A DNA stretch of 39,278 nucleotides, taken from positions 1 to 39,278 of the IMG/VR virus record IMGVR_UViG_3300009515_000257; one strand, written 5' to 3'. Numbering within the stretch: position 1 is the stretch's first letter; every line of letters starts with the position of its first letter. The notes beneath the pieces are model-generated. The model made no database searches. It was not told the origin of the DNA and saw only the letters and a list, made by a program, of their open reading frames with translations. Shown here piece after piece: positions 1 to 39,278 of this stretch. The stretch is from a virus. The translations under genes and the position numbers were made by a program.

Positions 1-582
1 TATCTTCATCAGAATTTTCAGACCGGATACGACGGCATCGGGTTGCTCGATCATCAACCGGTAGTCCGCCGTCAGGTAAGGCTCGCATTCGGCGCCATTT
101 AATATGACGCACTCGATCTTCTTTTCCGCGGGCGGTGAAAGCTTTACGTGGGTCGGGAAGGTGGCGCCGCCCATCCCGACGATCCCGGCGGCTTTCACCT
201 TCTCCTTCAACGCTTCGGCATCCAGCGACAGCACGTCCGGAGTTTCCGTGAGGCCTTCAATCCATTCGTCCTTATTATCGTTTTCGATCACCACGGAAGG
301 CACATCGCGGCCCAGTGTATGCGGCATCGGCGCAATCGCCACCACCTTGCCTGACACCGTGGCGTGGACCGGCGCCGATACGAAGGCCTCGGCCATGCCG
401 ATAACCTGTCCCATTTTCACCCTATCGCCAATGCCGACGTGGGCCTGACAGGGTGCGCCGATATGCTGACTGAGAGGAACGATGACCCGTTTGGGGACGG
501 GAGCGTTTTCCAGCGCCTTGGATTCGGTGAATTCTTTGTGATCCGGGGGATGGGTGCCGCGTGCAAAAGTGCCGGTCTTCAA
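1..582 (-). CDS. rnfC: RnfC, electron transport complex subunit C (N-terminal part)
   Basis: The first ~194 residues of the Rnf complex C subunit; the rest lies beyond the left edge. Rnf is a membrane complex that couples ferredoxin:NAD oxidoreduction to ion pumping, and RnfC is its peripheral NADH/FMN-binding subunit. Visible family features are the N-terminal TGTFARGTHPPDHK stretch, a lipoyl-like region (IGDRVKMGQVIG ... VHATVSGKVV), then GIVGMGGATFPTHVKL and VILNGAECEPYLTADYRL. The start is a TTG at 580-582, chosen because CTGGAGG lies just upstream and the protein begins as other RnfC proteins do. The gene is GC-rich and divergent from atpB. It is a bacterial chromosomal gene with no link to the phage that fills the rest of the window. 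Confidence 0.9.
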   Translation of the reverse strand, partial: MKTGTFARGTHPPDHKEFTESKALENAPVPKRVIVPLSQHIGAPCQAHVGIGDRVKMGQVIGMAEAFVSAPVHATVSGKVVAIAPMPHTLGRDVPSVVIENDNKDEWIEGLTETPDVLSLDAEALKEKVKAAGIVGMGGATFPTHVKLSPPAEKKIECVILNGAECEPYLTADYRLMIEQPDAVVSGLKILMKI

Positions 583-814
583 CGTTTGGCCTCCAGAGGT
601 ACGTTAATTACGAAGTCGGGAAAACGGTCCGTCGGATCCGTTGGCAAACGAACGCGAAGGTCGTGTCCGTTTCAGGAAGAGAGTGCCCCGGCCGTGAGCC
701 CCGATGATTTACCATTTCGCCTTTTCCCCTGTCAAGCATTCCTTTGTTTTTTTTTCGTGGCGGCGGCTTTATTTCCAAATAAAAAAAACTGATAGGAGGT
801 TTATGCCTGATTTC

Positions 815-844
815 TTGACACCGTCCGGAAAGCGCGATTAATAT
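815..844 (+). promoter_or_regulatory. Predicted sigma70 promoter for atpB
   Basis: TTGACA (815-820), an 18-bp spacer, then TAATAT (839-844), about 70 bp before the atpB start. A CAGGAGG Shine-Dalgarno follows near 896-902. The 583-914 gap between rnfC and atpB holds this element and no recognisable gene. Confidence 0.5.
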
Positions 845-914
845 AACGCGCATTTTCACCCGCCCGCGTCGGGCAACCGTAGCGGGGGAGTTTTTCAGGA
901 GGCTACCGTACCGA

Positions 915-1229
915 ATGAAGGAACCTTTTGAGTTTTTCCATTATCTCCCGGGCATTCCCCTGTACGTTTCCCATAGCTGGCTGGTCATGCTGGGCATCCT
1001 CGGAGCCGCCCTGGCCGTGCGAGGCACCATGGCGTTGAAGCCGACCGGATTTGCCAATCTGATCGAATCCATCCTGGACGTGTTTGTCGGCCTGCTTGAC
1101 GAAGCGATCGGAAGCCGTGGCCGGGATGTCTTTCCCATCATCGCCGCCCTGGGCCTTTATATCCTTTTCGGAAACTGGCTCGGTCTCATCCCGGGCTTCG
1201 GCGCGCCAACGGGCAATATCAACACGACT
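915..1229 (+). CDS. atpB: F0F1 ATP synthase subunit a, 5' part, cut at a chimeric join
   Basis: Residues 1-105 match the N-terminus of the proton-channel a subunit of ATP synthase: an N-terminal region with HSWLVMLGILGAALAVRG (first membrane helix), then LIESILDVFVGLLDEAIG and the FPIIAALGLYILFGNWLGLIPGF helix ending in PTGNINTT. In the family the next residues form further membrane helices with the essential Arg. Here the frame continues instead into a hydrophilic Asn/Thr-rich sequence. The open frame runs to 1703, but nothing after about 1229 belongs to AtpB, so the gene is truncated and could not give a working channel. The start ATG is at 915 with an AGGAGG upstream. The join is either an assembly chimera or a real recombination event. 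Confidence 0.85.
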
Positions 1230-1570
1230 AATGTGAGCAATACTGACACGACTCTTCCGCCCGAGTCGGTCAATCCAAGCGTTGAGAATCTCACAATTAC
1301 ACCTGCATCTCCCAACCAATATGATGATGTGAATGTAACGGTACGGGTGACTGACAATGTTGCAGTCGATACGGTGTTGTTGTTTCTCGTGCGACCGGAT
1401 AATACTAATAACACCTTCAAGCTCAATGGCACAAACGGCAACTATAGCAAGTTATTTTCGGCATTGTTGCCAGGATCGTTCAATATCACAATCATTGCCA
1501 ATGATACTTCTGGTAATACGAATGGGACGGTCAAGACGTCATTTGTTGCAGGTGAACAAGAGCAGCCAAA
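1230..1570 (+). other. Fragment of an Ig-like, N-glycosylation-rich surface protein
   Basis: In frame with atpB but unrelated to it. About 113 residues resemble the beta-sandwich repeats of archaeal S-layer or adhesin-like proteins (VNVTVRVTDNVAVDTVLLFLV ... FNITIIANDTSGNTNGTV). The stretch holds many Asn-Xaa-Ser/Thr sequons (NVS, NLT, NVT, NNT, NGT, NYS, NIT, NDT, NGT), as is common in archaeal surface proteins. Base composition is clearly more AT-rich than the preceding atpB. The frame stays open to 1703, but from about 1570 it is antisense to the HNH gene. No start or stop of its own is visible; it reads as an internal piece of a larger gene. The archaeal assignment is an inference from style only. 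Confidence 0.55.
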
Positions 1571-1955
1571 GATTCATACCGTTACCTTTGTGCCGAATCC
1601 TGGCAACATATCTATGACTAATTTTATCGTAGTATCCACCTATAACTTTCTTCCCATTCCTGTGTCTTTTCATATTGACACTATTGCCCCTAGGCTGAAC
1701 TAAACGTAAATTAATCCATTTATTATTAGTTCTATCACCATCCTTATGGTCTACTTGATTGCCTTCTTCTATGTGCTCACCCATTATCTTAAACGCTGCT
1801 CTATGAACCAAGTAGCGTTTTCCTTTGTAGCAAAAGCTCAAGTAGCCATGGTTGCCTTTATAACCAACTACTCCCGGATTCTTACCCCCTGTGGAAAAGT
1901 TTCTGAACAAATTACCAGTCTGCGGTGAATACTTGAAACCCCGTAAATTATTCAT
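1539..1955 (-). CDS. HNH homing endonuclease, C-terminus replaced at chimeric join
   Basis: A free-standing phage HNH endonuclease. The N-terminal strand region is followed by the HNH core YLVHRAAFKIMGEH ... NQVDHKDGDRTNNKWINLR, residues ~45-85. After it comes the start of an AP2-like DNA-binding segment (GGYYDKISHRYVARIRHKG). In this family the AP2 segment continues with an LG-F-T-EEA-type sequence. Here the frame changes to LWLLLFTCNK and stops, at the place where the Ig-like fragment meets the phage, so the last ~12 residues are probably not native. The ATG at 1955 overlaps the end of the small-terminase-like gene (TTG at 1958 is the alternative). Such genes often sit beside terminase genes and make a nick or break that drives their own spread. 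Confidence 0.75.
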   Translation of the reverse strand: MNNLRGFKYSPQTGNLFRNFSTGGKNPGVVGYKGNHGYLSFCYKGKRYLVHRAAFKIMGEHIEEGNQVDHKDGDRTNNKWINLRLVQPRGNSVNMKRHRNGKKVIGGYYDKISHRYVARIRHKGNGMNLWLLLFTCNK

Positions 1956-2367
1956 CAACCTTGCCCTCTACTTTCTCTTCCTCATGTATCTTTTGTAAAA
2001 GCGTTCCATCTTCTTTTACTTCTGTCTCATATGTAACGTTAGTTACCTCATGCTCATGGCGCTCCGCAACTTTCCCGATAGTTCTTTCGAGTAGAAAGTT
2101 TATCTTAGCCTGATCCCCTTTCCGAATTGCCTCATAAGCAACACTCGCCAACATCATTTCAAGAGCCGGAACCGTCTTGTCTTTAGATATAACCTCCAAC
2201 TCTTCGGGGGTCATATCCACAATTTTCTGGATCAATCTTCTCATCTCAGTTTTACTGAGGAGCTTGACTTCCTTGAGATTGTCCCTGATCCTTGGCCTTC
2301 CGCGCGGATTCCCACTCTCCCCCGGTTTAAACGGCTTTAAATTTTTATTCTGAGGTCTATCTGTCAC
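1948..2367 (-). CDS. DUF5681-like protein, possible small terminase subunit
   Basis: 139 residues. The N-terminus carries the GES-GNPRGRP signature (residues ~14-25) typical of DUF5681 proteins, which in phages usually lie at the head of the packaging module. A charged helical body follows (LSKTEMRRLIQKIVDMTPEELEVI) and an acidic Glu/Lys-rich tail. Its position, just before where a large terminase would be expected, suggests a small terminase or DNA-recognition role in packaging. That is inference from neighbourhood; the fold is not diagnostic. GTG start with GGAG five bases upstream. Its 3' end overlaps the HNH start by 8-11 nt. A large terminase gene does not follow because the contig switches origin at about 1575. 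Confidence 0.6.
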   Translation of the reverse strand: MTDRPQNKNLKPFKPGESGNPRGRPRIRDNLKEVKLLSKTEMRRLIQKIVDMTPEELEVISKDKTVPALEMMLASVAYEAIRKGDQAKINFLLERTIGKVAERHEHEVTNVTYETEVKEDGTLLQKIHEEEKVEGKVDE

Positions 2368-2398
2368 TGTTACTCCACTGTTTTACTAGGTTAGCGCG

Positions 2399-2452
2399 GG
2401 GAGCGGTCCCGAACGCAGGCACAGCCTAGGTTCTGACTGGTCGGGGGCTCCC
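2399..2452 (-). other. Long imperfect stem-loop between RHH gene and DUF5681 gene
   Basis: Directly after the RHH stop codon the minus-strand transcript can fold with an outer GGGAGC/GCTCCC pair (2447-2452 with 2399-2404), an inner CCGA/TCGG pair and an apical AGGC-TGT-GCCT hairpin. There is no U-tract, so it is not a standard terminator. It could be an attenuating or processing hairpin, or part of a packaging (pac/cos) recognition site. Function unknown. Confidence 0.4.
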
Positions 2453-2655
2453 TAGTCCTCCTCTGATCCGTTGGTCACATCGGAGGAATTTAAACATCTT
2501 CTTAGCTCTGGGTTGATCTGGGCTTGCATCTCGATATACCCCATGATCGCCACCCTCGCTATTCTACTCTGATCCTCGCCCAACACCACGCTGGTTAACT
2601 CTAAGTCTTTCTTGACTTTATCGTCTAAGCGGATATTGAACTGTCTTCTTTTCAT
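2452..2655 (-). CDS. Ribbon-helix-helix DNA-binding protein
   Basis: 67 residues. The N-terminal MKRRQFNIRLDDKVKKDLE strand-plus-helix, followed by VVLGEDQSRIARVAIMGYIE, has the alternating polar/hydrophobic strand and two helices of MetJ/Arc/CopG-type repressors. These bind DNA as dimers through the beta strand. The ATG at 2655 is chosen as the start because the family strand begins there. No Shine-Dalgarno precedes it, and the candidate promoter (2662-2690) would place the RNA start at about the ATG, so a leaderless message is possible. A 7-bp inverted repeat lies immediately upstream (2665-2680), which suggests autoregulation. The protein may be the repressor that controls the early genes; that is inference. 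Confidence 0.7.
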   Translation of the reverse strand: MKRRQFNIRLDDKVKKDLELTSVVLGEDQSRIARVAIMGYIEMQAQINPELRRCLNSSDVTNGSEED

Positions 2656-2661
2656 TGTGGA

Positions 2662-2690
2662 AGTGTATAGCAAGCTATACAATGTTGCAA
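2662..2690 (-). promoter_or_regulatory. Promoter with overlapping inverted-repeat operator for RHH gene
   Basis: Minus strand: TTGCAA (2685-2690), 17 bp, TACACT (2662-2667), or read as an extended -10, TGC-TATACA. Within it is the inverted repeat GTATAGC-AA-GCTATAC (2665-2680), a good size for an RHH dimer pair. The 13-mer AGTGTATAGCAAG here (2662-2674) recurs exactly at 3625-3637. Confidence 0.5.
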
Positions 2691-2773
2691 GGATGAGCGG
2701 CGTGGGATAGCTAGGTGCGCGGGATTGGCCAACCGCTGCAATAGTTTATAGTTCGTACCTTAGAGACACGCAA

Positions 2774-2872
2774 TACCTGCGAGAAGGATAGGAAGCTAGA
2801 CGGGTCCTATACGCAGGTAAATATAAAGGTCAACCGGACTAGCAGGTTGGCAAAGCCAGAGTCGCGCCTGGC
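2774..2872. ncRNA. Candidate structured non-coding element with three stem-loops
   Basis: No gene is seen from 2691 to 2934. Within it lie three consecutive stems. TACCTGCG (2774-2781) pairs with CGCAGGTA (2812-2819) and encloses ATAGGA (2788-2793)/TCCTAT (2805-2810). CAACC (2831-2835) pairs with GGTTG (2845-2849). GCCAG (2855-2859) pairs with CTGGC (2868-2872). It does not fold as a tRNA. The strand is uncertain, since the pairings work either way. It may be a small RNA, a replication structure or a packaging site. Confidence 0.4.
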
Positions 2873-2934
2873 CTCATCCACTAATACAAAAGCCAAGCCC
2901 CTCCCACCCTTTGGAAGAACTTGGCCCCGATCGT

Positions 2935-3294
2935 TCATGGCGCAGCCTCGCCAAAAGCTGCATCTTTTATTTTACCACCTCCTGGTAAATTCCTGAGGCA
3001 CTTTTTGCAATTAACTCCTAACCATCTTTCATAGATCACAATATCGTAGCCTGCCCAATCTGGAAGCCCGCACTCAGTCCCACCCTCTCCGCGCTTATGC
3101 TTAATGTGGGGCTTATTTTCTTGGTTCCATATGTCTTTACCCTCCCATCTGCGCTTATAGCATTGGGTGCATGTCACCTCCTTCCAGACTTCAGTAAACA
3201 AAAGTGAGCAATAACCATCTAATGTTCTTCCACATTTAGTAAATCTCTCCCCTTTCCTCTTCTTATGTACTCTTGGCTTTGGCTGCTTTGGCAT
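2935..3294 (-). CDS. Small protein with two zinc-ribbon-like repeats
   Basis: 119 residues built from two tandem copies of one motif: His/Lys-rich stretch, Cys-Gly, about 20 residues, then Cys-x2-Cys. Copy one is GERFTKCGRTLDGY ... VTCTQCYKR and copy two is GGTECGLPDWAGY ... VNCKKCLRN. The His-Cys-Cys-Cys spacing suggests one zinc per copy. Proteins of this kind are common and uncharacterised in phages; a nucleic-acid-binding role is likely but unproven. The N-terminus is very basic (PKQPKPRVHKKRKG). ATG start at 3294 with AGGAGAAAAG upstream. It stands alone between the structured stretch at 2774-2872 and the AT-rich gap upstream. Confidence 0.65.
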   Translation of the reverse strand: MPKQPKPRVHKKRKGERFTKCGRTLDGYCSLLFTEVWKEVTCTQCYKRRWEGKDIWNQENKPHIKHKRGEGGTECGLPDWAGYDIVIYERWLGVNCKKCLRNLPGGGKIKDAAFGEAAP

Positions 3295-3312
3295 TTACTT
3301 TTCTCCTTTTGG

Positions 3313-3324
3313 GTTACGCGTTAC
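3313..3324. repeat. Inverted copy of the GCGTAAC iteron
   Basis: GTTACGCGTTAC holds GTTACGC, the reverse complement of the GCGTAAC unit found three times at 3685-3708. It marks the other end of the 3295-3790 gene-free AT-rich gap. Confidence 0.4.
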
Positions 3325-3624
3325 AGAACGGTCGTCAGTCAAATAAACTACTTTTTCCCTGTTAGTCAAGGAACTAACCCCACATTGTCTCGAAAATAAA
3401 AAAATCCCTAAAAGGGGCTGGCTATTTGAGACATATACTTTTATATTTTTATACTTTGGGTTTGAAAATATATTTACTCTTAGAGAAAATATAGTAAATA
3501 TGGTAACTACCCCCCTAATAAGCTGGTATCACTAAATTACTTTCGGTTCCTCAACTGACGATGGTTACGGTATATTAGTAACTTCCCTTAAAATTTACCA
3601 CAAACTGGTGTATAATAACGGGGC

Positions 3625-3637
3625 AGTGTATAGCAAG
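3625..3637. promoter_or_regulatory. Repeat of RHH-gene operator motif
   Basis: AGTGTATAGCAAG is identical to 2662-2674, just upstream of the RHH gene. On the minus strand it reads as TGCTATACACT, with TTGTTA 17 bp before TACACT, so it may be a promoter, an operator, or both. A near copy, AGTGCATAGCAAA, lies at 3711-3723, and TGCATAGCA occurs at 6188-6196 in the promoter region between the primase gene and the plus-strand operon. Confidence 0.45.
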
Positions 3638-3684
3638 ATAGCAACTTTAACAAAATTCTCAAATTCTGAAATTGTTTGAAAACA

Positions 3685-3708
3685 TGCGTAACTGCGTAAC
3701 TGCGTAAC
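3685..3708. repeat. Three tandem 8-bp iterons in AT-rich gap, possible origin
   Basis: TGCGTAAC is repeated three times head to tail with no spacer. The surrounding 3295-3790 stretch has no gene, is rich in A/T runs, and lies directly beyond the 3' end of the primase-helicase gene. Tandem iterons beside an AT-rich segment and a replication-initiation gene are the usual make-up of a phage or plasmid origin. A further GCGTAAC occurs at 18214-18220. Confidence 0.4.
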
Positions 3709-3736
3709 CGAGTGCATAGCAAACCGGTGTTATAGA

Positions 3737-3773
3737 CAAAAAGAAGCCGGGACAAAATACATGCCCCAGCTTC
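3737..3773 (-). terminator. Rho-independent terminator of the primase-helicase gene
   Basis: On the minus strand GAAGCTGGG (3773-3765) and CCCGGCTTC (3751-3743) form a 9-bp stem with one G-U pair and a 13-nt loop, followed by TTTTTG. It lies 23 bp past the stop codon of the primase-helicase gene. Confidence 0.8.
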
Positions 3774-3795
3774 CCACTTTCAATAACCCTAAGCG

Positions 3796-6138
3796 CTAAG
3801 AATACTCCTCGTACCTAACGCCTTGAAGCCCACGTGTAGTTTTTTTGTTCATTTTTTTGATTCGGTAGTGTTTGTCATAATTAGGTATCAACTTGAAAAG
3901 CCGCCTGGAAAATCTATTCATGTTGATTGGTTTTTTGCCCCTAGACTCTATGTAATACCTATAGTTTAGATATAGGTCCATCATTGGCGAGAAGTGTTCG
4001 TCAAAGCCTCCATTGGGCTCTACCACTACGCTCTCGTCAAACCAAGCCAGCACCGTATCATTATCAAGCTGGTATTCTCTGACCTGCTTTTTGATCTCAT
4101 CGGAAGCGGTGAAGTCTCCCTGTTCTTTTAGCCTCTTGTATCCTTCCATGCACATATTGAAGATACCGGGCAGCTCTTCCTTGAGCTTATCCTCGATGAA
4201 AGGGTCAAAATTTCCTGACTCGGCGGTAAAAGTCTGATCGAAGGGCACGATTATAAACCTCCGAAGAAAACCCATACTGGTGTCGAGGGCATCCGGCAGA
4301 GCATTGCAGCAAAAGAGGTATTTGGCGCTACTGCGGAAAAAGTAGGGTTCTTTGTAGGGTGATCTGACCTGGACTTCGCCCCCGCCAACCAGTAATTTAA
4401 AAAGGCTGCTATCCATGAGCGCCTTGGTGGGTGTTTCTTCAGCCACATTGAATAGTTTTCCATCTAGAAGCTGGCGGTTATATTCAGATTTGTTCAGATG
4501 GTCGATACTAAAGCTAGTATAGTTCCCGATACCTGCTAAATTTCTAAGCACATTGACGAAGGTTGATTTTCCATTAGCTCCGTCCCCTACTAAAACCAGC
4601 GCCTTGTGAATCCAACAAGAGTCTGAGGACAAGGCATAGCCCATGAACTCTAAAAGAACATCCTGGAGCTTTTGGTTGCCACCAGTAACGTCAGCCAGCA
4701 TATTTTTGAAAACTGGAGCTTTGGCTTCCGAGTCGAATTTGTAGGGAAGAACATAGCGAAAGCCGATGCTTGGGCTGTGTGCTTTAAACTCCATATCATC
4801 TAGGTCGAAGTAGCCATTTTGAAAGTTGATCTTGCGGCGGGGGCTTGTCGCCCACCAGTCCATCGGTTTTAGGTTGGTGGAGGTAACCAGGTCCACGAGC
4901 TCACGGCGTTTGGACATGGTTGCTTTTGGGTCGAACTTCTCCTGTGCGTACTGGGATAGGAAGCGGTTTTCAAGATACTGATAGTGCTTGTTTTTCCACA
5001 CATGCACCATCCCAGAGCCGCCTAACCCTTTGTAGTTAGTCTCCCTTTCAAAGTATCGTCGGAGATCATCGTAAGCTGGAGTAGGTTTTCCTTTACCGTC
5101 TGCTGGGTGATAGTGAAACCCATTGGTTTCGGTGGGTATGCAATCTTCACCTCGGATAAGTATAGGGCTGGTGATCTTCTGGTGATTCGGGCAAGTTCCG
5201 CAGTTATCCCAGAGTCCATTGATATTGTCACATGTACGAGGACCAGAGGCTTGGAGTGCCTGTTCAATTTTTTGGTCTGTCTCGTCAGGGTCATATCCAT
5301 TGTAACCCTTTGAAAGCTCGTGGCTCCACTCGTAGCCGTCCTTTTCATCCTTGCCGTTAAGCCTGGCGGTAATGCTTAGCGCCGCGTACCACTGTGCTTC
5401 GCTGATATCATTTGGGTTCTTTTTACAGTATTTCAGAAATTCACAGCCTTGCATAACTGAGGGTGGATCGACCAGGGGAAGCTTTTTGGTTTCTAGCTGA
5501 TCTTTGGCTTTTACTAGTGGCAGTCCAGACAGTTCCACTATATCGAAGTCTACTGGTTTTATAAGGGGCTGGAGTAGGCGGCACCAAGCGTCCTGTTTAC
5601 CAGGCTTTCTGTTGATAGTCATGGGAAGCCTAAGAATTCTGCGAGGTTCAAAAACACTGGTATCGGTTCTTCCCTTAAGTCCGGCGGCTTCCATGTCGCG
5701 GTTGATACTATCTGCTAATGCTTTGTAGTGGGGCTTAGTGTTTTTATAGAAGATTTTAGCCTTAGGTGATTTAAGACCAACAATAAAATGCAGTCCATGG
5801 CCGCTATCAACTATACCTACTTCGACTTTGTTCAACTTAATTCGACGTAGAACGACTTCGATGGTTTTATCTATTTGTTCTTTCGGTACGTTGTCGATAT
5901 CGAAAGCGATAACCCCAAGACTTTTGAAATCTCTTTTACCCTCGTTACAATGGGCAACTGTGTAGAATATATTCCACCGATCTCGTTCGGGTATCATCTC
6001 AATATATTTTGTAATATTTTTGAAAAGATCGGGAACTGACTTAGCTCTCCAGTGTTTATCGTGGAAGGCATCGTATGTTTTTTCTGTATCTGGCTTGTCT
6101 TTGGGGGTAAACTTCCGAAGGCCAAGGATCTGGATCAT
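3796..6138 (-). CDS. Primase-helicase: AEP-type primase fused to SF3/D5-type helicase
   Basis: 780 residues. The N-terminal third looks like an archaeo-eukaryotic-type primase/polymerase domain: acidic motif VIAFDIDNV at ~74-82, SGHGLHFIVGL at ~109-119, RILRLPMTIN at ~165. A middle region has paired cysteines (GCEFLKYC; CDNINGLWDNCGTCP) as in PriCT/zinc-binding linkers. The C-terminal part is a P4/D5-family helicase with Walker A GDGANGKST at ~516-524, an acidic strand LFNVAEETP, and the SF3 C-terminal FLRRFIIVPF. Such fusions prime and unwind DNA at phage and plasmid origins. The ATG at 6138 is used because CAGGAG sits just upstream; an in-frame ATG at 6156 lacks this. The gene runs opposite to the other replication genes and ends at a strong terminator. 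The iteron-bearing gap lies just past that terminator. Confidence 0.88.
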   Translation of the reverse strand: MIQILGLRKFTPKDKPDTEKTYDAFHDKHWRAKSVPDLFKNITKYIEMIPERDRWNIFYTVAHCNEGKRDFKSLGVIAFDIDNVPKEQIDKTIEVVLRRIKLNKVEVGIVDSGHGLHFIVGLKSPKAKIFYKNTKPHYKALADSINRDMEAAGLKGRTDTSVFEPRRILRLPMTINRKPGKQDAWCRLLQPLIKPVDFDIVELSGLPLVKAKDQLETKKLPLVDPPSVMQGCEFLKYCKKNPNDISEAQWYAALSITARLNGKDEKDGYEWSHELSKGYNGYDPDETDQKIEQALQASGPRTCDNINGLWDNCGTCPNHQKITSPILIRGEDCIPTETNGFHYHPADGKGKPTPAYDDLRRYFERETNYKGLGGSGMVHVWKNKHYQYLENRFLSQYAQEKFDPKATMSKRRELVDLVTSTNLKPMDWWATSPRRKINFQNGYFDLDDMEFKAHSPSIGFRYVLPYKFDSEAKAPVFKNMLADVTGGNQKLQDVLLEFMGYALSSDSCWIHKALVLVGDGANGKSTFVNVLRNLAGIGNYTSFSIDHLNKSEYNRQLLDGKLFNVAEETPTKALMDSSLFKLLVGGGEVQVRSPYKEPYFFRSSAKYLFCCNALPDALDTSMGFLRRFIIVPFDQTFTAESGNFDPFIEDKLKEELPGIFNMCMEGYKRLKEQGDFTASDEIKKQVREYQLDNDTVLAWFDESVVVEPNGGFDEHFSPMMDLYLNYRYYIESRGKKPINMNRFSRRLFKLIPNYDKHYRIKKMNKKTTRGLQGVRYEEYS

Positions 6139-6245
6139 AAATGCTCCTGAAGGCATAAAGGGTTAGTGCGAAAGTAAAAAAGAGTTTTGCATAGCACCAC
6201 GAGCCGAGTCAATAGGTAAAAATTTACTTTCTAAAAATAAATAGC

Positions 6246-6274
6246 TTGCAATAGCGCTAGCACTCTGCTAGGTG
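6246..6274 (+). promoter_or_regulatory. Early promoter P1 with operator-like spacer
   Basis: TTGCAA (6246-6251), a 17-bp spacer, TAGGTG (6269-6274). The block CGCTAGCACTCTGCTA (6255-6270) recurs with one mismatch at the same distance from a TTGCA element at 11680-11708. The shared spacer, not just the -35, suggests a common regulator. P1 would drive the plus-strand gene block starting at 6309. Confidence 0.5.
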
Positions 6275-6308
6275 TGTCGTTGTTGACTTTTTGAAAGGAC
6301 TATGCGCA

Positions 6309-6536
6309 ATGAAGATGGAAGAATTTTTTCAAAGGTACGGTGATGGCTTATCGATTGTAACCGATGTTGAGAAGATGTTTATCAATGTTGACAGTCACTC
6401 AAAGTATGCTGTGCTGATGGCATTGGTAGAAAAAACGATAAGGGAAGAAACCGATCCGCAGATACAATCAATGATGATTCTAAGCATGGCGCACTTCATT
6501 GAGGAGCTAACCCCAACGGTTGGGGGAGTGCAGTGA
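6309..6536 (+). CDS. Small acidic hypothetical protein
   Basis: 75 residues, no recognised family. MKMEEFFQRYGDGLSIVTDVEK starts a predicted all-helical protein with one hydrophobic segment (SMMILSMAHFIEEL). First gene of the plus-strand block. The ATG at 6309 is preceded by GAAAGGA at a suitable distance; a TTG at 6291 is possible but lies on top of that Shine-Dalgarno. Its stop overlaps the next gene's GTG (GTGA). Confidence 0.6.
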   Translation: MKMEEFFQRYGDGLSIVTDVEKMFINVDSHSKYAVLMALVEKTIREETDPQIQSMMILSMAHFIEELTPTVGGVQ

Positions 6537-6706
6537 GTTTCATTCAAGGCTACACCATGGCTCTTTGGACACTGCTGATAGTATTAAGCATTAGCACAAC
6601 GGGTAAAATGGATGACATTAGCAGGGGTAAAAAAGTTTTTGCATTCGTGTTCATCCATGTGATCCTGGGAGTTCCCTTCAGCTATATTTTAGGGTGGTGG
6701 AAATGA
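6533..6706 (+). CDS. Small membrane protein, two predicted helices
   Basis: 57 residues with GTG start overlapping the preceding stop as GTGA. Two hydrophobic segments are seen: MALWTLLIVLSIS at ~9-21 and VFAFVFIHVILGVPFSYILGW at ~35-55, separated by a charged loop (TGKMDDISRGKK). No family recognised. The tight overlap with both neighbours (ATGA with the next gene) supports translation. It could be an early host-envelope-acting protein; nothing in the sequence proves this. Confidence 0.6.
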   Translation: MSFIQGYTMALWTLLIVLSISTTGKMDDISRGKKVFAFVFIHVILGVPFSYILGWWK

Positions 6707-6933
6707 TCCAGACCGCACGTAAAATAGAGCCACAAAAGGTAATCATTAGCAGAGACTTTGGGTTTAGAAAGTGCAGTCACATTATGCCCGAGTGCTTTAT
6801 AGATGAGGGGAGAAAGATGATCCGGGGGTTTTTGATCAAGGAGACTAGCGATCCCAAGTTTCCATATGTGGCGCTGGTGTTTGGGCGCTATGAGTTTCTT
6901 TTAGCAGAGCAAGATTTCGTGAGGGTTAACTGA
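6703..6933 (+). CDS. Hypothetical protein
   Basis: 76 residues. The ATG at 6703 overlaps the previous stop (ATGA). The body alternates short strands and charged turns (FGFRKCSHIMPECFIDEG ... FPYVALVFGRYEFLLAEQDF), suggesting a small beta-rich fold. Family not recognised. It ends in TGATG overlapping the next gene, so it is translationally coupled. Confidence 0.6.
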   Translation: MIQTARKIEPQKVIISRDFGFRKCSHIMPECFIDEGRKMIRGFLIKETSDPKFPYVALVFGRYEFLLAEQDFVRVN

Positions 6934-7100
6934 TGAGAATGGATGTTGATACAGCGATACTTATAGCCATCGTATCAGTATTTTTATTTGTGGGGATGCT
7001 AAAGTGTCACTCTACCATTGGGTTTTGTAAAAGGTATTTTAAAGATGTCCCCGTAAGCGAGTGCCTTTTCTCAGATCGGTACAAGTATGACGGAGACTAG
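6933..7100 (+). CDS. Small single-pass membrane protein
   Basis: 55 residues. One N-terminal hydrophobic segment (TAILIAIVSVFLFVGML, ~7-23), then a short Cys/Lys-rich tail (KCHSTIGFCKRYFKD). The ATG overlaps the preceding stop as TGATG. Too short for the usual gene-length cut-off but coupled on both sides. Function unknown. Confidence 0.55.
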   Translation: MRMDVDTAILIAIVSVFLFVGMLKCHSTIGFCKRYFKDVPVSECLFSDRYKYDGD

Positions 7101-7263
7101 GCAGTTTAAAAAGTATAGAAGCTGGGATATTGAGGAGCTGGAAGAAGCTTTAATGAACGTGCAGTTTAAATGGTTGGGCGGGCAATTAATTATTACAGTA
7201 TTCTCTGCCGCTCAAGAGGTTTGGATAAATGAACTATGGGAATATTTAGATGAAACCGAGTGA
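7087..7263 (+). CDS. Small hypothetical protein
   Basis: 58 residues starting TETRQFKKYRSWDIEELEEAL; acidic and likely helical, with WINELWEYL near the end. Overlaps its upstream neighbour by 14 nt and its downstream neighbour by 14 nt. No family recognised. Confidence 0.5.
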   Translation: MTETRQFKKYRSWDIEELEEALMNVQFKWLGGQLIITVFSAAQEVWINELWEYLDETE

Positions 7264-7486
7264 ATCACTGCAGCATTTTATGGATACGTACAAGGACTAT
7301 TCCCAGCTTGAACTGATCAAGGAGCTTAAGTCATTATCGGTGATGCTTGGGATTAAGACCCTTAGCGCCATGGACCTGGAGGAAGAGAATAAATTTTTAA
7401 AGGATTGTCTTATTAAACTGGCAATGGTCCACGATGAGGAAGAGAAACAGGCTATTGCCAATAGAATTTTGTTGAGGAAGGAATGA
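7250..7486 (+). CDS. Small helical hypothetical protein
   Basis: 78 residues, Leu/Glu/Lys-rich and probably coiled (LELIKELKSLSVMLGI ... DLEEENKFLKDCLIKLAMVHDEEEK). Ends in GAATGA, overlapping the helicase ATG by 4 nt. Coupling suggests it is made together with the helicase; a partner role is possible but unproven. Confidence 0.6.
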   Translation: MKPSESLQHFMDTYKDYSQLELIKELKSLSVMLGIKTLSAMDLEEENKFLKDCLIKLAMVHDEEEKQAIANRILLRKE

Positions 7487-9741
7487 AATATTTTTTAAAA
7501 CCATGGAAACACCAGCTAGAAGTAATAGAAAAAGCTGCTCTACTGCCGGGGTATGCTCTCTTTTGGGACATGGGCTGTTTAGGGAGAGACTCGATAATAT
7601 CAATTAATGCTAATGGTCGAGGTTTAAAATTAACAATAGAAGAACTTTACCGAAAATTTCACAGAGTAGAACTAGATCATAAAGAAAGAGGATTTAAGGG
7701 TAGCATTAGAGTTAGGAGCCTAAAAGAAGATCATACTGTTGGGCTAAATAGAATTCTAGATGTCTATAGGTCTGGAGAGAAAGAGGTTTATGAGCTTAAA
7801 GTTAAAAACCACACCCGCCTTAAGGTTACAGCTGAGCATAAGATTTTTACCAAACGCGGCTGGGTAGAAGCGCAGGATTTAAAAAAGAGCGATATGATAG
7901 CTTGTGATGATTTAACTAGGCACCAGAAAAAAGCTAAAAGAAAGGCAGTAAAAAAACCAAAGTATAATTTGGTAACAGTTGGGGCTTATCATCCATACGC
8001 GCATACTACAACGGTTCACGGAAATAAAAGAAAAAGGATTGAGAAGCATAGGGCAATTTATGAGATGCACCTTAATAAACTACCCGATCTAGAAGTATAT
8101 CAAGAATATACTGCCTCCCCTTCTTTAGCAGCAAGCTTAAATTTTGTTGATCCTTGCGAGTGGCACATTCACCACAAGGATCATAACCACAAAAACAATG
8201 ACATAAAAAATCTCCAAAAGATTTCTCCCAACGATCATTTTAAGCTACATGGTAATTATGACAACTTTGGGCACGGAAAAATAAAATGGCGGAGCTTTGA
8301 GTCGTTAACTTATGTCGGTGAAGAGATGACCTATGATATCTGCGCCGAATCTCCTTACAATAGTTTTGTGGCCAATGGTCTAGTAGTACATAATACCGGC
8401 AAGACGGCTACGGCTATCAACATCCTACGCCATAAGTATTTTCAAGTAGGCAGCATCCTTAAAACATTAGTGCTTTGCCCACCTGTGGTTAGAGAAAACT
8501 GGAAAAGAGAATTTAAGATGCACGCGGCTGAAGGTGTTTATAAACAGTGTCACGTCTTAGATGGGCCAGGCACCAAGCGCATAAAAAAATTTAAAGACCT
8601 GGGGTTTTGGCAAGATGCCCCAGATCAAACTAAGAGCAGGATCTTTATAACTAATTATGAATCACTGCAGATGAAAGAGCTGTTCCAGCTTTTGAAACAG
8701 TGGCAACCGGAGGTAATAGTAGCCGATGAATCCCAACGACTTAAGAACTTTAAAGCAAAAAGAACAAAGCTTGCGATCGAACTGGCGGATAAGGCCAAGT
8801 ATAAATACATTTTATCAGGGACTCCTATACTTAATACTCCTATGGATATATGGGCTCAGTTCCGTTTTCTTGACAGTGGCGCGAGCTTTGATAAAAATTT
8901 CTTTGCCTTTAGAGCGAAGTTTTTTATCGACCGCAATGCGGGAATGCCAAAGCAAAAATACTTCCCGAACTGGCAGCCCATCCCAGATCTCTCAGCCCGG
9001 TTCAATGCCAAAATTTACCGAAAAGCAAGCCGAGTTCTTAAAAAAGACTGCCTTGATCTCCCGCCCATCGTCCGCAAAAGATTCGAGATTGAAATGGGTG
9101 GGGAGCAAGCGTCCATGTATAAGCAAATGGCAAAATCCTACGTAGCCTATTTAAATGATAAAGCTTGCGTAGCGTCCATTGCGCTGACCAGGGGGCTAAG
9201 GCTCCAGCAGATTGCCAGCGGTTTTTTTATGGACGACGAGGAGAAAGAAAACCAGTTCGATAAGAATCCACGGATGGACCTGCTAAAAGAATTGGTGGAG
9301 GAGCTGACCAGGAACCACAAGGTTATCATTTGGTCTAGTTTTAAAAACAATCACCACCAGATTAGTCGGATGCTAGATACCATCGACCAAAAGGAGCATT
9401 GCATATTGATCGGTGGGATGACAGACAAAGCCCGTCAGCAGTCGATCGATGACTTTCAAACAGATGATACCTATAGAGTCATGGTTGCAAACCAACAAGC
9501 CGGTGGCGTTGGGGTTAACCTGACGGCGGCGGACTATATGATTTACTACAGTCGGAACTTCAGCCTAGAAGCTGACCTGCAGTCGGAAGCCCGCTGCCAC
9601 CGTGGCGGGAGCGAGATCCACCAGTCCATCACAAGAATAGACCTGGTGGCGAAAGATAGTATCGATGAGATTATACTCGATGCACTGGCGCGCAAAGAGA
9701 ACCTTGCGAATAATATTCTTAAGCTTAGGGAGTTGTTATGA
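7483..9741 (+). CDS. SNF2-family DEAD/DEAH helicase containing an intein
   Basis: 752 codons, of which 273 are intein. After splicing the host protein is ~479 residues, normal for a phage SNF2-like helicase. The extein begins MKYFLKPWKHQLEVIEKA (Q-motif region). Walker A (DMG-TGKTATA) is split after Gly31. Walker B is VIVADESQ (Asp at ~415), motif III SGTP (~446), and the C-terminal helicase domain has GGVGVNLTAADYMIYY and the arginine motif SEARCHRGG (~700). It would act as a DNA translocase in replication, recombination or transcription control. It is active only after splicing, since the intein separates the ATP-binding loop. ATG start with GAGGAAGGA upstream. It ends in ATGA with the next gene. 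Confidence 0.92.
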   Translation: MKYFLKPWKHQLEVIEKAALLPGYALFWDMGCLGRDSIISINANGRGLKLTIEELYRKFHRVELDHKERGFKGSIRVRSLKEDHTVGLNRILDVYRSGEKEVYELKVKNHTRLKVTAEHKIFTKRGWVEAQDLKKSDMIACDDLTRHQKKAKRKAVKKPKYNLVTVGAYHPYAHTTTVHGNKRKRIEKHRAIYEMHLNKLPDLEVYQEYTASPSLAASLNFVDPCEWHIHHKDHNHKNNDIKNLQKISPNDHFKLHGNYDNFGHGKIKWRSFESLTYVGEEMTYDICAESPYNSFVANGLVVHNTGKTATAINILRHKYFQVGSILKTLVLCPPVVRENWKREFKMHAAEGVYKQCHVLDGPGTKRIKKFKDLGFWQDAPDQTKSRIFITNYESLQMKELFQLLKQWQPEVIVADESQRLKNFKAKRTKLAIELADKAKYKYILSGTPILNTPMDIWAQFRFLDSGASFDKNFFAFRAKFFIDRNAGMPKQKYFPNWQPIPDLSARFNAKIYRKASRVLKKDCLDLPPIVRKRFEIEMGGEQASMYKQMAKSYVAYLNDKACVASIALTRGLRLQQIASGFFMDDEEKENQFDKNPRMDLLKELVEELTRNHKVIIWSSFKNNHHQISRMLDTIDQKEHCILIGGMTDKARQQSIDDFQTDDTYRVMVANQQAGGVGVNLTAADYMIYYSRNFSLEADLQSEARCHRGGSEIHQSITRIDLVAKDSIDEIILDALARKENLANNILKLRELL
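7576..8394 (+). mobile_element. HNH-type intein inserted in Walker A of the SNF2 helicase
   Basis: Residues 32-304 of the open frame. The first residue is Cys (CLGRDSIISIN, block A). Block B is KVTAEHKIFTKRGW with the TxxH histidine. An HNH nuclease lies at about residues 183-260 (RAIYEMHLNKLP ... HIHHKDHNHKNNDIKNL). Block F/G is YDICAESPYNSFVANGLVVHN, ending in His-Asn. The +1 extein residue is Thr305. All catalytic positions for splicing (Cys1, block B His, penultimate His, terminal Asn, +1 Thr) are present, so splicing should work. The insertion site, within DMG/TGKT, is a classical conserved target. Confidence 0.93.
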
Positions 9742-10379
9742 CCCTAGAGCTAAGGGGGCATATAGAATCCATAGATACCATCCCTAAATTATTGGATCAT
9801 CATCAAGCTGCTAAAAGGTGTAAATATGTTAGCGCAGAAACACTTCTTCGATATGCTAAAGAGGGATTAGCCCCTTGCGTTTGGGTGGAAGAAAATGGCC
9901 CATATTTTTTCGGTAAAGATATATCAAACTGGGTTAAAGATAACCTATTCTCCTTACAGGAAGGCAGGTCACTCAAAGCTTTATCCGTTTGTGTTGAAGG
10001 TGCTAAAGCTCCTTTAGAGGATATTCCACCAGATCTTTTAAGCATGGGCGAGATGCTTAGAATGGTTCCATGCCATAGCCAAATGTCTGGAGTTTATTTT
10101 TTAATAAAAGATTCAAAAGTCCAGTATGTGGGGCAGTCCAAAAATATTATGGCCAGGGTTGTTGCTCACACAGATAAAGATTTTGATAGAGCGTTTTATA
10201 TACGAGTGCCTTTGGGGGAGTTAAGTAATGTAGAGGGATTTTTGATAAAGCATTTGCGGCCTGAGTTAAATGGAGATGCTGGTCCTTCTAATAATAACGA
10301 AGTATCTGTAAGAAAATTTTTAAATATGGATGATGAGGATCAAAAAACAGATGTCCCTGAACATGACAAAGCTACATAA
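9738..10379 (+). CDS. GIY-YIG nuclease-domain protein with N-terminal helix-turn-helix
   Basis: 213 residues. The N-terminal ~75 residues resemble an excisionase/MerR-like winged helix (LLDHHQAAKRCKYVSAETLLRYAKEG ... PYFFGKDISNWVKDNL). From ~118 comes a GIY-YIG domain: SGVYFLIKDSKVQYVGQSKNIMARVVAH, then the catalytic Glu in LSNVEGFLIKHLRPELN. Unlike homing endonucleases of this class it has no NUMOD-type repeats. A role in recombination, repair or host DNA degradation is as likely as mobility. It overlaps the helicase stop (ATGA), implying coupled expression. An acidic tail follows the nuclease domain. Confidence 0.75.
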   Translation: MTLELRGHIESIDTIPKLLDHHQAAKRCKYVSAETLLRYAKEGLAPCVWVEENGPYFFGKDISNWVKDNLFSLQEGRSLKALSVCVEGAKAPLEDIPPDLLSMGEMLRMVPCHSQMSGVYFLIKDSKVQYVGQSKNIMARVVAHTDKDFDRAFYIRVPLGELSNVEGFLIKHLRPELNGDAGPSNNNEVSVRKFLNMDDEDQKTDVPEHDKAT

Positions 10380-10536
10380 AAGAACATGCGTTGCCCAAGT
10401 CCGTACAGAAGACCAATGCATTAGAGAGACATATGGAACGCTCTGTGATTGCCCCAAATGTGTAAATTTATGCGGCGGATGCTATGAACAAGAAGATTCG
10501 TGCACCTGCAATGGAGATGAAAAAACAGATGATTAG
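10363..10536 (+). CDS. Small cysteine-rich, zinc-ribbon-like protein
   Basis: 57 residues with nine Cys, most in the C-terminal half (CDCPKCVNLCGGCYEQEDSCTC), a spacing that fits one or two zinc sites. The start at 10363 (MTKLHKRTC) overlaps the GIY-YIG gene by 17 nt; an in-frame ATG at 10330 is the alternative and has no better Shine-Dalgarno. Overlaps the next gene by 8 nt. Function unknown. Confidence 0.5.
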   Translation: MTKLHKRTCVAQVRTEDQCIRETYGTLCDCPKCVNLCGGCYEQEDSCTCNGDEKTDD

Positions 10537-10774
10537 TGAACAGGAAATTTACGTACTCACTTTCCGTGATGGCAAATTTGTCATGTGGGCTAAAGACGCA
10601 GATACAGCATGTTTCGATATTGGTGAGGCCAAAACCTTCAACGCCGCTCATAAAGCATATTTCTTTAAGCGATCGGCACCTAATATGAGATTCTTTGAAG
10701 TAGAGCAGGCACACGTGCCACCAGTAATGCTTACTTTGGATGGGACAATAGATGAAACCAAGAGTCGTGACTAA
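10529..10774 (+). CDS. Hypothetical protein
   Basis: 81 residues from the ATG at 10529 (longer in-frame starts at 10484 and 10511 would overlap more of the Cys-rich gene). Beta-rich look: EIYVLTFRDGKFVMWAKDADTACFD ... NMRFFEVEQAHVPPVMLTLDG. No family recognised. Its 3' end overlaps the next gene by 23 nt. Confidence 0.5.
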   Translation: MISEQEIYVLTFRDGKFVMWAKDADTACFDIGEAKTFNAAHKAYFFKRSAPNMRFFEVEQAHVPPVMLTLDGTIDETKSRD

Positions 10775-11081
10775 CAGTTTAATAGCCAAGATGCTCAGGG
10801 TTCAGGCTATCACCCTGTACCCATTCATTTTAATTAATGAACCATGGAGTAGGCCAAGCCCCAAGCTGCTAAAGCATGAGATGGTTCACTACTGGCAGGT
10901 GGTCCACCATGGGTGGTTTAGGTTTTACTTGTCTTATATTTTTTACTACTGGGGCGGCAGGCTTAGGTATAAAAACCATGAGCAAGCCTACTATGATATT
11001 CCCTATGAGCTTGCGGCTTATACCCAGCAGGAGGGACCGTTGACCAAAGAAGAACAGACATTGCTAAAGAGGTGGCTATGA
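10752..11081 (+). CDS. Putative zinc metallopeptidase-like protein with HExxH motif
   Basis: 109 residues. The centre carries KHEMVHYWQ (His-Glu-x-x-His, residues ~41-45) and, about 40 residues on, YDIPYELAAY, whose Glu could be the third zinc ligand as in gluzincins. An aromatic hydrophobic segment (WFRFYLSYIFYYWGGRLRY) separates the two. The arrangement resembles small phage and bacterial proteins annotated only as HExxH-containing. Substrate unknown. Coupled to its neighbours by overlaps on both sides. Confidence 0.55.
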   Translation: MKPRVVTNSLIAKMLRVQAITLYPFILINEPWSRPSPKLLKHEMVHYWQVVHHGWFRFYLSYIFYYWGGRLRYKNHEQAYYDIPYELAAYTQQEGPLTKEEQTLLKRWL

Positions 11082-11371
11082 TTGACCAAGAGCTGGAAAA
11101 ACTGAAGCGGATACTGTTTAAATCCAAAGACCGCCAAGACTGGACCGACCGCGAAGCTTGGGTAAGGCGGGCTATAATGTGGAAGATCATGGCCATGGCG
11201 CTAATGCAGAATAACTCTGATGAAAATATACAAAAGCAGTACCAGCTTTTTATGCGCGCTGATCAGTTCCGCTCACCAACAGAAGCTGAGATGCAGAAAG
11301 TTTGCCCGGGGCTTTACCAGTTTATGCAAGCTCATCAGGAAAAATCTAAAATCGTGGTGGCCAAGTCATGA
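11078..11371 (+). CDS. Hypothetical helical protein
   Basis: 97 residues; the ATG at 11078 overlaps the preceding stop (ATGA) with AGAGGTGG upstream. Basic and helical N-terminal half (LEKLKRILFKSKDRQDWTDREAWVRRAI), then a Met-rich hydrophobic stretch. Ends ATGA with the next gene. No family recognised. Confidence 0.6.
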   Translation: MIDQELEKLKRILFKSKDRQDWTDREAWVRRAIMWKIMAMALMQNNSDENIQKQYQLFMRADQFRSPTEAEMQKVCPGLYQFMQAHQEKSKIVVAKS

Positions 11372-11676
11372 ATAGGCGAGATCTTATAAGGGGCATTGGG
11401 GCAGCGCTCTGCGCTGGTGTCACCCCCAAGTTTGTATCAGCGCTGGTTGATCCGATTGGGATCAGTGGCAAGCAGTCAGCCTATATTCAATTTAATGATG
11501 GGGATAGAATTGCTTTGAGTGGTATGCAAATAAGCATTGAGCAAAGAGTTATATTAATTGATTATCTTGAGCATAATATTTATCAGTCAGTTGGACCGCG
11601 AACAGCTACTGTTATATTCGAGGGGAAGCCTTTAAAGCATTGTTCTGAAGATGAAATTGCGATAGCTTTCAATTAG
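11368..11676 (+). CDS. Exported protein with Tat-type signal peptide
   Basis: 102 residues beginning MNRRDLIRGIGAALCAGVTP. Asn-Arg-Arg-Asp-Leu-Ile followed by a moderately hydrophobic, Ala/Gly-rich segment and a small-residue region ending VSA-L is the pattern of a twin-arginine signal peptide (family knowledge: S/T-R-R-x-F-L-K). The mature ~75 residues look beta-rich (YIQFNDGDRIALSGMQISIEQ) and have no recognised domain. Finding a folded-export signal in the early block of a phage is odd; superinfection exclusion or host-envelope change are possible roles. It is the last gene before promoter P2. Confidence 0.6.
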   Translation: MNRRDLIRGIGAALCAGVTPKFVSALVDPIGISGKQSAYIQFNDGDRIALSGMQISIEQRVILIDYLEHNIYQSVGPRTATVIFEGKPLKHCSEDEIAIAFN

Positions 11677-11679
11677 TGC

Positions 11680-11708
11680 TTGCACTTCCGCTAGCGCTCT
11701 GCTAACAA
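11680..11708 (+). promoter_or_regulatory. Promoter P2, near copy of P1
   Basis: TTGCAC (11680-11685), 17-bp spacer, TAACAA (11703-11708). CGCTAGCGCTCTGCTA (11689-11704) matches the P1 spacer in 15 of 16 positions at the same distance. It precedes the 11743 gene, whose GGAGG Shine-Dalgarno is nearby. Confidence 0.5.
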
Positions 11709-11742
11709 CAATACAACTTATTAATTTTGGAGGTATGACCAA

Positions 11743-12369
11743 GTGAAATTTTTTGAGAAAAAGACCAAGAACAAGGAACTGAAGCTAGACCGTGTGTCCA
11801 ATGATATCATCGACTTGCAAGGAAAAAAGCGGGAGCTTGAAATAGAGCTGGAGAATATGCAGCTCGATCTAAAAAACCAAAAGCGCTCCCAGGAAATGCA
11901 GCTGGAGGAAGAAAAGCATAGACACAAGCTTGCCATCGAAGCCAAGGACATTGAGGTTAAGCGCACCAAAGAGCAGGCTGAAGAAGACCGAAAGCTGCTG
12001 GAAGATAGACTAAGAAAAGAAGCCGAGCTAGAGCAGATCGAGCTAAAGGCAATGTCCAAGCTTCGTACCGAGCAAGCTATCGCCAAGGCGGAACACCAGG
12101 CTGCTAATAGGGTACTCGAGATCAAAGCGGAGATGGCGGAGCTGAAAAAGCAACATGCCGAGGAGCTGGCTAAGCAAAAAGCAAATTTGGTAAAGGAGCA
12201 CTATGGAAACCTTAGGGAAAATCTAGAATCCTTCCACAAGAACGGTAGCCAATCTACTCAGTTTATCCAGGAATTGGCACTAAAGATGATGGACAGGACT
12301 CCACCTCATGATTTTAGTGTGGGGGTAGATGTTAATGGACCTAAGCAGATAGAGTCTTCCGATGAGTAA
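11743..12369 (+). CDS. Long coiled-coil protein
   Basis: 208 residues, nearly all charged heptad-like helix from residue ~10 to ~160 (LDRVSNDIIDLQGKKRELEIELENM and on through QAANRVLEIKAEMAELKK). Rich in Glu, Lys, Leu and Ala. No enzymatic motif. GTG start at 11743 with GGAGG 10 nt upstream. First gene after P2. A scaffolding or DNA-bridging part in replication/recombination is possible by context, but coiled coils give no proof of function. Its 3' end overlaps the next gene by 8 nt. Confidence 0.65.
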   Translation: MKFFEKKTKNKELKLDRVSNDIIDLQGKKRELEIELENMQLDLKNQKRSQEMQLEEEKHRHKLAIEAKDIEVKRTKEQAEEDRKLLEDRLRKEAELEQIELKAMSKLRTEQAIAKAEHQAANRVLEIKAEMAELKKQHAEELAKQKANLVKEHYGNLRENLESFHKNGSQSTQFIQELALKMMDRTPPHDFSVGVDVNGPKQIESSDE

Positions 12370-12823
12370 TGACCCCTTTAATGAATTCGGTGAAAAGACC
12401 TATGAGCTTCCGCCAGGGATTGAGGAGGAGATGCGCAAGCAGCTCAAGGAGACTAAACGGAAGTTTGCGGAGACCTATGAGCTTCCGCCAGGGATTGAGG
12501 AGGAGATGCTTAAGAGTGATGATGCTAAGCTTCCGGTGTTCACAGATATTCATGTCACTGAAACTAAATACTCTAAAGTTAGTGGACGCCCTGCTGGATA
12601 TATGAAGGCTAAAGTTGAGATCATGGGCAAGCAGGAAGAGGTGGACAATTTTTGTGGAGCTTTGAGTAATGGAGCGGTGTTTAAAATTATCAGTGAAAAC
12701 TATAACCACGAAAAAGAAATAGTTGCCCTGAAAGAAGCCATAGCCGAACTCAAAGCGGAGATGAAAGATCCAGCGGCTAGTCTTAGGCGGGAAGTGGCAA
12801 CGTTTAACTTGTTGGAGGACTGA
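12362..12823 (+). CDS. Hypothetical protein with an internal exact duplication
   Basis: 153 residues. The segment TYELPPGIEEEM occurs twice, 25 residues apart, near the N-terminus and is identical at DNA level (see repeat). The rest is a beta-rich core (TDIHVTETKYSKVSGRPAGY) followed by a coiled segment (IVALKEAIAELKAEM). The duplicated PPGIEEEM stretch could be a short docking motif. No family recognised. ATG overlaps the previous gene by 8 nt. Confidence 0.65.
   Translation: MSNDPFNEFGEKTYELPPGIEEEMRKQLKETKRKFAETYELPPGIEEEMLKSDDAKLPVFTDIHVTETKYSKVSGRPAGYMKAKVEIMGKQEEVDNFCGALSNGAVFKIISENYNHEKEIVALKEAIAELKAEMKDPAASLRREVATFNLLED
12396..12509. repeat. Exact 39-bp direct repeat inside a gene
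   Basis: 12396-12434 and 12471-12509 are identical over 39 bp, offset by 75 bp (25 codons), so the reading frame is kept. Perfect identity at third positions points to a recent tandem duplication or to selection on copy number. Confidence 0.9.
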
Positions 12824-13234
12824 ATGATTTGCTTTGTAGAAGAGTCCCCCGATGGACTGGAGGATATTCACGGAAAATTGGGGGACTTTGTTTATTGTGA
12901 GGAAGAAGACGCGCTCTGGGTAGTTGCTAGGGATTGGTCTAAAACTGGAGAAGATTTAAAACTTGAGAAAGTTTATTTTGATGGTGCCAGCGTCAATAAT
13001 TTTGTCAAAGACCTTCTTTACCACCACGGTATGAAAGAAAATGGTGCGGGCAGCTACATGCTGGATACCGGCTCCATTGTCAAGCAGCTCTGCGAAATAA
13101 ATCAGGGGCTGAAAGAATCGCTAAAAGGATTCCAGGAGTCTAATAATGATTTGGTCATGGGATTTCATCGGTTAATAAAAGAACACCATAGTCTTAGAGG
13201 ACAGATCCAAAATCACAGTATTCTGGAGGAGTAA
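12824..13234 (+). CDS. Hypothetical protein
   Basis: 136 residues. N-terminal half beta-like and acidic (GKLGDFVYCEEEDALWVVARDW), C-terminal half a helical, Asn/Gln-rich stretch (LCEINQGLKESLKGFQES). ATG at 12824 with GGAGGA seven bases upstream. Part of the P2 block; six bases separate it from the next gene. No family recognised. Confidence 0.6.
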   Translation: MICFVEESPDGLEDIHGKLGDFVYCEEEDALWVVARDWSKTGEDLKLEKVYFDGASVNNFVKDLLYHHGMKENGAGSYMLDTGSIVKQLCEINQGLKESLKGFQESNNDLVMGFHRLIKEHHSLRGQIQNHSILEE

Positions 13235-13239
13235 AAATA

Positions 13240-13665
13240 ATGGAAGAATTTTTGGACAAGTGCCGCGAAGTCTGGGAACAAAAGGCAGTCGTGGACAACA
13301 TCAAAGACAGGCTTAAAGAGGAGTCGGGGAAGCTCGAGGGAATGAAAAAGGAGGTGATCAAAACCATGGAAGCTGCGGATCTGCAGAAGCAGCATATCCC
13401 AGGGTTTGGGACGATCTACCGCCAGGAGAAGTATAGCGTCAGGGTTCCAAAAGATCCCGATGCTAAGTGCCAGCTGTTCTCCTGGATATCCCGCCACAAG
13501 GGGGAGGACGTTCTGTTTAACATGCAGTCGATCCAGAGCCAGACTCTTAACTCCTTTTATAAAGAGGAGTTCGCTAACGCGGTGGAAGAGGGAAACATCG
13601 ACTTTAAAATTGACGGGCTATCGGAGCCGGAAGTTTACTACCAGCTGGGGATGAGAAAAGGTTGA
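13240..13665 (+). CDS. Hypothetical protein of replication block
   Basis: 141 residues. N-terminal coiled helix (EFLDKCREVWEQKAVVDNIKD ... MKKEVIKTMEAADLQ), then a globular part (IPGFGTIYRQEKYSVRVP ... DVLFNMQSIQSQTLNSFYK). This helix-then-globular layout, with Ser/Gln/Thr-Leu-Asn near the end, is seen in many phage proteins next to ssDNA-binding or recombination genes, none with a proven function known to me. A GGAGGAG lies just upstream. Its stop codon overlaps the -35 of P3. Confidence 0.6.
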   Translation: MEEFLDKCREVWEQKAVVDNIKDRLKEESGKLEGMKKEVIKTMEAADLQKQHIPGFGTIYRQEKYSVRVPKDPDAKCQLFSWISRHKGEDVLFNMQSIQSQTLNSFYKEEFANAVEEGNIDFKIDGLSEPEVYYQLGMRKG

Positions 13666-13690
13666 CTATCGCTATCAGTTCGGATAGCGT
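13662..13690 (+). promoter_or_regulatory. Promoter P3 with inverted repeat over the -10
   Basis: TTGACT (13662-13667), 17-bp spacer, TAGCGT (13685-13690). CGCTATC (13670-13676) and GATAGCG (13683-13689) form a 7-bp inverted repeat that covers the spacer and -10, as an operator would. It precedes the probable ssDNA-binding gene. Confidence 0.45.
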
Positions 13691-13726
13691 GATTTTAATA
13701 AGCACTAACAATGCAAGGAGATCGAA

Positions 13727-14458
13727 ATGTCGAAAGAGCTTACGAAAGCGGAAGAGAAGAAGTTGGCGAAATTTTCAGGACTGATGGACTCAACACCAGT
13801 GGACTCAAAGGATATCCTACTGTCCAAGCTGCTACTGATGCAGCCAGTGAGCGAGCTGGTGGCGCAGGAAAAAGCCAAGTCTGGCCAGATCGTCGGTAGC
13901 GTTGACTCCAACATACTGGCGGACAAGGAAGAAACCGTTGAGGTGATCCTATTTGGTGCCAACAAGTCTTGGGTCAAGTTCAAGCAAACCAAAGGCAAAC
14001 CTGAGTTTGTATCCCAGGAGCCTTTCACCGTGGCCAATGCCAGCACACCACGGGAAGAATTGATAGACGGTGAAGAGCACATCAACTATGAGTGCATAAA
14101 TTATTTTGCGCTGCTTCCACAAGATATAAAGGAAGGGAATGCAACACCTTACGCCATCCAGTTTAGGTCAACATCCTATAAGACCGGCAAGAAGCTGGAA
14201 ACGTGCCGAGCAAAATTGGAGAGGTTTAAAAAGCCACTAGCGTTCAAGACCTTCAAGCTTGGCTCCAAGCAGGTTGAAAACGATAAAGGACGATTCTTCG
14301 AGTTCACAGCGGAGGAGGGACGCGATACCACCGTGGATGAGCTAGAAGCGGTTGACCCTTGGTTTACCATGGTCCAGGAAGCTCACGTCAAAGTGGACAA
14401 CAGGGACTTAGAGCGTGAAGTTGGCACCGATGAAGCACGCGCAGACGACACATTTTAG
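13727..14458 (+). CDS. Probable ssDNA-binding protein (acidic C-terminal tail)
   Basis: 243 residues. The middle looks like an OB-type beta-rich region (EETVEVILFGANKSWVKFK ... INYECINYFALLPQDIKEG ... YAIQFRSTSYKTGKKL). The protein ends in an acidic tail with a terminal aromatic, DEARADDTF, which is the hallmark of SSB-like proteins that recruit partners. Context supports it: it lies between a helicase block and the exonuclease/polymerase genes, is under its own promoter P3, and has a strong AAGGAG. It lacks a clear classical SSB signature, so this is inference from tail, size and position. Basic/aromatic patches (FKKPLAFKTFKLGSK) would suit DNA contact. Confidence 0.5.
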   Translation: MSKELTKAEEKKLAKFSGLMDSTPVDSKDILLSKLLLMQPVSELVAQEKAKSGQIVGSVDSNILADKEETVEVILFGANKSWVKFKQTKGKPEFVSQEPFTVANASTPREELIDGEEHINYECINYFALLPQDIKEGNATPYAIQFRSTSYKTGKKLETCRAKLERFKKPLAFKTFKLGSKQVENDKGRFFEFTAEEGRDTTVDELEAVDPWFTMVQEAHVKVDNRDLEREVGTDEARADDTF

Positions 14459-14506
14459 AAATGGGGTAGTGGGTCCCGCGCTTAGGCGTACATCCAAACT
14501 CCCCAG

Positions 14507-14539
14507 GGGGCGGGGGCAGTCATACCCTCCCCCCGCCCC
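14507..14539 (+). other. Very GC-rich 10-bp hairpin after the SSB-like gene
   Basis: GGGGCGGGGG (14507-14516) pairs perfectly with CCCCCGCCCC (14530-14539), loop 13 nt, in an otherwise AT-leaning phage. No U-tract follows, so it is not a textbook terminator. It sits 25 bp before the next gene's start and may stop or pause transcription, or mark an RNA cleavage end. Confidence 0.6.
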
Positions 14540-14564
14540 AACCTAACAACGAAAGGATAAGAAA

Positions 14565-14867
14565 ATGTCAAAAGGACCAACAGAATCAACGTTAAAGAGG
14601 TACAAGAAGGCAAAAGCTTTAATGGGTAAAGGGTTTACACTGAGGGAGGCTTCAGATAAAGCAGGTATAGCTACAAGTCAGGTTTATAAGGTTAATAAAT
14701 TCTTAAATGGTAAAACAAAAACTGTAGAGCCTAAACATCGTCGAATCACCAAACGTAAAGTAAAAACGGTTGAGATACCGGAACCGACCACCAACCATAA
14801 GGTAGCAGCCATCGTGGGCAGTCCTAAAGATGTGGCTAACTTTTTGGAGAACTTCAATGTCCAGTAA
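14565..14867 (+). CDS. Helix-turn-helix DNA-binding protein
   Basis: 100 residues. The segment STLKRYKKAKALMGKGFTLREASDKAGIATSQVYKVNKFL has the two-helix pattern of resolvase/Hin-like or Helix_turn_helix_7 domains. It is followed by a strongly basic linker (KHRRITKRKVKTV) and a C-terminal VAAIVGSPKDVANFLENF. Likely a small regulator or DNA-architectural protein. Strong AAAGGATAAG upstream. Overlaps the next gene by 11 nt. Confidence 0.6.
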   Translation: MSKGPTESTLKRYKKAKALMGKGFTLREASDKAGIATSQVYKVNKFLNGKTKTVEPKHRRITKRKVKTVEIPEPTTNHKVAAIVGSPKDVANFLENFNVQ

Positions 14868-15183
14868 CAGGTTACTTCATATCTTTTTTGGAATAAACCT
14901 GGGTAACGGACACAACGGGCTATCCAAAATCGTGGGCCAGCGCAAGCTGGCTGCCATGAAGACAGGCGACTGTATACTGTTTATCAACCGAGCCCAGACT
15001 GCGCTCAAGATGTTTTCTGGGACAGGGGACTTGCTCCTTCACTATAAGGTCCCTAGGCATCTTGGGCGACTTAACCCAACTACCATACGCCACCTTCCCA
15101 ACTATGTTAACGGCGGGACCATTAATTATAAGGGGGCTTTAAAGAAGGCTCTAACGGAGCAGCTGGCTAGAAGGTATACGTGA
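14857..15183 (+). CDS. Hypothetical protein
   Basis: 108 residues from the ATG at 14857 (MSSNRLLHIFFGINLGNGH); the frame extends upstream to 14830, but no Shine-Dalgarno supports that. Basic, with LSKIVGQRKLAAMKTGDCILFINRA in the middle. Family not recognised. Overlaps both neighbours by a few bases. Confidence 0.55.
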   Translation: MSSNRLLHIFFGINLGNGHNGLSKIVGQRKLAAMKTGDCILFINRAQTALKMFSGTGDLLLHYKVPRHLGRLNPTTIRHLPNYVNGGTINYKGALKKALTEQLARRYT

Positions 15184-15425
15184 GAAAATGGTTTGGAAAA
15201 ATTTATGAGACTGACAATGGAAGATGGCGGATCGAAGTATACAGGACTCTTATCCCCGGATATATTCGGGGCTGGCTCACTAACATTAAGTCTGGTAGCC
15301 GTTTTGTTTTTTCTGTTACTCCATGGGGGAGGGTAAGCTACATGAGGGAATATAAAACCCCCAATGGTATACCCAAGTACATGGATGAATTTTTAACTAA
15401 CTTAAGGGAGGATCTATTGGGTTAA
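15180..15425 (+). CDS. Small basic, Trp-rich hypothetical protein
   Basis: 81 residues, GTG start at 15180 overlapping the previous stop. Beta-like with several Trp, Tyr and Arg (WFGKIYETDNGRWRIEVYR ... RGWLTNIKSGSRFVF). No family recognised. Confidence 0.5.
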   Translation: MRKWFGKIYETDNGRWRIEVYRTLIPGYIRGWLTNIKSGSRFVFSVTPWGRVSYMREYKTPNGIPKYMDEFLTNLREDLLG

Positions 15426-15457
15426 CTCAGTGTTGTTGTGTATTTGCCTGTCAGATA

Positions 15458-15473
15458 GGGGGCAGTAGCCCCC
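15458..15473 (+). promoter_or_regulatory. Perfect 6-bp GC hairpin upstream of exonuclease gene
   Basis: GGGGGC-AGTA-GCCCCC, a tetraloop hairpin ending 8 bases before the AAGGAG of the dnaQ-like gene. No U-tract. Similar G/C hairpins precede the genes at 14565 and 18619. Confidence 0.5.
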
Positions 15474-15490
15474 AACTTTAAGGAGATAGT

Positions 15491-16213
15491 ATGCTGCTTT
15501 TGGGTGTTGATGTTGAGACAACTGGGCTAAGTTTTGAAAACGATAAGATAACAGAGCTGGGGATGGTTCTCTACGATACCGAGCTAAATATGCCGGTAAA
15601 ATTTTACGATGAATTTGTAAAGTGTGGGATGCCTATACCCGAGGAAATTGTCAAGCTGACCGGGATTACAGATGAGTTGGTGGTCAAGTACGGTGTCCCC
15701 GCACAGAAGGCCATGCAGGCATTTATAAAATTCTCTTATGTAGCAGACTATATTGTAGCTCATAATGCCCCCTTCGATAGAGGCATGATAGAAGCTGAAC
15801 TAAAGGTACAAAAATTTAACGAACTGGCGGACAGACATTGGATAGACACTAGTGTAGACGTACCCTATCCGCCAGGCATCAAAACGCGCAAGCTGCAGCA
15901 CCTAGGACCTGACCATGGTTTCCTAAATCCATGGAGCCACCGGGCTGTTTTTGATGTTTTATCGATGCTGAAGGTACTTAGTTTTTATGATATCAATGAC
16001 GTTGCCAGGGTATCAAAAGAGCCTAACGTAACGCTGATGGCCGTTTGTGAGAAACCCTGGGAAGACAATGGGGTATCAACCGGTAAAGCCAAAGAGGTTG
16101 GCTTTCGTTGGAATGGGGATAAAAAGAAATGGCTAAAAATAGTAAAAAAGTCGCAGGTGGAAAACGAGCTAAAAAATCAAGAGGTAAAAATACAAATAGT
16201 GGAGGAAGCATGA
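15491..16213 (+). CDS. DnaQ-like 3'-5' exonuclease (DEDDh)
   Basis: 240 residues. Exo I DVETTGL (residues 7-13), Exo II HNAPFDRGM (from ~90), Exo III SHRAVFDVL (from ~148) give the full DEDDh set, so it should be an active DNA/RNA 3'-5' exonuclease, for proofreading or end trimming. After ~165 comes an extra C-terminal region with AKEVGFRWNGDKKKWLKIVKK, like the small domain found after other phage DnaQ-type exonucleases. The polymerase two genes on has its own exonuclease domain, so this may serve repair or RNA-primer removal. Start with AAGGAGATAGT upstream. Its stop overlaps the next ATG. Confidence 0.85.
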   Translation: MLLLGVDVETTGLSFENDKITELGMVLYDTELNMPVKFYDEFVKCGMPIPEEIVKLTGITDELVVKYGVPAQKAMQAFIKFSYVADYIVAHNAPFDRGMIEAELKVQKFNELADRHWIDTSVDVPYPPGIKTRKLQHLGPDHGFLNPWSHRAVFDVLSMLKVLSFYDINDVARVSKEPNVTLMAVCEKPWEDNGVSTGKAKEVGFRWNGDKKKWLKIVKKSQVENELKNQEVKIQIVEEA

Positions 16214-16398
16214 ACTTAGAAAGCTTACACAGACCCAAAAGGGATGTCGTCCTATTTGCCAGGATCACCAAGCAGAATAAAAATTTTATCAAATCACTGG
16301 CTGATAAAGAGGACGTAAAAGAAGCGGCGTTAGTTGATTTTATAATCTCATCATTTAGGAAAACGAAGCGTGTTGGTCGTAAAAGAAAGGTTAGCTGA
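16210..16398 (+). CDS. Small RHH-like DNA-binding protein
   Basis: 62 residues from the ATG at 16210, which has GGAGGAAGC upstream and overlaps the exonuclease stop (ATGA). DVVLFARITKQNKNFIKSLADKED then VKEAALVDFIISSF fits a strand-helix-helix pattern. The tail is basic (RKTKRVGRKRKV). An in-frame ATG at 16129 would extend it into the exonuclease gene in another frame, which I consider unlikely. Confidence 0.55.
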   Translation: MNLESLHRPKRDVVLFARITKQNKNFIKSLADKEDVKEAALVDFIISSFRKTKRVGRKRKVS

Positions 16399-18190
16399 TG
16401 TTTGCAAGCACTTTGAAAAGGATGGCGCGTATGGGCTCGATACTGAAACCACTGGACTACGAGTTTATAGCGGTGACCGCCTGTTTAGCCTTATCCTTAG
16501 TGATCATGATGGGGCTTATTATTTTAACTTTCAGCAGTATCCCGATATAGATGATTGCTTTGTCTTGGACCGGGAGGAAACTTTTAAGCTACTCACACCA
16601 GCCTTTAGCAACCCAGAAACCACCTGGTATGTTGCGAACGCCAAGTTTGATATGGGAATGCTTGCTCGGGAGGGAGCATACCTTTCAGGGACGGTCAGGG
16701 ACACAGAAGTCTCTGGCCGTCTTATTTTCAACAAGCACTTTCAGTATGGACTAGCAGCCTCTGCGGAGAGGGTAGGTCTTGAAAAGAGCCAGGAGGTGGA
16801 CGACTATATTAAAAAGAATCGTCTATACTCCTGGCTCAAAGCTCCCGGTAAAACTAAAAAAGCCAAGCAGCCGCATTATGACAGAGTGCCGTTTGAGATC
16901 ATAGCTCCCTACGGTGAAACCGATGGCACAATTGTTAGGCAGATCGGGGAGAACCACGCGCAGCAGCTGGAAGAGCTGGCAAAGATCGGTGGGGACAAGT
17001 TTAAAACCCTGATGGAAAATGAATGGAGACTAACTAAAACTTGTTTTACAATGGAGCAGTGTGGTATAAAAATAGACAGAGCCTACTGCGAAGAGGCTCG
17101 CCAGCATGAACTCAGCCGCGCAGAACAAGCCGCCCAAGCATTCCAAGACCAAAGCGGGATCGAGTTTAAAGACAGCAACAAAGTATTGGCCGAAGCCTTT
17201 GACCAAGCGGGAGAAGACTATCCGACCACCGATAAGGGTAACCCATCATTTAAAGATACTGTGCTGGCTGGTTTTTCATCGCCGCTGGCGAAGCTCGTAC
17301 AAACTCACCGTGATGCTACTAAAAAGGCAAACACGTACTATGCGAACTTTCTTTATTATGCGGATGAGTCAAACCTGGTACACGCTAACATCCGGCAAGC
17401 AGGGACAGACACGGGTCGCTTTTCCTACTCAGATCCCAACCTGCAAAACCTCAGCAAAGAAGAAAACCTCGACCAAAAATATCTGATCCGCAGAGCCTTC
17501 ATACCACGTCCTAGCTATTTTTTTGCCATGCTGGACTATTCGCAACAAGAGTACAGAATGCTTTTGGACTATGCCGGGGAATTTGATGTTATCAGTAAAA
17601 TTAATCAAGAGGGGCTAGATGTCCATCAAGCTACTGCCAGCCTTATGGGGGTAGATAGAACATCAGCGAAGACTTTAAATTTTATGCTTCTCTACGGCGG
17701 CGGGGCTCAGAAGCTAGCAGCATCTTTGGGGCTGCCGCTAGAGAAGGCTTTGCAGCTACGCTATAGATATTTTTCCCAGCTCCCAAAAATAAAAGGTTTG
17801 ATCCGAAGAGTAATAAAGAAAGCTGAGAGTGAGCCTATTAAAAATTGGGCTGGAAGACGTTATCATTTTGATCAGGGGTTTGCGTATAAAGCCCCCAATC
17901 ATCTAATACAAGGTGGTTGCGCGGATGTTTTGCGCTTTGCACTAAATAAGATCCATGATTTTTTAGAGGATAAAGAATCAAGACTGCTAGTAACTGTGCA
18001 CGATGAGATATTGTGCGAAATTGCTTTTGGGGAGGAGCACTTAATTCCAGACATAAAAAATATTATGGAGAATACTTACCCGCATAAGTATCTTCAGCTA
18101 ACTTGTGATGTTGACTATAGTTTAAAATCCTGGGGGGATAAAAGACCGTGGAATTTAGAAGAGTGCCGAGCTTCCCAGAATATGAAGTAA
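16370..18190 (+). CDS. Family A DNA polymerase with 3'-5' exonuclease domain
   Basis: 606 residues. The N-terminal exonuclease domain has YGLDTETTGLR (~21-31) and NAKFDMGML (exo II). The polymerase domain has motif A LDYSQQEYR (from ~388), motif B RTSAKTLNFMLLYGG (from ~430) and motif C VTVHDEI (from ~540). All catalytic Asp residues (motif A, HDE) and motif B Arg/Lys are present. The residue equal to E. coli Pol I Phe762 is Phe. No 5'-3' exonuclease domain. This is the phage replicative polymerase. GTG start at 16370, overlapping the previous gene by 29 nt, with AGGAAA upstream. It is the last gene before a promoter-bearing gap. Confidence 0.92.
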   Translation: MLVVKERLADVCKHFEKDGAYGLDTETTGLRVYSGDRLFSLILSDHDGAYYFNFQQYPDIDDCFVLDREETFKLLTPAFSNPETTWYVANAKFDMGMLAREGAYLSGTVRDTEVSGRLIFNKHFQYGLAASAERVGLEKSQEVDDYIKKNRLYSWLKAPGKTKKAKQPHYDRVPFEIIAPYGETDGTIVRQIGENHAQQLEELAKIGGDKFKTLMENEWRLTKTCFTMEQCGIKIDRAYCEEARQHELSRAEQAAQAFQDQSGIEFKDSNKVLAEAFDQAGEDYPTTDKGNPSFKDTVLAGFSSPLAKLVQTHRDATKKANTYYANFLYYADESNLVHANIRQAGTDTGRFSYSDPNLQNLSKEENLDQKYLIRRAFIPRPSYFFAMLDYSQQEYRMLLDYAGEFDVISKINQEGLDVHQATASLMGVDRTSAKTLNFMLLYGGGAQKLAASLGLPLEKALQLRYRYFSQLPKIKGLIRRVIKKAESEPIKNWAGRRYHFDQGFAYKAPNHLIQGGCADVLRFALNKIHDFLEDKESRLLVTVHDEILCEIAFGEEHLIPDIKNIMENTYPHKYLQLTCDVDYSLKSWGDKRPWNLEECRASQNMK

Positions 18191-18283
18191 GCAAAAAATA
18201 GAAATACACCCTGGCGTAACCTACCTTAACTACCCGAGAAAAAATAAAGTTAAAGTTTTTTCAAAAAATGCCGATAAAGACTC

Positions 18284-18312
18284 TTGACTTTCGGTAATAC
18301 CTAAAGTAGTAT
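18284..18312 (+). promoter_or_regulatory. Promoter P4 with GGTAATACC operator
   Basis: TTGACT (18284-18289), 17-bp spacer, TAGTAT (18307-18312). The spacer contains GGTAATACCTAAAG, whose GGTA-A-TACC is a short palindrome. The same -35 and spacer recur at 18537-18565 with one change. It lies 42 bp before the 18354 start. Confidence 0.65.
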
Positions 18313-18353
18313 TGTTCTCAGTGGCGGGCAACACCAAACAAAGGGATAAGAAA

Positions 18354-18527
18354 ATGATCAAGTTCACTAAGACTCTCGAAGAAAACACTGAAGTCAGAAT
18401 TGTAGAATTAAACAACGGCAAATTTTCTGTTGTTGTCCACGATTATGATGCTGGCACCAATTTTCCAATGGCCACTATCTTTTCTGATTACTCTAAAGCC
18501 TTGGCATATGTTGAGGCAAATAGCTAA
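18354..18527 (+). CDS. Small hypothetical protein
   Basis: 57 residues, MIKFTKTLEENTEVRIVELNNG; beta-rich, acidic, no recognised family. The ATG at 18354 has AGGGATAAG upstream; an earlier in-frame ATG at 18312 lies inside the promoter and is rejected. It has its own promoter (P4) and is followed by P5, so it is a monocistronic unit. Confidence 0.65.
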   Translation: MIKFTKTLEENTEVRIVELNNGKFSVVVHDYDAGTNFPMATIFSDYSKALAYVEANS

Positions 18528-18536
18528 AATTTTTTC

Positions 18537-18565
18537 TTGACTTTTGGTAATACCTAAAGTATCTT
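18537..18565 (+). promoter_or_regulatory. Promoter P5, twin of P4
   Basis: TTGACT (18537-18542), 17-bp spacer TTTGGTAATACCTAAAG, TATCTT (18560-18565). Identity with P4 over TTGACTTT-GGTAATACCTAAAGTA implies shared control. It would start transcription about 4 bp before the hairpin at 18576-18591. Confidence 0.65.
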
Positions 18566-18575
18566 CTTAATCACT

Positions 18576-18591
18576 GGGGCGATAAAGCCCC
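18576..18591 (+). promoter_or_regulatory. 5'-end hairpin of the DUF932 transcript
   Basis: GGGGC-GATAAA-GCCCC. From the P5 position the RNA would begin at about 18572, so this hairpin would sit at its 5' end, where such stems shield mRNA from decay. Confidence 0.4.
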
Positions 18592-18618
18592 TCCCACTTT
18601 CAATAAGGAACTAAAATT

Positions 18619-19428
18619 ATGAGAAACACAGCACTTTCAAACGAGATCATCCAACGAGTAGCACCAAGCGTATTCGCTGACGCACCTGCGCAAACCACTT
18701 CCGACAAGTATCGATTTATCCCCACTATCGAAGTTGTGGACATTATGCGCCAGTCAGGCTGGGAGCCCGTGGCAGCTTTTGAATCACGTACCCGTAAAGA
18801 AGAGCGCCAGGGTTTTCAAAAGCACATGCTTCGTTTTCGCCAGGCTAAAGATATCGGCAGGCTCTTGAGCGTGGATGAAATAATCATGGAGCAGGTTCTT
18901 ATCAATGCTCACGATGGCTCTAGCAGCTTCCAATGGTCTTCAGGCTTTTTCCGCTGCTTTTGTGACAATCAGTGTACTACAAAAATCGGCAACGCTGAGG
19001 AGATGCGCGTTCGCCACGTTGGTTATGATGCGGACAATGTGATCGATATTACTGAGCGAGTAGCTACTGAGTTGCTCCCCGCCCAAGCCGAAAGCATCAA
19101 TGAGATGCAGCAGATCAAGCTAACGGACAGAGAACAGCTGGTGCTAGCCTCTGCCGCTATCCCCCTTCGTTGGGATACCGAGAAAAAATCAGCTCCTATC
19201 GAGCCTGTTCAGTTGCTTAGATCCCGCCGCTGGGATGATCGAAAAGATGATTTATTTACTACCTACAATCGGATACAAGAAAATATGATCCGTGGTGGCT
19301 TGGCTGGAAGGGATGCGAATAACCGTCGCCGCCGTACCAGGGGAGTTAACTCGGTAACCGAAGATGTTAGGTTGAACAAAGCTCTCTGGACGCTAGCAGA
19401 GCAAATGAAAGAATTAAAGAATGGCTAA
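18619..19428 (+). CDS. DUF932 phage/plasmid-like protein
   Basis: 269 residues. Matches the DUF932/TIGR03299 type of plasmid- and phage-borne proteins: FIPTIEVVDIMRQSGWEPV near the N-terminus, KHMLRFRQ ... EIIMEQVLINAHDGSSSFQWSSGFFRCFCDNQ in the middle, and a Lys/Arg-rich C-terminal part (NNRRRRTRGVNSVTEDVRLNKALW). The biochemical role is unknown; it is often near recombination or anti-host genes. Own promoter P5; AAGGAACTAAAATT precedes the ATG. Overlaps the next gene by 8 nt. Confidence 0.85.
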   Translation: MRNTALSNEIIQRVAPSVFADAPAQTTSDKYRFIPTIEVVDIMRQSGWEPVAAFESRTRKEERQGFQKHMLRFRQAKDIGRLLSVDEIIMEQVLINAHDGSSSFQWSSGFFRCFCDNQCTTKIGNAEEMRVRHVGYDADNVIDITERVATELLPAQAESINEMQQIKLTDREQLVLASAAIPLRWDTEKKSAPIEPVQLLRSRRWDDRKDDLFTTYNRIQENMIRGGLAGRDANNRRRRTRGVNSVTEDVRLNKALWTLAEQMKELKNG

Positions 19429-19648
19429 CAGAATGGGGCGACCGCCCCTTCCCCCCGGGGAGAAAAAGGAAAAGCTACATTTCAGCTTGGACTCGGATCT
19501 GGTAGACTTTTTAAATACACTAGAAAAAGGTAAAAGGTCTGACTTTGTTAATAAAGCTGTACGCTCCCGGATGCGCTCTAGGATGGCGCTAGAAAGACAA
19601 CGTGCAATCAGAGACAAGGCTAAAAGAAAAGGTTTTATCCGATCTTAA
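19421..19648 (+). CDS. RHH-like small basic protein
   Basis: 75 residues. KLHFSLDSDLVDFLNTLEKGKRSDFVNKAV has the strand-helix-helix pattern of Arc/CopG-type DNA binders, with a GRPPLPPGEKK basic N-terminal arm and a long Arg-rich tail (RSRMRSRMALERQRAIRDK). Its frame overlaps the nuclease gene for 47 nt. Confidence 0.6.
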   Translation: MANRMGRPPLPPGEKKEKLHFSLDSDLVDFLNTLEKGKRSDFVNKAVRSRMRSRMALERQRAIRDKAKRKGFIRS

Positions 19649-19910
19649 AACCCTGCCGAATACCTGGGCCACTAAAATCCAGCAAGTATCGATAGGCGGT
19701 ACCCCTGATATCATAGCCTGTATCAGGGGTTACTTCGTTGCTATTGAACTAAAGCGGAACAAAAAAGAAAAGCCAACAGGTCTTCAAGAATACAACATGG
19801 TGAGAATCCTAAAAGCCGATGGCCAGGTTTTTGTAGTCTACCCAGAAAACTGGGCTAAGATTTTTCGCCACCTCGAGCGGCTATCACTTTATGGAAACAT
19901 TGAAGACTAA
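19602..19910 (+). CDS. VRR-NUC domain nuclease
   Basis: 102 residues, a minimal VRR-NUC (PD-(D/E)xK) nuclease: GGTPDIIACIRGYFVAIELKRNKKEKPTGLQ carries the catalytic Asp, Glu-Leu-Lys and Gln. Proteins of this size are common in phages, where a stand-alone VRR-NUC cuts flap or junction DNA. GTG start at 19602, inside the preceding gene. Last gene of the plus block; its 3' end overlaps the PDZ gene, which comes from the other strand, by 27 nt. Confidence 0.85.
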   Translation: MQSETRLKEKVLSDLKTLPNTWATKIQQVSIGGTPDIIACIRGYFVAIELKRNKKEKPTGLQEYNMVRILKADGQVFVVYPENWAKIFRHLERLSLYGNIED

Positions 19911-20279
19911 TTTTTTGCCGCGTCTAATCAGTGTAAAACTTACCTCATCTTGGTACCGAGCCCACTTGAGCATGTGAACGGCTACCGCTGGCGAGTCGAG
20001 CTGAATATCATCAACATGGGTTATAACGTCACCCTCTTTGATACCCACCACATGGAAGATAGATCTTTCGGTGAAGTCGAACAGCTCCCACCCTATGATC
20101 GTCCCGTCCTCGTCCCTGACCGCTTCTGATTGTGCTTGCATCAGGATCTCCACCAGCCCCTCATTTAAAGCATGGTAGTAGGCCATATCATCGATGGTTA
20201 TTTTCTGACCAGTTCGGTCAACTTTGTAGTCCGCATATGCAACACTGGTGAAAAACAAAAAAATCAGTAAACCCTTCAT
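19884..20279 (-). CDS. Secreted PDZ-domain protein resembling the GspC C-terminus
   Basis: 131 residues with a signal peptide (MKGLLIFLFFTSVAYA-DYK). The mature part ends in a PDZ fold like that of type II secretion GspC proteins: SIFHVVGIKEGDVITHVDDIQLDSPAVAVHMLKWARYQDEVSFTLIRRGKK. The ATG at 20279 is chosen because AAGGAGGAAGC precedes it and the signal peptide starts there. It overlaps the amidase stop (ATGA), so the two are co-translated. No transmembrane or protease domain accompanies the PDZ. It could modulate host secretion or envelope assembly, or help lysis; unproven. Confidence 0.65.
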   Translation of the reverse strand: MKGLLIFLFFTSVAYADYKVDRTGQKITIDDMAYYHALNEGLVEILMQAQSEAVRDEDGTIIGWELFDFTERSIFHVVGIKEGDVITHVDDIQLDSPAVAVHMLKWARYQDEVSFTLIRRGKKLVFNVSIK

Positions 20280-20872
20280 GCTTCCTCCTTGCACGTTTGC
20301 CTAAGTTCTTCCATGGTAAAGCTGGTAATCCCCCCGGGGTCTACTTTGCGCCCCGGTGGTATGCAGCATTCATCGTGTCCGCAGATACCCTTGGAGGGGA
20401 TGCCCCTTTTTACCAGCCATTTACACAATTTTATCAGGGATTCCTCTTGGGGTTCAGTAGCCTTGTCCCACAAGGCTCCACCCTGCCGCCGCCAATCTGC
20501 CCCGTGGACCTGTCCCCCGGTCCAGTTCTTCCCATCCTCATCCAGGAGCCCCCATGAGAGTAGCGCAATGGATATATGAGAGCGGTTTGGGCTCCGGTTC
20601 TGCCAAGATGCCTTCCCAGCATGGTGGACTCTATGGGTCAATTTAGCAGTCTGTACGATCATCCCATCCCGCTCTATGATAAAATGATAGTTTAGCCCCC
20701 GAATCATCAAGGTTTCATGGGTAGCCTCGAGCGACCTGCTTGCTGTATAATGGACTGTTATCCCTGAGGGATCTCTCTTTGCAAAGTATCCGACCAAATT
20801 GCTGGAAGGTGATAGCATCATACCAGCGTAGGGATAGAACTCCGGCAGCTTAGCTATTTTGTACTTAGCCAT
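20276..20872 (-). CDS. N-acetylmuramoyl-L-alanine amidase (Amidase_2), endolysin
   Basis: 198 residues. Amidase_2/T7-lysozyme-like fold: ITVHYTASRSLEATHE (first zinc His, ~40), NYHFIIERDGMIVQTAKLTHRVHHAGKASW (second His region), SHISIALLSWG, and GHDECCIPPGRKVDPG with the final His/Cys ligand set. It cleaves the amide bond between MurNAc and L-Ala to lyse the cell at the end of infection. No signal peptide, so it needs a holin or another route. The ATG at 20872 has GAGGAAAT upstream; the ORF reaches 20926 but nothing supports the longer form. Confidence 0.9.
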   Translation of the reverse strand: MAKYKIAKLPEFYPYAGMMLSPSSNLVGYFAKRDPSGITVHYTASRSLEATHETLMIRGLNYHFIIERDGMIVQTAKLTHRVHHAGKASWQNRSPNRSHISIALLSWGLLDEDGKNWTGGQVHGADWRRQGGALWDKATEPQEESLIKLCKWLVKRGIPSKGICGHDECCIPPGRKVDPGGITSFTMEELRQTCKEEA

Positions 20873-20935
20873 TAATTTCCTCAATTTTCTACCGATAGAA
20901 ATAATGAATGACTTCTCCCCAAGCATTTTTCTGAA

Positions 20936-20995
20936 GAGGGGCTGGCGTCACCGTCCTATCGACGCTACAGGTCACGTTAAACGGCGCAGCCCCTC
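20936..20995 (-). ncRNA. Candidate compact structured RNA upstream of endolysin gene
   Basis: In the 151-bp gap before the amidase start, GAGGGGCTG (20936-20944) pairs perfectly with CAGCCCCTC (20987-20995). Inside, GCGTC (20945-20949)/GACGC (20961-20965) form a hairpin. Its loop (ACGG on the minus strand) can pair with CCGT of the single-stranded part next to the outer helix, which would make a pseudoknot. A closed 9-bp helix around a hairpin and a possible pseudoknot is riboswitch- or ribozyme-like. It would lie in the late transcript, 64 bp before the endolysin ATG. I do not recognise the class. Confidence 0.45.
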
Positions 20996-21023
20996 AAGCT
21001 CCCAGATAGAAAGCTCTCTTACA

Positions 21024-21197
21024 TTATACATTTAATCGCAGGTATTTTTTACGTTCGCGGGCTTTTTGGATAGTCTGTGTAGCCTTAGCCAGTTCCGCTA
21101 ATTGCTCGGCTTGGGAGCACTTTTTATGCTCCCTTAGGTATTTTATAAATTCTCTAGCGAGTGCCAAAGCTGCTAAAATTACCTTCGCCCAGGTCAT
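21024..21197 (-). CDS. Small protein with amphipathic N-terminus
   Basis: 57 residues, MTWAKVILAALALAREFIKY then Lys/Arg/Gln-rich helix (ATQTIQKARERKKYLRL). ATG overlaps the preceding stop (ATGA). Position in the lysis region and the N-terminal hydrophobic segment allow a spanin- or antiholin-like role, but no family motif is seen. Confidence 0.55.
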   Translation of the reverse strand: MTWAKVILAALALAREFIKYLREHKKCSQAEQLAELAKATQTIQKARERKKYLRLNV

Positions 21198-21493
21198 TTC
21201 TTTTTGTCCATGGTTGCCATGAGAGCGTTAACGCCTTTTATCAGGTTAGCTCCCCCAGCAATAAAAGCCTCAACCACTTGGGTCATTTCTTCCTTGGATA
21301 GCTCTTTCATCTCTAGCTTAGCCATTGGCGTACCGTCAGCAGCATCTTTAGCAGCCTGCAGAAGAGGTGGGATATGTCGAAGGTCCCAAAGGTCAATGTT
21401 ACCGTCTTCGGCTACTTTTGAAAGTTGCTCGCCAGCTGTATTTAGCGCTTTCGCGTAGTCCATGAGTTCTTTTGTTCCATACTGTCCAGCCAT
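21194..21493 (-). CDS. Hypothetical lysis-region protein
   Basis: 99 residues, helical, Ala/Lys-rich (ELMDYAKALNTAGEQLSKV ... EEMTQVVEAFIAGGANLIKGVNALMATM). A weakly hydrophobic stretch near the C-terminus (VEAFIAGGANLIKGVNALMA) is too polar for a clear membrane helix. Start has GGAGATTATT upstream. Coupled to the 57-residue gene by ATGA. No family recognised. Confidence 0.6.
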   Translation of the reverse strand: MAGQYGTKELMDYAKALNTAGEQLSKVAEDGNIDLWDLRHIPPLLQAAKDAADGTPMAKLEMKELSKEEMTQVVEAFIAGGANLIKGVNALMATMDKKK

Positions 21494-21502
21494 AATAATC
21501 TC

Positions 21503-21919
21503 CTAATTGTTTGCAGCCACCAATTGCTTGATGGCGGTTATCTCCCGGTCCATGATATCGAACCGGTGTTTTGTTCCGGTTGTTTCTTCGTCAAAATCAT
21601 GGGAAAGGTTTTCAATTTGCTTGGCCATGATGGCAACTTCTTTCCCCTGATCTATTACATCGGACCTGATATTAAGCACTTCGCCTATCCTGGTCTTTAC
21701 AACTTCCGTATCGGTTTTTAGGTCGGAAAGTTTATCAGAAAGCGCCCGGTGGGATTTATACTGTCTATCCGCTACCTTCTGGATGGCTTCCATGGCTAAT
21801 AAATGCTTGTTATCGTTCTCTCTTAGGAACCTGCCGATTAACAATTTGGCGATCCAGCCGACAAAACCGGCTCCGCCACTGGCCCCGATAACTGCAACTA
21901 GAATGTTAGTCCAGTCCAT
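21503..21919 (-). CDS. Membrane-anchored coiled-coil protein, possible holin-associated
   Basis: 138 residues. N-terminal hydrophobic segment (WTNILVAVIGASGGAGFVGWIAKLLIG, ~4-30) followed by a long charged coiled coil (KVADRQYKSHRALSDKLSDLK ... AIMAKQIENLSHDF). Layout resembles small phage lysis proteins that anchor by one helix and extend into periplasm or cytoplasm, such as XhlA-like proteins. ATG at 21919 (a GTG lies one codon upstream) overlaps the lipoprotein gene's 3' end. The function is inferred from context only. Confidence 0.55.
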   Translation of the reverse strand: MDWTNILVAVIGASGGAGFVGWIAKLLIGRFLRENDNKHLLAMEAIQKVADRQYKSHRALSDKLSDLKTDTEVVKTRIGEVLNIRSDVIDQGKEVAIMAKQIENLSHDFDEETTGTKHRFDIMDREITAIKQLVAANN

Positions 21920-22880
21920 CACGTAGCCACCCCAAAACTACCATTGAAGCGAAAAGAAAATCTGTCCCGTAGTGCTCCCTGCTATCTCCGGGACAGGGTA
22001 GCCAATCAGCCCCTGGGTCACGCTGCCAGAGGTACTCTGTACAGTGCTCCCCAGAACCTGGTAGCCTATCGGCTGGAAAGTGTAGTCCCCTTAATATTTC
22101 CCAAGCGTCGGTCATATCGCCACTGGTGAATAGAGCGTAACTAGCCTGGAACAGAGCGTTTGTTGTCACTCGGTCCTTTTGCCAGCGCAGCTGCGCCAGT
22201 TGGTTATCGTTTATCCCGCGTTGCACATGCCCCCTAAGCAGAATATGGAGCTGGGTTAGATGGGCAGTGAAGCCAGTATCATGGGGATTCCACACCTGGG
22301 GTATGGCGCGGGCCAGGTGACAGCGATCATTACAGTCATAGCCTAGTTTTACCGCTACCTCATAAACAGTAGCTTTTAGCGTAGGCTTTATGATGCACCT
22401 ACTAAGGCGGGTTTCTTCGCTATCATGCTCCCCCCCGCACATATCCCACCCGTGGTCTTCGCCGTACTTGATTAAATTCTCCGGTATATCTGGGCGCTGG
22501 TGTTGCCAGGCATATAAAAGCAGTCCAATAATCATATCGTTTGAGATACCAGACCTTGACTCCCCCTTAGCAAAACAATCATGGGTGGGGGAGCGCTTCC
22601 AGAGCCCAGGCTCCTTTTGAAATTCATCTATCGCAACATAAGAACAAGCAACACCATGCAAAGAAGTAAACAAAAGACCGTCACATTTAGAATGAACATA
22701 ACCTTGAGCACCGTACTTCTCCTTTGAAAGTGAGCAGTATAGGTTTAGCTTCTCCGCTACCATGGCCATGTCTGGCTTGACAGGCTCTTGTGGCTTGTTG
22801 TCCTTTTTTAAAGGATTTTCACATGCAAAAAAGGCTGCAAGGAGCAGCCAGAGAAAGGATATTTTTAGTGGAGTTTTCAT
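21906..22880 (-). CDS. Predicted lipoprotein of unknown function
   Basis: 324 residues. Signal peptide with lipobox-like ending: MKTPLKISFLWLLLAAFFAC-ENPL (Cys at 20), then a Lys/Pro-rich linker and a globular domain with eleven further Cys, many paired (YCSLSKEK, SKCDG, DMCGG, YDCNDRC). Repeated Trp/His motifs (LLLYAWQHQRPDIP; FTAHLTQLHILLRGHV) and C-terminal YLWQRDPGADWLPCPGDSREHYGTDFLFAS look helical and enzyme-like, but I cannot assign a family. It would be anchored in the inner or outer membrane after release from the phage genome. It lies in the exported-protein cassette between fibre genes and lysis genes. A tail-tip or superinfection-related role is possible. Confidence 0.6.
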   Translation of the reverse strand: MKTPLKISFLWLLLAAFFACENPLKKDNKPQEPVKPDMAMVAEKLNLYCSLSKEKYGAQGYVHSKCDGLLFTSLHGVACSYVAIDEFQKEPGLWKRSPTHDCFAKGESRSGISNDMIIGLLLYAWQHQRPDIPENLIKYGEDHGWDMCGGEHDSEETRLSRCIIKPTLKATVYEVAVKLGYDCNDRCHLARAIPQVWNPHDTGFTAHLTQLHILLRGHVQRGINDNQLAQLRWQKDRVTTNALFQASYALFTSGDMTDAWEILRGLHFPADRLPGSGEHCTEYLWQRDPGADWLPCPGDSREHYGTDFLFASMVVLGWLRDGLD

Positions 22881-23497
22881 TAGTCAAGTTCAACCATATA
22901 GAAAAAATCTACCACACCAGCTGCACTAGCACTTGGTGGATGAATAACACAAAAGGCTTCATTTGATGCCTGAAGACCACTGACTGTACCGCCCCTGGTT
23001 CTGTCTGTTTGTGTGGGTGCAGTAGAATTTCCAAATGTGCAAACACCCCTAAGGTCAGCATTGTTATCAAATGATCCAAATGGAATACTTATTTCCATCC
23101 TGTGGCGTTCTGCTTCATCTGGATTAACAGCATTGGTTGCATTACATGATCCAGTCACAGTTAAGTTTTTTCCAATCAAAGTCCAAAACCCTGAACCACC
23201 TGACACACCTGTCCAAAGTTCATTAGACTGACACGTTGGTGTATAGGAACCTGAACATACATTTCCAACAGCACAAGTAGAGGCGGATATTTCTGTTTCA
23301 ACGTTTAGCCCAACTGTGGCGTTGGCCCCATCAACTGTTAGCGCGGCTGTAGGAGTACCTCCGTCGTTAACCTCAAGGATTAAATCTTTGTCCTGTGCCC
23401 TGTTGGTAACAGTCTTATCTTGCTGGGCATAGGCTATGCCGACAATCGTACCAACTAGCAACAAAATGTAAAACGAGTATGGTAATAGTTTTTTCAT
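22880..23497 (-). CDS. Exported fibre-like protein
   Basis: 205 residues with a signal peptide (MKKLLPYSFYILLLVGTIVGIAYA-QQD). The start of the mature part, DLILEVNDGGTPTAALTVDGANATVGLN, is typical of phage appendage or fibre proteins with VDG-type repeats. The rest is beta-rich with four Cys that may form disulphides (CAVGNVCSGSYTPTC; CNATNAVN). Its ATG is next to the lipoprotein gene. Such a signal peptide on a fibre-like protein is unusual for a tail gene. Confidence 0.6.
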   Translation of the reverse strand: MKKLLPYSFYILLLVGTIVGIAYAQQDKTVTNRAQDKDLILEVNDGGTPTAALTVDGANATVGLNVETEISASTCAVGNVCSGSYTPTCQSNELWTGVSGGSGFWTLIGKNLTVTGSCNATNAVNPDEAERHRMEISIPFGSFDNNADLRGVCTFGNSTAPTQTDRTRGGTVSGLQASNEAFCVIHPPSASAAGVVDFFYMVELD

Positions 23498-23505
23498 GGT
23501 AGCTC

Positions 23506-23691
23506 CTACCTAAGCCTGATTAATCTAAGATAACTTCTCTGTGCTCCCGCCAAAATAGTTCTAGATGACCCATCTGTAGCAAATTCTACATGGATATCAT
23601 CCCCGACCATTTTCATGGTTGAGTTTTGTGAATAAGCATAGGCACCAACCAACATGGCCACGACTGCTATGGATAGGAATAGTTTTTTCAT
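23506..23691 (-). CDS. Small exported protein
   Basis: 61 residues: signal peptide MKKLFLSIAVVAMLVGAYAYS then a short mature part (QNSTMKMVGDDIHVEFATDGSSR ... SYLRLIRL). Part of the exported cassette; GGAGTTAAA upstream. No family recognised. Confidence 0.6.
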   Translation of the reverse strand: MKKLFLSIAVVAMLVGAYAYSQNSTMKMVGDDIHVEFATDGSSRTILAGAQRSYLRLIRLR

Positions 23692-23700
23692 TTTAACTCC

Positions 23701-25248
23701 TTAATCAGCTATCTTTATAGCGATCATTGTTACGGGTGCCCAGGCATCATCCCAAGCCTTATTAGAGGCAGCACCAGTTGAGTTTCTGACTTCTAACTGC
23801 ATTACTTCAGAACCACCACTGGCAGTGTAAGTAAACCACTGGAGTATGTTATAAATACCGCCTTCGTTGTTCTGTTGAAAGCCCTCACTATTAGTTAGTA
23901 GAACATCAGATTCTGTGACTCTTGTGTTTATATTACCGTTCGATGGTTTCTGAAATGGGGCGCTATAGTGAATAAGCCATGTCCCAGAAGACGTGAGCGT
24001 CAAAGAATGAAGGTCTACCCAAGCACCAGCGTTGTAATTAACATCAGTTGCTGTTCTGTGTTCTGTTATAACGTTGAATATATTTGCAGGGTCTGTTGTG
24101 AATGTTCCTGACACTGTTACATCATTACTAAATGTCTTATCACCACTAAAGGTCTGTGCAGTCTGACACATCAGACCATCTTCACTAGCAGCTGCGCAGC
24201 GAATGGCTGTCCCACCAGGCGTCATGCTAGCGATGATCTGTACGTTATGGGTTCCGTCTATTGTCAAGGAGCTGAGGTCACAGTTGATCTGTGTCTGTGT
24301 CGCAGAGCAAAGGTCTGTTCGCTTATCCCATTCCCCCGCGGTCGATTGCCCTTCGGTCCAAACAGCAAGCTCCAACGGTCTGTCGGGTAGTCCATGATTA
24401 AGTGGGAACGAAGGAGCTGCTGAAAGCTCACCACTATTGTAAGTTCTTGTGGAAATTACTTGGGCAGAAAAGCCCATATCTTGCAAGAAAACAGTGACGG
24501 TATCTGATCCAGCCAAACCAGTAAAATCGTAGTCTATATCATTTACTGTTGTGTCAGTTATAAAGTCCGACCCAGAAAGCTGAGTTTTAACAGAGCCATC
24601 ATCTAGGATTGCATACCAATATTGATTGTCTATAGGAACATTAAGATTGTGCGCAATAGTACCCGTGGTACCCCCAAATCCTGTGACGGTGTTGGTAGCG
24701 GTAAAGACTGTGGGGTTGATATTTACAGATATAGGCTGAATGCCCATGTAGACATCGTCCAAGTATACAATGGCAGCGTCTGCAGAGGATAGAAGCCTAA
24801 ACCCTACTGTCCCAGACGTTGGGCAAGTATAGCCAATAGTATCATGTGTCCAGTCGGCTACTGCCGATAAAGTCCTAGTGGCTAAAACACTAGAACCATC
24901 CCAAACTTGAGCTGCTATGTTGGCGTCCCCACCCTTCCACATAAAGGAAGCGGTACAGAGCCGAGTTCCCTGGCCGTTATTAATGGCCACTTGGGAACTA
25001 GCCAAGGACTCGGCACCAGCGGAAGCATCCCAACTACCGCTGCGAGATCCAAGCCCCAGGTTTGCTCCCGAAGTGACTGTTGAAAATACGCTAGACCCAT
25101 CGGCGGTCCACCGTGATTCTCCATTTTCAAACCCCCCATTTTCCATGAGGTTGGTATTGGGCACATCCTGAGCATCTAGCCCACCAATGATCCCCCCAAA
25201 TGCAGGACTAGCCAGAAAGGCTATTATGATAAAGATTATAAATTGCAT
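23701..25248 (-). CDS. Large exported fibre-like protein with CBM-like and C1q-like ends
   Basis: 515 residues. Signal peptide MQFIIFIIIAFLASPAFG-GI. Next comes a carbohydrate-binding-module-like jelly roll (MENGGFENGESRWTADGS ... AIVYLDDVYMG, ~35-170). Then fibre-type beta regions, a QTFSGDKTFSNDVTVSGTF motif (~370-390) that is common in phage tail fibres, and a C-terminal TNF/C1q-like domain (HRTATDVNYNAGAWVDL ... AWAPVTMIAIKIAD). The layout is that of a receptor- or glycan-binding fibre, but the N-terminal signal peptide would send it out of the host cell, away from virion assembly. It overlaps or abuts both neighbours, so it is part of the late operon. Confidence 0.7.
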   Translation of the reverse strand: MQFIIFIIIAFLASPAFGGIIGGLDAQDVPNTNLMENGGFENGESRWTADGSSVFSTVTSGANLGLGSRSGSWDASAGAESLASSQVAINNGQGTRLCTASFMWKGGDANIAAQVWDGSSVLATRTLSAVADWTHDTIGYTCPTSGTVGFRLLSSADAAIVYLDDVYMGIQPISVNINPTVFTATNTVTGFGGTTGTIAHNLNVPIDNQYWYAILDDGSVKTQLSGSDFITDTTVNDIDYDFTGLAGSDTVTVFLQDMGFSAQVISTRTYNSGELSAAPSFPLNHGLPDRPLELAVWTEGQSTAGEWDKRTDLCSATQTQINCDLSSLTIDGTHNVQIIASMTPGGTAIRCAAASEDGLMCQTAQTFSGDKTFSNDVTVSGTFTTDPANIFNVITEHRTATDVNYNAGAWVDLHSLTLTSSGTWLIHYSAPFQKPSNGNINTRVTESDVLLTNSEGFQQNNEGGIYNILQWFTYTASGGSEVMQLEVRNSTGAASNKAWDDAWAPVTMIAIKIAD

Positions 25249-26102
25249 TAGAAACTTACCTCCGTTGCATTTGGAACAAAGCGGATGTCCGCTGTGTCTG
25301 TATCTGTACCCCGTAAAAGCTCAACTTTAAGCAAGTCCCCAGCTTCAGCGTCTACGCCGTTTATCTGCCCTGACCCATCGGTCAAATCTAAACTTTCTGA
25401 AATAAATTTGTTAGCTGGGGCTGTATTGGTCACCGCAGTATTAGTGCTACTGTGCTGATTTGTTGTGGAATCTATGCCATCCGTCCCGGTTCTGATTAAT
25501 GTAGTTGTGGCACTTAGAAGGATGGTATTCGATGTTGACGGACTATACAAACCAATGTTCATGGTTATTTGGTTCGATGCTACGTGGCCAGCCGGTATTT
25601 TGATGAACGCTACCAGCTTGTTGGCAAGGCCAGACTCGTAAAGATAGACCTTCTCGCCATTCTCCTCCCCCTGTACCGGGGATATACCACTGGGCTCATT
25701 CCAGGTGAGCGATCCCCCACCTCCTCCAGCGCCCGCGCCACCCCCATGGATGACCACCAGGGCAATATCTTTGGGGCCACCGCTGTTATTGGTGACCGTA
25801 ATCTGTCTTTTTAGGTCCCCAGCCTTCCCCGTGATGGAAAAGCCAGAGGTCAGCTGGCCAATCAGTTCACCCGTCCCAGTATTTCTCTCATAAAGGATGG
25901 TGGTCAGATCATCAAAGTCTACATAGAAATTATGATCAAAATCCACACTAGCTGTGTTCGCTAGGGCATCTTCAGTGAAAAACCTGGAGTTTGCATTGTC
26001 TCCAACCTTAGTCCACAAGGCTTCAACAGAGGTATGCAGAGCTGCTCCACCCGTGGTTGCCAGCGTTGGGTGATCTAATTTGGACCGTGATACTTCAACC
26101 AT
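25248..26102 (-). CDS. Tail fibre/tip protein
   Basis: 284 residues, no signal peptide. Beta-rich structural style: VDFDHNFYVDFDDLTTILYERN, a collagen-like Gly-rich linker (GGGAGAGGGGGS at ~125), ANKLVAFIKIPAGHVASNQITMNIG and a Thr/Asn-rich C-terminus (TSTNTAVTNTAPANKF). Overlaps the exported fibre gene by one base, so it is in the same late operon. Probably a distal tail or fibre part; exact role unknown. Confidence 0.6.
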   Translation of the reverse strand: MVEVSRSKLDHPTLATTGGAALHTSVEALWTKVGDNANSRFFTEDALANTASVDFDHNFYVDFDDLTTILYERNTGTGELIGQLTSGFSITGKAGDLKRQITVTNNSGGPKDIALVVIHGGGAGAGGGGGSLTWNEPSGISPVQGEENGEKVYLYESGLANKLVAFIKIPAGHVASNQITMNIGLYSPSTSNTILLSATTTLIRTGTDGIDSTTNQHSSTNTAVTNTAPANKFISESLDLTDGSGQINGVDAEAGDLLKVELLRGTDTDTADIRFVPNATEVSF

Positions 26103-26114
26103 TTTTAAAGCCCC

Positions 26115-26534
26115 CTACTTGCCATAAGTAGCTAAGTTCATATTCTTGTCACTTTCGGTCAATTCCTTCACCAGGATCTCACCTGTATTATAAACTTGGA
26201 TACGTTTGTTCCTTGTCCACATCTCTAATCCCACAAGTTGAGTAAAAGGCACAACAGAACCATGAATGAAACCACCGCCAATCCGACCCGCTGCGAGCCA
26301 GGCAAAGTTTCTAAAGTCCTCTCCGATGCAATCCACCAATACTCTAACCTGTTTTGTATCAAGATCTTTAGCCTCAATCTTTACTCGGCTTGGGTTGTTG
26401 TTTTTGTTCCAAGCCTGATCCACTGGGTTATTAGTTGTCTTGCTCCACATCCCTTTGGCGCTCGGTTTGTCGTGGTAGTCAAACCGCCAGCGCAGTACAT
26501 ATCTAGCCTCTTTTGGTTTAAAGGGGCTACGCAT
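26115..26534 (-). CDS. Hypothetical late protein
   Basis: 139 residues. MRSPFKPKEARYVLRWRFDYHDKP ... GFIHGSVVPFTQLVGLEMW; beta-rich, Trp-containing, basic. No family recognised. It lies between the fibre genes and the GIY-YIG gene, overlapping the latter by 8 nt; it is probably a tail-tip component. Confidence 0.55.
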   Translation of the reverse strand: MRSPFKPKEARYVLRWRFDYHDKPSAKGMWSKTTNNPVDQAWNKNNNPSRVKIEAKDLDTKQVRVLVDCIGEDFRNFAWLAAGRIGGGFIHGSVVPFTQLVGLEMWTRNKRIQVYNTGEILVKELTESDKNMNLATYGK

Positions 26535-27441
26535 ATTGGAACCTCATTTTTTTATGAGTTTTCCGTCTGCCTACACAACAAGCCTGAATATGCTTCGCAT
26601 TTGCGCCTAGAGCCTCGGCGGCTTCTTTAGCGCACCTATATTTAACTCCAGAGTCAATACAGATTACAGACTTGGCTTTACTAGTCGTTCTTTTGCCGCC
26701 GCTATTTATGCGCCAAGTCTCCACCCTTCTCTTTTGTTCTTCTGGAGTCAAGGCTCGTCTACCCATAGTTGCTTTGCTAATGGCTTCCTTATGCTCTTCC
26801 GGCATAACTCTGCCCAGTAAACCATTAGGTTTGCCCTTTTTTCCTGCCGATATAGCTAATTTATGCTCTGTAGTTTTCGGCCTGCCCCTAAGTGCAGCTG
26901 CTCTTTTCTCTACGATTTCTGGAGTCGGTTTCCTTCCGCGCATTTGATTAGCACGTTTTTCTATGGCTTCGGGAGTCATAGAGGCAGCAGTCATTTTTTT
27001 AATTAACTCTGGGTCACGTTTTTTACCGAGCCAATATTTAGCAAAAGAATCGTTTTTAGTTTTAGTGGCGAGCATTCTATCAATAGTATCTTTAGATCTT
27101 TTCGTGCCGAACAAAGGATGTTTATGCCCAGATCTCATTGAGCTTAATATATCTCTAGATCTTTGATCCCATGCGCCTTCTATTCCGCCCCTAGCCACAT
27201 TAGCTAGAGCACATCCATCCTCTATTGCTTTGCTGATCCATACTTGTTCCCTGTTGTATGCTTCCAACTCGGTTAAATTCTTTTCTAAAAACTTAACGCG
27301 GGGATTTCGATGCGGGAATACTTCCAGCCATCTTTTGCTCCTTTGGCAAAATGTGGTCGCTCTATTCATACGTCCTTTGCCGATATAGCGAATCTCACCC
27401 CGATTGTCTAAATGCGCATACACGTAAAAATCATCTTTCAT
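26527..27441 (-). CDS. GIY-YIG homing endonuclease with NUMOD repeats
   Basis: 304 residues. N-terminal GIY-YIG nuclease (FYVYAHLDNRGEIRYIGKG; catalytic region LTELEAYNREQVW). Then four or five NUMOD3-like basic helices (SKDTIDRMLATK; TPEAIEKRANQMRGRK; TPEIVEKRAAALRGR; TTEHKLAISAGKKGK; PEEHKEAISKATMGR), and an IENR1/NUMOD1-like C-terminal DNA-recognition domain (SVICIDSGVKYRCAKEAAEALGANAKHIQAC). This is the standard build of a phage homing endonuclease that cuts a related genome lacking the gene. It interrupts the late tail operon. Its Shine-Dalgarno is inside a perfect hairpin, so translation is likely held down. Confidence 0.9.
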   Translation of the reverse strand: MKDDFYVYAHLDNRGEIRYIGKGRMNRATTFCQRSKRWLEVFPHRNPRVKFLEKNLTELEAYNREQVWISKAIEDGCALANVARGGIEGAWDQRSRDILSSMRSGHKHPLFGTKRSKDTIDRMLATKTKNDSFAKYWLGKKRDPELIKKMTAASMTPEAIEKRANQMRGRKPTPEIVEKRAAALRGRPKTTEHKLAISAGKKGKPNGLLGRVMPEEHKEAISKATMGRRALTPEEQKRRVETWRINSGGKRTTSKAKSVICIDSGVKYRCAKEAAEALGANAKHIQACCVGRRKTHKKMRFQYA

Positions 27442-27448
27442 ATAAATT

Positions 27449-27472
27449 GATCCTCCTTTTATTTGGAGGATC
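27449..27472 (-). promoter_or_regulatory. Hairpin that hides the ribosome-binding site of the homing endonuclease
   Basis: On the minus strand GATCCTCC-AAATAAAA-GGAGGATC: perfect 8-bp arms, 8-nt loop. The 3' arm contains GGAGG, the Shine-Dalgarno of the GIY-YIG gene, eight bases before its ATG. Sequestration of homing-endonuclease ribosome sites by such stems is known in T4-type phages. Confidence 0.75.
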
Positions 27473-27476
27473 TTGT

Positions 27477-28274
27477 TTACAGCATAGGAGCAGCTACCTC
27501 AACAAGTTTCAGAAAAGGTGAAATAAAACAGGCGGCTAGAGCAGCCGTAAACGAATATGCCGCCACCCACTCCCATTGAACTATCCCACCATTTGTGAAG
27601 CTGCCTAAAAGTTGGATACGAAGGCCAATGTGAGCATTGTCCCCTAGCGCAGTATCACCATCCTTACCAATTTTCCCAAGCTCAGGAGCGGTTGGAATAT
27701 ATCCGTTTGTCCCATCACCGCCTTGACTCTGATCACTATCAATGACCATGGCATCCGCCGCCATATCAATGGCATTGGCCAGGTCCGAGCCCGCTCCGTT
27801 GGTGGTACCACCACCCCTTCCGTAAATTTCTACTGTATCGTTGCCGGCTTTTGGAATGCCGTTTGTTGCAAAATCGAACTGGTTGATCGTGGTAACGTCG
27901 GTGTCCATGTCGATCCAAAGACCGCCCGATAGATCATCAGCATTGTTCTTAGACTCACCGGAGTTATCCCCAAGGGTATCCAGCATTGTCACAATGTCGT
28001 TGGCTGCGCTATCAGCGCCCCCATACGTAAATCCGGTTCCCACCCCAAAAGTCTGGATAAATGTTTTCACATCTGTAATGGGATCGATAGTTGCATCGTG
28101 GCGAATCCAAATATCCTGCCGCCCAGAGTTATCTGCTGGACCGCCGCCGCCGATTGGGGCATAGCTGCCGTTTACCACCGAGCCCAGGTCTACCCCTGTG
28201 CCACCACCTGCGAGTGAATCACTGGCTGCAGCACCATCAAGGGCCACGTCAGAAACTGTTAGTAAAACTGCCAT
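27477..28274 (-). CDS. Phage structural protein, Asp/Gly-rich
   Basis: 265 residues, MAVLLTVSDVALDGAAASDSL ..., acidic and Gly/Asp/Asn-rich (SYAPIGGGGPADNSGRQDIWI; DADDLSGGL-like stretches). Hydrophobic C-terminal stretch (WEWVAAYSFTAALAACFISPFLKLV). It lies in the tail-tip region directly after the hub-like gene, so it is likely a tail or tip protein. No family name can be given. The GIY-YIG gene follows immediately and could have altered its 3' end. Confidence 0.55.
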   Translation of the reverse strand: MAVLLTVSDVALDGAAASDSLAGGGTGVDLGSVVNGSYAPIGGGGPADNSGRQDIWIRHDATIDPITDVKTFIQTFGVGTGFTYGGADSAANDIVTMLDTLGDNSGESKNNADDLSGGLWIDMDTDVTTINQFDFATNGIPKAGNDTVEIYGRGGGTTNGAGSDLANAIDMAADAMVIDSDQSQGGDGTNGYIPTAPELGKIGKDGDTALGDNAHIGLRIQLLGSFTNGGIVQWEWVAAYSFTAALAACFISPFLKLVEVAAPML

Positions 28275-28279
28275 TTTAT

Positions 28280-30232
28280 TTACTCCTCAACTATGGTGGC
28301 TGTTGAGCCCCCAGTGATACCTTCAAAACCCGGTGAATGCCCAGGGAATGGAAGCATTTGAAAGCTCCATAGCCGCATGGGTATTTTTAACCCCTTGGGA
28401 TCATAGCCAATCTGCCTAATTATAGCTGGCACATTTTCAAACACTGTACCTTGTATATTTACATTTAGTTTAACAAAATCGCCCACATCTAGCAGCATAG
28501 AACGCCAGGTCAATTCTACGTGGACATTCTCAATATAACCAGTGGTAATCCTTAGAATTTCCTTTACCTGGTCCTCTACCGTGGCTTCTGTGTATAAGTT
28601 GGGGAAAACAGGTCTTTTCGAGATTTCCTTTCCAGCCTGATCGATAGCAGCCTGGTTTATAAAAACCTTAGTCTCCTGAAAGTCCTCGTTGCGGTTAGGC
28701 AGAAAGTTGAAAGTCCCCTTGGCTCGGTTGAAGTTGTTGCGCTCATCAAGTTGTGGTCTAAAACTATTTTTCACAACATCCCAATTCCTGAGTTCAAACG
28801 TGGGGGAAGCCACAAAGTCATCCAAATGGTTGGATAGGATCTCAAGCTTCAAATCCCTATTGAGAAAAACCTCAAGCCTAACCTGCTCAAACAGTGAAAG
28901 GATATAATCTAGCGCCTCCTGAGGCTCCTGTATCCATATCCTTGATAGAAAAGTGCTTATGGCAGACTCAGAAGGACTCGCCTTATCCCTAAATGTATCC
29001 CAATTTGAGGAAAAATCACCGCTTACAGCATCGGTATAAGTTAGCAGGATATCCCGAGCCTGCTCAATGATGTTATCGTCATAAGTCGTCAGGTCTTTAC
29101 CTTTAACTTTGACCAAAAACTCATCGCCGCTGCTATACTCAAACAGTTGATCGGTGGCTTCCGCTGTTACTGCTGTCATAGTTAGCGAATTTTGCTTAAT
29201 TTCAAAAGAATTTAGCCCACCCGCCACGTTGGTTATATCGCCAGAGGCAAACCGCCAGGCATCATCACCGCGCCGAAGGTAGACCTCGGTGGTATCAAAC
29301 ACTGTATTGTCGTTGTCGCTGATAACCACCTGCACATTGGTAACGTGGGAGGTATCCCCGTTCACCGTAGCATCCGCCCCATTGACTGGAATGCCTGGGA
29401 CCGAGGCTAAATTGGGCTCCACGTTGGTTGTCCAGTCACCATAGATGATTGGCACAATGACATTGATCTTGTCTTGCTCGAGATTTGGAAAGCCGCTGGT
29501 GGTAAAGGCAGTTTTTGGAAAGGTGGCGTTAAGGCTGTCGAATCTGTCCCTTGCCAGGAACTGAATGCTCTTGATGGTCCGCTTAAACCCACCCACTTCT
29601 GTTATCTTGCCGTCAAAAATAGTCTTATAGGTTGCTAGTACATCCCGAAGACCAAGCTTGATAGTGACCTCGTTGCCGATCCAGCCTGCAAAATCATCAC
29701 CGGCTGGTAGGAAGTTGTTGAAAAACCCATCCGCGTTGTTCAGCTCTATGTTGATACTACTAAACTCGAGCTGCGGGCTTAGAAATTCCCCTACGGTACG
29801 TGTGATAACCGGAAATACCAGCCGGGCTTCGTAAAATACCCCGCCCACATACTTGTTTCGGTCAGATACGTTTATCTGACGATCTGCTTGCACGTCTAAA
29901 GTACCGGTGGCAGGTGAAACCGCAGAGCCTTTATCAAACCGGAACCGGCTATCGCCACCCACTTCTGTTATGGTCTGTACACCATCCAGACCGGAGTCTG
30001 TAGCGTTGGCGATTGTCACAGTTTGGCCAATTTTGAGCCCGTGGTTTGTTAGAGTAACCTCTACTATATTACCAGTTGGGTTAGTATAGCCTTGACCGGT
30101 TTCATTCAGCTCTGGAGCCTCGATTTCAACGATTAGCTCCAGATTGTTGACCAAGTTATCATGGGATTCATCCAAAAAATCCTGGTCTAAAACCGTTTCA
30201 GTCAAGTAAGGTTTTCGGTCATCGCTGGCCAT
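28280..30232 (-). CDS. Baseplate/tail-hub protein
   Basis: 650 residues. Beta-rich protein with hub-like segments: FSSINIELNNADGFFNNFLPAGDDFAGWIGNEVTIKLG (~175-215), RQINVSDRNKYVGG, and a C-terminal part with DVGDFVKLNVNIQGTVFENVPAIIRQIGYDPKGLKIPMRLW. Position after tape measure and distal tail protein fits the central tail hub (gp27/gpJ-like function) that connects the tube to tip and fibres. ATG overlaps the neighbouring gene by one base. No signal peptide. The family assignment rests on size, position and style. Confidence 0.6.
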   Translation of the reverse strand: MASDDRKPYLTETVLDQDFLDESHDNLVNNLELIVEIEAPELNETGQGYTNPTGNIVEVTLTNHGLKIGQTVTIANATDSGLDGVQTITEVGGDSRFRFDKGSAVSPATGTLDVQADRQINVSDRNKYVGGVFYEARLVFPVITRTVGEFLSPQLEFSSINIELNNADGFFNNFLPAGDDFAGWIGNEVTIKLGLRDVLATYKTIFDGKITEVGGFKRTIKSIQFLARDRFDSLNATFPKTAFTTSGFPNLEQDKINVIVPIIYGDWTTNVEPNLASVPGIPVNGADATVNGDTSHVTNVQVVISDNDNTVFDTTEVYLRRGDDAWRFASGDITNVAGGLNSFEIKQNSLTMTAVTAEATDQLFEYSSGDEFLVKVKGKDLTTYDDNIIEQARDILLTYTDAVSGDFSSNWDTFRDKASPSESAISTFLSRIWIQEPQEALDYILSLFEQVRLEVFLNRDLKLEILSNHLDDFVASPTFELRNWDVVKNSFRPQLDERNNFNRAKGTFNFLPNRNEDFQETKVFINQAAIDQAGKEISKRPVFPNLYTEATVEDQVKEILRITTGYIENVHVELTWRSMLLDVGDFVKLNVNIQGTVFENVPAIIRQIGYDPKGLKIPMRLWSFQMLPFPGHSPGFEGITGGSTATIVEE

Positions 30233-31623
30233 TACAGACTTTCATCCAATTCTAATTGGAAGCTGGCAAAATCGAGCTTGCTGCCTTTGTTGTTGTGCCG
30301 CTCCCTGGGTATCCTGGATATTTTAGAGAATACGGCAAACCTTGCCATGAACTCGTTATCGCTTGGATCAGGTGTTGGTATCCAAAGACATTTGAGCACC
30401 GTTCTTCTGGTCAGGAATATGTCTGTTAGTGTCTGGTAGTTGCCACGGGTAAAGTCTAGGCTCCGGAACCTGAGCCCCACAACTTTTTTCTGGGTTCTTG
30501 AGTTGGATATGTTGGTAAAACCCTCGGTTTGAATCTTATCTGCAAAGTCACGCCGTTCTAGATCGATCTCATCAACTATGCACTCCCCTGTAAAGATCTT
30601 GGAAGCTCCAAAAACAATGGTCCCAATTTCTATAGGATCTGGATTGGTCGCATCGTCGATAGATATCCGCCAATACCTATAGGAAGTGGTCGGAAGGTCT
30701 TCCTCAATGTGGTAGATGTTTGGCTCGTCGATAACTTCCAGGCTCCTAGTGATTCCAATCACTGTGAAGGTGGAGTCATTAGAGCCCAAAAGGGATACAG
30801 TAGCGCCACCCGTAAAGTTGTGGTTTTGAATGCTGAAGGTATCCATGAACACACCCTGCGCGCGTTCGGTGTCACAGTCTAGATTGATTCCAGACTTGGC
30901 AGACTCTGCTTTCCAGGTCTGCTCAACAATATCAGTGTTCAGGTTTTCAATCTCGTGGTCTGGACCGGAGTCGGTTGTTACGTTAACTTTCCAGTTTCTA
31001 CCCACTCCGCTGTCGTTGCCCCAGGTGTTGGTACCACCCGTTGTAGTAGCATCTCCTCTAGATTGGAAGTCGCACAAGATTCTCAAATTTTTTGTATTGT
31101 ACAGCGTTGCAAGGAACTGCATACCGGTCAGGTCGATGGTTTGGATCAGCATCTGCATACCAAACGAAGCATCGTCTTCTACAACGAACGTGGTCTGCAT
31201 ACCATTGAAGCTGTCATCGTCAGCATCGACAATTTGGAACTCAGTCTGCATACCCTCTTCATGGGGTTCAATGACTGCAAACTCAGCCTGCATACCCATA
31301 TGAGCGCACATTTGCGCCACAAGGTATGGAGTCGTCAAGTATGGGTCAACTAAGTAGCCAAGGCATTGTTTATGGCTGAGCGTGTCAGCATTAAACTCCA
31401 TTGCAAAGGAAACATCATCCTCGATGGTAAACTCGGTTTGCATACCAGTCTGTTTTTCAACACCAGCCTGGGAGAAGAGAGCTTGCATCCCGGTTTCATC
31501 GGGCAAGTCTTGGATATTAAACTCAGCCTGCATACCATCGTTGCCGTACTGACCCTCGGTTAAATAGGCAAAGTCAAGGTAAGGACGTTCTAGGTATCCC
31601 GTTAAGTTAGTATGGACTGTCAT
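30232..31623 (-). CDS. Distal tail protein with repeated GMQ modules
   Basis: 463 residues. The first 175 hold eight Gly-Met-Gln repeats spaced 11-17 residues apart (GMQAEFNI, GMQALFSQ, GMQTEFTI, then GMQAEFAV, GMQTEFQI, GMQTTFVV, GMQMLIQT, GMQFLATL). Each set follows a GYL-x4-PYL-like segment (TGYLERPYLDFAYL and LGYLVDPYLTTPYL), so the module itself is duplicated. The C-terminal two-thirds are a globular beta domain (RYWRISIDDATNPDP ... ECIVDEIDLERRDF ... LWIPTPDPSDNEFM). Located between tape measure and hub, it is the likely distal tail (Dit-like) protein. The 4-nt overlap with the tape measure gene couples them. Confidence 0.6.
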   Translation of the reverse strand: MTVHTNLTGYLERPYLDFAYLTEGQYGNDGMQAEFNIQDLPDETGMQALFSQAGVEKQTGMQTEFTIEDDVSFAMEFNADTLSHKQCLGYLVDPYLTTPYLVAQMCAHMGMQAEFAVIEPHEEGMQTEFQIVDADDDSFNGMQTTFVVEDDASFGMQMLIQTIDLTGMQFLATLYNTKNLRILCDFQSRGDATTTGGTNTWGNDSGVGRNWKVNVTTDSGPDHEIENLNTDIVEQTWKAESAKSGINLDCDTERAQGVFMDTFSIQNHNFTGGATVSLLGSNDSTFTVIGITRSLEVIDEPNIYHIEEDLPTTSYRYWRISIDDATNPDPIEIGTIVFGASKIFTGECIVDEIDLERRDFADKIQTEGFTNISNSRTQKKVVGLRFRSLDFTRGNYQTLTDIFLTRRTVLKCLWIPTPDPSDNEFMARFAVFSKISRIPRERHNNKGSKLDFASFQLELDESL

Positions 31624-34600
31624 TCTCTAAGCCCCCGCTTCGATATCAGGAAGTCACCCCTTAGGCTAGCCTCCTTAAACTCATCCTTAACCGCTGGTAT
31701 AAGCTTGAGTCTTACAAAATCCTCGTCTACAGCTTCAGTTGTCTCTATGTTCATATCTATATTAATATTTGTATCCCCACCGCCGCCAGTGGCTTGGCCT
31801 TTGTTGGCAGCTCCCAGAACATCTAGCCCTAGCTGCTGTACACCAGACCGGTTAACAACAAATTCCCCAGGCTGGAGTAAGGCTCTTGTTCCATCCCCTG
31901 CGCTAAAGCCACCCACTAGCCCGCCCCTTTGAGCTTCGACGATAACCGATTGGCTGGCGTCCAGCTGGGCTATAGCGTCTGGGCTGAGTTGGACAGTGCT
32001 TAGATCGCTGAATCCTTCCAAGATTGACGGATCGACTGGGGCCAGAGTACCTTCAAGGTTGATGGCTGCTGTCCCCACTGGTGCCACTGCATCGGCGATC
32101 AACTCCCGAACCGCTGGCAGAGGTAAATTTCCCTCCACCGCCTTTGGAAAGTTGGCAGCTGCAGCCCCAAGCATCTTGTTGAACATCTTGGCCACTTCCC
32201 GCATGAGCCGATCTTTCATCTGCTCAAGGGCTGGTATCAGACCGATGTCTTCAAGCATCTTTTTAAGAGCGTCTGCCCCTGCTTTCAGACCGTTAAAGGC
32301 ATCAACAGTGGCTTTTAGGGCAACTTTCTCCAAATTGTCAGCGCTAAGCTGGGAAAAGTCTATATTGCTTGGATCTAACTGGGAAAAATCTATCTGTGTT
32401 GGGTCAAGTCCTGACAGATCACCGTCTGAGATAGTCCCGCCCGATAGTGTGCTTAAAACGTCACCAGTGGCTAGGTTCAATGGACTGAAGTCTCCGCTTA
32501 GGATCTTGTCCACCAGCTTTCTAACAAAAGGATCGTCCATTAATGAGCGTGGAATAACCGCCTCGCCCGGTGACAAGGCGGCAATGATTCGATCGTTTAT
32601 GAAGCTGTCCCCAGGTACTGGGGACATTCCTGGAACCATACCACCCTCGGCGAACTTAACGAAAGGGATGTTTATCCCTAAGATGCTTTCAACATCTCCT
32701 TTGTCCCCGATATCCCCAAAGTCAAAAATCTTCTTGGCTATACTTGCCGGGTTCAGTGCATCCAGTACACCAGTCATAATTTGCTTAAGACCAGCCCCTG
32801 GATCGGTGAGCATTTTCTTTAGACCATCGAATATTGATCCACCGATGCCAGTGAACACCGAGGTTATTCCCGATAGGGCTGTCTTAAGACCATCTGATAT
32901 TTTTGTGCCAAATCCTGAGAAGGTATCGGCCAGCCCCTTGATGGGCTGGATGATAGCCGTATCGATTATTTTAGTAAGGCTGTTTCTAAAGAAGTCAAAG
33001 ACTCCTGCGAAAGCCCCGTCTATATCGCCTTTTAGTAAGTTTTTGAAAAAGTTTATGGGAACCAGGAAAGCATCGGTTACAATTTCCTTTAGCGTGTTGA
33101 ACATAGCAATCGGTTGGGCGAAAGCATCCATTATTATACCCAACAGATCATTTTTAAAGAAATTAACTATGCTCATCCAGGCATTGTTGACAGCGTTAAA
33201 CAGATCCACCTGGAAAAATCTAATAATACCGTTCCAGCCGTCAGCTATGAGTGTCCCAAAAGTATCTTGGAACCAATCGAAGACAGCTTGAAAAGCTCCC
33301 AACACTATCTCGCCCAGCCTGGCGAAGAACATTAGGATTTCCTGGAAGGCTGTTAGGATTACTTGGCCCAGATTCTCGAAAAATTTGATGATTTTCTTCC
33401 AAGCATCGGAAATGAGCTTACCGAATTTCTTGAAAAATTTGATTACCCCGTCCCAAATCTTCTTAAGGAACCTGAAAAGCTTACCCAGTAGATCGCCGCC
33501 TATTTTAAAATTCTTTAAAACTGCATCCGCCAGCGCTTTAGTTTGTTTCGCTGGGTCAAGACCAGCGGCTGGGTCTGCAAAGTCTTTAACCGCAAAGAGC
33601 TGGCTGGTTTCCCCGGTGAGCTGAGCAAATGCCGCTTTGAATCCTTCGCTAACTTGACCGGCTAGCTCTGCTATTTTGTCCTGCGGGAAGGATACAGCCC
33701 CAAATATTCCAGTAAGAGCCCTGCGAACACCGTTTACAAAGCCTTTGACCAGTGCCAGCGCTATCCTAGGCATGGCTTTTATCAGAGCAACAACAATTTT
33801 TTCCAGACCGCCACCAATTAAGAAGTCAACGAAGGCTCCGACTATCTCACCCATGGCACCGATAACACCAAATAGCACTTGTTCGATGATGTCAGGCAGA
33901 GCGTTAAGGATCTCCACCATAATCTGTGGGATCTCCGCCAGCATCATGGCCACAATCTGTGGGATAGCCTGGAACAGGGCCATTATTGCATCGGGCAAGC
34001 CTCTCAGAAGCTCCCCGATGACCTCAGATAGTGCGTCTATAAGTGGTGCCAAGATTTGTGGCAACGATTGGAGTATTGCTGCGAATGCCTGCATGATGGC
34101 CCGCGCCAACTCCGGCGCAGCATCTGCCAGCGCTTGGGCTATGGCTGGGAAAGCATCGATTAAACTTTTAGCTATCTCTGGTAGAGCTTCGATTAAATTT
34201 TTCAGAGCTTGGTCGAGTTTAGCAAATGCTTTTTCGATCAACTTTGGCAGTTTGAGTAGTGTATCGGTGATTGCTTTTGCCATTCTATCTAAGTTGCTGG
34301 GGTCAAAAAAGGCTATGAATCCTCGGGCAGCCGTCAGCATACCCTCGCCAATCATCGCCCCAACGTCTGCGATATCTGATAAGCTAATGTTCGATAAAAT
34401 ATCCACCGCTGCTTTACCAGCGTCTTTAAGAAAATTTACTGTGGCGTCACCCGCTTCTTTAAACATTTTTCCTAAATTAGGGAGTCTAAATCCTTCAGAT
34501 AGTTGCAAACCATCTAATAAACTCTTGGCCTTCTTAAGGCTACTTAATATGCCGCTTCCAATATCACCCAGTGTTATAGGAGCACCGCCCTTGAGTTCAT

Positions 34601-37600
34601 TCCTTAATACTATAGCCTCTTTTAGCTGTTCTATTTGATCTTCACGAAATGGAGTCAGAGCTTTATTAGCTTTGAGCTCTTCTTCTACCGCTGTAACTTG
34701 TGCCAGTGCTCTTTCCATTTGAAGATTGGCTAGCTCTCGTTCGCTAAGAGTTCTGCGTTCAACAAATCTGTTAATTGATTTAAGCATACCCTGAAGATCT
34801 TCGAAGTTTTTAAGAGCAGCCTCACGAGCCTTGTTGGCTTCTCTCTCATCAAGAGCTATAAGCTGTAATTTTTCTTCTAGATTTATACGCTCTCTAATTT
34901 GTTTTAAAGCATTTTCTCTACTTGAGGTTAGCGCCTTTGCAGCCCTTAGCTGAAGCTCAAGGTTTTTAACTTCAAGCAGTCTTGATTTAGTTGCCTCTTT
35001 AATTCTTGTTTTTTCTGAAGCTCCAAATATTCTGCTTATGTCCCCAAGCCTACTTGTAGCAGATTGAAGTCGCTCAAGTCCTGCTACAGCTTCTTTTTGG
35101 CCTTCCTCTAATTGTCTGGCTTGTTCTTTAAAAATTTCAGCTAGACCGGCTTCCTCTAAAGTTTTTCTAGACTCCCGGATTATGCTTAACTGCTCAGCGC
35201 TAAGCTTGGTAACATTTTTAAGAGCTTTGACTTGAGCATCAAAATTAGAAAGTCTTTCTTTAAGCTCTAACCTAAGTGCTTGAACTGTTTTACCCTGTGC
35301 CCTAAGCCTGTCAAGCTCCGCAGTTTTAGCCAGCTGGTTAAATTCTTTTATCTTGTCAACTTTAAGCTTCTCTAGATTAAGTTCTTCTATGACTAAATTT
35401 CTTTGGGCTTCCGCAAGTCTTTTGGCTGTATCCTCCCTAGTACTCTTAACATCAAATACCTCATCAATTTTTCTTCTAGCCTCTGAAACAGCAACACCAG
35501 CTTGCTCAAATTCATTCCCGAAAATTTTTACGCGTTCAGCACTTGCATCAAATGACTTATTTATAGTCTTTGCCATTTGTTCAACGTCAGCTCTAAAACG
35601 TTTAAATTCTTTAGTGGTCTTGGCTAATTTTTTCTGTAATTCTAAGACCTCTTCTGACGCTGTGGCAGTTTCCTCACCAAAGCTGGCGATAGCGACTTGC
35701 GACTTGGTAGCTTCTCCTATAAGTTCGTCAAGACCACGTTCTATATTTTTAATTTGTTTATCTAAGACTTTTAATTTTCCAGAATCAGTAGTAAAGGCTC
35801 TGACAAGATTAGCTATCCCCAATTGCGCTAGTACTATAGCTTCCGCAAAACCAATAAGTGCTAGCTTGGTTATCTCTACAGCTACTCTGAAAGTGCCCCT
35901 TAAAACAGATCCCAATTTAGTAAATATGCTGACGGTTTCTTCTGTTTCTTCTTGGACCTGTTTTTCTGTACCCAACAAAGCGTCTAAGAATTTTGTAAAT
36001 GGTCCGCCCGCAGCTTCAAGCTCTTTAAACGCTGTTGCGAATAATTGTAAACCTATTACTAAAGGTAATAATCTTTTAAGAACAAACCCAAATATTCCAG
36101 ATAACTTCAATGTTATACCAAAAACATTGAACATAGTGGCAGCCAATACATTAAACGCTAGCACCATTCCCAAAATTGCAAACGTATACTTTATTGTTGC
36201 GCCCATAATTGTCAGGGTTACCCCAAGCAAATCCTTGATAGTGCCGATTGTTCTTAACACTGATGGTGGAAGCTCATTAAAAAATTGAGCTAGCTTAATT
36301 TGAAAAACTAAATATTGCCTAGTAGCTTCATTCTGCTCGCCAAGTATTGCTAGATTTTGTTCTTGTACTTTATTTAAAATAGTTTGAGCACCAGTTATGG
36401 TGTTTATTTCATCCGCCGCCGCACCTGCAAAAGCTCTGCCTTTGTCTAAAAGTTCATTGATTCGCAGCTGTAAAATTTCTTGCTCATTCATCTGGTTTAA
36501 AAGTAACCCCGAATCTTTGGCCAACTTAGAATGTGCTAAACCTGTTTTAGTTAGGTTTATACCTAAATTGGCAAGAGCTACTGCTTGGCCATTGAACGCG
36601 CTAACTATTTTCTTGGATACGTCTAATAAATCTTCACCTGTGAGTGCAGCTATATCCGCCGCTGTCTGCAGAATCTTTTGATTTTCTTTTGCTGTTAGCC
36701 CAAGTGCTGCACCCTCTACCACCATTAGCTTTATTGATTTGGCTATTGACTCACGGGTAAACGTTGTGCTCCTGTCAGTCTCGTCTAAAAATTTATTCCA
36801 CTCTTTAAGACCGCCTATTGCATCCCTGCCTAAAACTTTTCCAAAGTTCTCAATAGCAAAAGTAAATTTTACCATTGTTACTTGAAGCTTTTGGAAAGCT
36901 TTTTCGGCTTCTTCAGTAGAGGTTATTAAATCCTCACCAATACCCTGTATAAACCCGCCAAGTGCTGTCAGCGCAACCGACAAAGCACCAACCAATCCCG
37001 TGGCCAAAATACCGATTAATTGAACCACACTACCTATAAAACTTATGATGGCGTTTTCAGAATCTTTTAAAAACCCCCCTATACCAATTAGCGCAGGTCC
37101 AAGAAAGCTAGCAGCTTCTACTGCTGATAATAAAGAAGCGCTAAAAGATCCCTTAATTATTTTTCCCACCAGTTCAGCTTTCTTACCCACCGCTAAAAAA
37201 GTTGCAACAAGTGGAGCTAATGATTTTTTAACCGCTGGGATTTTATTGGCCGCTACACCTACAAAGACAGTTCCGATAGTAGCGCCAGCAATTGCTGCAG
37301 CCTCTGCGATATCATCAAATATAGTACGAATTTTTTCGCCAGACTGAGAAAATTGTCCGGCGTTTAAATCAGCTTGTTTGGTGAATTCGTTTAAAGATTT
37401 AGTAGTCTCACCAATAGATTTATTAGCTTGCTTAAATTTAGTTTTATTTTTAGATAGCTCAGTTCCCAGCGCTTTAACTTTTATGGTGCTGGTATCTAAA
37501 GTTTTACTCATCTTGGAAACAGTGTCATTAGCCTGCTTGGTTACTTTTGCAAGGTCCTTGAAAGTTTTTTCCAGATCTTTTTGGACCTTGGCAAGTTCTT

Positions 37601-37703
37601 TAGTTTGCCTGGTATTAGAGTCAAGGCTATCAGTAAGATCATCCACACCCTTCTGAGCGGGTTTGGAGTTAACCTCTATATTGACCAGAAGATCTTCAGC
37701 CAT
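31620..37703 (-). CDS. Tape measure protein
   Basis: 2027 residues, by far the longest gene, in the standard place after the tail chaperones. N-terminal coiled coil (~1-110), then several hydrophobic segments (about 135-160, 225-260, 505-565), a long heptad region (~690-1090), a hendecad proline repeat (~1155-1275: LPEIAKSLIDAFPAIAQALA ...), aromatic repeats (~1410-1590) and two C-terminal motifs of the tape measure type (SPGEAVIPRSL and QPGEFVVNRSG). It sets tail length and is ejected with the DNA. By the usual ~0.15 nm per residue, the tail would be near 300 nm. Codons are AT-richer in the first ~1090 residues than after. Confidence 0.93.
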   Translation of the reverse strand: MAEDLLVNIEVNSKPAQKGVDDLTDSLDSNTRQTKELAKVQKDLEKTFKDLAKVTKQANDTVSKMSKTLDTSTIKVKALGTELSKNKTKFKQANKSIGETTKSLNEFTKQADLNAGQFSQSGEKIRTIFDDIAEAAAIAGATIGTVFVGVAANKIPAVKKSLAPLVATFLAVGKKAELVGKIIKGSFSASLLSAVEAASFLGPALIGIGGFLKDSENAIISFIGSVVQLIGILATGLVGALSVALTALGGFIQGIGEDLITSTEEAEKAFQKLQVTMVKFTFAIENFGKVLGRDAIGGLKEWNKFLDETDRSTTFTRESIAKSIKLMVVEGAALGLTAKENQKILQTAADIAALTGEDLLDVSKKIVSAFNGQAVALANLGINLTKTGLAHSKLAKDSGLLLNQMNEQEILQLRINELLDKGRAFAGAAADEINTITGAQTILNKVQEQNLAILGEQNEATRQYLVFQIKLAQFFNELPPSVLRTIGTIKDLLGVTLTIMGATIKYTFAILGMVLAFNVLAATMFNVFGITLKLSGIFGFVLKRLLPLVIGLQLFATAFKELEAAGGPFTKFLDALLGTEKQVQEETEETVSIFTKLGSVLRGTFRVAVEITKLALIGFAEAIVLAQLGIANLVRAFTTDSGKLKVLDKQIKNIERGLDELIGEATKSQVAIASFGEETATASEEVLELQKKLAKTTKEFKRFRADVEQMAKTINKSFDASAERVKIFGNEFEQAGVAVSEARRKIDEVFDVKSTREDTAKRLAEAQRNLVIEELNLEKLKVDKIKEFNQLAKTAELDRLRAQGKTVQALRLELKERLSNFDAQVKALKNVTKLSAEQLSIIRESRKTLEEAGLAEIFKEQARQLEEGQKEAVAGLERLQSATSRLGDISRIFGASEKTRIKEATKSRLLEVKNLELQLRAAKALTSSRENALKQIRERINLEEKLQLIALDEREANKAREAALKNFEDLQGMLKSINRFVERRTLSERELANLQMERALAQVTAVEEELKANKALTPFREDQIEQLKEAIVLRNELKGGAPITLGDIGSGILSSLKKAKSLLDGLQLSEGFRLPNLGKMFKEAGDATVNFLKDAGKAAVDILSNISLSDIADVGAMIGEGMLTAARGFIAFFDPSNLDRMAKAITDTLLKLPKLIEKAFAKLDQALKNLIEALPEIAKSLIDAFPAIAQALADAAPELARAIMQAFAAILQSLPQILAPLIDALSEVIGELLRGLPDAIMALFQAIPQIVAMMLAEIPQIMVEILNALPDIIEQVLFGVIGAMGEIVGAFVDFLIGGGLEKIVVALIKAMPRIALALVKGFVNGVRRALTGIFGAVSFPQDKIAELAGQVSEGFKAAFAQLTGETSQLFAVKDFADPAAGLDPAKQTKALADAVLKNFKIGGDLLGKLFRFLKKIWDGVIKFFKKFGKLISDAWKKIIKFFENLGQVILTAFQEILMFFARLGEIVLGAFQAVFDWFQDTFGTLIADGWNGIIRFFQVDLFNAVNNAWMSIVNFFKNDLLGIIMDAFAQPIAMFNTLKEIVTDAFLVPINFFKNLLKGDIDGAFAGVFDFFRNSLTKIIDTAIIQPIKGLADTFSGFGTKISDGLKTALSGITSVFTGIGGSIFDGLKKMLTDPGAGLKQIMTGVLDALNPASIAKKIFDFGDIGDKGDVESILGINIPFVKFAEGGMVPGMSPVPGDSFINDRIIAALSPGEAVIPRSLMDDPFVRKLVDKILSGDFSPLNLATGDVLSTLSGGTISDGDLSGLDPTQIDFSQLDPSNIDFSQLSADNLEKVALKATVDAFNGLKAGADALKKMLEDIGLIPALEQMKDRLMREVAKMFNKMLGAAAANFPKAVEGNLPLPAVRELIADAVAPVGTAAINLEGTLAPVDPSILEGFSDLSTVQLSPDAIAQLDASQSVIVEAQRGGLVGGFSAGDGTRALLQPGEFVVNRSGVQQLGLDVLGAANKGQATGGGGDTNINIDMNIETTEAVDEDFVRLKLIPAVKDEFKEASLRGDFLISKRGLRE

Positions 37704-38182
37704 TACCTTCTCTTTCCTGCTGGCTTCCTTACCTGCCCGCCAGACTTAGCCTTGGTCCCACTAGCTTTGCGCTGCATTCCTTTACCTTCGTCAGTTCCCA
37801 GGACCATTCTGGCTTTGCTTATAAACTTCTGTCTGTCATAGTCTGGCCCGAACCAAGAAAGCTGCTGTATGAACCAAGTCGGTTGATCGGCGATACCACC
37901 TGAGTTGAGCAAAGCCTTTTGCTCACAGGCTACGGTCATCACCTCAAATAAAAAGGTGGCTTCATGGTCCCAGGTCGCTTTTCCTGGACAAAAACCATAT
38001 AGGCCACCTCCCTCGTGAATCTTTATAGGAAAGATGTTGGCATCTTCAGCGGTAAAATCCCATCTATCCTCCCTACAGCGTCTTATTTTTTGGACTTGCT
38101 CGGGGCATCCAGCACAAACAAAGTTCCGACCTTGCTTTTTAAGAGCTGCATGATCCGCAAAGTGCAGCTCAAGCAGGGCCAT
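37703..38182 (-). CDS. Tail assembly chaperone, downstream (T) part
   Basis: 159 residues from the ATG at 38182, between the G-like gene and tape measure. Contains a four-Cys cluster near the start (FVCAGCPEQVQKIRRC), GGLYGFCPGKATWDHEATFLFEV, WFIQQLSWFGPDYDRQKF and a basic Lys/Gly-rich tail. In lambda-type phages the protein encoded here is made only as a frameshift fusion. Here the ATG overlaps the upstream stop (TAATG), and a slippery A AAA AAA lies just ahead (38188-38194), so both stand-alone and fused products are possible. Role: binds tape measure during tail assembly, absent from the virion. Confidence 0.75.
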   Translation of the reverse strand: MALLELHFADHAALKKQGRNFVCAGCPEQVQKIRRCREDRWDFTAEDANIFPIKIHEGGGLYGFCPGKATWDHEATFLFEVMTVACEQKALLNSGGIADQPTWFIQQLSWFGPDYDRQKFISKARMVLGTDEGKGMQRKASGTKAKSGGQVRKPAGKRR

Positions 38183-38628
38183 TAACTTTTTTTTGGCTCC
38201 TCTTCTCCCTCACCAGCAGCGTTGCGACGACCATTATACAGGTCCATCAGTACGCCACTGTTGTAGAGAGCGTTGACGACACTTTCGTCAGCTCGTCCAT
38301 CCTTGCTTTTTTTGAAAGCTTCAGACCCCGGTCCTTCCATACCCACAAGAGCACAGCGAACCTCGTCCATGATGAAACTAATGTTCACCTTTGGCTTTCC
38401 GTCTTCACCCACTGAGACTTGAGAGTTCATCACCCTCTTAGTGTCTCGGTAGGGTAAAGTTTTCTTTAACACGAACCTTGTGGGCTCCCCGTCAATCAAG
38501 AGCTTTTCCTCGTCCAAGTCCTTGAGGTACTCCTCATAGTCCTCCTCGGAAACGTTCTTGAGTGATGAGTCTTTGCTCACAATAACGGCTACGGTTTTTT
38601 CCGTATCCATTGATAATTCAAAAGCCAT
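38182..38628 (-). CDS. Tail assembly chaperone, upstream (G) part
   Basis: 148 residues. Start at 38628 (MAFELSMDTEK) with GAGGTGG upstream; the open frame reaches 38652 but lacks a better site. Acidic protein (EEDYEEYLKDLDEEKLLID; GEGEEEPKKS end). In tailed phages the gene before the tape measure encodes this type of chaperone, and its 3' end carries a -1 frameshift site. Here the last codons, CCA AAA AAA AGT TAA, have the X XXY YYZ heptamer A AAA AAA; slipping by -1 enters the frame of the next gene without a stop. No known catalytic motif is seen. Confidence 0.75.
   Translation of the reverse strand: MAFELSMDTEKTVAVIVSKDSSLKNVSEEDYEEYLKDLDEEKLLIDGEPTRFVLKKTLPYRDTKRVMNSQVSVGEDGKPKVNISFIMDEVRCALVGMEGPGSEAFKKSKDGRADESVVNALYNSGVLMDLYNGRRNAAGEGEEEPKKS
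38188..38194 (-). promoter_or_regulatory. Programmed -1 ribosomal frameshift site
   Basis: A AAA AAA in the zero frame of the G-like gene, three codons before its TAA. After a -1 slip the next codons are AAG TTA ATG GCC, the last two being the start of the T-like gene. Conserved across dsDNA tailed phages (G/GT of lambda); here the motif, gene order and tape measure all agree. Confidence 0.75.
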
Positions 38629-38662
38629 GAACCACCTCGTAAAAATGAACATTATCGATATC

Positions 38663-39277
38663 TTACAGGTAACTCGCGGTCACCTCGTCAGCCGCATCGA
38701 GGGCTGACTGGTAAGCATTGCCCGTAAATGATATCGGAATAGTTCCGGTATCGGGAACTGGAATTTCCGGAATCGCAAAGATTGCCTTAGGAATATCCAG
38801 TTTAAAATGCCGCCCAGCAGCATCGCCCAACACCAAATCGATATCTTCCCCGGTAAAGTCTCTGATCTTATTCAAGAACTCGACTAAATCATGGGTTAGG
38901 TTCAGCTCCAAGCTGACTTCCGCCGTGAACCTTCCGCCAGGAGTGAACAAGCGGCCACCCAGACCCTCTTCTCCGTAGCAGAAATCTTGGAGTTCATGGT
39001 TGTTGACCATATTGATACTGGCAGAGCGTACACAATCGGTAACACTGAAGCCCACAATGCTGATACTACCAACCAAGCCTACCTGAGGATCGTCGATAGC
39101 TACGTGAGGCTCTTCTGGCTCATAGTAGGCCATATATGTATCTGTGCCAGTTCCAGCGATAGCGGCACCATCTACGGTCACCACGTCGCCTGTCACGTCT
39201 GTAACAGTCCGGGGGGCTGCCGCTGTACCCTCTAGCCGAGTTGTACCGTCAGCGTCCAAAATCATGACTTGAGCACC
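38663..39277 (-). CDS. Major tail tube protein (5' end beyond the window)
   Basis: At least 204 residues seen; the frame is open through 39277 upstream of the ATG at 39265, so the true start is probably further right. Beta-rich: VGLVGSISIVGFSVTDCVRSASINMVN, GRFTAEVSLELNLTHDLVEFLNK, KAIFAIPEIPVPDTGTIPISFTGNAYQS. Place (just before the chaperone pair and tape measure) and size fit the tube-forming protein that stacks along the tail. The N-terminal seen part (TTRLEGTAAAPRTVTDVTG) has repeat-like Thr/Val beta strands. No other gene in the window could fill this role. Confidence 0.75.
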   Translation of the reverse strand, partial: GAQVMILDADGTTRLEGTAAAPRTVTDVTGDVVTVDGAAIAGTGTDTYMAYYEPEEPHVAIDDPQVGLVGSISIVGFSVTDCVRSASINMVNNHELQDFCYGEEGLGGRLFTPGGRFTAEVSLELNLTHDLVEFLNKIRDFTGEDIDLVLGDAAGRHFKLDIPKAIFAIPEIPVPDTGTIPISFTGNAYQSALDAADEVTASYL

Positions 39278-39278
39278 A

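Follow-up and report, generated by a model that had tools for sequence, protein, structure and literature searches.

Predicted export signals on fibre-type proteins and a neighbouring lipoprotein in the tail operon of an uncultured siphophage

It is assumed that tailed phages fold their fibres in the cytoplasm, and we know of no described tailed phage that loads its fibres from the periplasm. The locus described here raises the question of what a group of proteins with predicted export signals is doing between the tail and lysis genes of a phage. The window, which is the whole stretch of DNA that was analysed, is IMGVR_UViG_3300009515_000257, 39,278 nt of an uncultured phage. No tRNA and no Rfam RNA were found in it, and all the genes discussed below lie on the minus strand.

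Gene order and export signals

Four successive genes at 21906-25248 had been read from the sequence alone as encoding proteins with a signal peptide or lipobox, and this arrangement is real. All five open reading frames, these four and that of the PDZ-domain protein P0005, were verified at their coordinates with convincing starts. The genes between tail and lysis functions encode three proteins with Sec-type signal peptides, P0001 (515 aa, 23701..25248, N-terminus MQFIIFIIIAFLASPAFG, cleavage at about residue 18), P0002 (61 aa, 23506..23691, MKKLFLSIAVVAMLVGAYAYSQ) and P0003 (205 aa, 22880..23497, MKKLLPYSFYILLLVGTIVGIAYAQ), followed by the 324-aa lipoprotein P0004 (21906..22880, MKTPLKISFLWLLLAAFFAC, lipobox FFAC20). 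P0001 begins within an ATGA shared with the stop of the gene before it, behind a ribosome-binding site of 6 bases; the sites of the 61-aa and 205-aa genes have 6 and 5 bases, respectively, and the start of P0004 overlaps the stop of the 205-aa gene.

Upstream are a 650-aa hub- or baseplate-like tail protein (28280..30232), which served as the group marker and has relatives of 45-69% identity in 9 uncultured phage contigs, two conserved tail-operon proteins of 265 aa (27477..28274; 79% identity to the sister phage G001) and 139 aa (26115..26534; 62% identity to G001), both kept in position in relatives, and a 284-aa fibre adaptor with an 'LDHP..GG..LH' domain (25248..26102), which has no signal peptide and has homologues in 27 viral loci. 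Downstream, the lysis boundary is marked by a holin-like 139-aa protein with a hydrophobic N-terminus by heuristic (21503..21922), with transmembrane proteins likewise placed in relatives, and the endolysin is an N-acetylmuramoyl-L-alanine amidase (20276..20926; Pfam Amidase_2, E 3e-19; PHROG endolysin). At the end of the lysis genes lies P0005 (131 aa, 19884..20279), which begins inside the 3' end of the amidase gene and whose signal peptide (MKGLLIFLFFTSVAYA) ends in ...SVAYA. P0005 had been described as a secreted GspC-like PDZ protein. The C-terminal PDZ domain stands (PDZ_2, 30.6 bits against a cut-off of 27), while the GspC specificity does not, as a DegP-like PDZ was the better match in the PDB (E 0.0038 vs 0.035 for GspC). 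No homologue of P0005 was found in 16 related records.

The signal-peptide calls come from a fixed heuristic and not from SignalP. By this heuristic, 4 of the 5 cassette genes in the window looked exported, compared with 1 of 41 elsewhere, and that one was the PDZ gene. Across eight related phages the counts were 15/23 in the cassette and 8/291 elsewhere (Fisher P = 1e-14); the cassette limits in this count follow gene order but were chosen once the loci had been viewed, and the genes do not represent independent observations. The mature signal-peptide proteins contained 0.74 Cys per 100 aa, compared with 0.25 in the comparison proteins (pooled P = 1e-4), and the per-protein rank test was not significant (P = 0.066); by itself the cysteine enrichment is indicative, not decisive. 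Mature P0001 and mature P0003 have 6 cysteines each. In the related phage G004, a capsid-linked protein carries a signal peptide and 8 cysteines in its mature part; its G001 homologue (29% identity, 2e-31) has neither signal peptide nor cysteines. Judging from the signal-peptide calls, we believe that the cassette proteins are very probably exported and infer that the signal peptides work in the host. The sequence-only reading thus held on export; its idea of a secreted toolkit apart from the structural proteins was not supported in that form, as these proteins fill the slot of receptor-binding fibres.

The related gene order that the same reading proposed to look for in other phages was found. 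Uncultured relatives repeat a layout in which the hub is followed by proteins of 235 and 135 aa, the adaptor, signal-peptide fibres and/or the lipoprotein, and then the lysis genes. As single-protein queries, P0001, P0003 and P0004 gave no direct relatives in viral contigs; the relatives were reached with the neighbouring tail protein as the query, and then by means of alignments. No match to the window DNA, the hub, the 265-aa protein, the adaptor, P0003 or the lipoprotein was found among phage isolates, and the hub marker was found neither there nor in 84,980 bacterial and archaeal species genomes, in which the lipoprotein alignment also had no match. This absence gives no indication of a lysogenic lifestyle. 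Literature searches yielded no paper describing such an arrangement, in agreement with the earlier claim, and no precedent for virion fibres that bear signal peptides.

Fibre-type proteins and an adaptor with and without a signal peptide

Between the window and G001, the tail-end genes that precede the cassette share 58-79% identity over 92-100% of their length (tape measure, 34%), compared with 28-43% over 24-73% of length in the cassette. By these alignments the cassette is the fast-evolving part relative to the sister phage, which is the pattern of receptor-binding genes. The cassette proteins follow the hub genes of the tail operon, and P0001 and P0003 each combine a conserved head with a swapped tip. 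The domain of P0001 that follows the signal peptide is 39-42% identical to a 973-aa signal-peptide protein of the sister phage L002, and the tip is unrelated. The signal peptide and short 'NRAQDKDLILEVNDGG' head of P0003 are kept in signal-peptide proteins of L002 (43%, E 2e-8) and L073 (35%, E 4e-9), again with different tips. P0002 is possibly a tipless fibre stub, and no homologue of it was found in the searches among relatives. The fibre tips of relatives include LamG and tail-fibre-like types, and the cassette of L008 contains an exported GH5 enzyme (E 8e-15).

The 515-aa protein had been given a CBM-like N-terminus and a C1q-like C-terminus. The former is plausible from weak matches of the region of residues 24-168, which is 27% identical to Klebsiella phage tail proteins (E 3e-3), with the N-terminus also matching a module of an S-layer-associated endoglucanase (E 0.11); the latter was not found by Pfam or PDB sequence search. 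No Pfam match to the S74 domain was present in P0001 or its relatives.

The adaptor domain occurs in two forms. It starts at Met without a signal peptide in the window, L002, L008, L010, L025, L028, L043 and most others, and it directly follows a signal peptide in L004, L006, L007 and L061. The L061 adaptor aligns from residue 20 to residue 2 of the window adaptor with 44% identity, so that the signal peptide has been added exactly before the second residue of the window protein. L004 and L007 have no adaptor protein other than the exported adaptor-fibre, so there the signal peptide sits on the receptor-binding fibre itself. Because the same adaptor domain occurs with and without a signal peptide, and because heads are conserved and tips swapped, the exported proteins are in all likelihood receptor-binding-type adhesins. 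Whether such fibres end up on virions is, in our judgement, evenly balanced. Dual translation, giving signal-free isoforms of the fibres, was also considered and rejected: no internal starts led by a Shine-Dalgarno sequence were seen in P0001, P0002, P0003 or L006, and those elsewhere were weak.

Compared with ordinary siphophage fibres, these proteins share the position in the tail operon and the conserved head with a variable tip, but they differ in their Sec signal peptides, which are gained or lost on one domain among sister phages. The MAT fibres of Bdellovibrio are encoded by bacterial genes; a conserved domain of ~130 aa follows their signal peptide, and some of them have S74 domains (PMC10769870). 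Compared by description, the cassette fibres are likewise exported, modular and phage-fibre-like with interchangeable tips; unlike MAT, their genes lie inside a phage tail operon and show no S74 match.

A lipoprotein family beside receptor-binding genes

P0004 (about 300 mature residues) has homologues in 24 viral loci, and from its alignments it heads a previously undescribed lipoprotein family of about 285-350 aa, which is absent from Pfam, PHROGs, the PDB, and the phage isolates and bacterial genomes searched. The lipid-attachment residue Cys20 is present in 21 of the 21 aligned members, and D67, R96, D115, H207 and Y283 are invariant. The other cysteines are mostly lost pairwise, 66 with 102 and 280 with 296. 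In nearly all loci, with L026 as the clear exception, the gene directly follows the last fibre-type gene; several of these neighbours have no PHROG match and were recognised as fibre-like from features of their sequence. In most of the phages that encode the lipoprotein the fibres lack signal peptides, and the family extends to phages whose tail genes are of another type. The lipoprotein and the exported fibres are thus not one obligate system; judged by its distribution, the lipoprotein adjoins receptor-binding genes as an element that can be separated from these fibres and is far more widespread than they are.

An AlphaFold2 model from 21 sequences (pLDDT 81, pTM 0.79) is nearly all helical, whereas a fold from 4 sequences only was poor (pLDDT 45). 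The best PDB match of the model, GH88, was below significance (E 0.13, TM about 0.3). The weak top matches were GH88, a polysaccharide lyase and GH9, and transcobalamin, a non-enzyme toroid, scores similarly.

The llp gene of phage T5 is 'adjacent and downstream to pb5', the receptor-binding protein gene (PMC9586334), and other superinfection-exclusion lipoproteins have been reported downstream of the gpJ tail-tip locus (PMC9586334, PMC12685063). One of them, Rtp45, is about 6 kDa and has a disulphide (PMC9586334, PMC12685063). Like T5 Llp, Cor and Rtp45, P0004 is a phage-encoded lipoprotein with a predicted lipid cysteine and a gene beside a receptor-binding gene. Those proteins are small (under about 100 aa), in contrast to the larger, helical P0004 family with its invariant polar residues, and because of this size P0004 was not classed with them. 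No sequence link between P0004 and Llp or Rtp45 was detected. We consider it somewhat probable that the lipoprotein acts against the receptor.

Possible roles of the exported proteins

In the explanation that we favour, the region would be the receptor-interaction block of a siphophage tail operon, built for export. The 515- and 205-aa proteins, and possibly the 61-aa protein, would be receptor-binding-type fibres made as Sec precursors that fold and form disulphides in the periplasm. Finished tails would most likely receive them at cell lysis, and surplus unattached fibres would coat receptors. The lipoprotein would sit anchored in the host envelope and, by blocking or degrading the shared receptor, most likely keep progeny and sister phages from attaching again to the dying cell or its debris (compare T5 Llp and FhuA). 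The signal-equipped fibres and the neighbouring lipoprotein together suggest that the phage works on its own receptor from within the cell that it is killing. As a whole, exported fibres with a receptor-acting lipoprotein, this explanation is put forward tentatively. The broader proposal, in which a group of uncultured tailed phages exports fibres through Sec, matures them with periplasmic disulphides and mounts them only at lysis, and an envelope lipoprotein of the new family spares the virions by destroying or blocking the receptor, seems to us rather doubtful.

The exported fibres may instead never be virion parts but be released as a cell coat, receptor block or decoy, with the signal-free 284-aa adaptor serving the virion. 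The window, L002, L008 and others, which have a signal-free adaptor and exported proteins as separate following genes, agree with this, as does the lysis-stage position adjoining the lipoprotein. We believe it to be unlikely, however, because in L004, L006, L007 and L061 the adaptor itself is exported and no signal-free adaptor fibre is in view, and because the exported proteins follow the receptor-binding pattern of virion proteins. The lipoprotein, in turn, might be no stoichiometric blocker but an envelope-anchored toroid-type glycan hydrolase or lyase that destroys a polysaccharide receptor or capsule from within. Its helical model with conserved acidic, His, Tyr and Arg residues resembles the (alpha/alpha) toroid glycosidases and lyases (GH88, GH9, PL), the five invariant residues would suit an enzyme, and the exported GH5 of L008 points the same way. 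A glycan-degrading role had been suggested earlier, and this enzyme together with the loose toroid resemblance does hint at one. Unlike those enzymes, however, P0004 has an insignificant fold match, which a non-enzyme toroid nearly equals, and its sequence is assigned to no family, so that we rate this role as quite improbable.

It is very unlikely that the hydrophobic N-termini are membrane- or virion-associated helices, for membrane assembly or DNA entry, instead of working signal peptides. The heuristic nature of the prediction and the n-region of P0001, which has no basic residue, would allow it. Against it stand the canonical -3/-1 sites and lipoboxes that many unrelated proteins share at this location, the paired cysteines, and the L061 adaptor, in which a signal peptide is joined precisely to the sequence of a signal-free homologue. 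Least credible, from the MAT analogy, are host-benefit or conversion genes whose fibres would be displayed on the host cell for host adhesion like MAT adhesins, since none of the 84,980 species genomes gave a match to the marker or the lipoprotein family and the genes belong to a late tail-lysis operon.

Returning to the fibres as candidate virion parts, their presence with and without a signal peptide among sister phages would provide a natural experiment on the extracytoplasmic maturation of virion parts and their addition at lysis. From the MAT parallel, the host might be suspected among the Bdellovibrionota. The P0004 family lies beside the receptor-binding genes of at least two dozen uncultured phages, but was in none of the isolates or bacterial genomes searched; it may represent a widespread receptor blocker or receptor-destroying enzyme that has so far gone unannotated.

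Export signals in the cassette and on structural-type proteins

All five open reading frames named in the sequence-only reading are present on the minus strand of the window: P0001, P0002 and P0003 (515, 61 and 205 aa), the 324-aa lipoprotein P0004 and the 131-aa PDZ protein P0005. Their starts are backed by ribosome-binding sites and/or overlap with the preceding stop codon, and the signal peptides and lipobox claimed for them were recovered by heuristic prediction as N-terminal hydrophobic cores with -3/-1 sites or a lipobox. By one fixed, home-made rule, export-like N-termini were assigned across eight related phages to 15 of the 23 cassette genes, which lie between the tail and lysis genes, and to 8 of the 291 other genes (Fisher P = 1e-14; the genes are non-independent, and the cassette limits were set by gene order after the data had been seen).

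The adaptor, a 284-aa protein (25248-26102, minus strand), has a conserved N-terminal 'LDHP..GG..LH' domain of about 120 residues. This domain begins at Met in the window and most relatives, and is directly preceded by a signal peptide in L004, L006, L007 and L061, loci of uncultured relatives. The L061 N-terminus is MRKILSFLLTLLLIPVAQG-VEVSRLKLDHPALG, compared with M-VEVSRSKLDHPTLA in the window (44% over 124 residues). In a second, unrelated case, from the capsid region, a 406-aa protein of the related phage G004 (L020:15243-16463) has a signal peptide and eight mature cysteines, whereas its homologue in the sister phage G001 (29%, E 2e-31) lacks a signal peptide and is free of cysteine. Judged from sequence, these two cases argue that structural-type proteins can gain working signal peptides in this phage group. 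The N-terminus of a capsid-region protein of another related phage (L022:6323-7309) is also signal-peptide-like.

Gene order, probable exported fibres and lipoprotein

As sole queries, the cassette proteins found no relatives; these were reached via the neighbouring 650-aa tail protein (hub). Alignment searches led from the lipoprotein to 24 viral loci and from the adaptor to 27, with some contigs common to both. The hub, a 265-aa protein, the adaptor and the lipoprotein had no match among phage isolates, nor had the hub and lipoprotein in 84,980 bacterial/archaeal species genomes. The sequence-only reading had proposed looking for the same gene order in other phages, and it is indeed kept in the relatives: hub, ~235 aa, ~135 aa, adaptor, exported fibres and/or lipoprotein, lysis genes.

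Against G001, identity is 58-79% over almost the whole length for the tail-end genes that precede the cassette and 34% for the tape measure; for the cassette it falls to 28-43%, over 24-73% of length. P0001 shares its post-signal region, but not its tip, with a 973-aa protein of L002 (the G001 locus), and P0003 has only the signal peptide and head in common with L002 and L073 proteins. At the sequence level, heads are thus conserved and tips swapped, as is typical of receptor-binding fibres. Laminin_G_3 lectin domains occur in cassette relatives in L002 and L007. Within the fibre-lipoprotein cassette of L008 there is an exported glycoside hydrolase family 5 protein (6216-8129; Pfam Cellulase, E 8e-15). 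Because L025, L028 and L043 pair a fused adaptor-fibre without signal peptide with the lipoprotein, directly next or one gene later, fibre signal peptides and lipoprotein are separable traits.

The P0004-family gene (product about 285-350 aa) directly follows the last fibre-type gene, before lysis or further tail genes, in nearly all loci, L026 being the exception. Searches of Pfam, PHROGs and PDB sequences gave no match to the family, and the sole strong structural neighbour of P0004 is an uncharacterized protein from an uncultured phage. The lipid-site Cys20 is found in 21/21 aligned members, and Y48, D67, R96, S108, S113, D115, H207 and Y283 are invariant. Cys66/Cys102 are both absent in L009, Cys280/Cys296 are both absent in L008, and Cys75/Cys79 are mostly gained or lost as a pair; the paired loss fits disulphides, as would be expected of an exported protein. 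The model from 21 sequences is nearly all helical (pLDDT 81, pTM 0.79), and the PDB structures that come closest to it are toroid-type proteins, among them GH88, a polysaccharide lyase, GH9 and transcobalamin; no match reaches significance. Size and sequence rule out a superinfection-exclusion lipoprotein of the Llp/Cor/Rtp45 type. The G001 homologue seems split (L002:18070-18672 and 18656-18892) by a frame change near 18656-18672, through assembly error, decay or frameshift.

Proposed role of the exported fibres

We believe it most likely that the cassette fibres are receptor-binding proteins made as Sec precursors, which would fold in the periplasm with disulphides and unite with tails at lysis, while surplus fibres and the lipoprotein would stop the dying cell and its debris from capturing progeny through their receptors. 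Late joining to tails has general support in P22 and T4: the tailspikes of the former and the long tail fibres of the latter can attach to particles extracellularly. Alternatively, the exported fibres may act solely as free blockers. No account of tail fibres bearing signal peptides was found in the literature; the nearest architecture, the mosaic adhesive trimer fibres of Bdellovibrio (PMC10769870), is bacterial. We rate the exported fibres and lipoprotein as a variant of tail fibres and receptor-directed phage lipoproteins; loading onto virions from the periplasm, if shown, could plausibly set them apart as a new category.

PDZ protein and genome layout

The PDZ domain claimed for P0005 was confirmed (PDZ_2 above cut-off, with predicted signal peptide), but the label 'GspC-like' was not, the best PDB match being DegP-like. 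Its gene overlaps the end of the amidase gene, and no homologue turned up in 16 related records; we regard P0005 as accessory to the lysis module, exported but outside the fibre block. In its place, directly after the CHAP endolysin, G001 has a second, unrelated 242-aa lipoprotein (L002:19823-20551) with no Pfam match. Related phage G007 encodes, outside the tail region, a small lipoprotein with a HELAH motif (L023:10197-10622; PhageMetallopep, E 9e-6), and a lipoprotein of related phage G005 has collagen-like Gly-X-Y repeats (L021:8313-9143; Pfam Collagen below cut-off).

The minus-strand half of this uncultured virus record (39,278 bases) is a siphophage tail operon, with a minor tail protein, a 2027-aa tape measure (phrog_1272, E 1e-21) and several tail genes, followed by the cassette region and lysis genes, including an endolysin with Amidase_2. 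DNA polymerase, helicase and nuclease genes are on the plus strand and a primase gene is on the minus strand. Since no capsid genes were recognised in the window, it is probably a genome fragment.

An intein with HNH endonuclease interrupts the N-terminal part of the SNF2-type helicase (7483-9741, plus strand; Pfam Intein_splicing 47-304, E 7e-15; SNF2 298-561; HNH by PHROG 224-266). The G001 helicase aligns with it over 99% of length (62%) and reads into the same intein start. A homing endonuclease gene (NUMOD3, HNH-type; 26527-27441, minus strand), absent from G001, sits between two conserved tail genes. A repeat of 27 nt, TCTTGACTTTCGGTAATACCTAAAGTA, contains a TTGAC-like box and is a possible phage promoter; two near-identical copies (18282-18308 and 18535-18561) flank a short ORF (18354-18527), and a third lies at 3940-3966 (74%).
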